Shown here: one piece after another, positions 1 to 50,752 of the stretch
How positions within the stretch are numbered: position 1 is the first letter of the stretch
How the letters are laid out: each line of letters opens with the position of its first letter
Virus record (IMG/VR): IMGVR_UViG_3300020442_004288
Coordinates: 1 to 50,752 of that record
Strand: one strand, 5' to 3'
Length of the DNA: 50,752 nt
Source: a virus
Position numbers and translations under genes: made by a program
Notes under the pieces: generated by a model
Database searches by the model: none
Told to the model about the DNA's origin: nothing
What the model saw: only the letters and a program-made list of their open reading frames with translations

Positions 1-1
1 C

Positions 2-2296
2 CTCAAGGTTACTTCAGATGCCACAGGTATAGAGTATGTTGATTTGGAAGCTGGATCAGCATCTTTTACCGGCCTGTCAGGTACTCCACCAAGTTTTGCT
101 GGCGGTAGTAATAAATACCTTAAAGTTACTTCTGATGGTACGGGCATTGAGTATACAAGTCTACCTTATGTTCCTAATTATGGAGGCTTAGGTTCTCATA
201 CTGGCATACAGGCCATGAGTAACTTTTACACCAATCTTCCAGACAAAATTATAGCAGTAGAAGATGATGGTACTGTAATGACTTGGACTGGAATTTTAGA
301 TCTCACATGGATAAAGGGATTTGGAGTAGATTCTAGCAGAGGAGAGTTCAATAAAAACACGGAGATTATTTATGAAAATCGAGATGCAAGTTACTACTTA
401 GGTTTCAGGAATGATTTAGAAGGAACACCAGACACTGATGACCAAGTCGTTTCTGTGGATGCAAATAGAAGTTTGTCTGGATTTATTGCTGCAGGCAAAG
501 CTATTTATCTTGGTAATCCTCCAAATGATGGAGGGGTAGGTTCTCATACTGGCGTAGCTGCAATAAGTAATTTCTATCAATTTTTACCAGACAGAATTAA
601 TGTTCCATTAACAAGATCCGCACAACTACAAAATAGATTTTTTACTTTTGAAGGTTTTTTCCATTCTGCTGGAGTAGATAATGCTAAGATACAATATGAA
701 TGGAACATAGGTGGGTCAGAAAGATTTAATATTCGTTTTAATAATGACTCCGATGGAACTTTCGAAGAGTATCAAGCTATTAATCCTTCAACCACTACAG
801 TTGTAAATTTTGGCCAAATTCCATCTGCAATAAACAACAAGCCAACACTTAGAGAATTTGTGGAGGCTGGTAAAGCAATTTACCTAGGAGGTTCGTCAAA
901 TCAAGCTGGAGGAGGCGGTGGAAGTGCGGCTGATGGAAGTGGTGTTAGTAACTTTACTGGATTACTCGATACGCCAAACTCTCTTGGTTCTGCTGGTCAA
1001 ATTGTACGCGTCAATGCTGGAGGCACTGCACTAGAGTTTGCTAATCCCGCTGCTGGCGGTGGAGGCGGTGGAGGAGCGGGCTCGTCAACATTTACGGGTC
1101 TTTCTGATACTCCAGCTAGTTTGGCGAATGATAAGTATCTAAAAGTTACTAATGACGGAACTGGCATAGAGTTTGTTGACGCGTTGCCCAATCCCACAAA
1201 TGCGGTATTTTCTAATGGTAAAACATTAATATCAAATGCTAGTAGCAATATATTTAAACAAATAAGACAAGGCTCTAACGTATCTATAGATGAAACTGCA
1301 AACGGTTTAACTATTAATTCGATTATACCTGCTACAGCTAATTCTTTTAGAGCATTAACTGACACTCCAGCAGGTTTCTCTGCGGGCAAATTTGTTAAAG
1401 TAAATGCTGGAGCTAGCGCTTTAGAATTTTCAGACGTCAATATTGATTCATTAAACATAAAGCAACCTGTAGGAAGCGGTTTTGCAAAAAATTCAATTAT
1501 TACAAATCAAGATAGTTTTGGGGATAATATACCTGATCATATCTATATGCAAAATGCAGGAGGGACCAATATACAAACATTTAGCTTTGCCCAGTACAGT
1601 CAAGGTTCTTATATAGAATATGCACCAGCAAGAGCAACTGATTACGGAAGTCACATAAAATTTAATGACGATTTAGAGGGTAGCCATCAATCAAATGATG
1701 GAAGCTTAGATCTTCACAACACAATGAGCTTGTCTGGTTTTATACACTCTGGAAGACATCACCATGAGGCAGCAAGAAATACTGGTGTTTACAATCAAGG
1801 ATTTAAAGCTGTATTGAGTGCTGGAGCCGCTGAATTTGAAGAAGAACCTGCCTTTGAACCAACTCTTGTAAATGCTGTAGGATTAAATCAAAATTGGACA
1901 CAGTTAGTATATCCAAAATCCAGTGCAAGGGAAATATCATGGATAGTACCTCAATCTCTCATGGAAAATTATTTAGACGGCACAGTAAAGATAAGCATAG
2001 CATGGAATGGATCTATCGGTGGTAATGTGTCATGGGATATTATATTGCAAAGTTATGCACTTGGTGATAATTTAGATAAAAATGTAACTTCTGTTGCAAG
2101 GACAGTGGTAGGAACAAGTCCGGGTAGTATTGCAAATGCACTATGCGAAAGTACATTAGAGTTTACTCCCTTGTCTACAGAAATGAAAAAAGGAGAGATG
2201 TTTAGAGTGATACTTAAGAGAAATACCTCCGCTGCCGCAGATACTTTGATATCTGATGCAAATGTTTTATTTTTATCCTTAATAGAATTAATTTAG
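2..2296 (+). CDS. Tail fibre / virion structural protein, 5' end cut by the window
   Basis: The frame is open to the left edge. The residues before the first possible start (TTG at 44) already match the internal repeat, so the gene begins outside the window. The visible part is mosaic. One repeat, of FTGLSDTP...KYLKVT.DGTGIEF type, occurs at least four times (near bases 60-165, 950-1045, 1087-1180, 1345-1440). A second, GSHTG...SNFY..LPD...AGKAIYLG, occurs twice in the first 900 bases. Glycine-rich linkers lie near 910-930 and 1054-1080. The last ~170 residues look like a beta-sandwich ending in a DTLISDA segment, as in many marine phage fibres. It probably extends the tail or binds the host surface. 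Repeats and domain style are seen directly; the fibre role is inferred. No catalytic motif was noticed. Confidence 0.7.
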   Translation, partial: LKVTSDATGIEYVDLEAGSASFTGLSGTPPSFAGGSNKYLKVTSDGTGIEYTSLPYVPNYGGLGSHTGIQAMSNFYTNLPDKIIAVEDDGTVMTWTGILDLTWIKGFGVDSSRGEFNKNTEIIYENRDASYYLGFRNDLEGTPDTDDQVVSVDANRSLSGFIAAGKAIYLGNPPNDGGVGSHTGVAAISNFYQFLPDRINVPLTRSAQLQNRFFTFEGFFHSAGVDNAKIQYEWNIGGSERFNIRFNNDSDGTFEEYQAINPSTTTVVNFGQIPSAINNKPTLREFVEAGKAIYLGGSSNQAGGGGGSAADGSGVSNFTGLLDTPNSLGSAGQIVRVNAGGTALEFANPAAGGGGGGGAGSSTFTGLSDTPASLANDKYLKVTNDGTGIEFVDALPNPTNAVFSNGKTLISNASSNIFKQIRQGSNVSIDETANGLTINSIIPATANSFRALTDTPAGFSAGKFVKVNAGASALEFSDVNIDSLNIKQPVGSGFAKNSIITNQDSFGDNIPDHIYMQNAGGTNIQTFSFAQYSQGSYIEYAPARATDYGSHIKFNDDLEGSHQSNDGSLDLHNTMSLSGFIHSGRHHHEAARNTGVYNQGFKAVLSAGAAEFEEEPAFEPTLVNAVGLNQNWTQLVYPKSSAREISWIVPQSLMENYLDGTVKISIAWNGSIGGNVSWDIILQSYALGDNLDKNVTSVARTVVGTSPGSIANALCESTLEFTPLSTEMKKGEMFRVILKRNTSAAADTLISDANVLFLSLIELI

Positions 2297-2314
2297 TGTA
2301 CCTATATATACAAT
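2296..2314 (+). promoter_or_regulatory. GTGTA-type element upstream of second fibre gene
   Basis: GTGTA at 2296-2300 overlaps the stop of the upstream gene, is followed by the AT-rich CTATATATA, and lies 19 bases before the ATG at 2315. It is one of at least nine such elements placed at gene starts in this window. A promoter role is inferred. Confidence 0.4.
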
Positions 2315-4291
2315 ATGAAAATATTTGAAAACAGAAGTTCCGCAATGGCACAATCATTGCAAAATAATGATAACAATGCAGGTCGAGTTGTTCCGGATTA
2401 TAATAATAATTTTATTGCAGAGTATCCAAACGAATTAAAAATTGGCACTCAGCTTCATGATAAAACAACTCTTGCTCCAATATTTGGAGGACACCATAGT
2501 TATTACAGCAATGGAATGGATGCGATGTTGATGCATAACGCTAGAACTATCGCTATGCAATATGTAAGTAGCGATGGGAGCCCATCCAATAATTTTTGGG
2601 CTGCTTGGGGTAATGAGACTGCATTAAACTTTGGTAATGGCCAATCTAGAATGGCTGGCAAAACTCACAGTAGAATTTGGCAATCTACATACGAGCCAGA
2701 TAAAATTTATGTATGTGGTTTATCTTATACATACAATCATGGCTATTCCTATCATTATGTATACTCTGTTTCTCAAAGAAAAATAATTTTACATGCAAGA
2801 ACTGATCATCTTATAAATAATGTCGAATGGTTTCATGAGACGCCAGATTATATTTATGGAATCCATAATGGTAATTATCAATATGGTGCTTGGCCAAGCT
2901 TATGTAGATTAGAAAAAACAAGTCTTATGATCCACAGAACTGCCTATCACCATAGGCATGGTTATATTCAACCATTATATTGGGATAATGACTATGTTTT
3001 ATATTGGCATAATTTTGCAAATTGGAGCAGTGGAAGAGTAGCGGCAGCTCTAGGTAAAATAAGATGGGACGGAATCCTTTGGACCGGAACTACTTTTTAT
3101 TGGTCCGATGATTACCCAACAAGCAATCACCAAGCTTATGTGGGCTTACAAATGCACAAAAATGATGGAGGCGCAACAAAAAGTTTTATCTATGGTGGAA
3201 ATACTATGACTGACGGACTAGCAATGCCCGGAGTTAATACAAGTGATAACTGGAGCTTCCATCAGGCACTGGTTTACAACAATACATTAATGAACACCCA
3301 TAAGATCATAAGAACTTATATGATTCAAAGAATGACTGGTGGAGACTGGAAAATAATTAGATCTAACATACCATTGCATGACCATGCTACTGCATTTACT
3401 GCTGATGCGGGCAATCAGGGAGGTACAGCAATGGGTACTGCTGAGCGTCCTAGATTTGATGCTAGGTTGTGTACTATTACAGGAATAGGTTCCTTGCCTA
3501 GCTCGATAACAGACACTGATGTAATTGGTTCAGGCGGAAAATATTATGCTGGAAATACCAGCCATCATTATAAAGCTAATAACTTAACTTTCTTTGAGGC
3601 TAATGGAAAAGGTTATTTATTTTGGGATTGTGCAAAAGGAAATAATCATAATAATGGTAGTTGGAACGCTGCACATGTATTTAGAATTAAAAATTATGCA
3701 GCATCAATTCAAGCAGCTCCAAATGAAACACAGTCATTAGCGCTTGAATATATTCAAAAAATTGAGTTTGGATATAATTGTTGGGCAATTTATAGACCGG
3801 AAGATCATGCTAAAACATTTATAGCAATGTCTAGATCGGGTGGGCAAAACAAAATCTACACCTTCAACACATCAACTCAGCAATTCCAAACATCTAATGC
3901 TCTCGTGGGAGAATATAGTGCAATAGGAAATACAGCTGAAGGAGATATTTATGCTGTAGTTCCAGAAAATAACTATAGATGGCAAGTACATTCTCTATCT
4001 CTATCTTTACCATATAAACTAGAGGTAACTCCTTCGTCTGAAAGATTAGAATATACGGGAAGTAATTTAACTCCAAATGTAAAGGTTAATGCATTTAATC
4101 ATGTTGGTGATAGAGTGTCTATCACCGTTAATCTTCAAGTGATAGGTTTAGGCGCTACATTTACTGATGCAGGGGCTACAAATGGAGGAAAAAATATAAG
4201 TGTAACCACATCTGCAGGAGCAGATACAACTGTAAATCTACAATTAACAGATCCAAGTTTAGTTAGAATAACGGCGGCAATGTCAATATAA
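2315..4291 (+). CDS. Putative tail fibre / adhesin, His- and aromatic-rich
   Basis: This 658-residue protein starts at the ATG at 2315, 18 bases after the preceding fibre gene. The central part (about residues 60-560) is unusually rich in His, Tyr, Trp and Asn and contains recurrent short beta-strand-like blocks (YVCGLSYTYNHGY, YIYGIHNGNYQYG and similar), suggesting a propeller or other repeated beta fold. The last ~85 residues begin with LEVTPSSERLEYTG and look like an Ig-like (Big/invasin-type) domain. There is no signal peptide or transmembrane segment. Neighbours indicate a virion fibre or receptor-binding protein; this is inference, and I do not recognise a specific family. No enzymatic motif was identified. 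Confidence 0.5.
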   Translation: MKIFENRSSAMAQSLQNNDNNAGRVVPDYNNNFIAEYPNELKIGTQLHDKTTLAPIFGGHHSYYSNGMDAMLMHNARTIAMQYVSSDGSPSNNFWAAWGNETALNFGNGQSRMAGKTHSRIWQSTYEPDKIYVCGLSYTYNHGYSYHYVYSVSQRKIILHARTDHLINNVEWFHETPDYIYGIHNGNYQYGAWPSLCRLEKTSLMIHRTAYHHRHGYIQPLYWDNDYVLYWHNFANWSSGRVAAALGKIRWDGILWTGTTFYWSDDYPTSNHQAYVGLQMHKNDGGATKSFIYGGNTMTDGLAMPGVNTSDNWSFHQALVYNNTLMNTHKIIRTYMIQRMTGGDWKIIRSNIPLHDHATAFTADAGNQGGTAMGTAERPRFDARLCTITGIGSLPSSITDTDVIGSGGKYYAGNTSHHYKANNLTFFEANGKGYLFWDCAKGNNHNNGSWNAAHVFRIKNYAASIQAAPNETQSLALEYIQKIEFGYNCWAIYRPEDHAKTFIAMSRSGGQNKIYTFNTSTQQFQTSNALVGEYSAIGNTAEGDIYAVVPENNYRWQVHSLSLSLPYKLEVTPSSERLEYTGSNLTPNVKVNAFNHVGDRVSITVNLQVIGLGATFTDAGATNGGKNISVTTSAGADTTVNLQLTDPSLVRITAAMSI

Positions 4292-4300
4292 TGAATCACT

Positions 4301-4816
4301 ATGTCGCTTTTTGGAAATCCTGTATTTTTAGAAGCTGTTGACATAAGAGCTATACCTTCGGGTACGCCTTTACCTCCAGATCCCGAAACTGCGGTTATTA
4401 ATGTCCTAGGTTCTGAGGCTGGTATTTCTGGAGTTGAAAATGTATTTGACCCTGCACTCCATTCCGGCATGGCTTTCATTCATGCTCGTACAATCTCAAA
4501 ACCACAAACTGCAGCAATGATTGATGCGACTACTGATGTTGCATTATTTAGGTCAGGTAGAGCCGATATTTATGACATGATGGGAATAGGCGAAATAAAT
4601 GCAGTTAATACAGATTACGGAATCAGCACTATTGAGAGAGCTGAAACATTTATACAAATTGGTGCAGATACAAGCTTTAATCGCGTAGAAGATGCTCAAG
4701 TATCAGGTTTTGTATGTCCGGGTATGGAATCTACGGGAGTAGGTGGAGCGGGCGGAGGCGGTGGTGGAAAAGTTAAATATGATATAAGATATAAAAGAAA
4801 TTTAATAAATTTTTAA
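4301..4816 (+). CDS. Hypothetical protein with glycine-rich C-terminus
   Basis: This is a 171-residue protein of unrecognised family starting at ATG 4301, 9 bases after the fibre gene. The N-terminal ~130 residues look globular. The C-terminal 30 residues contain a run of glycines (GVGGAGGGGGG) and a basic tail (DIRYKRNLINF). It lies between fibre genes and a membrane-protein gene and is probably co-transcribed with the fibre. A small virion accessory or fibre-tip protein is possible from context. Nothing in the sequence gives a function. Confidence 0.5.
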   Translation: MSLFGNPVFLEAVDIRAIPSGTPLPPDPETAVINVLGSEAGISGVENVFDPALHSGMAFIHARTISKPQTAAMIDATTDVALFRSGRADIYDMMGIGEINAVNTDYGISTIERAETFIQIGADTSFNRVEDAQVSGFVCPGMESTGVGGAGGGGGGKVKYDIRYKRNLINF

Positions 4817-4817
4817 A

Positions 4818-5402
4818 ATGGATTATTCAGTAATCATAGCTTCAATTATAAGTGCTTTAGCTACTTTAATTAGTGTTTGGATGAGTCGAAAACTAATACA
4901 TAAAACAAAAGATCCAGTAGTAGAAGATGCGGTTAAAAGTACAAATGTTTATACTGCACTAGATTACACAATGAATGAAATGAAAGCTGATAGAGCTTAT
5001 GTGTTAGAATTTCATAACGGCAGCCATTATTACTCCGGAAGGGGTCAAAAAAAATTCAGTTGCACACATGAAATTGTAGAAGAAGGTATTAGTCATCAAT
5101 GCAATCATTCTCAAGAACATAGAGTTTCAAATTATCATGGCTATATAAGTGAATTGATTGAAAAAGAATCTTTTATATATTCAGATTGCAATCAAATTAC
5201 TGATAAGAATTTTTTAACCTTACTACAAAAATCTGGAACCTGTAGTATAATTAATGTACCAATAAAAACATTAAACGGAAAAATCATAGGAATCCTAGGA
5301 GTTGACTATGTTAGAGCTACAAAAATAACGCAAAAAAAAGAAGATTTTTATTTAAAATTTATGAAACAGCAATCAAGAATAATTGCAGGATATTTATCGT
5401 AA
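4818..5402 (+). CDS. Membrane-anchored GAF-like domain protein
   Basis: This 194-residue protein has one hydrophobic N-terminal helix (about residues 4-22), a short basic stretch (MSRKLIHKTK), then a domain of GAF type. Features of that domain are the segment RAYVLEFHNGSHYYSG, a central SCTHEIVEEGIS, and the terminal strand pair INVPIKTLNGKIIGILGVDY. The N-out or N-in orientation cannot be decided; the basic residues after the helix favour a cytoplasmic GAF domain. GAF domains usually bind small ligands or act as protein-protein sensors. In a phage this could be a membrane sensor, a lysis-timing protein or a superinfection factor; all of these are inference. It starts two bases after the previous stop, so translation is probably coupled. 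Confidence 0.55.
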   Translation: MDYSVIIASIISALATLISVWMSRKLIHKTKDPVVEDAVKSTNVYTALDYTMNEMKADRAYVLEFHNGSHYYSGRGQKKFSCTHEIVEEGISHQCNHSQEHRVSNYHGYISELIEKESFIYSDCNQITDKNFLTLLQKSGTCSIINVPIKTLNGKIIGILGVDYVRATKITQKKEDFYLKFMKQQSRIIAGYLS

Positions 5403-5437
5403 ATTAGATTTTTTTTAAAAAAAAGATAATATATTAT

Positions 5438-5794
5438 ATGTTATCTACCTATTGCCAAGAGTGCGGAAGTAAAAATGAATACATTTCTCAGAGGCCAAAA
5501 TTTTGCTCAAATTGCGGGAGTCCGCTGAGTTCAGAAGCAAAAAAAGAGCTTAAAAAACGAAAAATTATTCCACCCAAAAAGTCTCAATCTACAGAGATTG
5601 AAAACGAAGATGAGGAAGGAACGGATGTTTATGAAGTTCCAATTCTTGCCAAACTTGAGTACGAAGTTGAGTACGATAATAATGCTAGAAAAACATTAGG
5701 ATCTCTTCTACCAGAACCTGAACCTCCTGTAAAAAAGAAAAGAGGTAGACCGCGCAAAACTCCTCAATCAAATGCCAAGAAAAAGAAAAGTTAG
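5438..5794 (+). CDS. Zinc-ribbon protein with C-terminal AT-hook-like motif
   Basis: This 118-residue protein starts with a zinc ribbon: C6-x2-C9 and C23-x2-C26 flank a short loop. The middle is acidic (ENEDEEGTD). The C-terminus is strongly basic with KRGRPRK at residues 101-107, which matches the RGRP core of AT-hooks that bind the minor groove of AT-rich DNA. Its last 23 bases overlap the start of the sigma-like gene, so the two are probably translated together. A DNA-binding or transcription-accessory role is inferred from the motifs and neighbour. The upstream gap (5403-5437) is extremely AT-rich, with an oligo-T/oligo-A run and TATATTAT-like sequence, but no clear ribosome binding site. 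Confidence 0.6.
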   Translation: MLSTYCQECGSKNEYISQRPKFCSNCGSPLSSEAKKELKKRKIIPPKKSQSTEIENEDEEGTDVYEVPILAKLEYEVEYDNNARKTLGSLLPEPEPPVKKKRGRPRKTPQSNAKKKKS

Positions 5795-6473
5795 ATATGA
5801 AGACATGTCTGACATCATCAATCAGGAAATTAGAAAAAGAAAAAATAAGTGGTTTCTAGATTCTGTTCCTTGGATTTCTTTTGAGGATGTTGAACAAATT
5901 ATCAGGGTTCATATATATCAAAAATTTGATCAATGGGATCAAAAAAGAGATTTAAAGCCTTGGATAAATAAAATTATCACAAATCAGTTTAAAAATATTC
6001 TTAGGAATTATTATTTAAATTTTGCAAAACCTTGTGCCAGTTGTCCTTTTGATGGATCTGCTACTGCAGAAAATTCTTGCTTATTTACAAAGACAGGGGT
6101 TCAAGATTGCACTTGCCCTTTATATAAAAAATGGTCTAAATACAAAAAGAATGCTCACGATGTAAAAATTCCATTAAGATTAGATAGTATGGAGTTTGAT
6201 CAAGTTAGTGACTCCAATCCATCTCATTTTGAAATAAACAATTGCATAGGTAGAGTAGAAAAAGAACTCAAGAAAGAATTGTCAGATAAATACTATAGTG
6301 TTTATGTAATGCTTTTTGTTGATAATAAGACTGAAGATGAAGTAGCAAAAGAGTTAGGATATAAGAGCAATGAGCAAGGTAGAACTGCTGGATATAAACA
6401 AATTAAAAATATTAAAAAAATGATAAAAGAAAAAGTTATTAAAATTATAAAAAATAAAGATATAATATATTAA
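5772..6473 (+). CDS. Sigma-70-like RNA polymerase sigma factor with Cys-rich insertion
   Basis: This 233-residue protein has the two-part design of a small sigma factor. Residues ~35-80 (WISFEDVEQIIRVHIYQKF, then LKPWINKIITNQFKNILRN) resemble region 2, with core-binding and -10 recognition helices. Residues ~165-225 (LSDKYYSVYVMLFVDNKTED through AKELGYKSN) resemble a region 4 helix-turn-helix. Between them is an unusual insertion with five cysteines (C88, C91, C103, C113, C115) that could bind zinc. Such proteins redirect host RNA polymerase to phage promoters, often late ones. The gene overlaps the zinc-ribbon gene upstream and abuts the HTH gene downstream (6473 is shared). The sigma assignment is by motif reading, without alignment. 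An alternative is another HTH regulator. Confidence 0.55.
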   Translation: MPRKRKVRYEDMSDIINQEIRKRKNKWFLDSVPWISFEDVEQIIRVHIYQKFDQWDQKRDLKPWINKIITNQFKNILRNYYLNFAKPCASCPFDGSATAENSCLFTKTGVQDCTCPLYKKWSKYKKNAHDVKIPLRLDSMEFDQVSDSNPSHFEINNCIGRVEKELKKELSDKYYSVYVMLFVDNKTEDEVAKELGYKSNEQGRTAGYKQIKNIKKMIKEKVIKIIKNKDIIY

Positions 6474-7519
6474 TGGAATTAAGCGAAGAACAGAAGCAGT
6501 TTATCACAGATAACTTTCACAAGATCCCCGATCTTATAGAGCTTACTCGTGCTGTTTTTAAAGATGGAACAATTGACGGAAGATCTAAGGAGGGTAGGGC
6601 AGTAAGAAAATACCTAGCAGATAGTCAAATTAAATACAAAACAACAGAAAAAAAACCTGTAAAACCCGTAGTCCTAAGTGACGAACAAAAACAATTCATA
6701 CATCAATATTCTGAAGACGGAATGAGTAGTTTTCAAATTGCTCAAGTAATTTTTCCCGGAAAAGATGTAAAAAATTTAGGAGTAGAGCAAAGAACTGTTC
6801 ATGCATACTTGAAGGCACTTAAAAGACAACAAAGGGAAGAGAGTCGAGAAATTGCATCCTCATACTCACCTCCAGAAAACCTAGAGGAATGCGTAGATTT
6901 AGTTAATATATATTCTAGCCAAGATTTAAAACTTGATTCATTAAAAGCAATAGAAAAAAAATCCGTAGAATCATTATACAAATTTTTAAGATCTCCTAGG
7001 TTTCACCAAGTCATAAGCAACTATCAAAAACTAGATGACCAAAATTTATTTGAGGCAGAGTTTGTTAGAGCTACTTGGGATAAGCCTGATTTATCTGCAG
7101 ATGAAATTAATTTGTACATTAATGTTTGCGTTGATTACATAAACTTAAAAAACATTGGAGCACATATAGAAAAATTAAATAGAATGTTTGAGGATGCCGA
7201 TGAACAGCAAGACATGACTGTCAGGCTCGCAGAATTATTAAAAACAAAAAGCGAAGAGTATAATCAGTGTGAAAAAAGACAAGAGTCTTTAATTAACAGA
7301 CTCGCAGGAGATAGAGCTAAGCGTGTTGCCATGAGACAGGATAAAAATGCATCAATACTATCTCTAGTTGAATCATTTCAAAATGAAGAAGGAAGAGAGT
7401 TAATGGTAAAGATGGCTGAAATGCAAAAGAAAGCTGTTGGCGAAGAAGCTGAGAATTTTGAATCAATGAATGAATGGAAAGCTAGGATACTAGGAATATC
7501 TAAAAGTGATGTTATATGA
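6473..7519 (+). CDS. Double helix-turn-helix protein, candidate terminase small subunit
   Basis: This 348-residue protein has an N-terminal duplication. A ~50-residue unit beginning LSEEQKQFITDNFHK is repeated as LSDEQKQFIHQYSEDG; each ends in a basic helix (AVRKYLA, VHAYLKAL) and looks like a helix-turn-helix. The rest (from ~150) is predicted to be helical, with coiled-coil stretches around residues 230-330. Its place before the large terminase, plus DNA-binding N-terminus and oligomer-like helices, fits a terminase small subunit that recognises the packaging site. It is long for that family, and a transcription regulator is the main alternative. The start overlaps the sigma-like gene's stop (TAATGG), and its end overlaps the nuclease start (ATGA), so translation is coupled on both sides. 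Confidence 0.4.
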   Translation: MELSEEQKQFITDNFHKIPDLIELTRAVFKDGTIDGRSKEGRAVRKYLADSQIKYKTTEKKPVKPVVLSDEQKQFIHQYSEDGMSSFQIAQVIFPGKDVKNLGVEQRTVHAYLKALKRQQREESREIASSYSPPENLEECVDLVNIYSSQDLKLDSLKAIEKKSVESLYKFLRSPRFHQVISNYQKLDDQNLFEAEFVRATWDKPDLSADEINLYINVCVDYINLKNIGAHIEKLNRMFEDADEQQDMTVRLAELLKTKSEEYNQCEKRQESLINRLAGDRAKRVAMRQDKNASILSLVESFQNEEGRELMVKMAEMQKKAVGEEAENFESMNEWKARILGISKSDVI

Positions 7520-8445
7520 AATCATCAACCTACAAGTGCAAAGTTTGTGGAGAAGAATTTTCTTCGGAAAAGGGGCTACATTTACATCTTAAAAAACATA
7601 AGATGGATTTAGCTACTTATTATACAAATTATTTTCCAAGAAAAAACCTTTTAACAGGAGAACCCTTACCTTTCAAAAATAAATCTGATTACTTTTCAAA
7701 AGATTTTTCCACAAGAAGGCAATTACTAAAATGGTGCAAGCAGGCTGATGAAGTAGATGCTAGAAATTATGCATTAAAAAAACTTAAAGAAAGAATTAAA
7801 GATAAAAAATTAAAAAGAGGGCCAAATCATTTAGAATTAAAAATTGCAGGGCTGCCAGATTTAGAGATATACAAAAAACTGTTTGGCTCTTATTCAAAGG
7901 CATGCAAGCAAGCTGGAGTAAAACCTTTATTTTTTAAAAAATTAAATAAGAGTTTATTTAAGCAAAGCTATAAAGATTTAAAAATTTTTGTAGATACGAG
8001 AGAACAACAGCCATTAAATTTTAAAAATTCAAGTGAACTTAAATTAGATTTTGGAGATTATACTGCAGCTGGCGAAGACTATTCCTATACATATGTAGAT
8101 AGAAAAGCAGAACAAGATTTTAAAGGTACAATGAGTGGTGGATTTGAAAGATTTAAAAGAGAGCTTGAAAGAGCAAGGGAGTTTAAATCTTTTTTGTTTG
8201 TGGTAGTAGAAAGTGACTTAAATAAAATATATAAGAATAATAAATTTGGCCCACATAGATCTAATTTAAATTTTATATATCACAATATGAGAGTATTAAC
8301 TCATGAGTTTAACGATTGTTGTCAATTTGTTTTTACGGGTAGTAGGGAAAACTCAGAAAAAATTATACCTAAAATATTAAAAATGGGGAAAAGTATTTGG
8401 GGGGTTGATCTCCAATATTACATTGATACAGATGGCTTGGATTGA
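7516..8445 (+). CDS. C2H2 zinc finger plus ERCC4/XPF-type nuclease
   Basis: This 309-residue protein has an N-terminal C2H2 finger: C8-x2-C11-x12-H24-x3-H28. From residue ~155 it shows the ERCC4 nuclease pattern: DTREQQP (D160 to P166), GDY (180-182), VDRK (194-197) followed by D201, and a strand FLFVVVESD that matches the family's conserved strand. The usual ERK is DRK here, a conservative change. ERCC4 nucleases cut branched or structured DNA. Next to the terminase genes, it could resolve branches before packaging, or be a homing-type or recombination enzyme; this is inference. The middle (residues 100-140) contains a GLPDLEIYKKLFGSYSKACK stretch that resembles DNA-binding modules of endonucleases. 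The start is coupled to the preceding gene by ATGA overlap. Confidence 0.7.
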   Translation: MKSSTYKCKVCGEEFSSEKGLHLHLKKHKMDLATYYTNYFPRKNLLTGEPLPFKNKSDYFSKDFSTRRQLLKWCKQADEVDARNYALKKLKERIKDKKLKRGPNHLELKIAGLPDLEIYKKLFGSYSKACKQAGVKPLFFKKLNKSLFKQSYKDLKIFVDTREQQPLNFKNSSELKLDFGDYTAAGEDYSYTYVDRKAEQDFKGTMSGGFERFKRELERAREFKSFLFVVVESDLNKIYKNNKFGPHRSNLNFIYHNMRVLTHEFNDCCQFVFTGSRENSEKIIPKILKMGKSIWGVDLQYYIDTDGLD

Positions 8446-10300
8446 AGGTAATCAAAAAAGAAAAAAGAAATCCAACATCAATCAAGAGATATTGGAAATT
8501 AAAGGGTTTCTTGAAGAAGAGAAAGCAAAAGTTAAATTGTATGAATTTCTAAGAGAGAATATAACATTTACTACAAATTTAGTTTCAGGAGTGGACTTGT
8601 TTCCTTTTCAGCATATGGCAATTAAGGCAATGTTCGAAACTGATTATTTTATGGGAGTCTGGTCTCGTGGTATGTCAAAATCTTTTACCACGGGAATATA
8701 TGCGTATCTTGATGCTATTCTAAATCAAGGTGTTGAAATTGGTATTCTGGCAGCATCATTTAGACAGTCAAAACAAATTTTTAAAAAAATTGAAGACATA
8801 GCATCTAAGCCAGAAGCTAAAATGTTAACAGATTGTATTACAAAAAAATCTAAAAGTAATGATGAATGGTTAATGGAAATAGGTAGAAGCAGAATAAGGG
8901 CTCTACCTCTTGGCGATGGATCTAAGCTTCGTGGTTTCAGGTTTCATAGAATTATTATTGATGAGTTTTTATTGATGCCTGAAAGGATTTATAATGAGGT
9001 TATAGTACCCTTCCTTTCTGTTGTAGAGAATCCCACCGAAAGAGAAGACTTGTGGAATCTTGAAACAAAAATGATCGAAAAGGGAGAAATGAAAGAAGAG
9101 GATCGGTATGTATGGCCGAACAATAAATTAATCATGCTCTCTTCTGCTAGTTACAAATTTGAATATATGTATAAACTTTATAGTCAATTTAGTAGTTTAA
9201 TTATGTCTGGAGAAAAAGAACAAGACGATGCTACAAGATGCATTATGCAGTTTTCTTATGATTGTGCTCCAAAAAGATTATACGATCAAAATTTGATCAA
9301 TCAAGCTAAGGCAACAATGAGTCAATCTCAGTTTGAGAGAGAATTTGGAGCTTTGTTTACCGATGATAGTTCTGGTTATTTTAAAACTTCAAGAATGGCA
9401 GCTTGTACTGTAGTCGATGGAGACGACCCGCATGTTGAAGTAAAAGGTAATCCAGAGGATGAATATATTTTGGCATTTGATCCTTCTTGGTCTGAAAGTG
9501 AAAGTAGTGACGACTTTGCGATGCAAGTTTTAAAGTATAATAAAGAAAATGGATCTTCTACTTTAGTTCACTCTTATGCAATGTCGGGAACCCCACTGAA
9601 AGAGCACATTTTTTATTTTAAATATTTAATAGATAATTTTAATATTATATGCATGGTCGGGGATTACAATGGAGGGGTTCAATTTATAAATGCAGTAAAC
9701 GAAAGTCACTTGTTTAAATCTTCTGGCAAAAAAATACAAACAATCGAAGCTGACTTAGACAAGATAGAAAGTTATAGAGAGAACTTAAGAGACTTAAGAA
9801 GGCAATATGATAAAAAACAAAACAAGATTTTAATTTTAAGAAAGCCAACCTCTGGATGGATAAGAAGAGCCAACGAATTATTGCAGGCAAACTTTGACCA
9901 CAAAAAATTGTGGTTTGGAGCAAGAGCTGTAGACGATGCATACAATAAGCAAAGGCAGAAAAAGATTCCAATTAAAAAATTAAATTTCTTAAGAATTTCA
10001 GACGATGAAGCAAAGCAAAGTAGTGCAGCAAAAATGATAGATTTTATAGAGCATCAATATGATATGATAAACATGACTAAAAATCAATGCGCATTAATAC
10101 AAATCACAACATCACCCCAAGGAACACAAACATTTGACCTTCCCGTGGAGTTAAAGAGGCAGACTGGGCCAGATAAGGCGAGAAAAGATTCTTACTCTGC
10201 ATTAGTTCTTGGAAGTTGGGGGTGTAAGACTTTTTTTGACATGATGAACGAGCCACAAGAGGATGTTCACCAAACTTTTCAACCAATGTTTATAAGTTAA
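8432..10300 (+). CDS. terL: Terminase large subunit (packaging ATPase/nuclease)
   Basis: With the ATG at 8432 this is 622 residues; an in-frame TTG at 8405 would add nine. The ATPase half shows a Walker A-like loop SRGMSKS (78-84), of the variant type common in large terminases, and Walker B IIIDEF with D177/E178. The C-terminal RNase H-like nuclease begins with AFDPS (D350), followed by GDYNGG (D411) and a late KDSYSALVL segment, which carries the expected acidic site. It threads genome DNA into the prohead through the portal and cuts concatemers. It overlaps the ERCC4 nuclease gene by 14 bases and precedes the portal gene. Length and motif order fit the family well. The ATG start is preferred because residues 1-9 of the longer form fall inside the upstream gene. 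Confidence 0.9.
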   Translation: MAWIEGNQKRKKKSNINQEILEIKGFLEEEKAKVKLYEFLRENITFTTNLVSGVDLFPFQHMAIKAMFETDYFMGVWSRGMSKSFTTGIYAYLDAILNQGVEIGILAASFRQSKQIFKKIEDIASKPEAKMLTDCITKKSKSNDEWLMEIGRSRIRALPLGDGSKLRGFRFHRIIIDEFLLMPERIYNEVIVPFLSVVENPTEREDLWNLETKMIEKGEMKEEDRYVWPNNKLIMLSSASYKFEYMYKLYSQFSSLIMSGEKEQDDATRCIMQFSYDCAPKRLYDQNLINQAKATMSQSQFEREFGALFTDDSSGYFKTSRMAACTVVDGDDPHVEVKGNPEDEYILAFDPSWSESESSDDFAMQVLKYNKENGSSTLVHSYAMSGTPLKEHIFYFKYLIDNFNIICMVGDYNGGVQFINAVNESHLFKSSGKKIQTIEADLDKIESYRENLRDLRRQYDKKQNKILILRKPTSGWIRRANELLQANFDHKKLWFGARAVDDAYNKQRQKKIPIKKLNFLRISDDEAKQSSAAKMIDFIEHQYDMINMTKNQCALIQITTSPQGTQTFDLPVELKRQTGPDKARKDSYSALVLGSWGCKTFFDMMNEPQEDVHQTFQPMFIS

Positions 10301-10333
10301 CTTTTAACTTTTGTAGACTTTTAATGTAACTTT

Positions 10334-10347
10334 GTGTAATATCTATC
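10334..10347 (+). promoter_or_regulatory. GTGTA-type element upstream of portal gene
   Basis: GTGTA at 10334-10338 is followed by an AT-rich stretch and lies 14 bases before the GTG start at 10348. It sits in a 47-base gap that holds nothing else recognisable. A promoter role is inferred from recurrence elsewhere in the window. Confidence 0.4.
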
Positions 10348-12411
10348 GTGAAAGAAAAAAGAAAATACGAAAAAAGATCTGAATATTGGGATCAATTTAA
10401 AAAGAATGACAAGCCAATAGGTGATGTTATGAATTTTCATATTGAAGCAAGCGACACTACCCCAACGACTGCAGGGCAGCCAATATACACAGAAACATCT
10501 TTTGGTAGCAGAAGGTCAGCCTACTCAGGAACAAATGGATCTAGGAAAAATCAAGCTCATAGTTTAGCTAAGGCAAACAAATATACAAATATAAGAAACG
10601 GCTTGCTTCCTTTCGAGTATTCCAGAGACGGAACAAATGTAAGAGATGCTATTGAACTTTGTCAAAAGGCATATGCAAATGTTTCTATTTTCAGAAATGC
10701 TGTTGACATTATGGCAGAGTTTTCAAATTCCAATATATATCTAGAGGGAGATAATGAAAAGTCTAAGAAGTTTATAGAGAAATGGTTTGAAAAAATTGGG
10801 CTATGGAAATTGAAAGATCAATACTTTAGGGAATACTATAGGTCTGGAAATATTTTTCTATACAGAATTGATGGAAAATTTTCTATAGAAGATTTCACTA
10901 GGTTAAATTATGTATATGGATCAGGTTCGCTTAAGCCCGGAGAACTTCCTATAAAATATACTTTACTCAATCCTTACGATATTGTTATTGAAACAGCTAC
11001 TTCTTTTGATAGTGGAGTTTACAAAAAAGTGCTTTCAGATTACGAATTAGAAAGGTTGAGAAATCCTAAAACAGATGAGGATAAGCAAATATTAAAAGCT
11101 CTTCCTGCAGAGACTAGAAAAAAAATAAAACAGGGATCTTTTAATAGAGATGGATTATCAATGGAGTTAGATCCAGATAGATTACTATATTCTTTTTATA
11201 AAAAACAAGATTACGAACCTTTTGCTATTCCGTTTGGCTTTCCAGTGCTTGATGATATAAACTGGAAAATGGAGCTTAAGAAAATAGATCAAGCTATAGT
11301 CAGGACTGTTGAGAATGTAATACTGTTAATCACAATGGGTACTGAGCCTGACAAGGGAGGTATTAATCCTCATAACTTAAAGGCGATGCAAGAACTTTTT
11401 AAAAATGAAAGTGTTGGCAGGGCATTAGTCGCTGATTATACAACTAAAGCTGAGTTTGTAATACCTGACTTAAAAAAAGTTATAGGGACTGAAAAATATG
11501 CTATTGTAAATGAAGATATTAGAGAAGGTTTGCAGAATGTTATTGTGGGGAATGAAAAATTTGCAAACACTCAAATAAAAGCAGAAATATTTTTAGAAAG
11601 ATTGAAAGAGTCCAGAAATGCATTTCTCAATGACTTCTTACAACCTCAAATAAAAATGGTCTGCAAAAACATGGGTCTAAAAAGTTACCCAACTGCAAAG
11701 TTTGAAGAAATTGACATTAAAGATGAAGTTCAATTTCAAAGAGTTATAACTAGATTGCTAGAAATTGGAATACTTACACCTGAGCAAGGAATAGAGTCAA
11801 TGAAGAGTGGGCTTTATCCAAGTACTAAAAATTTAGATCAAGCACAAAATGATTACATAGAAAAAAGAGAGCAAGGAATGTATAATCCTTTGGTTGGTGG
11901 AATACCTATGATTCAGAGTCCTGAGTCAGAGGCTAATATAGAATTACAAGAGGAGCAAGTTGAAATACAAAAGAAAACTGCCGAGCAAAATATAAAAAAC
12001 CAAAAAATTCAAAATAATAAACCTCAACAAAATCAAACCCCTAAAGCATCGGGTAGACCTAATGGGACAACTAAAATCCCAGTGCAAGCCTCAAAAGATT
12101 ATGCAACAAAAAATATTCAACAGGTAATATATGCAATAGAAGATTTACAATCTTATGCTGAAGATAATTTTAAAAAACATAAAAATATTAAAAACTTAAA
12201 TGAACAACAAAAGGATTTAGTTATTAATTTATGTGAATCAGTTGTTTGTGCCAAAGAAAAAACCCAATGGAAAAGATCTTTACTAAGTTGCATTAAAAAC
12301 TTTGATAAAATACCCGAATTAATTTCAATGGAACCAATATTAGAAATAGGGGCAAAAAATGATCTAGCAGATTATCCTTCCGCAATTTTATATCATAGTA
12401 AAAAAATATAA
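10348..12411 (+). CDS. Portal protein
   Basis: This 687-residue protein follows the large terminase directly and precedes the protease/scaffold gene, the usual place for a portal. Features seen are an N-terminal basic and disordered region, a helical wing segment (NVSIFRNAVDIMAEFSNSNI), a central mixed alpha/beta core, and a long Q/N-rich tail with an ASGRPNGTTKIP segment of a kind often seen in phage portals. The portal forms the 12-subunit ring through which DNA enters and leaves and to which the neck attaches. The start is GTG at 10348, since no in-frame ATG lies upstream before a stop. The last ~100 residues are helical and might contact the capsid interior. Assignment rests on position and overall character; the family is divergent. 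Confidence 0.75.
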   Translation: MKEKRKYEKRSEYWDQFKKNDKPIGDVMNFHIEASDTTPTTAGQPIYTETSFGSRRSAYSGTNGSRKNQAHSLAKANKYTNIRNGLLPFEYSRDGTNVRDAIELCQKAYANVSIFRNAVDIMAEFSNSNIYLEGDNEKSKKFIEKWFEKIGLWKLKDQYFREYYRSGNIFLYRIDGKFSIEDFTRLNYVYGSGSLKPGELPIKYTLLNPYDIVIETATSFDSGVYKKVLSDYELERLRNPKTDEDKQILKALPAETRKKIKQGSFNRDGLSMELDPDRLLYSFYKKQDYEPFAIPFGFPVLDDINWKMELKKIDQAIVRTVENVILLITMGTEPDKGGINPHNLKAMQELFKNESVGRALVADYTTKAEFVIPDLKKVIGTEKYAIVNEDIREGLQNVIVGNEKFANTQIKAEIFLERLKESRNAFLNDFLQPQIKMVCKNMGLKSYPTAKFEEIDIKDEVQFQRVITRLLEIGILTPEQGIESMKSGLYPSTKNLDQAQNDYIEKREQGMYNPLVGGIPMIQSPESEANIELQEEQVEIQKKTAEQNIKNQKIQNNKPQQNQTPKASGRPNGTTKIPVQASKDYATKNIQQVIYAIEDLQSYAEDNFKKHKNIKNLNEQQKDLVINLCESVVCAKEKTQWKRSLLSCIKNFDKIPELISMEPILEIGAKNDLADYPSAILYHSKKI

Positions 12412-12417
12412 AAAATT

Positions 12418-12433
12418 GTGTACTTATATAAGT
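12418..12433 (+). promoter_or_regulatory. GTGTA-type element upstream of prohead protease
   Basis: GTGTA at 12418-12422 is followed by CTTATATAAG and lies 16 bases before the ATG at 12434, just after the portal stop. The arrangement closely resembles the element at 2296. The promoter role is inferred. Confidence 0.4.
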
Positions 12434-13987
12434 ATGGATAATAAATATAAATACAAAGCAACATTTTCAGGAGAAATATTTGCATCTGGGAAAATAGATT
12501 CTCCAGAATTAAATATATCAAAAGCTTCTTTAGATGGACTTAAAGACTTGTTACCTGACGATGTCAATCTGGAAGAAAATATAGATTTGATCGCTGTAGC
12601 CTTTAATGCAGCTTTAGTTAATAAGTTTAATAAAAACGGAGATGGGATTAGTTCTGAAACTGCCGTAAAAGTAATAGATCAATTTAAGCATAAGCCAACA
12701 AACATAGAGCACAATAGAGAAAAGGTTGTTGGTCATATAGTAACTTCATCATTTTCAAGTTTAGAAAGTGGAGAAATTATTTCAAACGAAGAAGCATTAC
12801 AATACAAAAAACCTTTCAACATTTCATTGGGGTCTCTTGTTTATAAAGCAGTAAATAAAGAATTTGCAAAACTTGTAGAAAATTCAGTAGATCCAGAAAG
12901 TGAATTATATCATAAAGTTTCAGCAAGCTGGGAAATAGGTTTCAATGATTATGTTTTAGCAGTAGGTTCTAATAACCTTGAAGAAGCTGAAATCATTTCA
13001 GACCCAGATCAAATTGAGGAATATAAACATTTCTTAAAAGCTTTTGATGGTGATGGAAAATTTAAAGACGGCAGAAGCATTTATAGATTAATTGTTGGAG
13101 ACATACTTCCCTTAGGTATAGGCTTTACAGCAAATCCAGCCGCCGAAGTAAAAGGTTTAATTACAAAAAATTCAAACAAAAAAACAGAGGATGTGGTAGA
13201 AGAAGAAATGCATGATAAGAAAAAAAATGAAAAAAATATTTCACAAATACAAAAAACAACTGTAAATAACAGAAAACATACTATTATGGAAAATCAAGAC
13301 ATTCTAAACGATTTGGTGTCGGCTCTCAAAGACAAAGCCTCCGAAGGCAAGTTCTCTGAAGAAGCTGTAGCTACGGTCAGCAAGATCATTAAGGAAGCTA
13401 TTCTCGAAAAGAACGATTCTTTTGTTCAAGAAAAAGAACAGTTAACTAATGAAAAAGAAAAGCTGGTTAAAGCAAATGAAGAGCAAGCAAAGCAGGCGGA
13501 AGCCATGCAAGAGCAACTTAATGAAGCTCTTGAGAAGGTATCTGCATTAGAACAAGCTCAAGCAGAGCGCAACGCAATTGATACATTTGACTCAAGAATG
13601 TCTGTTATCGAGTCAGAGTATGAGTTGAATGATGAGACTCGAACTGTTGTTGCTAGAGAACTTAAATTGGTTGAGGCTTCAGAAGAAGCTTTTGCTCAAT
13701 ACCAAGAAAGGATCTCTGTTATCTTGAAACATCAAAATAAACAATTTATTGAAGAGCAACAAAAAGCTTTTGACGAAAAACTCGCTGAAGCAGTTGAAAA
13801 AAGGATTCAAGAATTAAATAGCACAGAAGCTTCCGATGAAGAAGTTGTTGAAGAGGCTATTGAAAAAGTTGAATCTGAAGAAGAAGTTGTTGCTAATAAC
13901 AATGGAGAATCTTCTGAAGAAGAGTTATCCATGAGAGATAAGTTCAAAAAAGCTTTCTCTGAAGACAATTTAACCATTAAATACTAA
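12434..13987 (+). CDS. Prohead maturation protease fused to capsid scaffold
   Basis: With ATG 12434 this is 517 residues; an in-frame TTG at 12416 would add six and overlap the promoter-like element. The N-terminal ~240 residues resemble prohead serine proteases: H93 in NIEHNRE and the VSASWEIGF segment (S163/S165, E167) fit the His-Ser-Glu arrangement of the gp21-type family. The C-terminal half (from ~residue 285) is a highly charged coiled coil rich in E, K, Q and A, ending in an acidic stretch and a basic tail (MRDKFKKAF), as in scaffolds. It would shape the prohead and then be degraded. Base composition changes near 13286, where an internal ATG may give a separate scaffold. The next gene follows after a good AAGGA ribosome site. 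Confidence 0.7.
   Translation: MDNKYKYKATFSGEIFASGKIDSPELNISKASLDGLKDLLPDDVNLEENIDLIAVAFNAALVNKFNKNGDGISSETAVKVIDQFKHKPTNIEHNREKVVGHIVTSSFSSLESGEIISNEEALQYKKPFNISLGSLVYKAVNKEFAKLVENSVDPESELYHKVSASWEIGFNDYVLAVGSNNLEEAEIISDPDQIEEYKHFLKAFDGDGKFKDGRSIYRLIVGDILPLGIGFTANPAAEVKGLITKNSNKKTEDVVEEEMHDKKKNEKNISQIQKTTVNNRKHTIMENQDILNDLVSALKDKASEGKFSEEAVATVSKIIKEAILEKNDSFVQEKEQLTNEKEKLVKANEEQAKQAEAMQEQLNEALEKVSALEQAQAERNAIDTFDSRMSVIESEYELNDETRTVVARELKLVEASEEAFAQYQERISVILKHQNKQFIEEQQKAFDEKLAEAVEKRIQELNSTEASDEEVVEEAIEKVESEEEVVANNNGESSEEELSMRDKFKKAFSEDNLTIKY
13286..13987 (+). CDS. Possible separately translated scaffold (internal in-frame start)
   Basis: An in-frame ATG at 13286 begins MENQDILNDL, exactly where the protease-like part gives way to the coiled coil. 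From here codon choice shifts towards the less AT-rich style of the capsid gene (for example GGC, CTC, GTC, AAG), unlike the first part of the frame. A TGTAAATAA at 13261 lies 25 bases upstream and resembles the GTGTA element seen before other starts. Lambda and other phages express a scaffold from inside the protease gene in this way. A 233-residue product would result. No strong ribosome binding site is visible, so independent expression remains a hypothesis. Confidence 0.35.
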   Translation: MENQDILNDLVSALKDKASEGKFSEEAVATVSKIIKEAILEKNDSFVQEKEQLTNEKEKLVKANEEQAKQAEAMQEQLNEALEKVSALEQAQAERNAIDTFDSRMSVIESEYELNDETRTVVARELKLVEASEEAFAQYQERISVILKHQNKQFIEEQQKAFDEKLAEAVEKRIQELNSTEASDEEVVEEAIEKVESEEEVVANNNGESSEEELSMRDKFKKAFSEDNLTIKY

Positions 13988-14004
13988 AATAAGGATAAAA
14001 TAAA

Positions 14005-14709
14005 ATGGCACTTAGACTATTACCATATCGTGATTACGACGAACATGAAGTCGTAAATTTCTTCTCGCTTGCCGGCGCTGAATCAGACTTCGTTCGTCTT
14101 GATTCAAACCCCACCTCAAAGGGTGATGCTGGTGTGTTCGTTAAAGTCAGCAATGGATCTCTTGGTCCTGCAGGAAAAGATCCAATGGATGTAACTACCG
14201 ATACTTACGGAAGCTACCTTGGAAAAAAAGATTACCCTCATGTAGGTCGTAATACTTATCCTCAGAACCCATTGACAGTTGATGTTGTAGACGCTGTAAC
14301 CGATCCTTGCTTGGGTGTTACTTTAAGGCAGACAGCAACTCATGACGAAAACGGTGAAAAACTTCAATACAACCCAATCAAGAAGGATGAGCTTTATGCA
14401 GTTCTTCCGGGTGAAACAGTTCCCGTTTTAAGTCGTGGAATGGTTACTTTAACCGATTCTGCTATTGTTGGAGATCCTGCTCCCGGACATAGGTTAGTTC
14501 CTCATTCAGCAGGTAGGGCTAGTGGTAGCGCAGCTGGTGTAGACGGATCAGCTGGAACTACTATTGGTACTGTTCTTGCATCTGGATTCAGAGATGACGC
14601 TCAAGCTTTTGGACATACTGGAAACAATACATTTAAGGGTAAAAACTCTTATGGTAACTTTGGTTTCATGTCTGGCAAGTATTACGTAGTCAAACTAGAC
14701 TGTGCATAA
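14005..14709 (+). CDS. Capsid-associated structural protein, possible decoration protein
   Basis: This 234-residue protein lies between scaffold and major capsid genes and has the same CG-richer codon style as the capsid gene, suggesting high expression. It starts at ATG 14005, preceded by AAGGATAAAATAAA. The composition is rich in Gly, Asp and Val with no membrane segment, and residues 1-22 (MALRLLPYRDYDEHEVVNFF) form a distinct N-terminus. Residues 150-200 contain Gly/Ser-rich loops (AGRASGSAAGVDGSAG). A head decoration or stabilising protein is the best guess from place and codon use. I do not recognise a specific family, and a minor capsid protein is equally possible. Confidence 0.5.
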   Translation: MALRLLPYRDYDEHEVVNFFSLAGAESDFVRLDSNPTSKGDAGVFVKVSNGSLGPAGKDPMDVTTDTYGSYLGKKDYPHVGRNTYPQNPLTVDVVDAVTDPCLGVTLRQTATHDENGEKLQYNPIKKDELYAVLPGETVPVLSRGMVTLTDSAIVGDPAPGHRLVPHSAGRASGSAAGVDGSAGTTIGTVLASGFRDDAQAFGHTGNNTFKGKNSYGNFGFMSGKYYVVKLDCA

Positions 14710-14738
14710 TCTTTTAAATTAAGGAGAAAACTTAAGAA

Positions 14739-15857
14739 ATGAAAATTACTATTAAAAGAACCGAAGAGCAAGTAGAATTGCTCAAAGCAATGGCCTCAAA
14801 AAATCGTGACGTTGCTTATGAAGCTCAAATGGCATTGGCCGAATTTATCGGACCTGTACTTGCCAAAGTTATCAATCAAGCTCCTACGCTGAGTAACTTG
14901 TTTAGTCAGTTTCAGTTTAATGCAGACGAAAGTCCTACTATTCCTCTGGATCTTTACTATGACATCACAGACGAGGATTACATCCAAGTTTGGAGTCAAA
15001 CAGTAGCTGGTGGACTTCCAAGCAACACTGCAACACCCACACAAAGCGAAATGAAGTTTACTACATATCGCCTTGATAGTGCTGTTGATTTTGACAAACG
15101 TTATGCTCAGCGCATGCGTCTTGATGTAGTTAGCAAAACTTTCACTCGTCTCGCTCAAGAAGTTCTTCTTAAGCAAGAAAGAAATTCTGCTGCTCTTGTT
15201 TTTGGTGCTCTTGCAGAAGCTGGTACTAGAGGTCATCCTCATATTATTGGTTCTGATACTGCTGGTCGCCTTAACCTAAATGATTTCAATCGTCTTATGA
15301 CTCGCTCAAAGAGGATCGATACTTCTTGGGCAGGTGGAACACCTGAGGGAGGTTTCTCTTCTGGAGTTACTGATTTGATTGTTTCTCCTGAGGTTGTACA
15401 ATCTCTTCGTGAAATTGCTTACAATCCAGTTAATACCCGTCAAGCAAGCTCTGGAACAACATCTATTCCTGCTACTGACTCCATGAGAGATTCAGTTTAC
15501 CAAAATGCTGGTATTCCTGAGTTCTATGGTATCAACATTCTTGAAATTCAAGAAATGGGTAAAGGTCAGCGTTTCAATAAGATCTTTGAAACTCAAGCTG
15601 GTTCCAATCATATGTCTCTCCCCGGAAGCACATATGGAGCTTTCGCTGATGCAAGTAATGAAATTATTCTTGGTCTTAACAAGAGTAAAGAGTCACTTCT
15701 CAGAGCTGTTGCTACTGATTCTGAAACAGGTTCCGAAATGAGCTTGTTGGCAGATGACCAATACTCTGTTCGCCAGAACAAGATTGGCTACTATGGATCT
15801 CTTGAAGAAGGTCGTATGATTCTTGACGACAGAGCCCTCTACGGTATCACTGTATAA
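14739..15857 (+). CDS. Major capsid protein (HK97-fold type)
   Basis: This 372-residue protein has an AAGGAG ribosome site, the best in the window, 13 bases before ATG 14739. An N-terminal helical segment (MKITIKRTEEQVELLKAMA through LAKVINQ) precedes a beta-rich start (SPTIPLDLYYDITDEDY). The central helix (YAQRMRLDVVSKTFTRLAQE) matches a spine helix, and a late segment (VSPEVVQSLREIAYNP) matches the A-domain of HK97-type capsids. Arg codons are mostly CGT/CGC here, unlike the AGA used nearly everywhere else, as expected for a very highly translated gene. Position after protease/scaffold and before a strong terminator supports the call. It forms the icosahedral shell. Confidence 0.82.
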   Translation: MKITIKRTEEQVELLKAMASKNRDVAYEAQMALAEFIGPVLAKVINQAPTLSNLFSQFQFNADESPTIPLDLYYDITDEDYIQVWSQTVAGGLPSNTATPTQSEMKFTTYRLDSAVDFDKRYAQRMRLDVVSKTFTRLAQEVLLKQERNSAALVFGALAEAGTRGHPHIIGSDTAGRLNLNDFNRLMTRSKRIDTSWAGGTPEGGFSSGVTDLIVSPEVVQSLREIAYNPVNTRQASSGTTSIPATDSMRDSVYQNAGIPEFYGINILEIQEMGKGQRFNKIFETQAGSNHMSLPGSTYGAFADASNEIILGLNKSKESLLRAVATDSETGSEMSLLADDQYSVRQNKIGYYGSLEEGRMILDDRALYGITV

Positions 15858-15882
15858 GATTTTTTCTTATTATCACATTCGC

Positions 15883-15911
15883 AAAAAATCCACCTTTATG
15901 GTGGATTTTTT
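15883..15911 (+). terminator. Rho-independent terminator after the major capsid gene
   Basis: A perfect 12-base stem (AAAAAATCCACC at 15883-15894 with GGTGGATTTTTT at 15900-15911) closes a 5-base loop (TTTAT) and ends in T-rich sequence. It lies 25 bases after the capsid stop. The A-run on the left arm means it can also terminate from the opposite strand, though no gene reads in from there. Confidence 0.9.
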
Positions 15912-15923
15912 GTTTATAAACGT

Positions 15924-15959
15924 TATAATATGTGTACTAACCTTTAAACAAATATTATT
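15924..15959 (+). promoter_or_regulatory. TATAAT-plus-GTGTA element after the capsid terminator
   Basis: TATAAT at 15924-15929 runs into ATGTGTAC; GTGTA is at 15932-15936 and the ATG follows 28 bases from its G. The 12-mer ATAATATGTGTA (15925-15936) is identical on the opposite strand at 46170-46181, upstream of the tail block. Located directly after a terminator, this is the clearest promoter candidate of the set. Confidence 0.55.
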
Positions 15960-16358
15960 ATGCCAAGAAAGAAAAACACAAATACTAAGAAACCGGCTGC
16001 AAAACGTAAGACTAAAACTGAAAAAGAAATGCAATATGCTGATGGCAAAAATCACGATTTACAGAAAGCCAAAGATATTGAAGATTTAATATCTGTTAAT
16101 AGAAAAGATCCTTTTAGAACTTTAGATGGAAGTGATTTTGAGGAAAGTTTGTCTTCTATGAGTTTTAGTGATATGCAAGAATTTGCCGTATCTGCAGGAA
16201 TTTTTCCTTCAGGTACTAAAACAACACTTAAAAACAAAATCTTAAAAGAGTATAGGGCAAAAGCTACAGGAGCAAAAAGATCTGGACAGGTAACAAAACC
16301 TTCAATAGATCCTAAATCTCAGCAAGCAAAAGACCTTTTAAGATTACTTAATGAATAA
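15960..16358 (+). CDS. Small basic protein with SAP-like motif, head completion candidate
   Basis: This 132-residue protein has a lysine-rich N-terminus (MPRKKNTNTKKPAAKRKTKT) and a C-terminal SAP-like segment: LSSMSFSDMQEFAVSAGIFP, followed by SGTKTTLKNKILKEY. SAP or Rho-N-like motifs bind nucleic acid, and small proteins with them often occur in phage head gene clusters. It follows the capsid terminator and its own promoter-like element, and its stop overlaps the start of the next gene (TAATG), so the pair is translationally coupled. It might act at the portal or on packaged DNA; this is inference from position and charge. Confidence 0.5.
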   Translation: MPRKKNTNTKKPAAKRKTKTEKEMQYADGKNHDLQKAKDIEDLISVNRKDPFRTLDGSDFEESLSSMSFSDMQEFAVSAGIFPSGTKTTLKNKILKEYRAKATGAKRSGQVTKPSIDPKSQQAKDLLRLLNE

Positions 16359-16921
16359 TGAATCAATTGGGTGAACTGGGGTATTCTACATGGGATACAG
16401 AGTTTGGAGATCACTCAAATGCTTTGGAGAGAAAGCAGCAAGCATTAATTATATCTGGATATTATGAAGCTAATTTAGGTCAATTAAATATTCTTTTAAA
16501 TTCTAATTATTCTTTGGTAGAGGGCAATGTAACTCCTGCCATGCAATATGAGGAAAAAGCTATATTTAATCAACTTTACTTAAAAGACTATTATAAAAAA
16601 CAATCTAGAAATATATTAAGAAGTGCTTCAAATATAAACCAAAGTTTAACGCAAGCCGCACCACAAGAAACTTCATCTTTAACGGACTGGACAACTTTAC
16701 AAGAAGGTGATACAGTAATTAGAAGAAGTGTTGCAACCCCAGCTAGCAAAAACGAAACAGCTAGAATAATGTCTGCAGCAGCTAATCAAGCAGATGAAAT
16801 ATTGCACAAAATGATACATTCATATAACATGTATGGATCTGTTCCTTTGCAGGTTATAGGTACAGAAGGATCTTCTCAAATGCCCACTATAGTAGGCACT
16901 GGCGAAGCTACAGGATATTAA
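16358..16921 (+). CDS. Putative head-tail connector (neck) protein
   Basis: This 187-residue protein starts at ATG 16358, coupled to the SAP-like gene. It is largely helical with a mixed middle: an N-terminal helix pair (EFGDHSNALERKQQALIISG, YYEANLGQLNILL) and a later helix (NETARIMSAAANQADEILHKM). That profile, and place after the capsid, fits connectors that dock under the portal (gp6/gp15 type). I cannot name a family. It converges with the next gene on the minus strand; the stops overlap by four bases and no terminator is visible between them. Confidence 0.45.
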   Translation: MNQLGELGYSTWDTEFGDHSNALERKQQALIISGYYEANLGQLNILLNSNYSLVEGNVTPAMQYEEKAIFNQLYLKDYYKKQSRNILRSASNINQSLTQAAPQETSSLTDWTTLQEGDTVIRRSVATPASKNETARIMSAAANQADEILHKMIHSYNMYGSVPLQVIGTEGSSQMPTIVGTGEATGY

Positions 16922-17274
16922 AACTCTTTTTGTTCTCTTTCGTAGTCTTGATATTTTTGCATTAAATCTTGAACCCCTCTGTAGAGGTCATTCATTTTAA
17001 AATGCTCTTCTTGCCCAAAGTCTACTTCTTCAGTTGAGTTAAACATTTCTACCATTTGAAAAACTGCATCAACGACCCATGGGCTTTCTTTTACAACTTG
17101 ATCAAAGTCTTCTTCTGAAAAATTTGAGCTAAGCCCTCCCAAGTTCATTTTTGCAAACATTCCCTTTTGAAAACTTGTATATAATTTATGTAATTCAGGA
17201 TTATCTTCCTCTTTTATTTCTTTAGCAGTAAAAACTACTTCTTTCAAAAATCTTATTTTTTGTTCTCTATCCAT
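16918..17274 (-). CDS. Hypothetical acidic protein at the end of the tail block
   Basis: This 118-residue acidic, helical protein starts MDREQKIRFLKEVVFTAKE. It is the last gene of the minus-strand tail block, 12 bases after the fibre gene, and overlaps the converging connector gene by four bases. It contains no membrane segment or known motif. A chaperone for the upstream fibre is plausible from order (small acidic protein after a fibre), but nothing in the sequence shows it. Confidence 0.5.
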   Translation of the reverse strand: MDREQKIRFLKEVVFTAKEIKEEDNPELHKLYTSFQKGMFAKMNLGGLSSNFSEEDFDQVVKESPWVVDAVFQMVEMFNSTEEVDFGQEEHFKMNDLYRGVQDLMQKYQDYEREQKEF

Positions 17275-17286
17275 ACTAATATTAAT

Positions 17287-20070
17287 TTACCAGCTAGATA
17301 ATTCAACTCTGCCCCATTTATTTGTCCCAGTGCAAACATAAAAATATTGATCATCAAAAGCTATTTGACCAAAAACTCCAGTATTGGTAGAGCTTGTTGG
17401 TGGGTCTCCACCCAAGGTAATTCTTCCACTGACAGCAAGTCTTCCGCTAATTTCTAAATTAGAATTTATAAAAGACCCCGTTCCATCTACAGCAAAAAGT
17501 ACATTATCATCACTTCTTCCAACATTTAGTTCTCCGGATATATGACTGTCGCCAGTTACATTTAAATTGCCAGAAAGAATTTGTTGCCCCGTTGGTAAAA
17601 AATTTGTCTTACCACTAACTAAAGATAGATCTATATTAACAGAATCTAAATTTCCAGATACCGTAGAAAGATTAGAAGAAACAGTATTGACGTCACCTGA
17701 TACCGTAGAAAGATTAGAAGAAACAGTATTGACGTCACCTGATACTCCAGATAAATCAGTACCAACATTAGAAACTTCACTTGTTACATTGGTTATATTA
17801 ACAATAGTGGTGTCTGTGTCTTGCCTTATTACTTTCGTAACATTACTAACGGACTGCTCTAAATCAAAGCTTAAAACCTCACCTGACCCAACAAAATCAA
17901 AGGGTACTAATTTATAATTATATATATTACCAGATGTATAATATCCAGATTGAAAACCAGTGCCTATAGTGCCTGTATATAAATTGCCAGTAGTAGCAAC
18001 AACAGTATCTTCTGGAGCAGGTACATTAATAACCTTTTCACCTAAAGAAACAGATTGATATAAATAACTAGAATTTAAAGGGTAAGACTCAACACTTTCT
18101 TTAAGACCTGACAGAAGTTGATCTGAGCCTGTTTCAGAAGGCTCGAAGCTGAAACTTTTTTTCTGATATAATTTAAATCCAGAAATGTTTCTTTTACTAG
18201 TTGAAATAGTTGGTGATAAAACTACTTGGTCATATTTTGGAGTATAATATAAATTATTTTCATTTTTAAGATGATCAATAACGGGTGCATATGAAATACC
18301 TGTTAAGTATACTGTATCAAAAATATTACCAGTATTTGAATTAGAGGCCAAAGAAACCTCAATTGATCTCTGTCTTGAGCTTGGAATCGATAGCGATAAA
18401 GAATTATCTCCGGTTTTATACTGAGTAACTCCATCATACGAAATTAAAAATGTTAAATAATCTTCAAAATTTTGTAAATTACAATCCCATGAAAAATCAA
18501 AATCCTGCCTATTGATATCTTGAAATTCTATACCCGTAGCTTTTATTATCTGTGGGTACAGTGAAGATATAACCAAGCTTCCACTATCTAAGGGTTTTAA
18601 GTTGCCACTCTTATATAATAAACAGTCAACATTAAACTCATTCTCTTTTCCGCTTCTAGAGCCAGTAATATCAAAGTCGTAAACGATATCTTCATTGAAA
18701 GATCCGCTAAAATATTGATTGGATGCAACATTTTCTCCGCTATATATTGATAAATCTAAATGATATCCAGAATAAGATTCTAAATTAGAATAACAATTTA
18801 TTTTAGCATATTGATTTCCTGAAAATAATAAAAAATTTTGATTTGTAATTTTGTATATACTTTCAACTTCTGTATCTATTGAGTAGATTCCATAGTCGCC
18901 AGAGTCATAAAAATGATTGCCTGATTCAAATCTAGTATATGGAATAATTTTTACATATCTTGATGTATTTAAAGGAATAGAAAAGCTAAATTCAGTTCCA
19001 GTAGAAAATATGCTATCACTTAATGTACTTAGGGAAGAGTCTTCGTAAAGAAATACATGGTTGCCCGTGGTGGCCCTAGAAAAAGAGGGAAACAGTGAAA
19101 GCTTGCCACTACCTGAAATAATCTCTTTAGTTGATTGTAGGTCTATGACAGAAGTTTTTTCATTATTAATTTTTAAAACCCCTGTTGACAAACCACTATA
19201 AAAATCTAAACTAAATAAATTAAGATAAAAAGATGTATCATTTCCCGTATAATTATGATTTATTGAATTTGAAGAAATGTCATTTAATAAAAACTGATAA
19301 CCTTGAGAATCACTAAAGTATCCAGTAATTTTTTGAGCAAAAGGCTCGTCAATAAATTCTTGAAAATTATCAATTAAATTACCACTTCTTGGAGATATTA
19401 AATCATATTTTATATTTACAGTATCATCGTTTATTGAGCCTGTTGAGAATAACCCTCCACTCTGTGCTATTGATGTCATTTCCCAGCTAACTCCCCTATA
19501 AGCAATGTTTAGGTTGTCTGTGCCGTTAATCCTAATGGAAGCTATTGTGCCAGTAGAGCTAGTAAACCTAACTCTATCAACTTCATAAAGTTGACCTGAG
19601 TTTACTTTGCTAGTTGTAGTTAGTCCAATTATTCTTGGCTTTGGGTCACTAAAGTTAAAATCTATACCATCATTGGGTGAGTCGGGTAATTCGTAAGATG
19701 CATCAGCTTCATAAATGTTTCCTGTATATAAAGTTGAATCCAGAGAAGTGTTATTAACTTCAATACCTGTAAAATAAAAAGAATTACCGCTAGTAGTGTT
19801 AAAGTTTTCAGGAAAAAAGAAAGTTGAATTTGAATATAATCCTGTTGGTGAATATATTTTATGGCCTCTAAATTTTTGATAACCAAAAACTTCAGCTCTA
19901 CCAGAATTTCCTTCAGCAAAGCCAGTAAAAGATAGAGAGTTGATGGTATTTGGCTCAATGAAACTTTGAGAAACTTGTTCTTCGTCTCTATATATTTCTA
20001 CTTTATAACCGCTAAAAGAACTGTCAATAGTCCAGTTTAAATCTAAAACCCCTGTTTCTGGCAAATTCAT
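17287..20070 (-). CDS. Large tail fibre protein
   Basis: This 927-residue protein follows the J-like gene with its ATG overlapping the J stop. It is rich in Ser, Thr, Tyr, Asn and Gly with many short beta strands and repeated SG, TG and FTG turns, suggesting stacked Ig- or Fn3-like domains: the first begins VLDLNWTIDSSFSGYKVEIY. Residues ~740-830 form a likely trimeric coiled-coil or beta-helical shaft (TVSSNLSTVSGDVN repeated). The C-terminus ends in the segment YFYVCTGTNKWGRVELSSW, a tail-fibre ending often seen in phages. It probably mediates host contact from the tail tip. A 42-base tandem duplication lies in the shaft. Confidence 0.7.
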   Translation of the reverse strand: MNLPETGVLDLNWTIDSSFSGYKVEIYRDEEQVSQSFIEPNTINSLSFTGFAEGNSGRAEVFGYQKFRGHKIYSPTGLYSNSTFFFPENFNTTSGNSFYFTGIEVNNTSLDSTLYTGNIYEADASYELPDSPNDGIDFNFSDPKPRIIGLTTTSKVNSGQLYEVDRVRFTSSTGTIASIRINGTDNLNIAYRGVSWEMTSIAQSGGLFSTGSINDDTVNIKYDLISPRSGNLIDNFQEFIDEPFAQKITGYFSDSQGYQFLLNDISSNSINHNYTGNDTSFYLNLFSLDFYSGLSTGVLKINNEKTSVIDLQSTKEIISGSGKLSLFPSFSRATTGNHVFLYEDSSLSTLSDSIFSTGTEFSFSIPLNTSRYVKIIPYTRFESGNHFYDSGDYGIYSIDTEVESIYKITNQNFLLFSGNQYAKINCYSNLESYSGYHLDLSIYSGENVASNQYFSGSFNEDIVYDFDITGSRSGKENEFNVDCLLYKSGNLKPLDSGSLVISSLYPQIIKATGIEFQDINRQDFDFSWDCNLQNFEDYLTFLISYDGVTQYKTGDNSLSLSIPSSRQRSIEVSLASNSNTGNIFDTVYLTGISYAPVIDHLKNENNLYYTPKYDQVVLSPTISTSKRNISGFKLYQKKSFSFEPSETGSDQLLSGLKESVESYPLNSSYLYQSVSLGEKVINVPAPEDTVVATTGNLYTGTIGTGFQSGYYTSGNIYNYKLVPFDFVGSGEVLSFDLEQSVSNVTKVIRQDTDTTIVNITNVTSEVSNVGTDLSGVSGDVNTVSSNLSTVSGDVNTVSSNLSTVSGNLDSVNIDLSLVSGKTNFLPTGQQILSGNLNVTGDSHISGELNVGRSDDNVLFAVDGTGSFINSNLEISGRLAVSGRITLGGDPPTSSTNTGVFGQIAFDDQYFYVCTGTNKWGRVELSSW
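17657..17740 (-). repeat. Perfect 2 x 42-base tandem duplication in fibre shaft
   Basis: Two exact adjacent 42-base copies (17657-17698, 17699-17740) encode a 14-residue unit with SGDVNTVSSNLSTV. Perfect identity, including third positions, indicates a recent duplication that adds exactly one repeat to the shaft without shifting the frame. Confidence 0.9.
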
Positions 20071-23000
20071 TAACTAATTACTATATTGTGTCCCGTGTAT
20101 TTTCTAGCCTCAAAGTTCTCTCCAGTAGAAGCAGAGCTTTTATCTATAGCATCAAATTTCTCATCGTGATACTCGATTGCACTTATTGTAAATTTAAGAC
20201 CGTCTTGCTCTGTAATTGTTTTTACCTTGAAGTCACTAGGTTTTATAATTTCTGAACCCATATTGTTTTCTTTTACCATCCATGCATACCCAGATTTGAT
20301 AGAAGAATCTAAATCGCTTGATAAATTTAAAATGAAACCACTACTAGAAGATATGGTATATTCAGCAAATTGAGCTTTTCTGTAGTCAGCAATTTCGCTA
20401 GAATCTGATATTGCATCATTACTTAAATCTGTAGACTGAATTGGTCTTTGTATTAGTATTGATGATGTTGAGCCAAGAGCGCTTACAGGTATGTCTAATT
20501 CTAGACTATTAGAATCTATAACTCTTACTATTCTTCCACCAGAATGTTTAGAAACTCTTTTATTGTCCATAACCTTTATTATATCTCCGGGTCTAAGGTA
20601 AGCTGCTTCTAGTCCAGCAGTAAAAGTTACAATTTCTTTTTCTGTTTGATAAGTAAGGATTTTATGCCAAGCAAGTCTGTGGGCTTCTCCTCTTCTGGTT
20701 ATACCAGCAGCACTAATGCTAAGTTTTGAATAACCAAGATCTTTAATTCCCTCAAAGTCTTCAACATATTCAGTTTTCTTTCTGTAATTATCTTTTTCAT
20801 CCAAGTAATCAACTGCACAGGCTGTATATCTTGTAGTAGCTTCTGTAGTAGAGTATGCAAAACCTGCTTCTGATATATTAGAATCATTAAAAAGCATAAC
20901 CTCTGTCGAAGGAGCATCTTGAGTTATGAAAACTTCTCCAGCGCTCCAATGTAAATCTGAATTATAATTATCTAGCAGTTTATTAACTAGCTCATATGCA
21001 TTTTGCTCAGTATCTATGTAAAGGTTGCACGTGTGTCTTTTTTCTTTTTCGGTAGAGTTTCCTACAGCGACATCAACCAGCTCATCGCACCTTTGTGCAA
21101 ATTTGTAAAAGCTCCACTTATCAACACTTTCAGGATTAATTCCATATTTACCAGCTCCAAATGTTTTATCGGTGATTAAATCATATATAATCCATGCTGG
21201 ATTATTTGTCCAGAAAAAACCTATCTCTGAACTATTGTTGGAACCTCCTGCCCCAAGATATGCATGTTGTTTAAACTTTCCATCCCAAACTCCGTTATAC
21301 ATAGCATCTAAGTGAGGATCTGTAGCTTCAATTAAATCCATACTAACCTCTGGGTTATAATTAGATGGAATTTTAACTTTTTTAAGTTTTAGTAAATATT
21401 CTTTATTTGGAATGTTAGAGAAATCTTTAGAGTTAGTTCTTGTTGCAATTAAAGATGTATGAGGGTAGCTAAAAACCCCTTCGACAACTTCTGTAACTGA
21501 TTTTAGATTAGCAGACATGTTATATCTAGCCTCTTTCTCTCCACCAACAACAGGGTCCATTTCTCTGGTTACTCTAAAGATTCTTATAATTCTATTTTGA
21601 TTATCTCCTACGGGTTCTGGCAGATCATCAATAATAATATCTCTAACATATTTAGATGTAGCTATACCATTTACTTGTATCATTTTTCTTGTTATGGTTG
21701 ATTGCCCTTCCAAGAAATATTCAACTACAAACTCTACTCTTGCGGGCCAGTATTCGCCACTATTTTCAATCTTATTACCAACTTTTATGCACAAAAATTT
21801 CATTGTGCTACATTTTACTTTTTCACCTAAAATATGACCTAATGCCATTCCAGCTAAACCAAGAGCGGTTGTGATAAAAAACGATGCTACCTTTGCTCCA
21901 ACCTTTAACAAATTCCAAGGACTCATTCCGATTTGTTTTTGTGGTGATGTAGGTCCAGACATACAGCCAGACCAAGTTCCCGGAGCTGTAACTCCTATGT
22001 CGGGAAATAAATTACTAAATATTTCATTAAGCAACATTTCCCCTAATTTTTGACCTATAAAAAATCCTATAGCGCCAAAAAGAGCGGGAGCAAAATTTAC
22101 ATAAACTGTTTCAGAGTCTCCTTCATATATGTAAAACAGCTTTTCAACTTCAATAGAAAGTATAACCGCAGAAACATTTCTATTTTTAATATCGTAACTA
22201 TAAAAATAATCTTTCTGCCCTTGGTTCCTTGGGCCATATAAAAAATAATTAACATCTTTAGTCTGAAGGGGAACTCTATACTCTTCTTTTAAAATTTTAT
22301 TAACTAATTGGTTTTGTGCGGTTGCTGGTGCTTTATCAAAAGATATCAATTTTTTCTGTGCTACATCACTACCATTATGAATGTTACCAGTTTTGAGATC
22401 TATATCAAATTTACTAAAATTAAATCTGCCAAATTTATCTCTTATAGGTACATCATCAAGGTAGACACAACTAGCCCAAGAGTAACTGTCAACTGGATTT
22501 TGCACGGTTGTTGCGGTATTTACTTTTGTGGGCTTAGGCATTCTTACTGGAACAACAGAATCGCTTGTTCCATATCCAGATCCATTGGAGGTTAGGGTTA
22601 TAGATGATATAGCATTATCGACCACAACAACAGAAAAAGTTGGAGGATCATAAGCAGGCACTGTTGCACCACTAGAGACAGCTTCATTAAACTTTACATC
22701 AAATCTATCATTCAATGTAAATCCTGAACCATTGCTAGTAATAATAATATTTGTTACTTTACCTTTATCGTTGCCTGAACTTAATACATTTCCAGTCATC
22801 ACTAAATCTGACTTAGCTTGACCAACTACATTGCTGTCAAGAACCCTACTGGTTGACCAGTGGTTTGCTGGACTCATAAAAGCATCATTCTCTGCATCTC
22901 TTATCCAAAAAGCGTGATTACCTAATTGATTACTTGTGCCGGGACTTAAGTGACTTAGAGATTCTATAGTAATAGGTAACCCGTTACCCATTTCATCATC

Positions 23001-26000
23001 AAAAGCCATTCCGCAATCAATTACAGATATTCTATTAACTTCACCCTTGCTTGTAATTGAAACCACTCCTTTAAAAGTGTATGCAAATACTTCATCAGCT
23101 ATAGTGTCATTAACACTACAATTAAACATTTTGGCTACAGCAAGTTTTCTTTTTGCTGGAGTATCTAGCGATGTGGGTCTACCATATACAATAAATCTAG
23201 TATTTTTATTACCATAGTTGGGTCTATATCCCGACCCTTTATTTGCAATATCAAATCTTTGAATATCATCTCCACTATTGGGAGATATGCCAAACGTTCT
23301 TTCTTTTACAAAAGTTAAGGATATACTAGTGCCGTTTGATAAAATTGTTTTATATCTAAAATCTGTATCATTTCCAGCATTATTAATATTGTAACCTTTT
23401 ATTCTTCCAGTGTAAATAGTTTTGCTAGCAGCACTTCCTATTACGCTTTCTAAACCGTCTCTCCTGTAATCTGTCTTAGCTTTAAATGCGTCATCAGTGC
23501 TAGTGTTTATAGATATTGTTTCAGATACTAGTGTAGTTTTTATCGGATCATAATTTTCTTCTGTTAGTGGATTGATAGCAATGTCTGCATCTACATCAAC
23601 AGTAGTATTTGAACTAAACCCAGCCCCTTGCCAAGTGGCATTCATTTTATAAGTATCTCCTTTAGGTGCAGCATAATGACAGGGACTATGTTGAGTTGCA
23701 GTAACATCATAACTGCCACCTCTAGTCATGAAGTTAAAATAACTTCCCGCAAATTGATTCCACATCGGATCTGCTCCAGATAATTTAGATAATGTTTTTG
23801 CTGTATTCTGTTGGGTGGTAAATAATAATTCTTTTAGCGGAATCCTTGAGTCATCAGTTTGAAGGATAACTCCTAAATCTTGATAATCAATTTGAGCTGT
23901 CATGTTATTCATTCCAGCATTAATTTTAGTTTTTAATTGACTAAATATAGGGAATAATTGATTGTTTGCAAGAGATTCTGAATGTGGCCAAATTTGAGTT
24001 CTAGCATTATTTGGATTAGTTCTATATTCATCAGGGTCTCGTGTTACTATCTTTTGATCTATAACCGGGTTATCTGGAACTCTAATTAAGTGAGCGCTTT
24101 GAATTTTACCCTCACTATTAACTCTGCCAACAGCCTCTATTAGAGTTGGGCAAACATGTATATAGTAATTAATTGGTTGATCTGGCCCATTCCAGACTTC
24201 CCTATAAAGTCTAACTACATAAACTTGTATTCTAGGAAATGTATTTGGCTTGTAAAATCCTTTTTTATTGTTAGTGAAATCTAATTCATTTGATCCATCT
24301 TTGTAAATATGCAAACCGGCAAATGTATTTCTACCCCCAACACAAGCAGTTGCATTAAAATTAGTTCTAAAAGTAGATCCAGCTCCCACACCATGAAAAA
24401 TCCATTGTGTAGCTGTTGAAAATCTAGCGCTGCTATTATGCGTAACAAGGTGAGTATACAATAAGCTTCTAAAGGTTGCGTTAGTTACAATTAATGTTGA
24501 AAGTTTGGTTGTAGTAGGTAAGCTTCCGCTTCCGCACGAACCCCAAGTAACCAAGTTGCCGGGGTTGTAGGTGACTCCACTTCCACATTGACGACTGTTA
24601 TTGATTCCACCGCAACTGCTAGGTTTCGCACTACTTCCGCCTGTTCCATTAACGAAAGATCCAAGTGTAATTCCAGTTTCAAAACAATTTAAAATTTGAG
24701 ATACTGTTCCAGTGAATGTGATAGTGCCAGTAGTTGGGCTGCTCTTTGAGCAGTATCCCTTTTGCCACTGAAGAATTACAAAAGTTATAGTAGCACTTAA
24801 GTTTATTTGACCAGCAAAAGAATCGGGTACAATTCTAGCTACTTGAGTAGGGGCTGCCCCTATGTTAGAAGTTTCATCATTTGCAGTATAAGGGGCGAGC
24901 GGATTGGGTCCTCCATTTTCTTGCGAAACCTGAAACGGTTTATACAGGTCGGCAGAATATGAGTTCATGTACTGGGTAGCTTTTATAATTGAAACAATAT
25001 TTTTATGAGAAGCATTGGCAAAATCAGCGAACTCCGCCCTGCATCTTCTTCTGTCAGTATCTATTAGTGTGGCACTTGGACCTTGGTCTGATGTTATAGT
25101 GCTTCCGTCAGGAAGTATTCCGCTTCCTAGCGTTGCTTGTGAATTAGCTGGTGATATGGTTGCTCGAACGGTTCCTTGATTAGTTGCATATCCGTTGCCC
25201 ATGCTAAAGTCTTTTTTTACAATATTTAAATTATCTTCACCGATTTGATATGTTTCTAACTCTCCCTTGTTATCAATATAGTTTTTAATTTTTACCCCAA
25301 CAGAGCCGGGTCCAATATATGACTCAAAAGCATTAAACCACGACTCTCCATTATCACTAATAAAATCGATACTGCCATCAGATGGATCATATTCGTATAT
25401 GGAGCCATAAAAATTATCATCTTTAGCAGTCATTGCTGGACCATTAAAGCTAGGTATAGTTGCTGGAGAACTATCAACTGGAGGGTCAACTTCTATCATG
25501 TCGGCAATGCTTTTAGTGCCTCCCTCATACACATTACCAACTTCATAGCCTTTTCCGGCCTGACTAATTGCCAAGGTATTACCTCCATTGAAATTAATAC
25601 CTCCTATACCATTAAATGTCAAGGGCTTAACAGATGCTCTCCTATTAAAAGCAGCTGAGCTAATCCCTCCTGCAACAGGCTCTGGTAGAACTTGCTGCCC
25701 GTGATACTCATTACCTGTAACGGGTAGAGCTAAACCAGCGATAGGTCCTTCACATAATAGTTCTACTGATCTGTGGAGAGATATAGATTCAAGTTTACCT
25801 TTACCCCTAGTAGACCATTCACCCCTGCTACCCACAGTATTGTAGGGTGTTAAGTTAGTCCAGTTACCTTGTTTTCCGTATGTATTATTTGTACTGTTAA
25901 ATGTTGCTGAAGCAATTCTAACTGTTGGGTTAGTAGAATCATTTGGCCTAAAAGAATACTCGTAAGGCTCTGAGTTTTTAGATAAAGCACTGGGTTTAGA

Positions 26001-26837
26001 AGGCATGACGGCAGATTGGGAATCTGCAAAACCTATATCTCCTCCTTTTGATTCTCTGTTGCCGGGAGTAATTATTTCTGTAGCCTGACTAAAACCTCCA
26101 CCATGAGTGGCATCATTAGAAGAAGAGTTTACTCTGGCATTACCTAAGCGTTCTTGAGGAACCTGAGCCCCATCAGATCCAATTCTAACAACCCTTCTAG
26201 TGTCATCGCTTATATTATAATCAGATCTTTCCTGATAATCTTCATCAATCGCAGTGGACTCTAAGTTTTGGAGGTATCCAAAATTATATACATCTAAATT
26301 AGTTAATGCTTCTTGATATATCTGAGTGGACTTCCAGTCAAAATCATAATTTCTTACAGAAGAAGATACTGTTTTAGTTCCAATTCTCAACTGTCCGTAA
26401 CCAGCTGGTATAGCAGCTCCTTGTTCAACTAAATTTTTATTTTGATTGTATATGTAAGAATTGGTAGAAACTCTTTCGTATTTTTTAAGCCCTGACTTCT
26501 TTTTTTTGTTAAGCTTATTCATTAGCCACTGCATGGCAAACCCCTGACCAAATCCAGCAAGCATACCACCAACTCCAGCTAAATTACCTTGAGGTTGAAC
26601 TAAGAAATCTAGGGTTAAGTCTTTAAGTTTAGGTAGATCTTCTGGGAATACAACTTTATCCAGATCCGGACTATACATGTAAAATTCAGTACCATTTTTT
26701 AATGAATTTAATATATATTTAAGGAAGCCCGGTTTTATACAGTCCAAACATCTAGCTATATTATCATGCTCTGTAATTGACAAAGAAACCTCTTTACCAA
26801 AAAGTTTTTGCATTTCTCCGTAAAATTTAATTTTCAT
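20070..26837 (-). CDS. Tail tip host-specificity protein: gpI-like domain fused to gpJ-like
   Basis: This 2255-residue protein is the J-like central tail tip hub. Residues 1-~115 resemble lambda gpI: a ubiquitin-like start (MKIKFYGEMQKLFGKEV), then a glycine-rich helical stretch (GVGGMLAGFGQGFAMQWL). The J part then begins (IPAGYGQLRIGTKTVSS), with the conserved VELLCEGPIAGLA near residue 363. A very large middle insertion (about 400-1550) includes GSGY-type beta repeats. Two hydrophobic helices follow, near residues 1590 and 1660. The C-terminal J core is clear (NPAWIIYDLITDKTFGAG near 1880; LRPGDIIKVMD near 2085). The ATG overlaps the K-like gene by four bases. gpJ binds the receptor and ends DNA-channel closure; I and J are normally separate genes. 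Confidence 0.8.
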   Translation of the reverse strand: MKIKFYGEMQKLFGKEVSLSITEHDNIARCLDCIKPGFLKYILNSLKNGTEFYMYSPDLDKVVFPEDLPKLKDLTLDFLVQPQGNLAGVGGMLAGFGQGFAMQWLMNKLNKKKKSGLKKYERVSTNSYIYNQNKNLVEQGAAIPAGYGQLRIGTKTVSSSVRNYDFDWKSTQIYQEALTNLDVYNFGYLQNLESTAIDEDYQERSDYNISDDTRRVVRIGSDGAQVPQERLGNARVNSSSNDATHGGGFSQATEIITPGNRESKGGDIGFADSQSAVMPSKPSALSKNSEPYEYSFRPNDSTNPTVRIASATFNSTNNTYGKQGNWTNLTPYNTVGSRGEWSTRGKGKLESISLHRSVELLCEGPIAGLALPVTGNEYHGQQVLPEPVAGGISSAAFNRRASVKPLTFNGIGGINFNGGNTLAISQAGKGYEVGNVYEGGTKSIADMIEVDPPVDSSPATIPSFNGPAMTAKDDNFYGSIYEYDPSDGSIDFISDNGESWFNAFESYIGPGSVGVKIKNYIDNKGELETYQIGEDNLNIVKKDFSMGNGYATNQGTVRATISPANSQATLGSGILPDGSTITSDQGPSATLIDTDRRRCRAEFADFANASHKNIVSIIKATQYMNSYSADLYKPFQVSQENGGPNPLAPYTANDETSNIGAAPTQVARIVPDSFAGQINLSATITFVILQWQKGYCSKSSPTTGTITFTGTVSQILNCFETGITLGSFVNGTGGSSAKPSSCGGINNSRQCGSGVTYNPGNLVTWGSCGSGSLPTTTKLSTLIVTNATFRSLLYTHLVTHNSSARFSTATQWIFHGVGAGSTFRTNFNATACVGGRNTFAGLHIYKDGSNELDFTNNKKGFYKPNTFPRIQVYVVRLYREVWNGPDQPINYYIHVCPTLIEAVGRVNSEGKIQSAHLIRVPDNPVIDQKIVTRDPDEYRTNPNNARTQIWPHSESLANNQLFPIFSQLKTKINAGMNNMTAQIDYQDLGVILQTDDSRIPLKELLFTTQQNTAKTLSKLSGADPMWNQFAGSYFNFMTRGGSYDVTATQHSPCHYAAPKGDTYKMNATWQGAGFSSNTTVDVDADIAINPLTEENYDPIKTTLVSETISINTSTDDAFKAKTDYRRDGLESVIGSAASKTIYTGRIKGYNINNAGNDTDFRYKTILSNGTSISLTFVKERTFGISPNSGDDIQRFDIANKGSGYRPNYGNKNTRFIVYGRPTSLDTPAKRKLAVAKMFNCSVNDTIADEVFAYTFKGVVSITSKGEVNRISVIDCGMAFDDEMGNGLPITIESLSHLSPGTSNQLGNHAFWIRDAENDAFMSPANHWSTSRVLDSNVVGQAKSDLVMTGNVLSSGNDKGKVTNIIITSNGSGFTLNDRFDVKFNEAVSSGATVPAYDPPTFSVVVVDNAISSITLTSNGSGYGTSDSVVPVRMPKPTKVNTATTVQNPVDSYSWASCVYLDDVPIRDKFGRFNFSKFDIDLKTGNIHNGSDVAQKKLISFDKAPATAQNQLVNKILKEEYRVPLQTKDVNYFLYGPRNQGQKDYFYSYDIKNRNVSAVILSIEVEKLFYIYEGDSETVYVNFAPALFGAIGFFIGQKLGEMLLNEIFSNLFPDIGVTAPGTWSGCMSGPTSPQKQIGMSPWNLLKVGAKVASFFITTALGLAGMALGHILGEKVKCSTMKFLCIKVGNKIENSGEYWPARVEFVVEYFLEGQSTITRKMIQVNGIATSKYVRDIIIDDLPEPVGDNQNRIIRIFRVTREMDPVVGGEKEARYNMSANLKSVTEVVEGVFSYPHTSLIATRTNSKDFSNIPNKEYLLKLKKVKIPSNYNPEVSMDLIEATDPHLDAMYNGVWDGKFKQHAYLGAGGSNNSSEIGFFWTNNPAWIIYDLITDKTFGAGKYGINPESVDKWSFYKFAQRCDELVDVAVGNSTEKEKRHTCNLYIDTEQNAYELVNKLLDNYNSDLHWSAGEVFITQDAPSTEVMLFNDSNISEAGFAYSTTEATTRYTACAVDYLDEKDNYRKKTEYVEDFEGIKDLGYSKLSISAAGITRRGEAHRLAWHKILTYQTEKEIVTFTAGLEAAYLRPGDIIKVMDNKRVSKHSGGRIVRVIDSNSLELDIPVSALGSTSSILIQRPIQSTDLSNDAISDSSEIADYRKAQFAEYTISSSSGFILNLSSDLDSSIKSGYAWMVKENNMGSEIIKPSDFKVKTITEQDGLKFTISAIEYHDEKFDAIDKSSASTGENFEARKYTGHNIVIS

Positions 26838-27535
26838 AAGTCCTTATACCTATATATTTTATACACTTTTTTCCTCATTTGTTCAGTTAAATAAACTTCT
26901 TGAGACAATTGATCATTGGGTTGATGTATTACTTTATTTAATTTATTTAATACCCCTAAATGAAATGGCCTGTTTTTATGCATATTAAAAACTAAGACAT
27001 CGCCCGCCTTAGACGGTTCTTTAATTTCTTTAAAATTATTATTTAATATTTTTATTAAATCACGATTAGAATTATTATGTCTTCGTCTAGCCCAATTATT
27101 AATTACTTTGCATAATTTTATATTTAATTCAATATCAAAAAAATCTTTAACAAGGGTTACACAATCTTGAAACTCTGGCAAAAAGGGTCTACCAAGAAGC
27201 TTTAATGGCCTGTATGACTCTGGGTAAAGTAAACTAAATTTTTTATTTTCAATTGAATATATATAATAAGGAATCGAAATTTTTTCGCAAGTCATCATAT
27301 CTTTTTTGCTTGCAATTTCTGATCCTTTAGGGTGGCTATGAAAAATGGATAAAATTTCTTTTGAATTAAATTCTGCAAATATTTTTTTATCTATTAAAAA
27401 AGAATTAAATTTATTAGGGCTTATGTTTTCTACTGGCTCATATTTTATTTTATTTAAGTCGCAGTAAATAATTCCACAAGATTCTTCCTGTGGATTTTTA
27501 TTAACATGTTTTAATATATGTTTTTTAAAAGTCAA
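26834..27535 (-). CDS. K-like tail tip protein: JAMM peptidase plus NlpC/P60 domain
   Basis: This protein matches lambda gpK in domain order. The N-terminal JAMM (Mov34/MPN+) domain has EESCGIIYC and the metal motif HSHPKGSEIASKKD. The C-terminal NlpC/P60 domain has the catalytic cysteine in DCVTLVKDFFD and histidine in PFHLGVL. gpK likely trims peptidoglycan or processes tail tip proteins during assembly. The start is uncertain. The frame is open to an ATG at 27616, but that overlaps the L gene by 92 bases; ATG 27574 is also possible. I prefer TTG 27535, just before the L stop, as the JAMM fold begins right after it (233 residues). Confidence 0.75.
   Translation of the reverse strand: MTFKKHILKHVNKNPQEESCGIIYCDLNKIKYEPVENISPNKFNSFLIDKKIFAEFNSKEILSIFHSHPKGSEIASKKDMMTCEKISIPYYIYSIENKKFSLLYPESYRPLKLLGRPFLPEFQDCVTLVKDFFDIELNIKLCKVINNWARRRHNNSNRDLIKILNNNFKEIKEPSKAGDVLVFNMHKNRPFHLGVLNKLNKVIHQPNDQLSQEVYLTEQMRKKVYKIYRYKDL
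26838..26866 (-). promoter_or_regulatory. GTGTA-type element upstream of the I-J gene
   Basis: On the minus strand GTGTA (26862-26866) is followed by TAAAATATATAGGTATAAGG and lies 29 bases before the I-J ATG. It falls inside the end of the K-like gene. The GGTATAAGG just before the start is shared with the element upstream of 46147. An internal promoter is possible; selection on the K coding sequence could also explain part of it. Confidence 0.35.
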
Positions 27536-28409
27536 ACTTTTCTGTCCCCGGAAATCCCCCAAAAGGCAAGCCATGATTAAATTCATGAACACTATTAAAC
27601 CTTTTTCTGCATCCATCTATCGACCTAGAACACTCGTCCTCTACCCATTTTTCTTTATCGGATAAAGGGCTTTCAGTTGTAGTTCCTTTGCACACATAAT
27701 ATTTTTTAGGATATAACTCTTCTCCACCGCCATCATCTTTGTTAATTAAATAAACATAATCACCAGCATTATATGTAGTGCCTTCTACATATTGATTCCT
27801 ATTGTTAGTAGCGGTAAGGTTATTATCTTTTTTATCTGCAACTGGGCCTCCTTCATATCCGCATCCAATTTTAGACCTATAGCACCACCTGCATGCATTA
27901 TATATTACATCTCTGGCTGGTATATTAGCCACCTCTAAATCTAAAGGTGTAGATAATTCAAATTCAACAGTGCTAGAGTTTTCGATGGTTTTTTTGTTAA
28001 AAACATATTCTTCCTCTGGAAAACTAGATCTATCTGTACTGTGAGGATTTCTATTATTAGGAAAGTTTGTGTCGTCTAAAAATTTTACAAAAGTTCTTAA
28101 CCTAGTAAACCTATAGCCTAAAAAGTTATCAAAATATTCTAACTTTAAAGACATGAAACCATCTGTATTATCAAAAGCTATTTTTGGTCTAGGTGGCTTG
28201 GATTCGTCATAAGCGAAACCATCAACCCTAACTGGAAAATAATGATAAGTTATTCCATTAAATACAATACTTTCTTGATAGCCATTTTCTCCCCCATGAA
28301 ACCTATAAAAATTTTGAGAATTTGTTTTGTTACTAAGATCAATAGAATATAATGAAATTAAAGTAGAAGCCTCTAATTCAAAAATTTCTTTATGTATATT
28401 AGTTTCCAT
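27525..28409 (-). CDS. L-like minor tail protein with iron-sulphur cysteines
   Basis: This 294-residue protein matches lambda gpL. It has an N-terminal beta domain (YHYFPVRVDGFAYDES) and a C-terminal region with a cysteine set: NACRWCYRSKIGCGYEG, then DECSRSIDGCRKRF. In the gpL family, four conserved cysteines bind a [4Fe-4S] cluster; here six are present in those two clusters. A ~50-residue insertion between them (VEGTTYNAGDYVYLINKDDG) resembles a carbohydrate-binding CBM5/12-like module. Position after M and before K fits lambda order. It forms part of the distal tail cone. Confidence 0.8.
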   Translation of the reverse strand: METNIHKEIFELEASTLISLYSIDLSNKTNSQNFYRFHGGENGYQESIVFNGITYHYFPVRVDGFAYDESKPPRPKIAFDNTDGFMSLKLEYFDNFLGYRFTRLRTFVKFLDDTNFPNNRNPHSTDRSSFPEEEYVFNKKTIENSSTVEFELSTPLDLEVANIPARDVIYNACRWCYRSKIGCGYEGGPVADKKDNNLTATNNRNQYVEGTTYNAGDYVYLINKDDGGGEELYPKKYYVCKGTTTESPLSDKEKWVEDECSRSIDGCRKRFNSVHEFNHGLPFGGFPGTEKFDF

Positions 28410-28422
28410 ATGTTATATTAAA

Positions 28423-29631
28423 TTAATAAGGAACACATTCAATAAAAGTTGCTGATATTGAATTATTGTTTTTATAAGAAATAGTGTGAGACCATTCAGG
28501 ACAAACAAATGTCGAGAAAGTGTTCCTGTGTGGTGATGTAAAGTTAGATGTAGACAAATCGTTGCCATAATTTTGAGGAGCATGAAAAGCAAACTTTTGA
28601 TACCCAAGATGACTTTCAAGAAATAAAAGTATTCTTTTTGCCTCCTCGTCAGTCCTTTCTTTAAACTCTAACCTTAAATTACTTAAATTTGCATTAAAAC
28701 CATAAGAACTAAATCTTTTGTAAATTTCAGAAATATTGCTTTGCTTATATTTAGGAGAGTGTTCTATAGAAAATGAATAACTTGGGGAATGATCAAACAT
28801 TCTATAATTTACTTCAGTTATTCCATTGCTATTTTGTTCTTTTATTATTGGTTTAAATGGGTATTCATAAACACCTTCAGAGCTTTCTAGAAAAATTGAA
28901 CTTCTAGTTCCTGTTCTTATCGCAAAACTATTTCCATTAAATCCAAACCTAGCAAATACATTATCAGAATATGCGCCAGCATTACTTACAGTTGCATTTG
29001 TGCTTGGGTACATAGTTTGATATGAACCTGAAGCAAAAATGGGCTTTCCCTTAACTATTGCAGTAGAAGTGTTGTAGCTGTTGTAATCAGTTGGTATGTC
29101 AAAATTAAAATAAGTGCTTTGCTCGCTGTCACTCGCTCCTATTACAGGATTGGATAATGCGCCATGAAAAATTCTAGGATCAAAATATGTCTTGGGCTCG
29201 ACACTATTTAGTATAGAAGGATAAGCACATTCAAAAGTAGCACTAAGCTCATTTGAATTAAAGTAACTTTTAGTGTGATTAAATTTGCTACAAAAATATT
29301 TCAAAGTTGTTTTGTATGGACTAAAAATACCACCTTGAAAATCAAATGGAATTATTTTTTTATTATCAAAATGACCTGCACTGTTATAGTTTTGCAGATT
29401 GTTGTAGTATTTGCTTTGCAAAAAACTAATAGCATAATCGATTTCATCATCTGTTAGTTCCGTAAACCGTAGCTGCGCAGACATGTTTAATGAATTTATA
29501 CCTTTTGGCATTCGACTCATATGGTAATCACCCATAGTGAAATCATTTAAAATCGAAGAAAAATTAACTGTAGAGCCATAACTTGGATCTAAGTTAAAAG
29601 AGGAGCCACTATCTATTTTTTTTGAGTCCAT
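28423..29631 (-). CDS. M-like minor tail protein, internally duplicated
   Basis: This 402-residue protein has two tandem gpM-like domains. Copy 1 (about 45-150) runs LRFTELTDDEIDYAISFLQS, then FCSKFNHTKSYFNSNELSAT, ending FECAYPS. Copy 2 (about 315-402) runs LRLEFKERTDEEAKRILLFL, then VCPEWSHTISYKNNNSISAT, ending FIECVPY. Lambda gpM has one such domain in ~110 residues. Between the copies is a beta-rich 165-residue segment. It is expected to form a distal tail ring between tape measure and L. The start overlaps the preceding gene by one base, so translation is coupled. Confidence 0.7.
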   Translation of the reverse strand: MDSKKIDSGSSFNLDPSYGSTVNFSSILNDFTMGDYHMSRMPKGINSLNMSAQLRFTELTDDEIDYAISFLQSKYYNNLQNYNSAGHFDNKKIIPFDFQGGIFSPYKTTLKYFCSKFNHTKSYFNSNELSATFECAYPSILNSVEPKTYFDPRIFHGALSNPVIGASDSEQSTYFNFDIPTDYNSYNTSTAIVKGKPIFASGSYQTMYPSTNATVSNAGAYSDNVFARFGFNGNSFAIRTGTRSSIFLESSEGVYEYPFKPIIKEQNSNGITEVNYRMFDHSPSYSFSIEHSPKYKQSNISEIYKRFSSYGFNANLSNLRLEFKERTDEEAKRILLFLESHLGYQKFAFHAPQNYGNDLSTSNFTSPHRNTFSTFVCPEWSHTISYKNNNSISATFIECVPY

Positions 29632-30779
29632 TATCTTAATAGCTGTTTTACTGAGATACTACCATTTAAGTATCCATCGCTTGACACTGAAAGAGATTGA
29701 TCGTCCACCACTCCACTACAATTAAACACATGCATTAATCCGTGAGAGTTATCTTCAAAATTTTCGTAACTTAAATCTTTAAGAAAAACACTTAAGTTAG
29801 CTCTTTTATCTCTAGGAGAGTCTGTAAAAATACTTGGATCTAAATTATTACCAGCTACAGACATTTCAATTTTAGTTGATTTTTTTGATACTCTAGTTGG
29901 GGTTGAGTTACCTATTGTTATTCTGGGAACTCTCTCTACTTGTATTGAGTAATTACAAGAAATCGCATGATCCATTCCTAGACTACTTGTTCCAATAATT
30001 TCAGAAGTTTCTCCGTGTGGTAAAGATTTTTGACTATATAAGTCATCAGAATAATATGTTGATGTTATATTAGAATCTTTTTCTAGAGGCCCAAAAACAT
30101 CAAAAGAGACTGATGCACTAATAATACCATTTGGGCTAATGGAAAAATTAAAATTTTTAAGGTAAGCATTAGAAAATTTAAAATCACCAAAGTGTCCAGT
30201 TACTTGCTCTTCATTTATTGGTGGATATTGAGCTGGATGAGTAATTCCAGTGATGTTAAAAAAGTTTTGAAGATTGCCTGTTTCAGGATAAAAGGTTGCA
30301 CTTAAGGTTCCCATGGCTGGACCATTTGTTGCATAATCATATATTGGCTCAAAATATCCACTTTGAGCCTCGCCTTCAGATAAATTCCAACCGCCACTTT
30401 CAGACCTAAGTCTTGCAAGATAATCGTAGCCGCTAGGAAAAACATCATGATCAAAAAATAAATGTTTTCCATTGGGAAAGGTTACTTTCGTATCTTTGGG
30501 TATTTTAAATATAGATGTAGCAAGAGGCTTAGGGGGTCCATTAGTTGGGCCAAAACATGCGATGTGTGTTGATCCGTTTGTAAAAGAAGGACTAGCATAT
30601 GGATAGCTTGATGCCGATCCATTACCAAAAGTACATATCCTGATTTTATTGTCATCAACATATCTTTTTGGAACTAGATCTTGACTAACTGACAAAGATG
30701 CATTTGATGCAAAAATAAAGTTAGATTCTTTACTATTACCTATTGCAAGAGGTACATCTTCATATGCTATAAATTTCAT
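29631..30779 (-). CDS. Tail structural protein, related to the preceding gene product
   Basis: This 382-residue beta-rich protein follows directly after its likely relative (30776-31579), with the ATG overlapping by four bases. Both share a block with YSIQVERVPRITIGNSTPTR here against YSLRVDRSPVYKIGSPYPVQ there, and a similar C-terminal half. The N-terminal ~150 residues are extra, with many aromatic loop residues. In the tail cluster between the tape measure and M it is probably a distal tail or tube-like structural protein. I cannot name the family. Confidence 0.5.
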   Translation of the reverse strand: MKFIAYEDVPLAIGNSKESNFIFASNASLSVSQDLVPKRYVDDNKIRICTFGNGSASSYPYASPSFTNGSTHIACFGPTNGPPKPLATSIFKIPKDTKVTFPNGKHLFFDHDVFPSGYDYLARLRSESGGWNLSEGEAQSGYFEPIYDYATNGPAMGTLSATFYPETGNLQNFFNITGITHPAQYPPINEEQVTGHFGDFKFSNAYLKNFNFSISPNGIISASVSFDVFGPLEKDSNITSTYYSDDLYSQKSLPHGETSEIIGTSSLGMDHAISCNYSIQVERVPRITIGNSTPTRVSKKSTKIEMSVAGNNLDPSIFTDSPRDKRANLSVFLKDLSYENFEDNSHGLMHVFNCSGVVDDQSLSVSSDGYLNGSISVKQLLR

Positions 30780-31579
30780 TTCTTATTAATATAAGTTTTG
30801 TAATTTAATTGAACTTTAATAACTCCATCTGCACTAGAACTAAAAGATTGATTTAGCAATCTTGCTTTTTTTAATGTAAATGTTTCTATATTGTTATCGT
30901 TTATAGGGTTAGCAAAAGATATTGTTATGTCTTGTTGCTTTGGTTTAATTAAATACTCTCTCATTCTAGTAATTTGAAAGTCATCAATTTCTAAAGAAAA
31001 GCTAGCTTGTTGAACTAAAGGAGTTTTTCTGTCAACTTGAACTGGATACGGCGAGCCAATTTTATAAACAGGAGATCTATCTACTCTGAGGGAATAACTA
31101 AAGTCCGTTATTCTATTACTTTTATAACCACTTGCATTTAAAGATATAGAGCCTTGGTTGGGTATTTGTATATCTGGATGAGAGTTTGATCCAGAAGAAT
31201 CTATACCAGAACCTATATTGCCATAAACTGAGATGCCAGCACTTGCCGTAGGTATACTTCCAATTGAACAATTAATAGAATAATCTGTTAAATATCCAGA
31301 CTCAAAACCAAAACTTTTATTATCATAATTAATACTTCCACTAAGAGGATTGTCTCCAGTATAATTCAATATAGGCTCTTGACCTATATAATATTTTGAT
31401 ATAGAAAATCTACCTACCATAGGGCCTGTTCTATCTGGAAAGGTATAACCCTTCCCGATGATATTGATTGGAGATTCACTAATTGAGTATTCCCCGCCAA
31501 CAGCAGTTACTCCAGATAATTGAACTCCTGACAAATAAAATTGATGCTCGTAATTCGCTATTGCATTTTTAGTTGCCAC
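30776..31579 (-). CDS. Tail-tube-like beta-sandwich structural protein
   Basis: This 267-residue protein begins at GTG 31579 within the end of the tape measure frame (11-base overlap), with GTAGGAGG as ribosome site eight bases upstream. It is mostly short beta strands (SGSINYDNKSFGFESGYLTD; YSINCSIGSIPTASAGISVY), a pattern typical of tail tube or distal tail proteins. The next gene is its paralogue. In lambda the tube gene comes before the tape measure rather than after it, so a tube-like distal ring is as likely as the main tube. Role inferred. Confidence 0.5.
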   Translation of the reverse strand: MATKNAIANYEHQFYLSGVQLSGVTAVGGEYSISESPINIIGKGYTFPDRTGPMVGRFSISKYYIGQEPILNYTGDNPLSGSINYDNKSFGFESGYLTDYSINCSIGSIPTASAGISVYGNIGSGIDSSGSNSHPDIQIPNQGSISLNASGYKSNRITDFSYSLRVDRSPVYKIGSPYPVQVDRKTPLVQQASFSLEIDDFQITRMREYLIKPKQQDITISFANPINDNNIETFTLKKARLLNQSFSSSADGVIKVQLNYKTYINKK

Positions 31580-34500
31580 GAAGCATTCCTCCTACCCTTT
31601 GCTCTTCCGCTATAACTTGGAGAACAGCAGCCTTTAATTTTCCTGCCATTGCCGTTTGACCTTCTGTGGCATTACCTTCTACCGATGTAGCTCCAGAGTC
31701 TGAAGAGCTAGAGCCTACATTTATGTTTACCGTAACATTATTATTAGAGTTGTTTTCAGTATTAGAACTAGAGACATTAGATGAATTTGAGTTTTGATTC
31801 GACACTAAACCTCCTTCAGCAAAACCTCCAGACTTATTCAGTCGATCAAGCATGCCGGGATACTCTCTCTCCATTTTTTGCACACTTCTAGATCTAATAA
31901 CAAATTCTCCCTCATCAAGCATAAGGGGTCCAACTCTATCGATTCCAGCAGGACCAGTAACAGATCCGCCTTCACTATAGCCTTTTATATTTCCATAATT
32001 ATTGACTGTTCCACCCAGAAAGTATTTCATGGCTTTTGCTTGAGGAGTGATAGCATCGTTATAAATTCTATTTAAATTTTGCTCAACTTGTTTGTTGATG
32101 GTCGTCTGATTCATTGCGGTACTATTGGTTACAGAACCGCCTGAGGCATATTTTAAATCTTCTAGCGCTCTATAATAGGGAGAACTAGAATCTGTATTTA
32201 GAGACATTGGTATGTGTGAACCAAAATTTTGAGACCAAGCTTTATTTTCTGCCATTGAATAATTTTTATCAATAGCAGCCATTGAGGTTAAGCCTTTTCC
32301 TGCTTGCTGAGCTTCAACTCCAGATTTTGCTCTTGCAATATTGTAATTAGTTGCCCAAAGCTCCGAACTGCTAGGAGAGGTTTTAGCTTTAAAATTATCT
32401 GCAAACCCCGGTCTACCTGACGCGGTATAACTACTCCACCACTCAGCTGCATCTTTTCCGCTAAGTTTTGATCCAGTTTTATCATTTTGTACTGCCCAGT
32501 CTGACATGTGTTGAGCGGCTGGAGATTGAGTTTTTCCATCGCCAGCCATAAAGTCTACTCTTCTTCCTCCTTCAGTTGCATAAACATTTCCAGTTTTATC
32601 TCTATGTATTTTTACTACTTCTCCTGATGGACCTTTGCCGACATTCATTCCACTACCATTCATTTTAGCTCCATTGTATCTATTTTGTATACTATTACCA
32701 ATAGAACTTCCTATTGCAGCACCCGCTAAACTTGCAAGGCTATTTGCTATCTGCCCTATATATTTAGCTCTATCTGCAACTTTTTTGTTTTGTTTTTGAA
32801 CATTGTATTCGTATTTATCCAATAAGTATTTTGCATAATCTTGACTAGTGGTATCCATTTTTCTAAACCTACTACTTAGTCTAGGATCTCTAATATCCAA
32901 ATCTAATGTGCTAGAAGTATTAAGTTTATTCATTTTTGGAGGCTCTGGTGGACCTGCACCGGGAGCTTGTTTTTTTCTACCCATATATGCACCAAGGGCA
33001 GTACCTCCCATCATACCCACTCCATAACCTATATCATTCCAATTCTGATCTTTAGTTCTTTGTCTTGATATATTTTGGACTCCGCCGCCATAATTATAAT
33101 GACCAACAACTCCGCCAGAAAAAAGTTTTTCAATGGTTTTGCTTGTAGAATTTGAAACAGACCCACCTTCCTTGAAGTTGTTATTAATCTCCTTTAGTCT
33201 CTCCTCTATCCTTTCTGTTCCATTTGAGTCCTCTGAGGGAGAGTTTGCGGAAAGCATACCTCCACCCACTAGAGGCGCAGAGAGTGTTTGCATTGGGGAA
33301 TTAGAAGGAGAGCCGAAAGATTGCATATCTCCACCAAGAATATCGAAAGTTTCAGAGTTTGGTTTTTCAAATAAATCCTCTAAACTTTCGCCTCGATTCA
33401 TTCTTTCTAATGCTTGCCTGCCAATACTATCAACAGCTTTTTTTCTAACTACATATTCGCCTGCTGTGAGCATGGCTGGAACATCACTTTTTGTTCTGCC
33501 TCCACTATTAAAATTAGTAACCATTCCACCTGTGTGAAATTTATTCATTCCCATCATGTCGAACAAACCAGCAGTCATTCTATCTGCCGCTTGATCAAAC
33601 ATTTTGTCTTGTATTTTACCAGCTATGCTGGCTGCCATTTTTAAAAATGCATCTCCGGCACTCATTGTCCCTTCGGATAAATCCTTAAGGAGACCCTTGA
33701 ATCCATCTTTAACTCCATCAAATGCAGTTTCAGCTAAAGTTTCAGAAAATCTAGCAGCCCGTTCTGTAGCTTCAGCAATTTTAACATTAATCGTGTCCCA
33801 GAATAAAGTGTTTCGACCAGCTTCTATATTAAATTCTTTTAGATTTTTAGCTAAATCTACATTAGCTTCATTACTCTTTAAAGTATTGCCTGACATGCCA
33901 TAACTGTCTCTTCTTGCTTGAGATTCTAAAACTTTATCCTCTGCAGCAGTTAGGGCTTGCCTTCTGTCTGTCCCAGCTTGTATTCCGAAAAAGTTCTTGT
34001 CTTTTCTGGCCTTTAAGGTGTCTTCTGAATTTTGAGCATCTCTTTCAAGTTGCTCTATTTCATTATCAACTCTTGCTTCAACAGCTCTTAATAAAGATTT
34101 CCTGACAACACTTTCTTCTTCAGATAGTTTACTGCTTTCGTTTAAGGTTCTTAAAATGTCTGTTTCTAGTTTTAACTGCTCTGTTTCTAGATCCATTGAA
34201 GTAAGTTTATTTGCAACACTTTCTTCAAGAAGTTGCCTTTCTTCTTTAGCTTTCTGCAAGGATAAGTTATCTTCTGCAATTCTATTTTCAATAATTGATC
34301 TAGTTTCTTTTATGCCTACAGTATCAGAAGCTTGACCATCTGTAGGTTTTTTTCTTTCATTTAACTGTTCTCTAAGTCGAATTGTTTCCGCCTGATTTAG
34401 TGCTGTTTGTTCTTCGAGATCAGCAACTATTTTTTCTCTTAACTCTTGAATCTTAACATTAGTTTTTAATTCGTTTAATAGTATTTTAGCTTTACTGCTT

Positions 34501-37500
34501 GATACATCGGATTCACTTCTCTCTAGAGAAAGTTGCATTGCAGCCTCCTGCCTCATAGACTCTTGATTTGAAAGCATGTCGTAATTCTGGTCTATTTGAT
34601 TTCTTTTAGTTTTTACAGTTTCTTCAATAGCCAGTCTTTCAAGATCACTTCCTTTTAAAACTCCAAGTTCGGTTTTGATGCCATCTCTTCTAAGTTGAGA
34701 TATTACATCTAATTGAGCTATTGATTTTATTCTTGAAGATTGCTCGTTCTGTAAAGTATCTTTTATTCCAGAAATAAACTTGGTATATTCTACTTCATCG
34801 GCACTGCCTTGAATTATAAGATTAACCCTATCTGTAAGTGCTTGATCAACATTTTTATTATTTTGAAGGATTGATCTTATTATTCCTGCAGACTGATTTT
34901 CCATCTTTGCTTGATCCATGGAGGAAATCGCTGCTTTTTGTGCTTCAGCAGTTCTAGTTCTTTGTAAAAGAGACATTTTTACACCTTCCTCAGTTACGGC
35001 CATAGCGGCTTCTTTTGCAGAAGTTTCAGCCTGAATTGTAGCTAGTCTCAAATTACCAATTGCCTCGATAGAACTCATGCTCTCTAGGCGACCTTTACTT
35101 TCTTCAATAATTTGTCTTTGTTGAGCCTCTTCTAGTTCTAATTTTTTTGCACCCAAAGCCCTAAGCTGCTCTTGTAGTTTTACTTGTGCTGGACCAGCTT
35201 CAATAAGAGAATCTGGAAGAGAAGTTTTTAAGTCTATCAACTGTTTGCTAATCTCATCAATTTCTTCATTGACCAGAATTTGCTTTCTGGAGACAGAGGT
35301 GCTTCCGGGAGTTCCAGTATCTCCACGTCCCATTCTTACGCCCCTGTTCATCTGAGCTAAAAATTCCAGTATACTTCCTCTACTTTGACTATCTTGCTCG
35401 TTATATCTTTGCGCTGTTAGGCTATTGGAAACACGGTTCTGCATTGAAGTTGCAAATCTACCTCCCATTCTTGCATTATCAAAAGTTTGCCCTAGTACTA
35501 CAGCTTCTGCAGATCTTCTATCTCCAAATTTATCAGTTTGCACTCTAGATAGTTGCTCTGTAGTCATGTTTTCTAGCTCGCTAGTAGACCTTTCCACCGA
35601 AGAGTATTTATTAATTACCTGTATTAAAGACTTTCTGAACTCTTGGTCAGTTTTTTGCATGTTTGCTTCTCCCGCAAAAATAGCAGACATTTCTTTTGCT
35701 AATTGCATTTGATCAGCTGTCATATTTTTTAAGGCGGTATCCATTTTTATATTACCAACTTGAGTGTCTGCTGTCTCTCTGATGTTTGCAGTTTGTTGAG
35801 TTACTGTTTCTATGTTTCTTAATTTATCATTAAGTACATCAGCTTGCATAGTTAGAATGTTTCCGTCTTGATCTCTTAAGTTTCGGTAAAATTGTCTAAA
35901 ATCTTCAAAACCTTCTTTTGCACTAATTGCACCTTCATTTAGAGCTTTATTTACTTTTTTAATTTTATCAGCCAAATCTTTTAGTTGATCGTCTGCAACA
36001 TCCCCATTAAATAATTGTTGAATCTGGCGGGTGTCAGAAGTAAGACTTACGGCATCTACGTTTGCTCTTCTGATTTCAGAGTCTGCGTTTTGCTGAACTG
36101 ATTGAATTTGAACATCGCCAGCTTGTTCATTTAGAGCTCTTTGCGATGCTACATTCATTTTGTTTAGAATACTTAACCTAGCATTCATCAAACTCAACTC
36201 TTTCTTTAACATATTATCTCTATGTTTAAATTCAGCATTTTGAAGAGTAATTGCATGTTGTAAGTTTTTATTAAATTCCTTTCTCCTCATTGTGGAGGCT
36301 TTGATCTCTTTTTCCTCTTCTTTAGCCGCTTGAAATTCTTTTCTAACTTGTTCGGCTCTATCTTTAAGGACTTTATTCATTTGGTCCCTAGTATAACCTT
36401 CGTCTTGCATTTCTAGCATAAGTGCATTCATTGAGGTAGCAAGGCTCTTGGCACTTTCTTGAGAAATTTTATCCAGAGAAGGATCTTCTGCTACTGTTCT
36501 TAGTTTATTCTCAAAAGCTTTTAGAGATTCATCTGCATCACTACCTTCTAAAGTATCCATTAATGCATCAAAACTTTTAGTATCTAAGTCTAATCTGCCA
36601 GCTTGCTCTCCAAATATTTTTGCAGTAGTTTTTGTTTGGTTCTTAACATCATCACCCATTCCAAGTATATCACTATCACCCAGCCAAAGGTCAAGTCCTT
36701 TTGTTGAAGCTTCTTCAAAGCCTTCTAACTGTTTTTTGATAAATGCATCTGTGTCCAATAAATTACTCTGCCTTTGAACTTCGTCTCGTGTTGCAGTTCC
36801 AGATTGTATTCTTTCATTTAATTTTAAAATTTCATTATCTAAATCACTTCTTTCATCACTGTCCTTGCCTTCAATCCTATCAACAACATCTTCTGAGGCG
36901 TCAGCAAATTCATTCATTGCTTCAGCCGCTCTTCTTTGAGCTTTTATTAAATCGTTTGTTAACTTATTTATTTCAAGCATGTCCTTAGAAGAAATCTCTG
37001 CATCATTTTTTGCATACATATCTTCTAATTTAGATTCTATACTATCAATTTCGTCAAAAGCAGCCATAGATTCAGCGGCTTTTTCAGTTGCTTCTTGCAA
37101 TTCTTCCAGTGAATTGGTATATTGATTTGACATTCCAACAGCCTCCATTAGGCTTTGGGCATAGGAACCTATATTAATATCAAATGCACTAAGTATTCCG
37201 GCTACCGCCTGAAAACCAGTAATGACCCAACCTATTGGATTGCTAAGACGTCCAAATAAAGATCCTACTTTAGCTACAGTACCCACTACTTGGCCTAGCA
37301 TCCTACCTCCCTTCATAACTGTTTTTATGGTATTACCCATGCCTCTGGCCATTCCAGCAATTCTACCAAAGGCTCCCGGCAGTTTGCCAGCCCTTGGAGT
37401 GCGAGTCGCTAAAGACTTACCTTTAGAATCTTTTAGTACTGGCCCAGAAGTTACGGCTGGATTTACCGTAGCAGTTGTAGCCAAGGGTCCAACGGGTTGA

Positions 37501-40500
37501 GATAATCCGGGAGTAGTCGCTCCACCTTGCATACCTGCTACAGCAGAACAGGCCGCAGAAACATTCTTTTCAATACATTGAGATTGTTTTTCTAGCGCGT
37601 CTGATCCCGCATCAGCCATATCTGATATTTTACTTTGAGTTTCTGCTATTTTCTTAGCTGCACCACCGTCTTCACCCATTCCCGCTTTAGCTTTTTTCCA
37701 GACATCAGAAAAACTGCCCCCTTCTGCTGTTCCTTGTTTCATGGCATCGCCAAATCGACCAAGTTCTTCTCCAGCTTTTCTCATCCTCCCTGCTATAGGT
37801 CCTAATGCACTCCAAACTAAAGCTGTATTCGCTATAGTTTGTATAATGTCATTGAAAGTTCCCATGAAATTCATACCCGTTTCTTCGAATATTCCTTGCA
37901 TTGCATATGTGGCTGTAGTTAATCCAAACAGACTCATTTGCATTTTTTCCATACTTTGAGCGGTTCTTTCGTAGGCGGTGCCATCTACGACAGCTTGCCC
38001 TCCCCCCTCATAGTTTGGAATAAAACCTTTAGCTGCACCATATTGCTGGGGGTCTCTTCCTTCCAATTTAGCTCTCCTAATTCCCTGCTTTATACCTCCG
38101 GGCTCATCTCTTAAATTAGTAACTGCTAACCCAAGAGGGTTTTGTTCATTTTCTAAACTCTTATCTTTTTCTATTCTTATTTGGGATTTAGGAATACCAG
38201 CTTGTCTTTCTCTGTTTATTGCTTCTTTTAGTGCGTCAGATTTAGCGAAATTTGGAATAAGGCCAAAAGATGCAGCAATTCTACCTTCGTATGTTGGGTC
38301 TGAGTATTTAGCAAAAGACCTACCGGGACTATCCTGCATTCTTCGTGCAAATTTTCTATTGTAAAATTTAGTTACTTTTTCCTGTAGTTCTGGTGGGAGT
38401 TGTCTAAATTCATCTGAGCTTATATACTGTCTAAGATTTTGAATAGTTTGATTTGCAACGTCTGCATTTCTTCTTGGTATCTTAAATAATTCAGCTCCAC
38501 TTAAACTTTTTAGTGGAGGGGTAATCATATTTTTAGAATTAAATCTAGCTAAAGATGTACTAAGTTTTGCATATTCTCTACCAGCTATTCTAGACTTTAT
38601 AAAGTTAGGTATAAGACCTTTTGCAGATACTTTTGCGCCCTTAGGAACCATAACATTAAGGTTACCTAGATCCCTGATGGGCATATCAGGTTTCCTATTT
38701 AAAATTGGGGGCTCTTTTCTGCCCGCAGTTTTCAACCATTGATTTGCACCTTTTCTTAAAATTTGAGTTGGGCTTTGACTTGCTTTTGTTTTTACTTCTA
38801 TTCTCTCGCCACTTGCTGTTCTAAGATCAAAGTATTCATTGCCTTGGCCAATCTTGGCTCCTGTTGTTCGAGCTGCTGAAACTTCACCTTCAATTCCAAT
38901 AACATTATTTCTAATGCTATTTTTTTGCCCTTCATTTCGCTTTCTTGGATTTAATTGATAGTTTCTGATGGCGGTAGTAATTGACTGTAATGTGCTTTTG
39001 TCTGCCCCAGCATTCATACTATCCCTCATCCATTTGTTACCTACATGAATTGATGCAGGTTTTGTGTCTCTAAATGTTGGGTCATTTAATAATTGTGAAG
39101 TAATAGAATTTGCATCAGAATTAAATTTTTTAAAATCTTTGTTTTGATAAAAAGGTACTACTGTCGCCTTAAACATATCCATGTCATCAACTGGATGTTT
39201 CTTTTGCTCGCGCATCATACCGCCACCCATACTGGCATTAATTTCTTTAACAGTTTTTTGTATTGGTATGGGAGAACCTTTATCAATAGAGCCTTCTAAG
39301 TATCTTCTGCCTGAAGGTCCATCAAAAATATTTGAATAGTCAACGAAATTAGGAATAAAACCTTGTCCCGCATTAATTGTTTCAAAACGCGCGGATTGGC
39401 TTTTAAGCAATTCAATAAATCCATCTTGATTCTTAGGAGCTTTTAATGTTCCTTTTAATTGCCTCTCAGACCTTAGGTCTCCAGCCATTGGGCTTGCAAT
39501 TCTTTTTTGCCGCCTATCTTCTATTGTTTTGTCACTTGCTGCAATGTAAGAAACTTTTCCTCCTGATTTATTAACAGATTGTATTATTTGCTGTAACTTT
39601 GGAGATAGTCCAGTTTTAGATAAGCCTGCTCCAGAAAGAATAGTGAAAACAGAAGCATCATCCAAATCATCTAAAGATTGTATAAAGTTACCTTTTTTGG
39701 CAGCACGGGTTGATTTACCTACTCCAGAGGGTCCTATCATTAAATCTTTTTTAGCTTGAGCATTTAAAATATTGTTTAAAATTTCAGTAGCCGCACTAGA
39801 CCTTAATCTATCAGAATCAAAAACTTTGTTTGCAAAACTAGGAATGAATCCTCCAGCAAAACCATTTTTGAACATTGCAAGATCTTCAATTGCAACACTT
39901 GTGCTAGAAAGTGGATCTAGACCCATTGCTCTTAAATAATTTGCTACCTCTCGTTCTTCGCCTTCCTTGTAATCTTCTTTAGAGGCAAAAGGACTTCCGT
40001 CTGCTGATCTTTGCTTGTTTTCATGAATATACTGCATCAATTTTGATGGAGTCATGTCTCCACTAATTTTCATTCTAGGAATATTCTTTCCTGAAGATCT
40101 TTGTCTGTTTAGTAGTTTGTGACCTTCTACCAAAAGTCTTGGTATTCTTGGCCCAATAACAAAACCAGCTTTTAAGTCTGTATATGGTCTTCCTGCTTTT
40201 GCGGACTCTGTAATATCTTTATATATAGATCTTATTTGGGCTGGACCTTGACCTCTTTCTGGACTAATCCATGTAAGATCTAGTGCTCTTGGTTTTACGG
40301 AAGAGCTACCTTTTCTTGCTGGTAGCAAACCTTTAGCCGCTTGACCATAAATATTATCAGCCATTTCAGGTTTTGTATTGACTGTAGTTAAGTCTTGTAT
40401 AGATATTACATCCATACCGGGCATGCCGGGATAAGCCCCCAATGCATCTTTAAAACCTTGCCTATCCATTTTATTAACACTGCTTCTTAACTCCTTCAAG

Positions 40501-43500
40501 CTGTCAAATCTAATTCTCTTTCCTTCTGGTCCATGTATTAGCCTGCCAGTAGTAATTAAGTTAGGTTGCATTCTGTATTGCAATTGAGGAAATGCATGAA
40601 CCAAGTCTTCAAAGTTAGTTTTACTCCCTTGCTTGTAAGACTTTTGTTGCTTAAGTGAAGGAGATGTATACGCACCCCCTTCTTTCATAAATTGCCCACC
40701 CGCCTCACGTTTAAACATTTTAAATGCGTCACCTTTTTTATTGGATTGTAAGAAATCTATTTCCCTGTCTCCAATTTCATTGGTTGTATAGTTCATGTAG
40801 GAGCCAGTTTCAGTTTCTGCTATCTGTCTACCTCTTCTCCCAAAACCTCCATCTAGTCTTATGGCTGTATTTTTAAAAGCAAAATTAGGAATGTATCCAG
40901 AGGCAGTAAATGTTTCTAAGATTTTTTTTCTTTTCTCTTCAGGAGGCATACTACTATGTATTAAACCTTTTGATTCTAACAGTCTTTCGCTCTTTCTATA
41001 ATTAGCAGTATTTAGTCCCGCTACTAAATTTTGAACATCAGGGTGATTATCATTAACATATTTTAAAAAATCGTAGTCAGAATAAGATCTTAAACTTTTA
41101 TACAAAAGGTTTCCTAGGGAGTATCTTCCTTTTTTATTTTCTATCGGCCTCAAGCCTTCACCAATTAAGTCGGTATTAAAAGTATCATTACCATCTTTAC
41201 CTCCTGTAGAAATATATTTTTTAAATTGCTCTGGCAAAACCTTTTTGCCATCTGGAGTAATTCCTAATCCTCCAGCAAGACCAGATTCTGATTTTAATTG
41301 TTTGATTGCTTTGGATTTACCATCACCAGCTGAATGTAATTGTTGCAACTTAGCTCTTTCACTTAACTCTCCGTCAGTTTCGTGTTTTTTTCTTTTAAGC
41401 ATTGTGCTTTTGGCAGCTCCTTGAAAAAACATATCACGACCTATTCTATTTACTCCTTTTGATTTTAAGGTTTGAAGTAAATCATATAAGGGGGCATTAT
41501 GACTACCCCTTGCTGAAGTAATTTCGTCAAGCCCAGCTTCTACATACATTGGTTTACCGCTTTTAATCGCAGCTTCAACCTGTTTATCTAAAGATCTATT
41601 TCTTAGTCCGCCAGAACCTACAGCCACACTTTGAAATGCTGGATTTAATTTAAGTAAATCACCTTCTCTTCTTGCAAAATTAGGAATAAAACCCTCCCCG
41701 TAGGCACTTGGATTATCTACTCCAAACCTACTTATTCTGATTTGATTTGGAGGTGTACCATAAAATATTTCACGAGAAGAACCTTTTCCTCCGACTCCGT
41801 AGCCAGTCATTTCTTTTTTATAAGACCGAAGTAAACCTTCTACGATTTCTTCTAAAGCTCCGGGTTTAGCTCCATCTAAATTATATTCTTTTCTTAACCT
41901 AGACTCAATATTTTTCCTGAGTTCTAAATCTGTTTTTTCTTTTTGTTTAAATTTTATATTTTTATTTGCAGGATCTGCTAAAGCCCTTCTAATCTTTACA
42001 TCTCTAGGTGTTCTGTCAACAAAATTTGGAACAAACCCTTGTGCAGCATAAGGATCAAAGCCATGAACTTCATTGAAAGTTTTTTGATATTTTTTTCCAG
42101 CCCTACTTGATTCTGGTGGCATAATTGCTGGCTGTCTCATTCCTTTAAACTTTTTTATTTTTTCAGCTTGATTATAGGCAACTTCACCAACACCGGGAAT
42201 GTCCATTACTTTTACTGCTCCAGCTGTATAGCCAGCCTTTGTTGCTTGAGACCTTTCAATTCTTTCTTGCTCAGAGGTAGCCTTTTTATTAAAATTAGGA
42301 ATAAAGCCTTTGGCTGCTCCCGTTGTAGGCATAGTCAAATCTGTATTAACACCGGCCCTAGCTAGCGCTGGGGCTAATTTTGATGCAATTTGCATTTGAG
42401 CTTCCATTTGTTTAGTTTGAGCTTCTATTACCCCAAGTATTATTTGTTCTTGTTTAAGTTTATCTCCTGCAGCTTTATTTAATTCATCTGCTAAAATTCT
42501 ATTTTGAGACATTGCCTCAACTATACCTTCTTGAATTTTCTTTTCTCTATCTTTTTGTGTTACAATACCTAAAACATCTTTCAGGGATTGTTTGGCAAAT
42601 TTTAATGCATTAAAAAATAATTTAGCAAATACACCAATAGCTAAGACCATACCCGGACCAGTAATTACATTACCAATACCCTTGACTATTCCTTTAGCAA
42701 AATCAGAACCAATTCCCTGAGAATCATCTGATAATAAATTGTTTAAAGAATCTCCTATAGAATTAATTTTTTCTAATAAAGATTCAATTCCCGGAGCTAA
42801 TGCTAACTCACCAAGATTTGCGGCTAGTTCTTGTAGGGTTAGGCTTGTTTGAGCTGCTAAAGAAGATAAAGTTCTGTTCAGCATTGCATTTTTTTGAGCA
42901 GCTTGATCGGTTGCAGAAGAAGAAACTTTTAATGCTTGGGCATTTAATGAATTTGCATTAGCTAAGTCTTTCATTGCGGCTTTTAAAATATTGATCTGGA
43001 AAACACCACCAACTTGTTCTGCTACAGCTGCTTTTGTTGAATCCCCAAGAGTATCATATGTTTTTGCTAAGCCCGTCAAAACTTGCATTGCAGGCAAAGT
43101 CTCGCCTTGAACATTTCTAACAGCGACACCTAATTCTTCTAGTCTATCTAAAGTAGAACTTCTTTGAAGTCTAGTAAAAATTGTCTTAAAACTATTTCCT
43201 ATTACAGCACCTCCTCTTGCAGTAATTTGTTGAGCAGAAGTAACTGAAGCTATTAATTGATCCATACTTAAGCCAGCCTCTTGAGCCACGGCTCCAGCTC
43301 TAGATAAAGCATTAACAAGATCATCGGCACTAACTGCAAACTTTACATCTACTGCAGCCAATTTATTAATAACGTCTGTAGTGCTAACGCCAGCATCGGC
43401 ATAACTGTTCACTGCTGCGGTTAAACCTTTTACAGAATCGGCTGCTTTCATACCAGTTAGTCGAGTTAATATGAGAGCATCGTTTGTTCTTTTTAAGGTT

Positions 43501-43931
43501 TCTTCCATACTTAAACCTTGTCTAGAAAATTCTAATGCTGCTTCAGCAGCAGTATCTAAAGTCTGTGCTGTATTTCTTGCTACATCAAATAACTGGTTTC
43601 CAAATTTCTCTAAATTTGCAGCTGATGTACCTAGAACTACATTTATATCTGTTAAAACTTTTTCTACTTTTACTGCCTGCACAACCATTTGTTCGAAAGC
43701 TTTACCAACTGAACCTATGATTGCTGCTGATGCACCAAATGCTATAACACGAGCATTTGAGGCTTCTATAGATTTTTGAAATTCATTCGCCTTATCAGTG
43801 ATTCTGCCAAGAGGTTGAGTAAAATTGCTAGCATTAAGTTTAACTGGCAATCCCCTCCTGTTAATCCTGTTGACGATAGCATTAAGCTGCTCCTCAAATC
43901 CGACTGGTCTTGTAGTAATATCTAGTGGCAT
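31569..43931 (-). CDS. Giant tail tape measure protein with embedded enzymatic-looking segments
   Basis: This 4120-residue protein sets tail length. Residues ~20-400 form a TP901-type tape measure core (SVGKAFEQMVVQAVKVEKVL; ARNTAQTLDTAAEAALEFSR). Hydrophobic segments lie near 430, 2000 and 2230; long helical coiled coil covers about 2280-3440. C-terminal motifs DVPAMLTAGEYVVRKKAV (near 3480) and LMLDEGEFVIRSRSV (near 4000) are related to each other. Residues 542-1974 carry nine G(F/Y/L)(I/V)P(N/S)(F/Y) motifs dividing unlike segments, including a P-loop (GPSGVGKST, 1400-1408) and a PD-(D/E)XK-like site (D1702, E1712, K1714). A fully helical 4120 residues would span about 600 nm, an upper limit because the embedded segments look globular. 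The ribosome site is AAAGGAATAAGGT before the ATG. Confidence 0.9.
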   Translation of the reverse strand: MPLDITTRPVGFEEQLNAIVNRINRRGLPVKLNASNFTQPLGRITDKANEFQKSIEASNARVIAFGASAAIIGSVGKAFEQMVVQAVKVEKVLTDINVVLGTSAANLEKFGNQLFDVARNTAQTLDTAAEAALEFSRQGLSMEETLKRTNDALILTRLTGMKAADSVKGLTAAVNSYADAGVSTTDVINKLAAVDVKFAVSADDLVNALSRAGAVAQEAGLSMDQLIASVTSAQQITARGGAVIGNSFKTIFTRLQRSSTLDRLEELGVAVRNVQGETLPAMQVLTGLAKTYDTLGDSTKAAVAEQVGGVFQINILKAAMKDLANANSLNAQALKVSSSATDQAAQKNAMLNRTLSSLAAQTSLTLQELAANLGELALAPGIESLLEKINSIGDSLNNLLSDDSQGIGSDFAKGIVKGIGNVITGPGMVLAIGVFAKLFFNALKFAKQSLKDVLGIVTQKDREKKIQEGIVEAMSQNRILADELNKAAGDKLKQEQIILGVIEAQTKQMEAQMQIASKLAPALARAGVNTDLTMPTTGAAKGFIPNFNKKATSEQERIERSQATKAGYTAGAVKVMDIPGVGEVAYNQAEKIKKFKGMRQPAIMPPESSRAGKKYQKTFNEVHGFDPYAAQGFVPNFVDRTPRDVKIRRALADPANKNIKFKQKEKTDLELRKNIESRLRKEYNLDGAKPGALEEIVEGLLRSYKKEMTGYGVGGKGSSREIFYGTPPNQIRISRFGVDNPSAYGEGFIPNFARREGDLLKLNPAFQSVAVGSGGLRNRSLDKQVEAAIKSGKPMYVEAGLDEITSARGSHNAPLYDLLQTLKSKGVNRIGRDMFFQGAAKSTMLKRKKHETDGELSERAKLQQLHSAGDGKSKAIKQLKSESGLAGGLGITPDGKKVLPEQFKKYISTGGKDGNDTFNTDLIGEGLRPIENKKGRYSLGNLLYKSLRSYSDYDFLKYVNDNHPDVQNLVAGLNTANYRKSERLLESKGLIHSSMPPEEKRKKILETFTASGYIPNFAFKNTAIRLDGGFGRRGRQIAETETGSYMNYTTNEIGDREIDFLQSNKKGDAFKMFKREAGGQFMKEGGAYTSPSLKQQKSYKQGSKTNFEDLVHAFPQLQYRMQPNLITTGRLIHGPEGKRIRFDSLKELRSSVNKMDRQGFKDALGAYPGMPGMDVISIQDLTTVNTKPEMADNIYGQAAKGLLPARKGSSSVKPRALDLTWISPERGQGPAQIRSIYKDITESAKAGRPYTDLKAGFVIGPRIPRLLVEGHKLLNRQRSSGKNIPRMKISGDMTPSKLMQYIHENKQRSADGSPFASKEDYKEGEEREVANYLRAMGLDPLSSTSVAIEDLAMFKNGFAGGFIPSFANKVFDSDRLRSSAATEILNNILNAQAKKDLMIGPSGVGKSTRAAKKGNFIQSLDDLDDASVFTILSGAGLSKTGLSPKLQQIIQSVNKSGGKVSYIAASDKTIEDRRQKRIASPMAGDLRSERQLKGTLKAPKNQDGFIELLKSQSARFETINAGQGFIPNFVDYSNIFDGPSGRRYLEGSIDKGSPIPIQKTVKEINASMGGGMMREQKKHPVDDMDMFKATVVPFYQNKDFKKFNSDANSITSQLLNDPTFRDTKPASIHVGNKWMRDSMNAGADKSTLQSITTAIRNYQLNPRKRNEGQKNSIRNNVIGIEGEVSAARTTGAKIGQGNEYFDLRTASGERIEVKTKASQSPTQILRKGANQWLKTAGRKEPPILNRKPDMPIRDLGNLNVMVPKGAKVSAKGLIPNFIKSRIAGREYAKLSTSLARFNSKNMITPPLKSLSGAELFKIPRRNADVANQTIQNLRQYISSDEFRQLPPELQEKVTKFYNRKFARRMQDSPGRSFAKYSDPTYEGRIAASFGLIPNFAKSDALKEAINRERQAGIPKSQIRIEKDKSLENEQNPLGLAVTNLRDEPGGIKQGIRRAKLEGRDPQQYGAAKGFIPNYEGGGQAVVDGTAYERTAQSMEKMQMSLFGLTTATYAMQGIFEETGMNFMGTFNDIIQTIANTALVWSALGPIAGRMRKAGEELGRFGDAMKQGTAEGGSFSDVWKKAKAGMGEDGGAAKKIAETQSKISDMADAGSDALEKQSQCIEKNVSAACSAVAGMQGGATTPGLSQPVGPLATTATVNPAVTSGPVLKDSKGKSLATRTPRAGKLPGAFGRIAGMARGMGNTIKTVMKGGRMLGQVVGTVAKVGSLFGRLSNPIGWVITGFQAVAGILSAFDINIGSYAQSLMEAVGMSNQYTNSLEELQEATEKAAESMAAFDEIDSIESKLEDMYAKNDAEISSKDMLEINKLTNDLIKAQRRAAEAMNEFADASEDVVDRIEGKDSDERSDLDNEILKLNERIQSGTATRDEVQRQSNLLDTDAFIKKQLEGFEEASTKGLDLWLGDSDILGMGDDVKNQTKTTAKIFGEQAGRLDLDTKSFDALMDTLEGSDADESLKAFENKLRTVAEDPSLDKISQESAKSLATSMNALMLEMQDEGYTRDQMNKVLKDRAEQVRKEFQAAKEEEKEIKASTMRRKEFNKNLQHAITLQNAEFKHRDNMLKKELSLMNARLSILNKMNVASQRALNEQAGDVQIQSVQQNADSEIRRANVDAVSLTSDTRQIQQLFNGDVADDQLKDLADKIKKVNKALNEGAISAKEGFEDFRQFYRNLRDQDGNILTMQADVLNDKLRNIETVTQQTANIRETADTQVGNIKMDTALKNMTADQMQLAKEMSAIFAGEANMQKTDQEFRKSLIQVINKYSSVERSTSELENMTTEQLSRVQTDKFGDRRSAEAVVLGQTFDNARMGGRFATSMQNRVSNSLTAQRYNEQDSQSRGSILEFLAQMNRGVRMGRGDTGTPGSTSVSRKQILVNEEIDEISKQLIDLKTSLPDSLIEAGPAQVKLQEQLRALGAKKLELEEAQQRQIIEESKGRLESMSSIEAIGNLRLATIQAETSAKEAAMAVTEEGVKMSLLQRTRTAEAQKAAISSMDQAKMENQSAGIIRSILQNNKNVDQALTDRVNLIIQGSADEVEYTKFISGIKDTLQNEQSSRIKSIAQLDVISQLRRDGIKTELGVLKGSDLERLAIEETVKTKRNQIDQNYDMLSNQESMRQEAAMQLSLERSESDVSSSKAKILLNELKTNVKIQELREKIVADLEEQTALNQAETIRLREQLNERKKPTDGQASDTVGIKETRSIIENRIAEDNLSLQKAKEERQLLEESVANKLTSMDLETEQLKLETDILRTLNESSKLSEEESVVRKSLLRAVEARVDNEIEQLERDAQNSEDTLKARKDKNFFGIQAGTDRRQALTAAEDKVLESQARRDSYGMSGNTLKSNEANVDLAKNLKEFNIEAGRNTLFWDTINVKIAEATERAARFSETLAETAFDGVKDGFKGLLKDLSEGTMSAGDAFLKMAASIAGKIQDKMFDQAADRMTAGLFDMMGMNKFHTGGMVTNFNSGGRTKSDVPAMLTAGEYVVRKKAVDSIGRQALERMNRGESLEDLFEKPNSETFDILGGDMQSFGSPSNSPMQTLSAPLVGGGMLSANSPSEDSNGTERIEERLKEINNNFKEGGSVSNSTSKTIEKLFSGGVVGHYNYGGGVQNISRQRTKDQNWNDIGYGVGMMGGTALGAYMGRKKQAPGAGPPEPPKMNKLNTSSTLDLDIRDPRLSSRFRKMDTTSQDYAKYLLDKYEYNVQKQNKKVADRAKYIGQIANSLASLAGAAIGSSIGNSIQNRYNGAKMNGSGMNVGKGPSGEVVKIHRDKTGNVYATEGGRRVDFMAGDGKTQSPAAQHMSDWAVQNDKTGSKLSGKDAAEWWSSYTASGRPGFADNFKAKTSPSSSELWATNYNIARAKSGVEAQQAGKGLTSMAAIDKNYSMAENKAWSQNFGSHIPMSLNTDSSSPYYRALEDLKYASGGSVTNSTAMNQTTINKQVEQNLNRIYNDAITPQAKAMKYFLGGTVNNYGNIKGYSEGGSVTGPAGIDRVGPLMLDEGEFVIRSRSVQKMEREYPGMLDRLNKSGGFAEGGLVSNQNSNSSNVSSSNTENNSNNNVTVNINVGSSSSDSGATSVEGNATEGQTAMAGKLKAAVLQVIAEEQRVGGMLRGN
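38010..42308 (-). repeat. Nine dispersed GFIPNF-type motifs in the tape measure
   Basis: The motif occurs at plus-strand positions 42291, 42021, 41676, 40881, 39834, 39345, 38601, 38247 and 38010 (first base of each 18-base stretch), i.e. residues 542, 632, 747, 1012, 1361, 1524, 1772, 1890 and 1969. Forms are GFIPNF, GFVPNF, GYIPNF, GFIPSF, GLIPNF and GFIPNY. Spacing ranges from 79 to 349 residues and the sequence between is not repeated, so these are boundaries rather than tandem repeats. Confidence 0.9.
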
Positions 43932-43958
43932 ACCTTATTCCTTTAAGGTAATATACAC
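43932..43958 (-). promoter_or_regulatory. GTGTA-type element upstream of the tape measure
   Basis: On the minus strand GTGTA (43954-43958) lies 27 bases before the tape measure ATG, in the 31-base gap after the second chaperone-like gene. It is followed by TATTACCTTAAAGGAATAAGG, which contains the ribosome site. Promoter role inferred. Confidence 0.4.
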
Positions 43959-43962
43959 TTAA

Positions 43963-44979
43963 TCACTCTGTTCTGTGACCACTTAATTTCATCAGATCTT
44001 CCATGCTTAAACTACCACCTTTGTCTTCTGCTGCTTTTTGTAATGATATACCCGGAGAATCACTTGGTTTTTCAAGCCCAGCATATTCATAATCTTCATC
44101 AGTTGCATTCATAATTGTAGATGCATCTGCATCGCCGCTGTATTTTGACCTCATTTTTTCTCTGGCTTCATCAGAGATATTTCCATAGTCCATTAAGGCG
44201 GATGGATTTTTTCTTATTTTTTCAGGAATATTATCATACTTCTCAAATATATTTTTAAATATTTTAGTATAAACAATTAATTTTAATTGATTATAAGTTA
44301 GCTCAACTACAGGTCTACCAAAAAAACCGACAGTGTCATCACTAAAAGGAAAATAAATATAATAAAATTCTTGTAAAATCATTTCTTGAATTTTTGCTTC
44401 ATCAAACATTTCAAAAATTGAATTATAAGTATCTATATATTCTTTTAGTTCTTCTGAGTATAGTTCTGAAAAATCTTTATCTTTTAAGAAGTACAAATCA
44501 TTAAGCTCTTTATCTGAATAAAAACTTCTAATTATATAATAGTCGTTTGCTCTTTTTGTAGCATAAGATTCAGCCGTACTTGTTAACAAGCTTTGCTTCT
44601 GAACTTCTAATTCTTTTATTTTGTCTTCATTATCTTGAAGGGCTTTATTTTGAGCATCTATTTGACTCTTTAAAACTAGCTCTTGTTTGTTTTTAACTAT
44701 TTGCTTAGAAAATTCCCTTAGTCGTGAAAGCTCTTTGTCTTTTTCTTCAGTCCAAATACCATCTTTATAAACTCTTTTAAGGGTTTCTTCTTCTGGCTCA
44801 ACTCCTCTAGCAATAGCTTTCTCTAAATGCTCTGTATATACATCATCAAGATCAACTTGATCTTGGGCAGACAAATGTTTTAAGTATAATTTTTTATTTA
44901 AAACTGTACACTCGGAGTACCCCCGAATTATATCTCTAAATATTTTTCTATATTCAGATGCCTGCTTCCTTTCATCCAC
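43963..44979 (-). CDS. Putative tail assembly chaperone, second of two paralogues
   Basis: This 338-residue protein starts at GTG 44979, two bases after the stop of the preceding gene, with AAGGA nearby. It is helical and acidic with a coiled coil (LKSQIDAQNKALQDNEDKIK), then QSLLTSTAESYATKRANDYY and an aromatic YYIYFPF segment. The same layout appears in the gene before it, so the pair look like tandem relatives. Two genes just upstream of the tape measure normally encode the chaperones gpG and gpGT, which coat the tape measure as the tube polymerises. Here they are separate genes; no canonical slippery heptamer in frame links them. Function inferred from position. Confidence 0.5.
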   Translation of the reverse strand: MDERKQASEYRKIFRDIIRGYSECTVLNKKLYLKHLSAQDQVDLDDVYTEHLEKAIARGVEPEEETLKRVYKDGIWTEEKDKELSRLREFSKQIVKNKQELVLKSQIDAQNKALQDNEDKIKELEVQKQSLLTSTAESYATKRANDYYIIRSFYSDKELNDLYFLKDKDFSELYSEELKEYIDTYNSIFEMFDEAKIQEMILQEFYYIYFPFSDDTVGFFGRPVVELTYNQLKLIVYTKIFKNIFEKYDNIPEKIRKNPSALMDYGNISDEAREKMRSKYSGDADASTIMNATDEDYEYAGLEKPSDSPGISLQKAAEDKGGSLSMEDLMKLSGHRTE

Positions 44980-44981
44980 AT

Positions 44982-45836
44982 TTAAAGAGTTCCTTCATTA
45001 ATGTCTTTCTCTAAAGCCTCAAAATCTTCAGTAGATGAATTGACACTAAAATACCAAAAACTAACAAAAGCCATAAGTTTATCGTATATAATTTCTAATA
45101 AATCATCCTCTTCCTCTTCCATTGCATAAAAAGATTCTTTTTTGTCTTGAACTTCTGTACCTTCAAAAAATGGAATTAATTGACCCTTATCTTCTGTGTA
45201 AGTCAGGCTCAAGATGTACCAAAGGATTACTTTATTTTGAGCTCTAACATCTGCAGTATGATTTAATAGCGCTGAATAGTTTGTTTCAATACTAGCAATA
45301 GTTCTCCTAAGGGTTGCAATATCTTCAAAAACTTGCTTTTGCTCTGAGCTAAATTTATTTGGATCTGATGTTTTTAGTTTATAATTTGTAAATTTAGTTT
45401 GAAGTTCAGCTAACTCTCCATACATTTTAGCCAGCTCTTTAGCTTCTTCTTCACTCATTATCCCGCCATTGTCAGTATATTTATTTAACAGCATGGCTTT
45501 TGTTAAAATACCGTCCTTTACGCATTTACTCATTTCAATGCTGTATTCCATGTCAGCTTCTTCCATCTGCCTTCTGGTTGGCTGTTTTAAAACAAAAGTG
45601 TGTTCAATCTTTTCTACCTCATTTCTTTTTTCTTTAACGATTTGTTTTTCTTTTACTTTTCGTTTTTCTTTTGTCTTGTACTTTTCGTCTTCGCCAGTTT
45701 CTTTATTTTTGCGAGTTTTTTCAACCTCAACTTCTTTTTCGACTTCAACATCCTTTTCGACGTCAACTTCTTTTTCAACTTCAGTTTCCTGAAAAACTTT
45801 AAAACGATAGATTTCTTTGTTTGTTTTTGTATACAT
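44982..45836 (-). CDS. Putative tail assembly chaperone, first of two paralogues
   Basis: This 284-residue protein has a low-complexity charged N-terminal arm (EVEKEVDVEKDVEVEKEVEV, then Lys-rich). A conserved-looking body follows: HTFVLKQPTRRQMEEADMEY, DGILTKAMLLNKYTDNGG, and SALLNHTADVRAQNKVILWY. The last block aligns by eye with QSLLTSTAESYATKRANDYY in the next gene. As the gene two before the tape measure, it is a gpG-type chaperone candidate. The charged arm may hold the tape measure or tube subunits. Start ATG 45836 is preceded by AAGGTAAAAGGT. Confidence 0.5.
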   Translation of the reverse strand: MYTKTNKEIYRFKVFQETEVEKEVDVEKDVEVEKEVEVEKTRKNKETGEDEKYKTKEKRKVKEKQIVKEKRNEVEKIEHTFVLKQPTRRQMEEADMEYSIEMSKCVKDGILTKAMLLNKYTDNGGIMSEEEAKELAKMYGELAELQTKFTNYKLKTSDPNKFSSEQKQVFEDIATLRRTIASIETNYSALLNHTADVRAQNKVILWYILSLTYTEDKGQLIPFFEGTEVQDKKESFYAMEEEEDDLLEIIYDKLMAFVSFWYFSVNSSTEDFEALEKDINEGTL

Positions 45837-45865
45837 ACCTTTTACCTTATTTAAATATTATAATA

Positions 45866-46147
45866 CTAGAATTTAAAATTTATAGTAAATTTTTCTAAAT
45901 CAGAATTTGTTTCCCTGATAGATTCATTTCCTATATCAAGAATTTTTTTTCTATAGTATTGCAGTTTATCTTTATCAAAATAATCTGCCTGAGAAATAAC
46001 ATCCTCGTGACTTGGAATGTTTTCTTTTAATTTTTTAAAATGGATTTGATGCTCAGTATACAAATCCTCAAGAAGAACTAAAAACCCTTTAAATAGAGAT
46101 TTAGTGCTCTTATTTTGCCTTTCTGTGAGAAACTCTTTTGCTTCCAT
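45866..46147 (-). CDS. Small hypothetical protein leading the tail block
   Basis: This 93-residue protein is helical and charged (SLFKGFLVLLEDLYTEHQIH; KLQYYRKKILDIGNESIRE). It is the first gene of the minus-strand tail block and is followed 29 bases later by the first chaperone candidate. The start ATG 46147 is preceded by GGTATAAGGTTT. No family recognised; a tail assembly role is inferred from operon position only. Confidence 0.55.
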   Translation of the reverse strand: MEAKEFLTERQNKSTKSLFKGFLVLLEDLYTEHQIHFKKLKENIPSHEDVISQADYFDKDKLQYYRKKILDIGNESIRETNSDLEKFTINFKF

Positions 46148-46204
46148 AAACCTTATACCTATTTTAGTTTACACATATTATGCTCTTTAGGTGTAAAAAA
46201 AAGT
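46148..46204. promoter_or_regulatory. Divergent promoter region with inverted TTTACAC/GTGTAAA
   Basis: This 57-base gap separates the leftward tail block from the rightward neck genes. TTTACAC (46168-46174) and GTGTAAA (46191-46197) form a perfect 7-base inverted repeat with 16 bases between. Each copy points its GTGTA towards one gene (27 bases to the left ATG, 14 bases to the right ATG). The left-facing copy sits within ATAATATGTGTA, identical to the element after the capsid terminator. This is the strongest evidence that GTGTA is a regulatory element; it could be a promoter pair or a shared operator. Confidence 0.6.
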
Positions 46205-46657
46205 ATGAGTCTTATAGATGATGCGAATAAAGCTGATATGGAGAAAGTTATGATGTCTATTCATAATACTTTCGCTAGAGATATCAAATTTATACAAGAT
46301 GCCAAAAGAATTATTCTTAGTACCGATCCTAATTATAATTATTTATACAAAAGTGTTAGAGGTTCTGTGTCTACAGTTAAAAGGCAAATAACAGAAAAAG
46401 TATTTAAAGCAAGAATATTATATGTAGGCAGGCAAGAAGAGGGGCTTTTTGATAGTGAAGCCAATGCACAAATAAAAGTAGAAAAAAATATTGGAGAAGT
46501 AAGAATAAAAGTTGATGGAACTGGATATAAATATTTAAAAGACTCAAAAAGAGTGGAGCTGGACGGGAGAATGTTTACGGTTTCTTCTGATGAAAGACCT
46601 CACGGCTTGTTTGCCCCACAGTTCTATACATTTTATTTAAAACCAATTAATAGTTAA
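46205..46657 (+). CDS. Putative head closure / neck protein
   Basis: Starting at ATG 46205 this is 150 residues; the frame stays open further left, but that part lies over the divergent promoter region and opposite gene. An N-terminal helix (ADMEKVMMSIHNTFARDIKF) is followed by a beta-rich half (NAQIKVEKNIGEVRIKVDGT; RVELDGRMFTVSSDERPHG), a layout like head-closure stoppers (gp16/gpFII type) that seal DNA below the connector. First of three genes likely forming the neck and tail end. Assigned by shape and position, not by family recognition. Confidence 0.45.
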   Translation: MSLIDDANKADMEKVMMSIHNTFARDIKFIQDAKRIILSTDPNYNYLYKSVRGSVSTVKRQITEKVFKARILYVGRQEEGLFDSEANAQIKVEKNIGEVRIKVDGTGYKYLKDSKRVELDGRMFTVSSDERPHGLFAPQFYTFYLKPINS

Positions 46658-46659
46658 TT

Positions 46660-47265
46660 ATGGCATTTGCAAGAAATTCAGCAAGAGATATATCTAAGGA
46701 AGTTGATTTTAGAAAATCAATTGAATACTTAAAAGAAGTAAAACAAATTATAAGGTCAGAATTTAATGCAGCTAAAACTAAATTAATTCATGAATTTGAG
46801 ATGCATCCAGTTACCAGAGAGATTGATGGTGGTACTGGAGCTTCAAACATATCAGGCACTTTAGGGGGTAGAGCAAATTTATTTTCTTTTATAGGATTTA
46901 AATATGGAGATAAGCCTTTAAGCCCAATAAAAGAACTTTTAGAAAAAATTGAAATAACATCAATACTTACAAGAAGGGATGGGTTTGCAAGCACACATGT
47001 TTTATATCCAAGTGCGCAGGATATTTTTAGAGTAACTCCCCTGCCTTGGGCTGACGGCAGAAGTTGGGCTGAAGGTATTGAAAAAGGCATATCTAATTTT
47101 GGTCAGTACTTAGATCTTAAGACAGATGCAAGTAGATCAGGAAGAGGTATTCAAAATGATAGCAGAGAATCAGGATTAAGTTTCTCTCCAATGCCATATA
47201 TAAGTAATTTAATAGAAGATTTTGAAAAATTTATATCTGCTATAAATAAACAAAGAATAGTATAA
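46660..47265 (+). CDS. Putative tail completion / neck protein
   Basis: This 201-residue protein starts two bases after the previous stop. It contains the block TKLIHEFEMHPVTREIDGG, then ASNISGTLGGRANLFSFIGF, which I associate with a group of phage neck or tail completion proteins, though I cannot confirm the family. Residues 1-45 are helical and basic; the C-terminus (SNLIEDFEKFISAINKQR) is helical. Its stop overlaps the next start (TATAATGA), giving coupled translation. It probably joins the tail top to the head. Confidence 0.45.
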   Translation: MAFARNSARDISKEVDFRKSIEYLKEVKQIIRSEFNAAKTKLIHEFEMHPVTREIDGGTGASNISGTLGGRANLFSFIGFKYGDKPLSPIKELLEKIEITSILTRRDGFASTHVLYPSAQDIFRVTPLPWADGRSWAEGIEKGISNFGQYLDLKTDASRSGRGIQNDSRESGLSFSPMPYISNLIEDFEKFISAINKQRIV

Positions 47266-48632
47266 TGAAACCACAGTTTCAGCATCAAGTAGTTACCAGC
47301 TTTGCATTATTTTTAGAAAATGTAGTAATGTTTAAAGGTGCTGCTTTTCAAAATAAGGATGATGCTAATTTTTATTATACTCCAGATGATAGGCTTGATC
47401 CAAACTACATGGCTTTTTCTTCATCACATAAACAATGGGTAACTGATGATCATATAAAAAGAGAGCATGGAGCGAATATTATTGATGGCATAACTTTAGA
47501 TGGTTTTTATTTAAAACGTGGAGCACAAAGTGTTCAGTATGATTTTGACAATGGAAGAGTTTTAGTTCCTAAAGCAATTGCATCACCTAGCTCAGTAATA
47601 CAAGGGTCATATGCAGTAAAAGATTTCAACATGTATATTACTGACCAAACAGAAGAAGAACTTCTTCTTGAGAGTCAGTTCGATAATAATAGTCGATTCG
47701 ATCAAATTGGGCAAGGAATAAAACCTTATGATCAAGTCGTGCCTGCAATATTCATGTCTTATGAGGGAAGTAAAAATGTACCTTTTGCATTTGGGGGACA
47801 AGATACAACTATTAGTAATATTAGGTGTGTGGTTTTTGCAGAAGATTCATATCAATTAGATGGATTATTTTCAATTATCAATGATTTAAAATATTCAAAT
47901 TTTGCAAATGTAGGATTTAATGAACACCCTTTAGATGAATTTGGTAATTTAAAAAATGGAAATTATGATTACAAAGATTTAAGTGATAGATATTTTGATT
48001 ATAGTAATTTCGCATATCTTAATGATATAAAAGTTTCTAAACTTAATGATAGGGTAGCTAAAAAAGCTCACCCCGGATTGTATATGGGATTTATAGATGC
48101 AGAAATATATGCACACAGATTCCCAAGGCAGCCTTTGGTCGAGCCGGTTGCATCAAGAGGCCCGAAAATTGGATATGTTCCTCTTGCTCCATACAAATTA
48201 ACTTTAGAAGTCACACAAAAACCTTTAGCTCCTTACAATATAGAGCTAGATAAAAGGTTACCATATAATCCTTACGGTTTATTCTTGTCTACGACTCGAC
48301 ATCTCAGGCTTCAGGCTGGTAATGTTGCAAATGTAGTTATGCAGCCATCAACAGAATTATTAATTAAATTAGATGGCTCTCCCGGTCAAATAGCATTTCT
48401 AGACATACAGGGTGAAAGCATACAGGTTGGTAATAGTGCTTCCAATAAATTAGTGTTTGATGGTTTTACTTTTTCATCAATAGGGCAGACGATACAAAAA
48501 ACAATTGCAGGTATATCTTTTGATATAACTTGGGAAGGTTATGGAAGTCAAATAATAAAATTAAAAAGAGCAGAGAGTGGAACTGGAAGCTTTGATAGTC
48601 AAATAGATGTGGCAATTTATGTTCCATGTTAA
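47265..48632 (+). CDS. Virion structural protein, unrecognised family
   Basis: This 455-residue protein starts at ATG 47265, coupled to the preceding gene. It is beta-rich and without membrane segments. The N-terminal ~290 residues have a sheath- or tube-like mixed fold (VVTSFALFLENVVMFKGAAF). The last ~140 residues, after a Pro-rich hinge (LAPYKLTLEVTQKPLAPYNI), look like one or two beta-sandwich domains. Position after neck genes suggests a tail terminator, tube or collar component. No contractile-sheath features are clear. I do not recognise it. Confidence 0.5.
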   Translation: MKPQFQHQVVTSFALFLENVVMFKGAAFQNKDDANFYYTPDDRLDPNYMAFSSSHKQWVTDDHIKREHGANIIDGITLDGFYLKRGAQSVQYDFDNGRVLVPKAIASPSSVIQGSYAVKDFNMYITDQTEEELLLESQFDNNSRFDQIGQGIKPYDQVVPAIFMSYEGSKNVPFAFGGQDTTISNIRCVVFAEDSYQLDGLFSIINDLKYSNFANVGFNEHPLDEFGNLKNGNYDYKDLSDRYFDYSNFAYLNDIKVSKLNDRVAKKAHPGLYMGFIDAEIYAHRFPRQPLVEPVASRGPKIGYVPLAPYKLTLEVTQKPLAPYNIELDKRLPYNPYGLFLSTTRHLRLQAGNVANVVMQPSTELLIKLDGSPGQIAFLDIQGESIQVGNSASNKLVFDGFTFSSIGQTIQKTIAGISFDITWEGYGSQIIKLKRAESGTGSFDSQIDVAIYVPC

Positions 48633-48639
48633 ATATTTA

Positions 48640-48656
48640 GTGTATTAATAAATAAG
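48640..48656 (+). promoter_or_regulatory. GTGTA-type element upstream of the cupredoxin-like fibre
   Basis: GTGTA at 48640-48644 continues as TTAATAAATAAG and lies 17 bases before ATG 48657. The ATAAATA stretch also resembles T4-type late promoters. Promoter role inferred. Confidence 0.45.
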
Positions 48657-50752
48657 ATGACTTACCATTCTTCGTCCAGTTCCAGCTCTTACTCTTCAAA
48701 AGTTTTCTATAGTTTCTTGCACAGAAATGAAGAGCCTTATGTAGCTACCGGATATGTTGTTTATAGACAACAGGTTAGTGGATCAACTTCTGGAGACTAC
48801 GAACATGTTGCAACATTAGCTCCAACGGGATTAGGTAACCCAATTACAATTACAGGATTCGATGTAATTACAAAATGTGGTTATTCTTACAATTATAAAT
48901 GTGCCGCAGTTAATGCTCAAGGAGAATCTTTGGGAATTAATCCAGTATTTTCCGGAGTTTCAATGCCTTGTCCGACTCCTACAAGAACAAGAACTCCGAC
49001 ACCAACAAAAACACCCACATTAACTCCAACAATATCAGTAACTCCTACTGCTACTCCAACTGTAACTACAACTCCAACTATAAGTGTTACGCCTACGGTT
49101 ACCTCAACTCCAACTTCAAATGCTGCAACCCCAACTCCTACTATTTCGGTTTCGCCTTCTGTATCTACTTCTGTACCAGTAACTCCAAGTAACACTCCAA
49201 CAGTTTCAATAACTCCAAGTAATACTCCAACAGTTTCAACAACTCCAAGTAATACTCCAACAATTTCAATAACTCCAAGTAACACTCCAACAATTTCAAT
49301 AACTCCAAGTAACACTCCAACAATTTCAGTTTCTGCAAGCGTTACTCCAACAATTTCAGCTTCTTCATCTGTTGCAGCTACTCCAAGCGCCACCCCTTCA
49401 GTTTCGGTATCTTCTTCGGTTCTCGTCACACCTAGTCCGACTCCAAGTGTTACCCCAACTAATGCTCTTGGGGGATGCTTTGGTGGAGCTACAACTGGTA
49501 TATCCATAGTAAGTGTTTCTAATGAGTATCAATTTAGTCAAGCTGGAAAAACTGCTCAAATAGAACCCTGCATGGCTTTGGCTAGAGGAACTACATACGG
49601 TCTTACAATAAATGCAGGAAGTCATCCATTTTACATTAAGTCTGCAAATACTGCAGGAACAGCAAATCAATACAATAATGGAGTAACTAATAATGGAGAA
49701 ACTAACGGAACCATCTTATTTAATGTTCCGTGTGATGCTCCAAATATGCTATTTTACCAGTGCAGCGTTCATAGTGCAATGAGTGGAGTAATTAATATAT
49801 ATGGTAATTGCCCATCTCCAACCCCAACTCCAACACCTTCGGTTTCGGTATCTTCTTCTGTTCCAGCTACTCCAAGTGCTACCCCTTCGGTTTCAGTATC
49901 TTCTTCCGTTCCAGCAGCAACAGTAACACCTTCGGTTTCGGTATCTTCTTCTGTTCCAGCTACTCCAAGTGCTACCCCTTCGGTTTCAGTATCTTCTTCC
50001 GTTCCAGCAGCAACAGTAACACCTTCGGCTTCGGTATCTTCTTCTGTTCCAGCTACTCCAAGTGCTACCCCTTCAGTTTCAGTATCTTCTTCCGTTCCAG
50101 CAACTCCAAGCAATACTCCAACTGCAACCCCAACAATTTCGGTTTCCAATACTCCACCAGCAAGCCCAACAGCTACTCCAACAATTTCGGTTACTCCAAG
50201 TATTTCCAACTCAGTTACTCCAACAATTTCAGTAACTCCAACAATTTCGGTTACTCCAAGTGTTTCAAACTCAGTAACTCCAACAATTTCGGTATCCAAT
50301 ACTCCACCAGCAAGCCCAACAGCTACTCCAACAATTTCGGTTACTCCAAGTATTTCCAACTCAGTTACTCCAACGATTTCAGTAACCCCAAGTATTTCTC
50401 CATCTAATACTCCACCAAGCAGTCCAACGGCAACACCAACTATTTCAGTAACTCCAAGTATTTCAAATTCAGTTACTCCAACAATTTCGGTTACTCCAAC
50501 AATTTCCAACTCAGTTACTCCAACGATTTCAGTAACTCCAAGTGTTTCTCCATCTAATACTCCGCCAAGTACCCCGACTACAACACCAACTATTTCAGTA
50601 ACTCCAAGTTCAACAATTTCGGTTACTCCAAGTATTTCCGTATCCAATACTCCACCGAACAGCCCAACAGCAACGCCAACTATTTCAGTAACTCCAAGTT
50701 CAACAATTTCGGTTACTCCAAGTATTTCCGTATCCAATACTCCACCGAACAG
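48657..50752 (+). CDS. Fn3/cupredoxin-like fibre with long P/T/S repeats, 3' end cut by the window
   Basis: From ATG 48657 the frame is open to the right edge (698 codons, no stop). Residues ~15-100 resemble an Fn3-like domain (YVATGYVVYRQQVSGSTSGD). A linker of TPTISVTPSNTP type follows to ~270. Residues ~274-390 resemble a cupredoxin: H323 in SHPFYIK and C369-x2-H372-x2-M375 in YQCSVHSAM match the His-Cys-His-Met pattern of type 1 copper sites. From ~390 on, SVSVSSSVPATPSATP and SVTPSISNSVTPTI repeats continue off the end. Nearby cysteines (274, 305, 359, about 388) could form disulphides. It is probably a fibre or decoration. The opposite strand has long chance open frames because of the repeats; they are not genes. 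Confidence 0.7.
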   Translation, partial: MTYHSSSSSSSYSSKVFYSFLHRNEEPYVATGYVVYRQQVSGSTSGDYEHVATLAPTGLGNPITITGFDVITKCGYSYNYKCAAVNAQGESLGINPVFSGVSMPCPTPTRTRTPTPTKTPTLTPTISVTPTATPTVTTTPTISVTPTVTSTPTSNAATPTPTISVSPSVSTSVPVTPSNTPTVSITPSNTPTVSTTPSNTPTISITPSNTPTISITPSNTPTISVSASVTPTISASSSVAATPSATPSVSVSSSVLVTPSPTPSVTPTNALGGCFGGATTGISIVSVSNEYQFSQAGKTAQIEPCMALARGTTYGLTINAGSHPFYIKSANTAGTANQYNNGVTNNGETNGTILFNVPCDAPNMLFYQCSVHSAMSGVINIYGNCPSPTPTPTPSVSVSSSVPATPSATPSVSVSSSVPAATVTPSVSVSSSVPATPSATPSVSVSSSVPAATVTPSASVSSSVPATPSATPSVSVSSSVPATPSNTPTATPTISVSNTPPASPTATPTISVTPSISNSVTPTISVTPTISVTPSVSNSVTPTISVSNTPPASPTATPTISVTPSISNSVTPTISVTPSISPSNTPPSSPTATPTISVTPSISNSVTPTISVTPTISNSVTPTISVTPSVSPSNTPPSTPTTTPTISVTPSSTISVTPSISVSNTPPNSPTATPTISVTPSSTISVTPSISVSNTPPN
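49836..50102 (+). repeat. 93-base tandem repeat, about 2.9 copies
   Basis: Copies begin at 49836, 49929 and 50022, each 93 bases (31 residues), nearly identical down to third positions. Each encodes SVSVSSSVPATPSATP twice-over with an AATVTP joint. The near identity points to recent expansion by unequal recombination or slippage. Confidence 0.85.
50131..50752 (+). repeat. Compound P/T/S repeats with 150- and 90-base periods
   Basis: Blocks starting at 50131 and 50281 are close copies of about 150 bases (SNTPPASPTATPTISVTPSI type). A 90-base unit begins at 50586 and again at 50676 and is cut by the window end. Shorter sub-units (SVTPSI, TISVTP) recur throughout with variable spacing. All stay in frame with the fibre gene. 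Confidence 0.8.

What the first reader, a model, noticed from the sequence alone, without database searches (positions are those of the whole stretch)
38010..42308. Tape measure protein divided by nine GFIPNF-type motifs into cargo-like segments
Residues 542-1974 of the 4120-residue tape measure contain nine copies of G(F/Y/L)(I/V)P(N/S)(F/Y) at uneven spacing (79-349 residues). Sequences between them differ from each other and do not look like the helical rod expected of a tape measure; at least two show catalytic-type motifs. This suggests a modular cassette: constant boundary motifs with exchangeable domains, perhaps enzymes carried in the tail lumen and delivered into the cell with the DNA. 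I believe similar motifs occur in other marine phage tape measures but know of no description of their function.
Basis: partly seen in the sequence, partly recalled or inferred. Interest (0 to 1): 0.88.

Follow-up and report, generated by a model that had tools for sequence, protein, structure and literature searches.

The report
Swappable cargo cassettes in phage tape-measure
A giant tail-ruler protein of an uncultivated phage, and over a hundred relatives, carries an internal string of unrelated, mostly enzyme-like domains that are swapped whole between phages exactly at a short repeated motif, which suggests an exchangeable payload carried in the tail and injected into the host with the DNA.

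Summary
The 4120-residue tape measure protein (window 31569-43931, minus strand) has exactly nine GFIPNF-type motifs at the stated places, against about 0.0005 expected in shuffles; a tenth, degenerate one (GLLPAR, residue 1201) splits the longest segment. I found 145 tape measure proteins with such arrays. Their 466 cassettes fall into 102 families. The layout is fixed: N-terminal ruler domain, a constant left cassette, one to eight variable cassettes, a constant right cassette, then the rod. Close relatives differ by whole cassettes. Breaks in homology lie within 10 residues of a motif in 85-96% of events (chance 16-17%). Synonymous codons at the motif are near random, so it is kept as a protein element rather than a DNA recombination site. 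The window's cassettes are unrelated to each other by profile comparison. Contents look enzymatic: several PD-(D/E)xK-type nuclease families, a zeta/adenylate-kinase-like P-loop domain, kinase-like, ADP-ribosyltransferase-like, and one SNase above Pfam's cut-off. None of those tested occurs in 50,697 phage records. Delivery into the host and the job of the motif (linker, docking or cleavage) are inferred, not shown.

The parts
31569..43931 (-). Tape measure protein gene, 4120 aa, host of the cassette array
   Evidence: single open frame; PhageMin_Tail 5e-22; PHROG tape measure families
42309..43931 (-). Constant N-terminal tape-measure domain (residues 1-541)
   Evidence: 15 IMG/VR relatives at 31-58% identity; PhageMin_Tail 118-309
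42591..42665 (-). Single strongly hydrophobic segment (residues about 423-447), just before the array
   Evidence: Kyte-Doolittle >1.6; present in the N-terminal part of 95 of 98 relatives, mostly about 120 or about 205 residues before the first detected motif
42039..42308 (-). Cassette 1 (residues 542-631), left constant cassette, family 5; begins with motif GFIPNF
   Evidence: family 5 is first in 18 of 18 arrays (family 2 first in 62 of 62)
41694..42038 (-). Cassette 2 (residues 632-746), small domain related to family 7; motif GFVPNF
   Evidence: profile match to family 7, 94.8%
40899..41693 (-). Cassette 3 (residues 747-1011), family 4, PD-(D/E)xK-like (invariant D175, E185, K187); motif GFIPNF
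   Evidence: invariants over 21 members; AlphaFold pLDDT 79.6, pTM 0.76; no structural match
40332..40898 (-). Cassette 4a (residues 1012-1200), family 12, unknown function; motif GYIPNF
39852..40331 (-). Cassette 4b (residues 1201-1360), family 13, unknown function; degenerate boundary motif AAKGLLPAR
   Evidence: poor AlphaFold model
39363..39851 (-). Cassette 5 (residues 1361-1523), family 6, P-loop NTPase, zeta toxin/adenylate kinase-like (GPSGVGKST); motif GFIPSF
   Evidence: pLDDT about 88 over most of the domain; Foldseek prob 0.99 to zeta toxin 6epi, 0.95 to adenylate kinase 9r72, but E 0.02-0.06
38619..39362 (-). Cassette 6 (residues 1524-1771), family 18, PD-(D/E)xK-like (G..GE..A, FDL, EVKTK); motif GFIPNF
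   Evidence: E160, D179, E189, K191 invariant among the 3 members aligned
38265..38618 (-). Cassette 7 (residues 1772-1889), family 8, small unknown domain; motif GLIPNF
38028..38264 (-). Cassette 8 (residues 1890-1968), right constant cassette, family 1 (NPxGLxVxNxRDEP); motif GLIPNF
   Evidence: 65 members; last cassette of the array in 58
38010..38027 (-). Closing motif GFIPNY (residues 1969-1974)
31572..38009 (-). C-terminal rod and tail of the tape measure (residues 1975-4120)
   Evidence: helix-rich, 4.9% Gly+Pro in residues 2271-3440

Best explanation
The tape measure protein is a carrier with a socket. Between its membrane-associated N-terminal domain and its rod it holds an array of independent soluble domains, each opened by the boundary motif A-A-x-G-[FY]-[IV]-P-N-F-A. 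The array is capped by a constant left cassette and a constant right cassette (shown). Whole cassettes are gained, lost and swapped between phages, presumably by recombination in flanking homologous sequence, with protein junctions at the motif (junctions shown). Many cassettes are enzymes of the kinds phages use to take over or disarm a host: nucleases, P-loop and protein-kinase-like domains, ADP-ribosyltransferase-like domains (inferred from signatures; one SNase passes a curated cut-off). During tail assembly the array is threaded, probably unfolded, into the roughly 4 nm tail lumen. On infection it leaves with the tape measure ahead of or with the DNA, refolds in the host and acts at once on host or defence targets (inferred). 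The motif works as a protein element, either a standard flexible joint that lets each domain fold alone, or a docking or processing site (inferred; these cannot be told apart here).
For: Nine motifs, far above chance. In all fetched DNA (0.8 million aa of ORFs) all 654 strict motif matches lie in multi-motif ORFs and none in other ORFs. 145 array-bearing tape measures, 466 cassettes, 102 families. Left families always first, right family last in 58 of 65, the rest permuted. Clean swap: L131 and L142 are 90% identical in DNA upstream, carry unrelated middle cassettes, then are 99% identical from the first base of the next motif. L098, L139 and L141 differ by whole-cassette insertions or deletions. 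Homology breaks lie within 10 aa of a motif in 85% of 87 events and 96% of 23 non-redundant events, null 16-17%. Motif codons near background. Nearly all cassette families with measurable pairs are under purifying selection, dN/dS 0.04-0.41. Catalytic triads invariant at low identity: family 0 E178, D197, K224 over 30 sequences with 20% mean column identity; family 3 E202, D229, K256, with D254 at least 90%; families 0 and 3 are homologous, 98%. SNase PF00565 above cut-off. 113 of 139 arrays hold a nuclease-like family. Precedent for nuclease cargo on a tape-measure relative: Tme (PMC11126660).
Against: No direct evidence of packaging or delivery. The window's nuclease-like cassettes rest on short catalytic signatures: the modelled one has no match in PDB or BFVD, and no window cassette reaches a Pfam cut-off. 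The zeta/adenylate-kinase resemblance is by Foldseek probability with E of 0.02 or worse. Kinase-like and ADP-ribosyltransferase-like labels were not confirmed by PDB profile search. Several cassettes have no recognisable function. Folded domains of 250-350 aa in several copies would not fit a 4 nm lumen, so unfolding and refolding must be assumed.
Confidence: 0.66

Rival explanations
1. The array acts inside the producing cell: it is cut out of the tape measure at the motifs before or during tail assembly (as lambda gpH is trimmed), and the released domains work late in infection, for example in host DNA degradation or against superinfecting phages. It is not injected.
For: The motif is a uniform short element with small residues before it (A-A-[GS]-G-[FY]-[IV]-P-N-F-A), as one might expect of a cleavage site. 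Nucleases and kinases could serve late functions.
Against: No obvious reason to encode late enzymes inside a virion protein made in few copies. The position next to a conserved hydrophobic segment fits a virion export role better. No protease gene was identified beside it.
Confidence: 0.14
2. Weapon rather than takeover kit: the arrays are polymorphic-toxin-like payloads that kill or arrest cells the phage cannot productively infect, or rival lysogens, with cassette turnover driven by immunity.
For: The cassette repertoire (PD-(D/E)xK, SNase, zeta-like kinase, ADP-ribosyltransferase-like) overlaps polymorphic toxins, and turnover is by domain swapping. MuF toxins of temperate phages are a precedent (PMC5576092).
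Against: The payload sits inside a long protein with up to ten domains, not as one C-terminal toxin tip. No immunity genes were looked for or seen. A phage gains little by killing the cell it enters.
Confidence: 0.1
3. The segments are structural: variable spacer or lumen-filling domains that set tail length or trigger ejection, without enzyme activity; catalytic-looking residues are remnants.
For: Enzyme-bearing stretches of a tape measure can count in tail length: deleting the 114-aa motif 3 of TM4 shortened tails by about 20 nm (PMC1796659). Several cassettes have no catalytic signature.
Against: Close relatives differ by 150-330 residues of array with the rest unchanged. Catalytic triads are invariant at about 20% identity. 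Globular fold predicted. Composition unlike the rod.
Confidence: 0.07
4. The motif is a DNA recombination sequence (a short repeat promoting cassette exchange), conserved for the DNA rather than the protein.
For: Junctions of exchange lie at the motif.
Against: Within one ORF, motif copies share synonymous codons about as often as expected from that ORF's usage (G 0.30 vs 0.30, F 0.51 vs 0.49, N 0.58 vs 0.60, last F 0.67 vs 0.64; slight excess for I and P). The nine window copies differ in DNA. Amino-acid identity is kept while codons drift.
Confidence: 0.03

Closest known systems
Polyvalent proteins of phages and conjugative elements (Iyer et al. 2017, PMC5512222)
   Same: Single polypeptides with 2-15 disparate, mostly enzymatic domains (nucleases, kinases, ADP-ribosyltransferases, GNATs) predicted to be injected with the DNA; pervasive domain shuffling.
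   Different: Those are carried by head or MuF/portal-linked proteins, virion RNAP-like proteins or T4SS substrates. The paper's main text never mentions tape measure proteins (no match for 'tape'), and no boundary motif was found in the passages read. Here the carrier is the tape measure itself and every domain is opened by one motif.
Tape-measure-related effectors of contractile injection systems: Tme (PMC11126660) and Sle1 (PMC13277306)
   Same: A tape-measure-derived protein loaded in a tail-like tube with an exchangeable functional domain; Tme's domain is an endonuclease, and swapping Sle1's domain reprograms its effect.
   Different: One C-terminal domain, bacterial CIS, coiled-coil N-terminus. 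Here there are 2-10 internal cassettes in a phage (siphovirus-like, lambda-type tail genes), with constant end cassettes and a boundary motif.
Phage tape measures with enzyme domains (mycobacteriophage TM4 motif 3, PMC1796659; SPbeta YomI-type transglycosylase tape measures, hits)
   Same: Enzymatic domain embedded in the tape measure; in TM4 it is dispensable for viability.
   Different: Cell-wall hydrolases that help DNA entry; usually one domain, no repeated boundary motif, no intracellular-type enzymes.
MuF polymorphic toxins of temperate phages (PMC5576092)
   Same: Virion-associated protein fused to interchangeable effector domains thought to be injected.
   Different: Head/portal protein with one C-terminal toxin domain, often followed by an immunity-like ORF.
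T4 Alt and other injected internal proteins (as cited in PMC5512222)
   Same: ADP-ribosyltransferase delivered with DNA; family 11 cassettes have an ADP-ribosyltransferase-like signature.
   Different: Separate head proteins, not domains of the tail ruler.

Membership tests
Tape measure protein | Homology to tape-measure profiles and position directly before the minor tail/tip genes | tested here: met
   PhageMin_Tail 5e-22; phrog_4211 1.4e-40; lambda-like minor tail and J genes follow
Tape measure protein | Length sets tail length | not testable with these tools
   uncultivated phage; no micrographs
Polyvalent protein | Several domains of disparate biochemical type in one polypeptide | tested here: met
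   unrelated cassettes, several with catalytic signatures
Polyvalent protein | Delivered into the host with the DNA | not testable with these tools
   inferred from the tape-measure carrier only
Polyvalent protein | Contains domains of the published polyvalent set (zincin MPTase, ArdC-N, PBECR, etc.) | tested here: inconclusive
   Pfam scan of 112 cassettes; none of these names among the 25 families shown (of 45 matching at E<=0.05), only isolated GNAT and AAA hits of overlapping type; profile-level search of every family was not done
Polymorphic toxin | Constant N-terminal part with variable domain exchanged by recombination | tested here: met
   but the variable part is internal and multi-domain
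Polymorphic toxin | Downstream immunity gene | not tested
   minor tail genes follow in the window; no immunity search was made
PD-(D/E)xK nuclease superfamily (cassettes 3 and 6; families 0 and 3 in relatives) | Conserved E...D...(D/E)xK catalytic residues | tested here: met
   invariant triads (family 4: D, E, K)
PD-(D/E)xK nuclease superfamily (cassettes 3 and 6; families 0 and 3 in relatives) | PD-(D/E)xK fold or profile match to a known member | tested here: inconclusive
   no significant match; model of cassette 3 has no PDB neighbour
P-loop kinase, zeta toxin/adenylate kinase type (cassette 5) | Walker A P-loop in an alpha/beta fold | tested here: met
P-loop kinase, zeta toxin/adenylate kinase type (cassette 5) | Structural match to zeta toxins or adenylate kinases | tested here: inconclusive
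   Foldseek prob 0.99 (6epi) and 0.95 (9r72) but E 0.02-0.06
Tme/Sle1 CIS effectors | Contractile injection system context; Tme also has DUF4157 | tested here: not met
   lambda-like minor tail genes, no sheath found among the ten tail-region proteins scanned; no DUF4157

The most novel reading that the evidence does not exclude
A phage group uses its tail ruler as a programmable multi-effector delivery rack: two constant end cassettes and a dedicated short protein motif (AAxGFIPNFA) form a standard socket into which about a hundred different effector domains are exchanged, and the motif is a specific release, docking or unfolding signal for loading and ejecting cargo through the tail tube.
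Probability: 0.5. Interest if true: 0.92.

Novelty: new variant of a known kind. Interest (0 to 1): 0.84.

Why it matters
If right, it answers how some long-tailed phages could deliver a large set of host-control proteins without a head-packaged proteome, and it gives a marker (the motif) with which injected effectors can be listed by sequence alone: about 100 mostly unannotated cassette families, likely enriched in host-takeover and anti-defence enzymes, none of those tested present in sequenced isolates. It also offers a natural design rule for loading several proteins into a phage tail tube. The long-open question whether tape measure proteins carry cargo into the cytoplasm becomes directly testable.

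Tried and rejected
(1) Chance or low-complexity origin of the motif: rejected. (2) DNA recombination site: disfavoured by the codon test. (3) One repeated fold between motifs: rejected by all-against-all profile comparison. (4) Cassettes in isolate phages: none for the whole array, the end cassettes or three cargo cassettes. (5) A 1025-aa multi-cassette AlphaFold job was dropped because MAFFT misplaced short rows; single- and double-cassette jobs were run instead. (6) PDB profile searches for families 4, 16, 11, 0 and 3 gave nothing significant. (7) BFVD fold search of cassette 3: nothing. (8) L006/L007, the closest N-terminal relatives, first looked like array-free controls, but they also carry an insert at the same place with a degenerate motif (GMVPGLAPTEVPNF), so they are not clean empty sites. 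(9) Host assignment: only four genome contigs, all from MAGs binned to different phyla, so the host is unknown. (10) Literature: no paper held contains GFIPNF, GYIPNF or GFVPNF as a motif.
Full report
WHAT IS THERE. The window encodes on its minus strand a 4120-residue protein (31569-43931). It has a PhageMin_Tail match at residues 118-309 (5e-22) and PHROG tape-measure matches down to 1.4e-40. The next genes on the strand are lambda-type minor tail proteins and a J-like tip protein, so it is the tape measure of a siphovirus-like tail.

RELATIVES. The N-terminal 546 residues find 15 IMG/VR relatives; 13 carry two or more of the same motifs at corresponding places. With further searches from cassettes 3, 4a, 5 and 6 I assembled 145 non-duplicate ORFs and cut them at the motif: 466 cassettes in 102 families at 55% mutual coverage. 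This sample is biased to arrays with the right-hand cassette and to the window's own cassettes. Neither the array, its end cassettes nor three tested cargo cassettes occur in 50,697 phage records; even the N-terminal domain has only distant matches there.

ARCHITECTURE. The layout is constant: about 545 residues of N-terminal domain, one left cassette (family 2 or 5, first in 62 of 62 and 18 of 18 cases), variable cassettes in changing order, one right cassette (family 1; last in 58 of 65, otherwise mostly followed by a second long motif-bounded block), a closing motif, then the rod. A hydrophobic segment lies in the N-terminal part of 95 of 98 complete N-termini, in most of them about 120 residues before the first detected motif, or about 205 where the left cassette's motif was missed; only 5 of 98 arrays contain such a segment, so the cassettes are soluble. 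The window reads [5][7-like][4][12][13][6][18][8][1]. Its longest segment is two cassettes, parted by a degenerate motif AAKGLLPAR at residue 1201; other phages carry the halves separately.

EXCHANGE AT THE MOTIF. L131 and L142 are 90% identical in DNA up to about 95 bases before a motif, then carry unrelated cassettes (334 and 203 aa), then are 99% identical over 4674 bases, starting at the first base of the next motif. L098 and L141 (96.8-98.5% identical DNA) differ by exactly one cassette, L098 and L139 by two. Over all pairs with blocks of at least 65% identity, 85% of break ends (87 events) lie within 10 residues of a motif; with each protein used once, 96% (23 events); random placement gives 16-17% with a maximum of 39% in 5000 trials.

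THE MOTIF IS A PROTEIN ELEMENT. Its consensus over 615 sites is A-A-[GS]-G-[FY]-[IV]-P-N-F-A. Copies in the same ORF share codons only about as often as that ORF's usage predicts, with a slight excess for I and P. All 654 strict matches in 0.8 million residues of ORFs from these loci lie in multi-motif ORFs and none in other ORFs.

THE CASSETTES. With the motif removed, the best profile-profile match between any two cassettes of the window has 9.9% probability; the only aligned part of families 4 and 0 is the motif. Cassette 3 models as an alpha/beta globule (pLDDT 79.6, pTM 0.76), cassette 5 as a confident P-loop domain (about 88 over most of its length). The array has 14.6% Gly+Pro against 4.9% in the rod. 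Nearly all families with measurable pairs show purifying selection (dN/dS 0.04-0.41), the exception being family 10 at 0.93.

WHAT THEY MAY DO. Cassette 3 (family 4) keeps D175, E185 and K187 invariant over 21 members, and cassette 6 (family 18) keeps E160, D179, E189 and K191 over 3: PD-(D/E)xK signatures. In relatives the commonest cargo, family 0, keeps E178, D197 and K224 over 30 sequences at 20% mean identity; family 3 keeps E202, D229 and K256; the two are homologous (98%). 113 of 139 arrays hold at least one such family. But no nuclease profile or fold match was significant, so 'nuclease' is a signature-level call there. The cassette that replaces another in L142 is an SNase above Pfam's cut-off (27.9 vs 21 bits). 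Cassette 5 resembles zeta toxin and adenylate kinases (Foldseek prob 0.99 and 0.95, E 0.02-0.06). Family 16 has kinase-like GVKKF, DLHGSNYxxN and IDPG motifs and family 11 an R/STS/ExE-type pattern, both unconfirmed by PDB profiles. One of 112 cassettes matched GNAT at 1.5e-4. The remainder, including window cassettes 2, 4a, 4b and 7, are unknown.

MECHANISM. The tape measure occupies the tail lumen (internal diameter about 4 nm, PMC9022992) and leaves it at infection. A cargo array between its membrane-associated N-terminal domain and its rod would be carried with it. [quoted passage not shown] the TM4 precedent shows that an enzymatic stretch can count towards tail length (PMC1796659). Shown here: modularity, exchange at the motif, protein-level conservation, globular unrelated cassettes, catalytic signatures. 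Inferred: packaging, delivery, cytoplasmic action, role of the motif.

COMPARISON. It works like the polyvalent proteins of Iyer et al. (PMC5512222), but the carrier is the tail ruler, which that paper's main text does not mention, and the domains are laid out in motif-delimited cassettes. Tme and Sle1 show that a tape-measure relative can carry an exchangeable effector, one per protein and in contractile bacterial systems. I therefore rate it a new variant of a known kind.

Noticed in passing
L098, L065, L139, L141, L099, L144, L146 (family 10 cassette): Family 10 cassettes show dN/dS near 0.93 in close pairs while nearly all other families are at 0.04-0.41; perhaps fast adaptation against a host target.
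   Followed up: no
L179, L180, L153, L106/L176, L101, L035 after the right cassette: A second motif-bounded block of about 800 aa (family 14), in three cases followed by a 76-aa cassette (family 19), sits after the right cassette.
   Followed up: partly
L020 residues 163-277: Left cassette holds three tandem copies of IPNFNAVRGYGxE, suggesting IPNF itself is the repeated functional unit.
   Followed up: no
L006 and L007, residues about 555-900 of the tape measure: Closest N-terminal relatives have an insert at the same place with a degenerate motif (GMVPGLAPTEVPNF), possibly a single-cargo ancestral state.
   Followed up: partly
window 4818-5402 (+): ORF with a GAF domain (PF01590, 4.3e-5, above cut-off), unusual in a phage structural region.
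   Followed up: no
window 12416-13987 (+): ORF with a weak tape-measure-like PHROG match (3.9e-5) on the opposite strand from the tail genes.
   Followed up: no
L168-L171 (genome contigs): Arrays occur in contigs of MAGs labelled Halobacteriovorax, Flavobacteriaceae and Verrucomicrobiales; probably co-binned phage, so the host remains open.
   Followed up: partly

Follow-up and report, generated by a model that had tools for sequence, protein, structure and literature searches.

A predicted P-loop kinase-type domain among exchangeable, motif-bounded cassettes of phage tail tape measure proteins

Here we describe, in a 50,752-base IMG/VR virus record (the window, meaning the whole stretch of DNA that was analysed), a segment of a tail tape measure protein that probably adopts a P-loop kinase-type fold, a statement that rests on a structure model and from which ATP or NTP binding and catalysis are inferred. 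By comparing the DNA of related genes, we show computationally that this P-loop cassette, like dozens of unrelated segment families, is gained, lost or swapped as a whole unit between copies of a short repeated motif. We favour, with some reserve, the interpretation that the tail tape measure carries this segment as exchangeable cargo, in the form of a small enzyme domain with a kinase fold; both the delivery and the catalysis are inferred.

Results

The cassettes are carried by an intact open reading frame of 4120 aa (31569-43931, minus strand), the largest gene of the window. This ORF matches PhageMin_Tail (Pfam PF10145, E 9.4e-24) over aa 118-309 (43005-43580, minus strand) as well as the PHROG tape measure family phrog_4211 (E 1.4e-42), and the neighbours of the gene match minor tail proteins; judged by its sequence, it is a tail tape measure protein. 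Among motif-bearing ORFs whose N-terminal regions were scanned, all ten were likewise tape measures, with phrog_4211 as the top match. Searched alone, the tape measure N-terminus has relatives (~25-34% identity) in phages that include SPbeta-like, Slash-like and lactococcal ones and Microcystis phage MaeS; the annotated tape measure of MaeS is without a GFIPNF-type motif. Elsewhere in the window, we noted a 2255-aa ORF in the tail region (20070-26837, minus strand), a 927-aa ORF with a weak match to a minor head protein (17287-20070, minus strand; phrog_19577, E 1.5e-5, residues 742-819), and a 523-aa ORF, probably coiled coil, that weakly matches a tape measure family (12416-13987, plus strand; phrog_1533, E 3.9e-5).

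Nine copies of the motif split aa 542-1974 of the window's tape measure into eight segments. A motif scan places them, all on the minus strand, at aa 542-547 (GFIPNF, 42291-42308), aa 632-637 (GFVPNF, 42021-42038), aa 747-752 (GFIPNF, 41676-41693), aa 1012-1017 (GYIPNF, 40881-40898), aa 1361-1366 (GFIPSF, 39834-39851), aa 1524-1529 (GFIPNF, 39345-39362), aa 1772-1777 (GLIPNF, 38601-38618), aa 1890-1895 (GLIPNF, 38247-38264) and aa 1969-1974 (GFIPNY, 38010-38027); the copies at aa 1361-1366 and aa 1524-1529 are the left and right motifs of the P-loop cassette. Over 479 distinct contexts, the motif consensus is A-[AS]-x-G-[FY]-[IV]-P-N-F-A. A DNA pattern for GFIPNFA was found in at least 120 viral stretches and in 119 stretches of cellular genomes. 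Two or more motifs within one frame occurred in 100 of the 120 viral stretches (among the matches listed), as opposed to only one of the 119 cellular stretches; the repeat therefore belongs to these viral proteins, and the lone matches elsewhere are background. Reading frames in the 100 viral contigs (again among the matches listed) hold 2-8 copies. The sole cellular contig with a repeated motif (L176) carries six motifs in an ORF that fills a 3,960-base MAG contig titled Proteobacteria bacterium; we took this contig for a binned phage piece, with no test behind that assignment.

The motif copies bracket dozens of unrelated segment families. A census of 133 ORFs with at least two motifs, from which segments shorter than 40 aa were excluded, yielded 376 distinct inner segments in 94 clusters (60% coverage), with 52 singletons. 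In 50 complete ORFs the region before the first motif measures 531-639 aa, compared with 244-3672 aa for the cassette region. Many common segments (clusters 1, 3 and 4; ~65-80 aa) bear no enzyme sign. Two short recurrent cassettes of ~70-80 aa lie in the window at 42039-42290 and 38028-38246 (minus strand), belonging to clusters 4 and 1, respectively; these are often the first and last of the array in other tape measures too, and no function was seen for them.

Evidence for exchange at the motif comes from a comparison of the DNA of 136 tape measure ORFs, in which gaps within the cassette region were retained when flanked by collinear blocks of at least 75% identity. The comparison returned 142 junction rows: the first block ends 0-40 nt past a motif start in 134 of these, the second block starts at most 30 nt from a motif start in 135, and both breakpoints fall at the motif in 127. 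After removal of repeated contexts, both breakpoints lie at the motif in 71 of 82 rows, against a mean of 1.03 of 82 expected for random breakpoints. Several pairs of loci display a clean presence/absence of one cassette next to the P-loop cassette, either before it (~400 nt in L128/L139 and 515 nt in L017/L159) or after it (820 nt in L061/L144). It should be borne in mind that some of the ORFs stem from one contig entered twice with different locus numbers, and that alignments tend to extend through a conserved motif, somewhat flattering the sharpness of the breakpoints while leaving the block replacement itself unaffected.

The P-loop cassette spans aa 1367-1523 (39363-39833, minus strand). 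The initial annotation had singled out, in the tape measure segment between the motifs at aa 1361 and 1524, a perfect Walker A (GPSGVGKST, aa 1400-1408; 39708-39734, minus strand), a possible acidic site in FIQSLDDLDD (aa 1416-1425; 39657-39686, minus strand) and a basic region, DRRQKRI (aa 1472-1478; 39498-39518, minus strand); all three are present exactly as described. A search with a profile built from six segments assembled a family of 39 viral-contig loci, and the cassette profile on the collected loci gave 50 ORF hits at E<1e-3, which reduce to 37 distinct sequences with the window's included; its 36 distinct relatives all come from uncultivated viral contigs. The Walker A pattern [AG]x4GK[ST] is kept in all 37 distinct segments, with the first G replaced by A in seven, and K1406 is invariant (37/37), so that the proposed site passes the test of conservation in homologues. 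The acidic site fared less evenly. FIQSLDDLDD corresponds to the short second strand and the acidic loop, where 28 of the 37 segments have D or E at position 1422 and the other nine have Q; its acidic character thus stands for most of the family and not for all of it. D1374, conserved in 36 of the 36 segments that cover it, may replace position 1422 as the catalytic acidic residue. The basic region corresponds to the LID, with R1473, R1474 and R1477 as LID-like arginines in the alignment of relatives; among segments reaching those positions, R1474 is kept in 36/36 and R1477 in 35/35.

The family also shows low rates of amino acid change, with a median dN/dS of 0.097 and a maximum of 0.248 across 96 pairs at ≥70% identity (our own Nei-Gojobori script; 8 of 104 pairs were left out, dS being too low or saturated). 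By this estimate, the P-loop segment family is under strong purifying selection. Its distribution marks the cassette as accessory: it is present in many different cassette orders and neighbourhoods, and in nine of 120 loci fetched by the motif alone, 100 of which have at least two motifs per ORF (among the matches listed). The left motif lies at the profile edge in 49 of the 50 ORF hits and the right motif in 45, a position that is partly by construction, as the motif was included within the profile. Outside uncultivated viral contigs, tblastn against cellular genomes found no relatives of the P-loop cassette, no plasmids with these cassettes were found, and the INPHARED phage collection held no match to the window's P-loop cassette (E≤1), to that of a relative, or to four other cassette queries.

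An AlphaFold2 model of the window's segment, based on an alignment with 22 relatives (23 of the 37 distinct segments were used), reached a pLDDT of 87.1 and a pTM of 0.83. Disorder (runs of at least 3 residues with pLDDT <50) was confined to the motif ends at residues 1-4 and 164-169; a largely disordered segment, which would have undone the kinase interpretation, is thus not what the model predicts. In the model, strand 1 leads through the P-loop into a helix; a short strand 2 and an acidic loop come next, then strand 3, another helix and strand 4, and finally an arginine-bearing LID helix and strand 5. We take this succession to be the topology of small P-loop kinases. A structural aligner placed the zeta_1 toxin first (Z 8.9, 142 residues, 3.4 Å), with the polynucleotide kinase of C. 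thermocellum second (Z 8.5) and adenylate kinases following at Z 8.2 or less, and the neighbour rows listed are filled by P-loop kinases. The kinase-like interpretation of the initial annotation is supported by the fold order, by these neighbours and by the invariance of K1406; zeta toxins and polynucleotide kinases, to which that annotation had pointed, are among these neighbours in a tie with adenylate kinases, the three classes lying within less than 1 Z of each other and being indistinguishable. A Z near 8 can arise from a shared general arrangement.

Other searches returned little for this segment. Foldseek was weak: at E≤1e-3 it matched one PDB entry, an adenylate kinase, and it found nothing in the viral structure library. 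Neither Pfam, NCBIfam nor PHROG offered a model at cut-off or with a convincing E-value, and sequence profiles detect little outside the Walker A region. The Zeta_toxin Pfam model (PF06414) is not among the families for the window's segment at E≤10, and there is no paired antitoxin gene, the domain being internal to the 4120-aa frame. Matches from phmmer to designed alphaRep repeat proteins were rejected because they add up weak repeats over query residues 105-145 and are absent from the profile listings, whose best match spans the Walker A region.

Beyond the P-loop cassette, 20 cassettes picked by eye as enzyme-like or common were scanned with Pfam, four of which scored above a curated cut-off; for the other 16, no Pfam model exceeded its cut-off. 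SNase was found in L099 (E 1.9e-9), a staphylococcal-nuclease-like cassette (PF00565; L099:8760-9341, minus strand) between GFIPNF motifs of a tape measure, and GNAT signatures in L060 (E 7.3e-8) and L045 (E 7.4e-5). The fourth, HIGH_NTase1_ass (PF16581, E 3.4e-8), occurs in L047, where one cassette (L047:4886-6145, minus strand) contains both a divergent P-loop segment and a part resembling nucleotidyltransferases, a pairing that we presume to recall NAD-related (NAD-salvage) enzymes. Below the Pfam cut-off were HATPase in L023 (E 5e-5), a GHKL signature within a 799-aa cassette (L023:4352-6748, minus strand), and ParB_N in L029 (0.006); the remaining 14 scanned cassettes gave at most weak matches, such as SNase in L106 at 0.011. 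Readings of other cassettes by eye as protein-kinase-like, ART-like, HAD-like or PD-(D/E)XK-like are without Pfam support, and PADLOC models gave no match for seven cassettes.

Within the window itself, the P-loop cassette is the only one with a well-predicted fold. The next cassette (38622-39344, minus strand) has a conserved E..FDL..EV[KR]T, kept in 4/4 aligned sequences, and is possibly a PD-(D/E)XK nuclease. Its model is poor (pLDDT 68), with a best Z of 5.4 to an aspartokinase and several PD-(D/E)XK-type endonucleases at Z 3-4; its identity as a nuclease is a guess.

Discussion

How a kinase-like domain inside a tape measure might act can be sketched only conditionally. Tape measures occupy the tail tube and exit at DNA ejection. 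Several tape measure copies bearing folded domains of such size would fit poorly in the tail tube, so the cargo could be unfolded in transit or located elsewhere. We infer that the motif stretch would form a flexible joint between bead-like domains, perhaps also a cleavage or docking site, and that the tape measure, which leaves the tail together with the DNA or before it, would carry the cassette domains to the envelope or the cytoplasm of the host. Soon after entry, the kinase-like domain may there phosphorylate a host small molecule, a nucleotide or a nucleic acid end, its substrate being unknown, and this phosphorylation could aid takeover or counter a defence. For lambda, the available portion of one source describes a tape measure that assists DNA crossing of the inner membrane (PMC13190303). 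No experiment shows delivery, processing or activity of the cassettes, each of which remains inferred.

Extended to the whole family, the cargo interpretation would have widespread uncultivated tailed phages combine a fixed N-terminal ruler with interchangeable enzyme cassettes, set between GFIPNF joints, recombined there and delivered into the host by the tail; we consider this evenly balanced between true and false. If it holds, such arrays would be the phage equivalent of polymorphic toxin systems, and the P-loop kinase-like domain would be one of their warheads.

Several alternatives must be weighed against exchangeable enzyme cargo. That the Walker A arose by chance in a tape measure stretch that is disordered or coiled is conceivable to the extent that GxxxxGK[ST] is short and that chance matches to it do occur in the same ORF set; conservation in 37 of 37 segments, along with an ordered predicted fold, refutes this account, to which we give practically no credence. 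A different objection accepts the fold and denies the enzyme, holding the cassettes to be structural length modules and the P-loop fold a relic or scaffold without enzymatic work. They do lie in a length-measuring protein, their totals range from 244 to 3672 aa in the 50 complete ORFs, and many carry no recognisable enzyme signature. However, mere filler would not be expected to keep the Walker A lysine in 37/37 and the LID arginines in 36/36 and 35/35 covered segments at a dN/dS of ~0.1, and SNase, GNAT and nucleotidyltransferase signatures would be pointless in it; the pre-motif region is, moreover, steady at 531-639 aa, as if the cassettes occupy one site. We find length modules improbable.

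The cassettes could instead do their work within the virion or while it is assembled rather than in the infected cell; NTP binding might, for example, assist tail-tube assembly or tape measure loading. Their carrier is a structural protein and, by inference, an NTPase could serve assembly, yet the P-loop cassette is an accessory one, at nine loci as against 100 motif-bearing loci picked regardless of it (among the matches listed), and the unrelated acetyltransferase and nuclease signatures of other cassettes are not suggestive of assembly; this role appears to us distinctly improbable. A narrower proposal, itself a special case of the cargo explanation, is that the domain, once delivered, works as an anti-defence or repair module aimed at a single system, for instance by repairing nucleotides, NAD or, in the manner of T4 polynucleotide kinase, cut tRNA ends. 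The tie of polynucleotide kinase among the structural matches is in keeping with it, as is the L047 cassette, with its divergent P-loop segment, PF16581 domain (E 3.4e-8) and presumed likeness to NAD-related enzymes. Against so specific a function, zeta toxin and adenylate kinase match equally well, PADLOC gave no match, and the sequence does not reveal a substrate; we regard it as possible, on balance unlikely. Of these accounts, the general one, a small kinase-fold enzyme domain as exchangeable cargo, is the one that we carry forward.

To our knowledge, a tape measure is viewed as a ruler and a conduit for DNA that carries no enzyme beyond, in some cases, one acting on peptidoglycan. If tape measures hold exchangeable strings of enzymes, tails would deliver effectors ahead of all phage gene expression. 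The cassettes would then amount to a store of unknown enzymes for takeover or anti-defence, which could be catalogued from sequence with a single motif. The kinase-like domain is small enough for direct expression and assay. The motif-bounded swaps also supply genuine recent mosaicism of tape measures: a large survey of mosaicism in phage proteins marked tape measures as mosaic by sequence and, in the portion of that source available, left genuine recent mosaicism unconfirmed (Smug et al. 2023, PMC10684548), whereas here DNA-level swaps have their breakpoints at the motif.

Among known enzymes, the Zeta/PezT toxin kinases (6eph, 6epi, 2p5t, 1gvn) share with the window's domain a P-loop kinase fold, a Walker A and LID-like arginines, and the match to the zeta_1 toxin (Z 8.9 over 142 residues) takes in the N-terminal strand. 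In contrast to these toxins, the window's domain has 11% identity, no Pfam Zeta_toxin match and no antitoxin, and is a ~157-aa unit buried in a tape measure. The C. thermocellum polynucleotide kinase (4gp7) is similarly a compact P-loop kinase (Z 8.5 over 118 residues); it differs at 15% identity, and in the window's family not every member has an acidic residue after strand 2.

For the array as a whole, our literature search, which covered no preprints and few subscription papers, found neither the GFIPNF string nor a description of motif-delimited cassettes in phage tape measures. One candidate precedent (PMC8876498) was set aside as unrelated, its kinase-domain gene being, in the part of the source at hand, separate from its tape measure. 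The Sle1 protein of Streptomyces, as far as the accessible text goes, is a tape-measure-like effector whose functional domains are exchangeable, and it is packaged in the tail-like particle of a contractile injection system (CIS) (PMC13277306). That system is bacterial and not a DNA-infecting phage, and the same text describes no motif-delimited multi-cassette array (PMC13277306).

Closer in cargo are the polyvalent proteins of phages and conjugative elements, giant strings of ART, GNAT, kinase, nuclease and zeta-like kinase domains that, in the sections available, are thought to enter the host alongside DNA, with cassette recombination suggested for one Verrucomicrobium locus (Iyer et al. 2017, PMC5512222). 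As to the polyvalent-type trait of several unrelated enzyme-like domains in one giant protein, enzyme signatures exceeded the cut-off in four of the 20 scanned cassettes, all from phages other than that of the window, where only the P-loop cassette has a well-predicted fold. Carriers of polyvalent cargo include MuF proteins, with zeta-like kinases among what they carry, whereas here the carrier is the tape measure; within the text obtained, the term 'tape measure' occurs 0 times and no GFIPNF-like separator appears (PMC5512222). We see the present arrays as a variation on this known theme: cargo of the polyvalent type on a carrier that is new, its joints marked by a motif.
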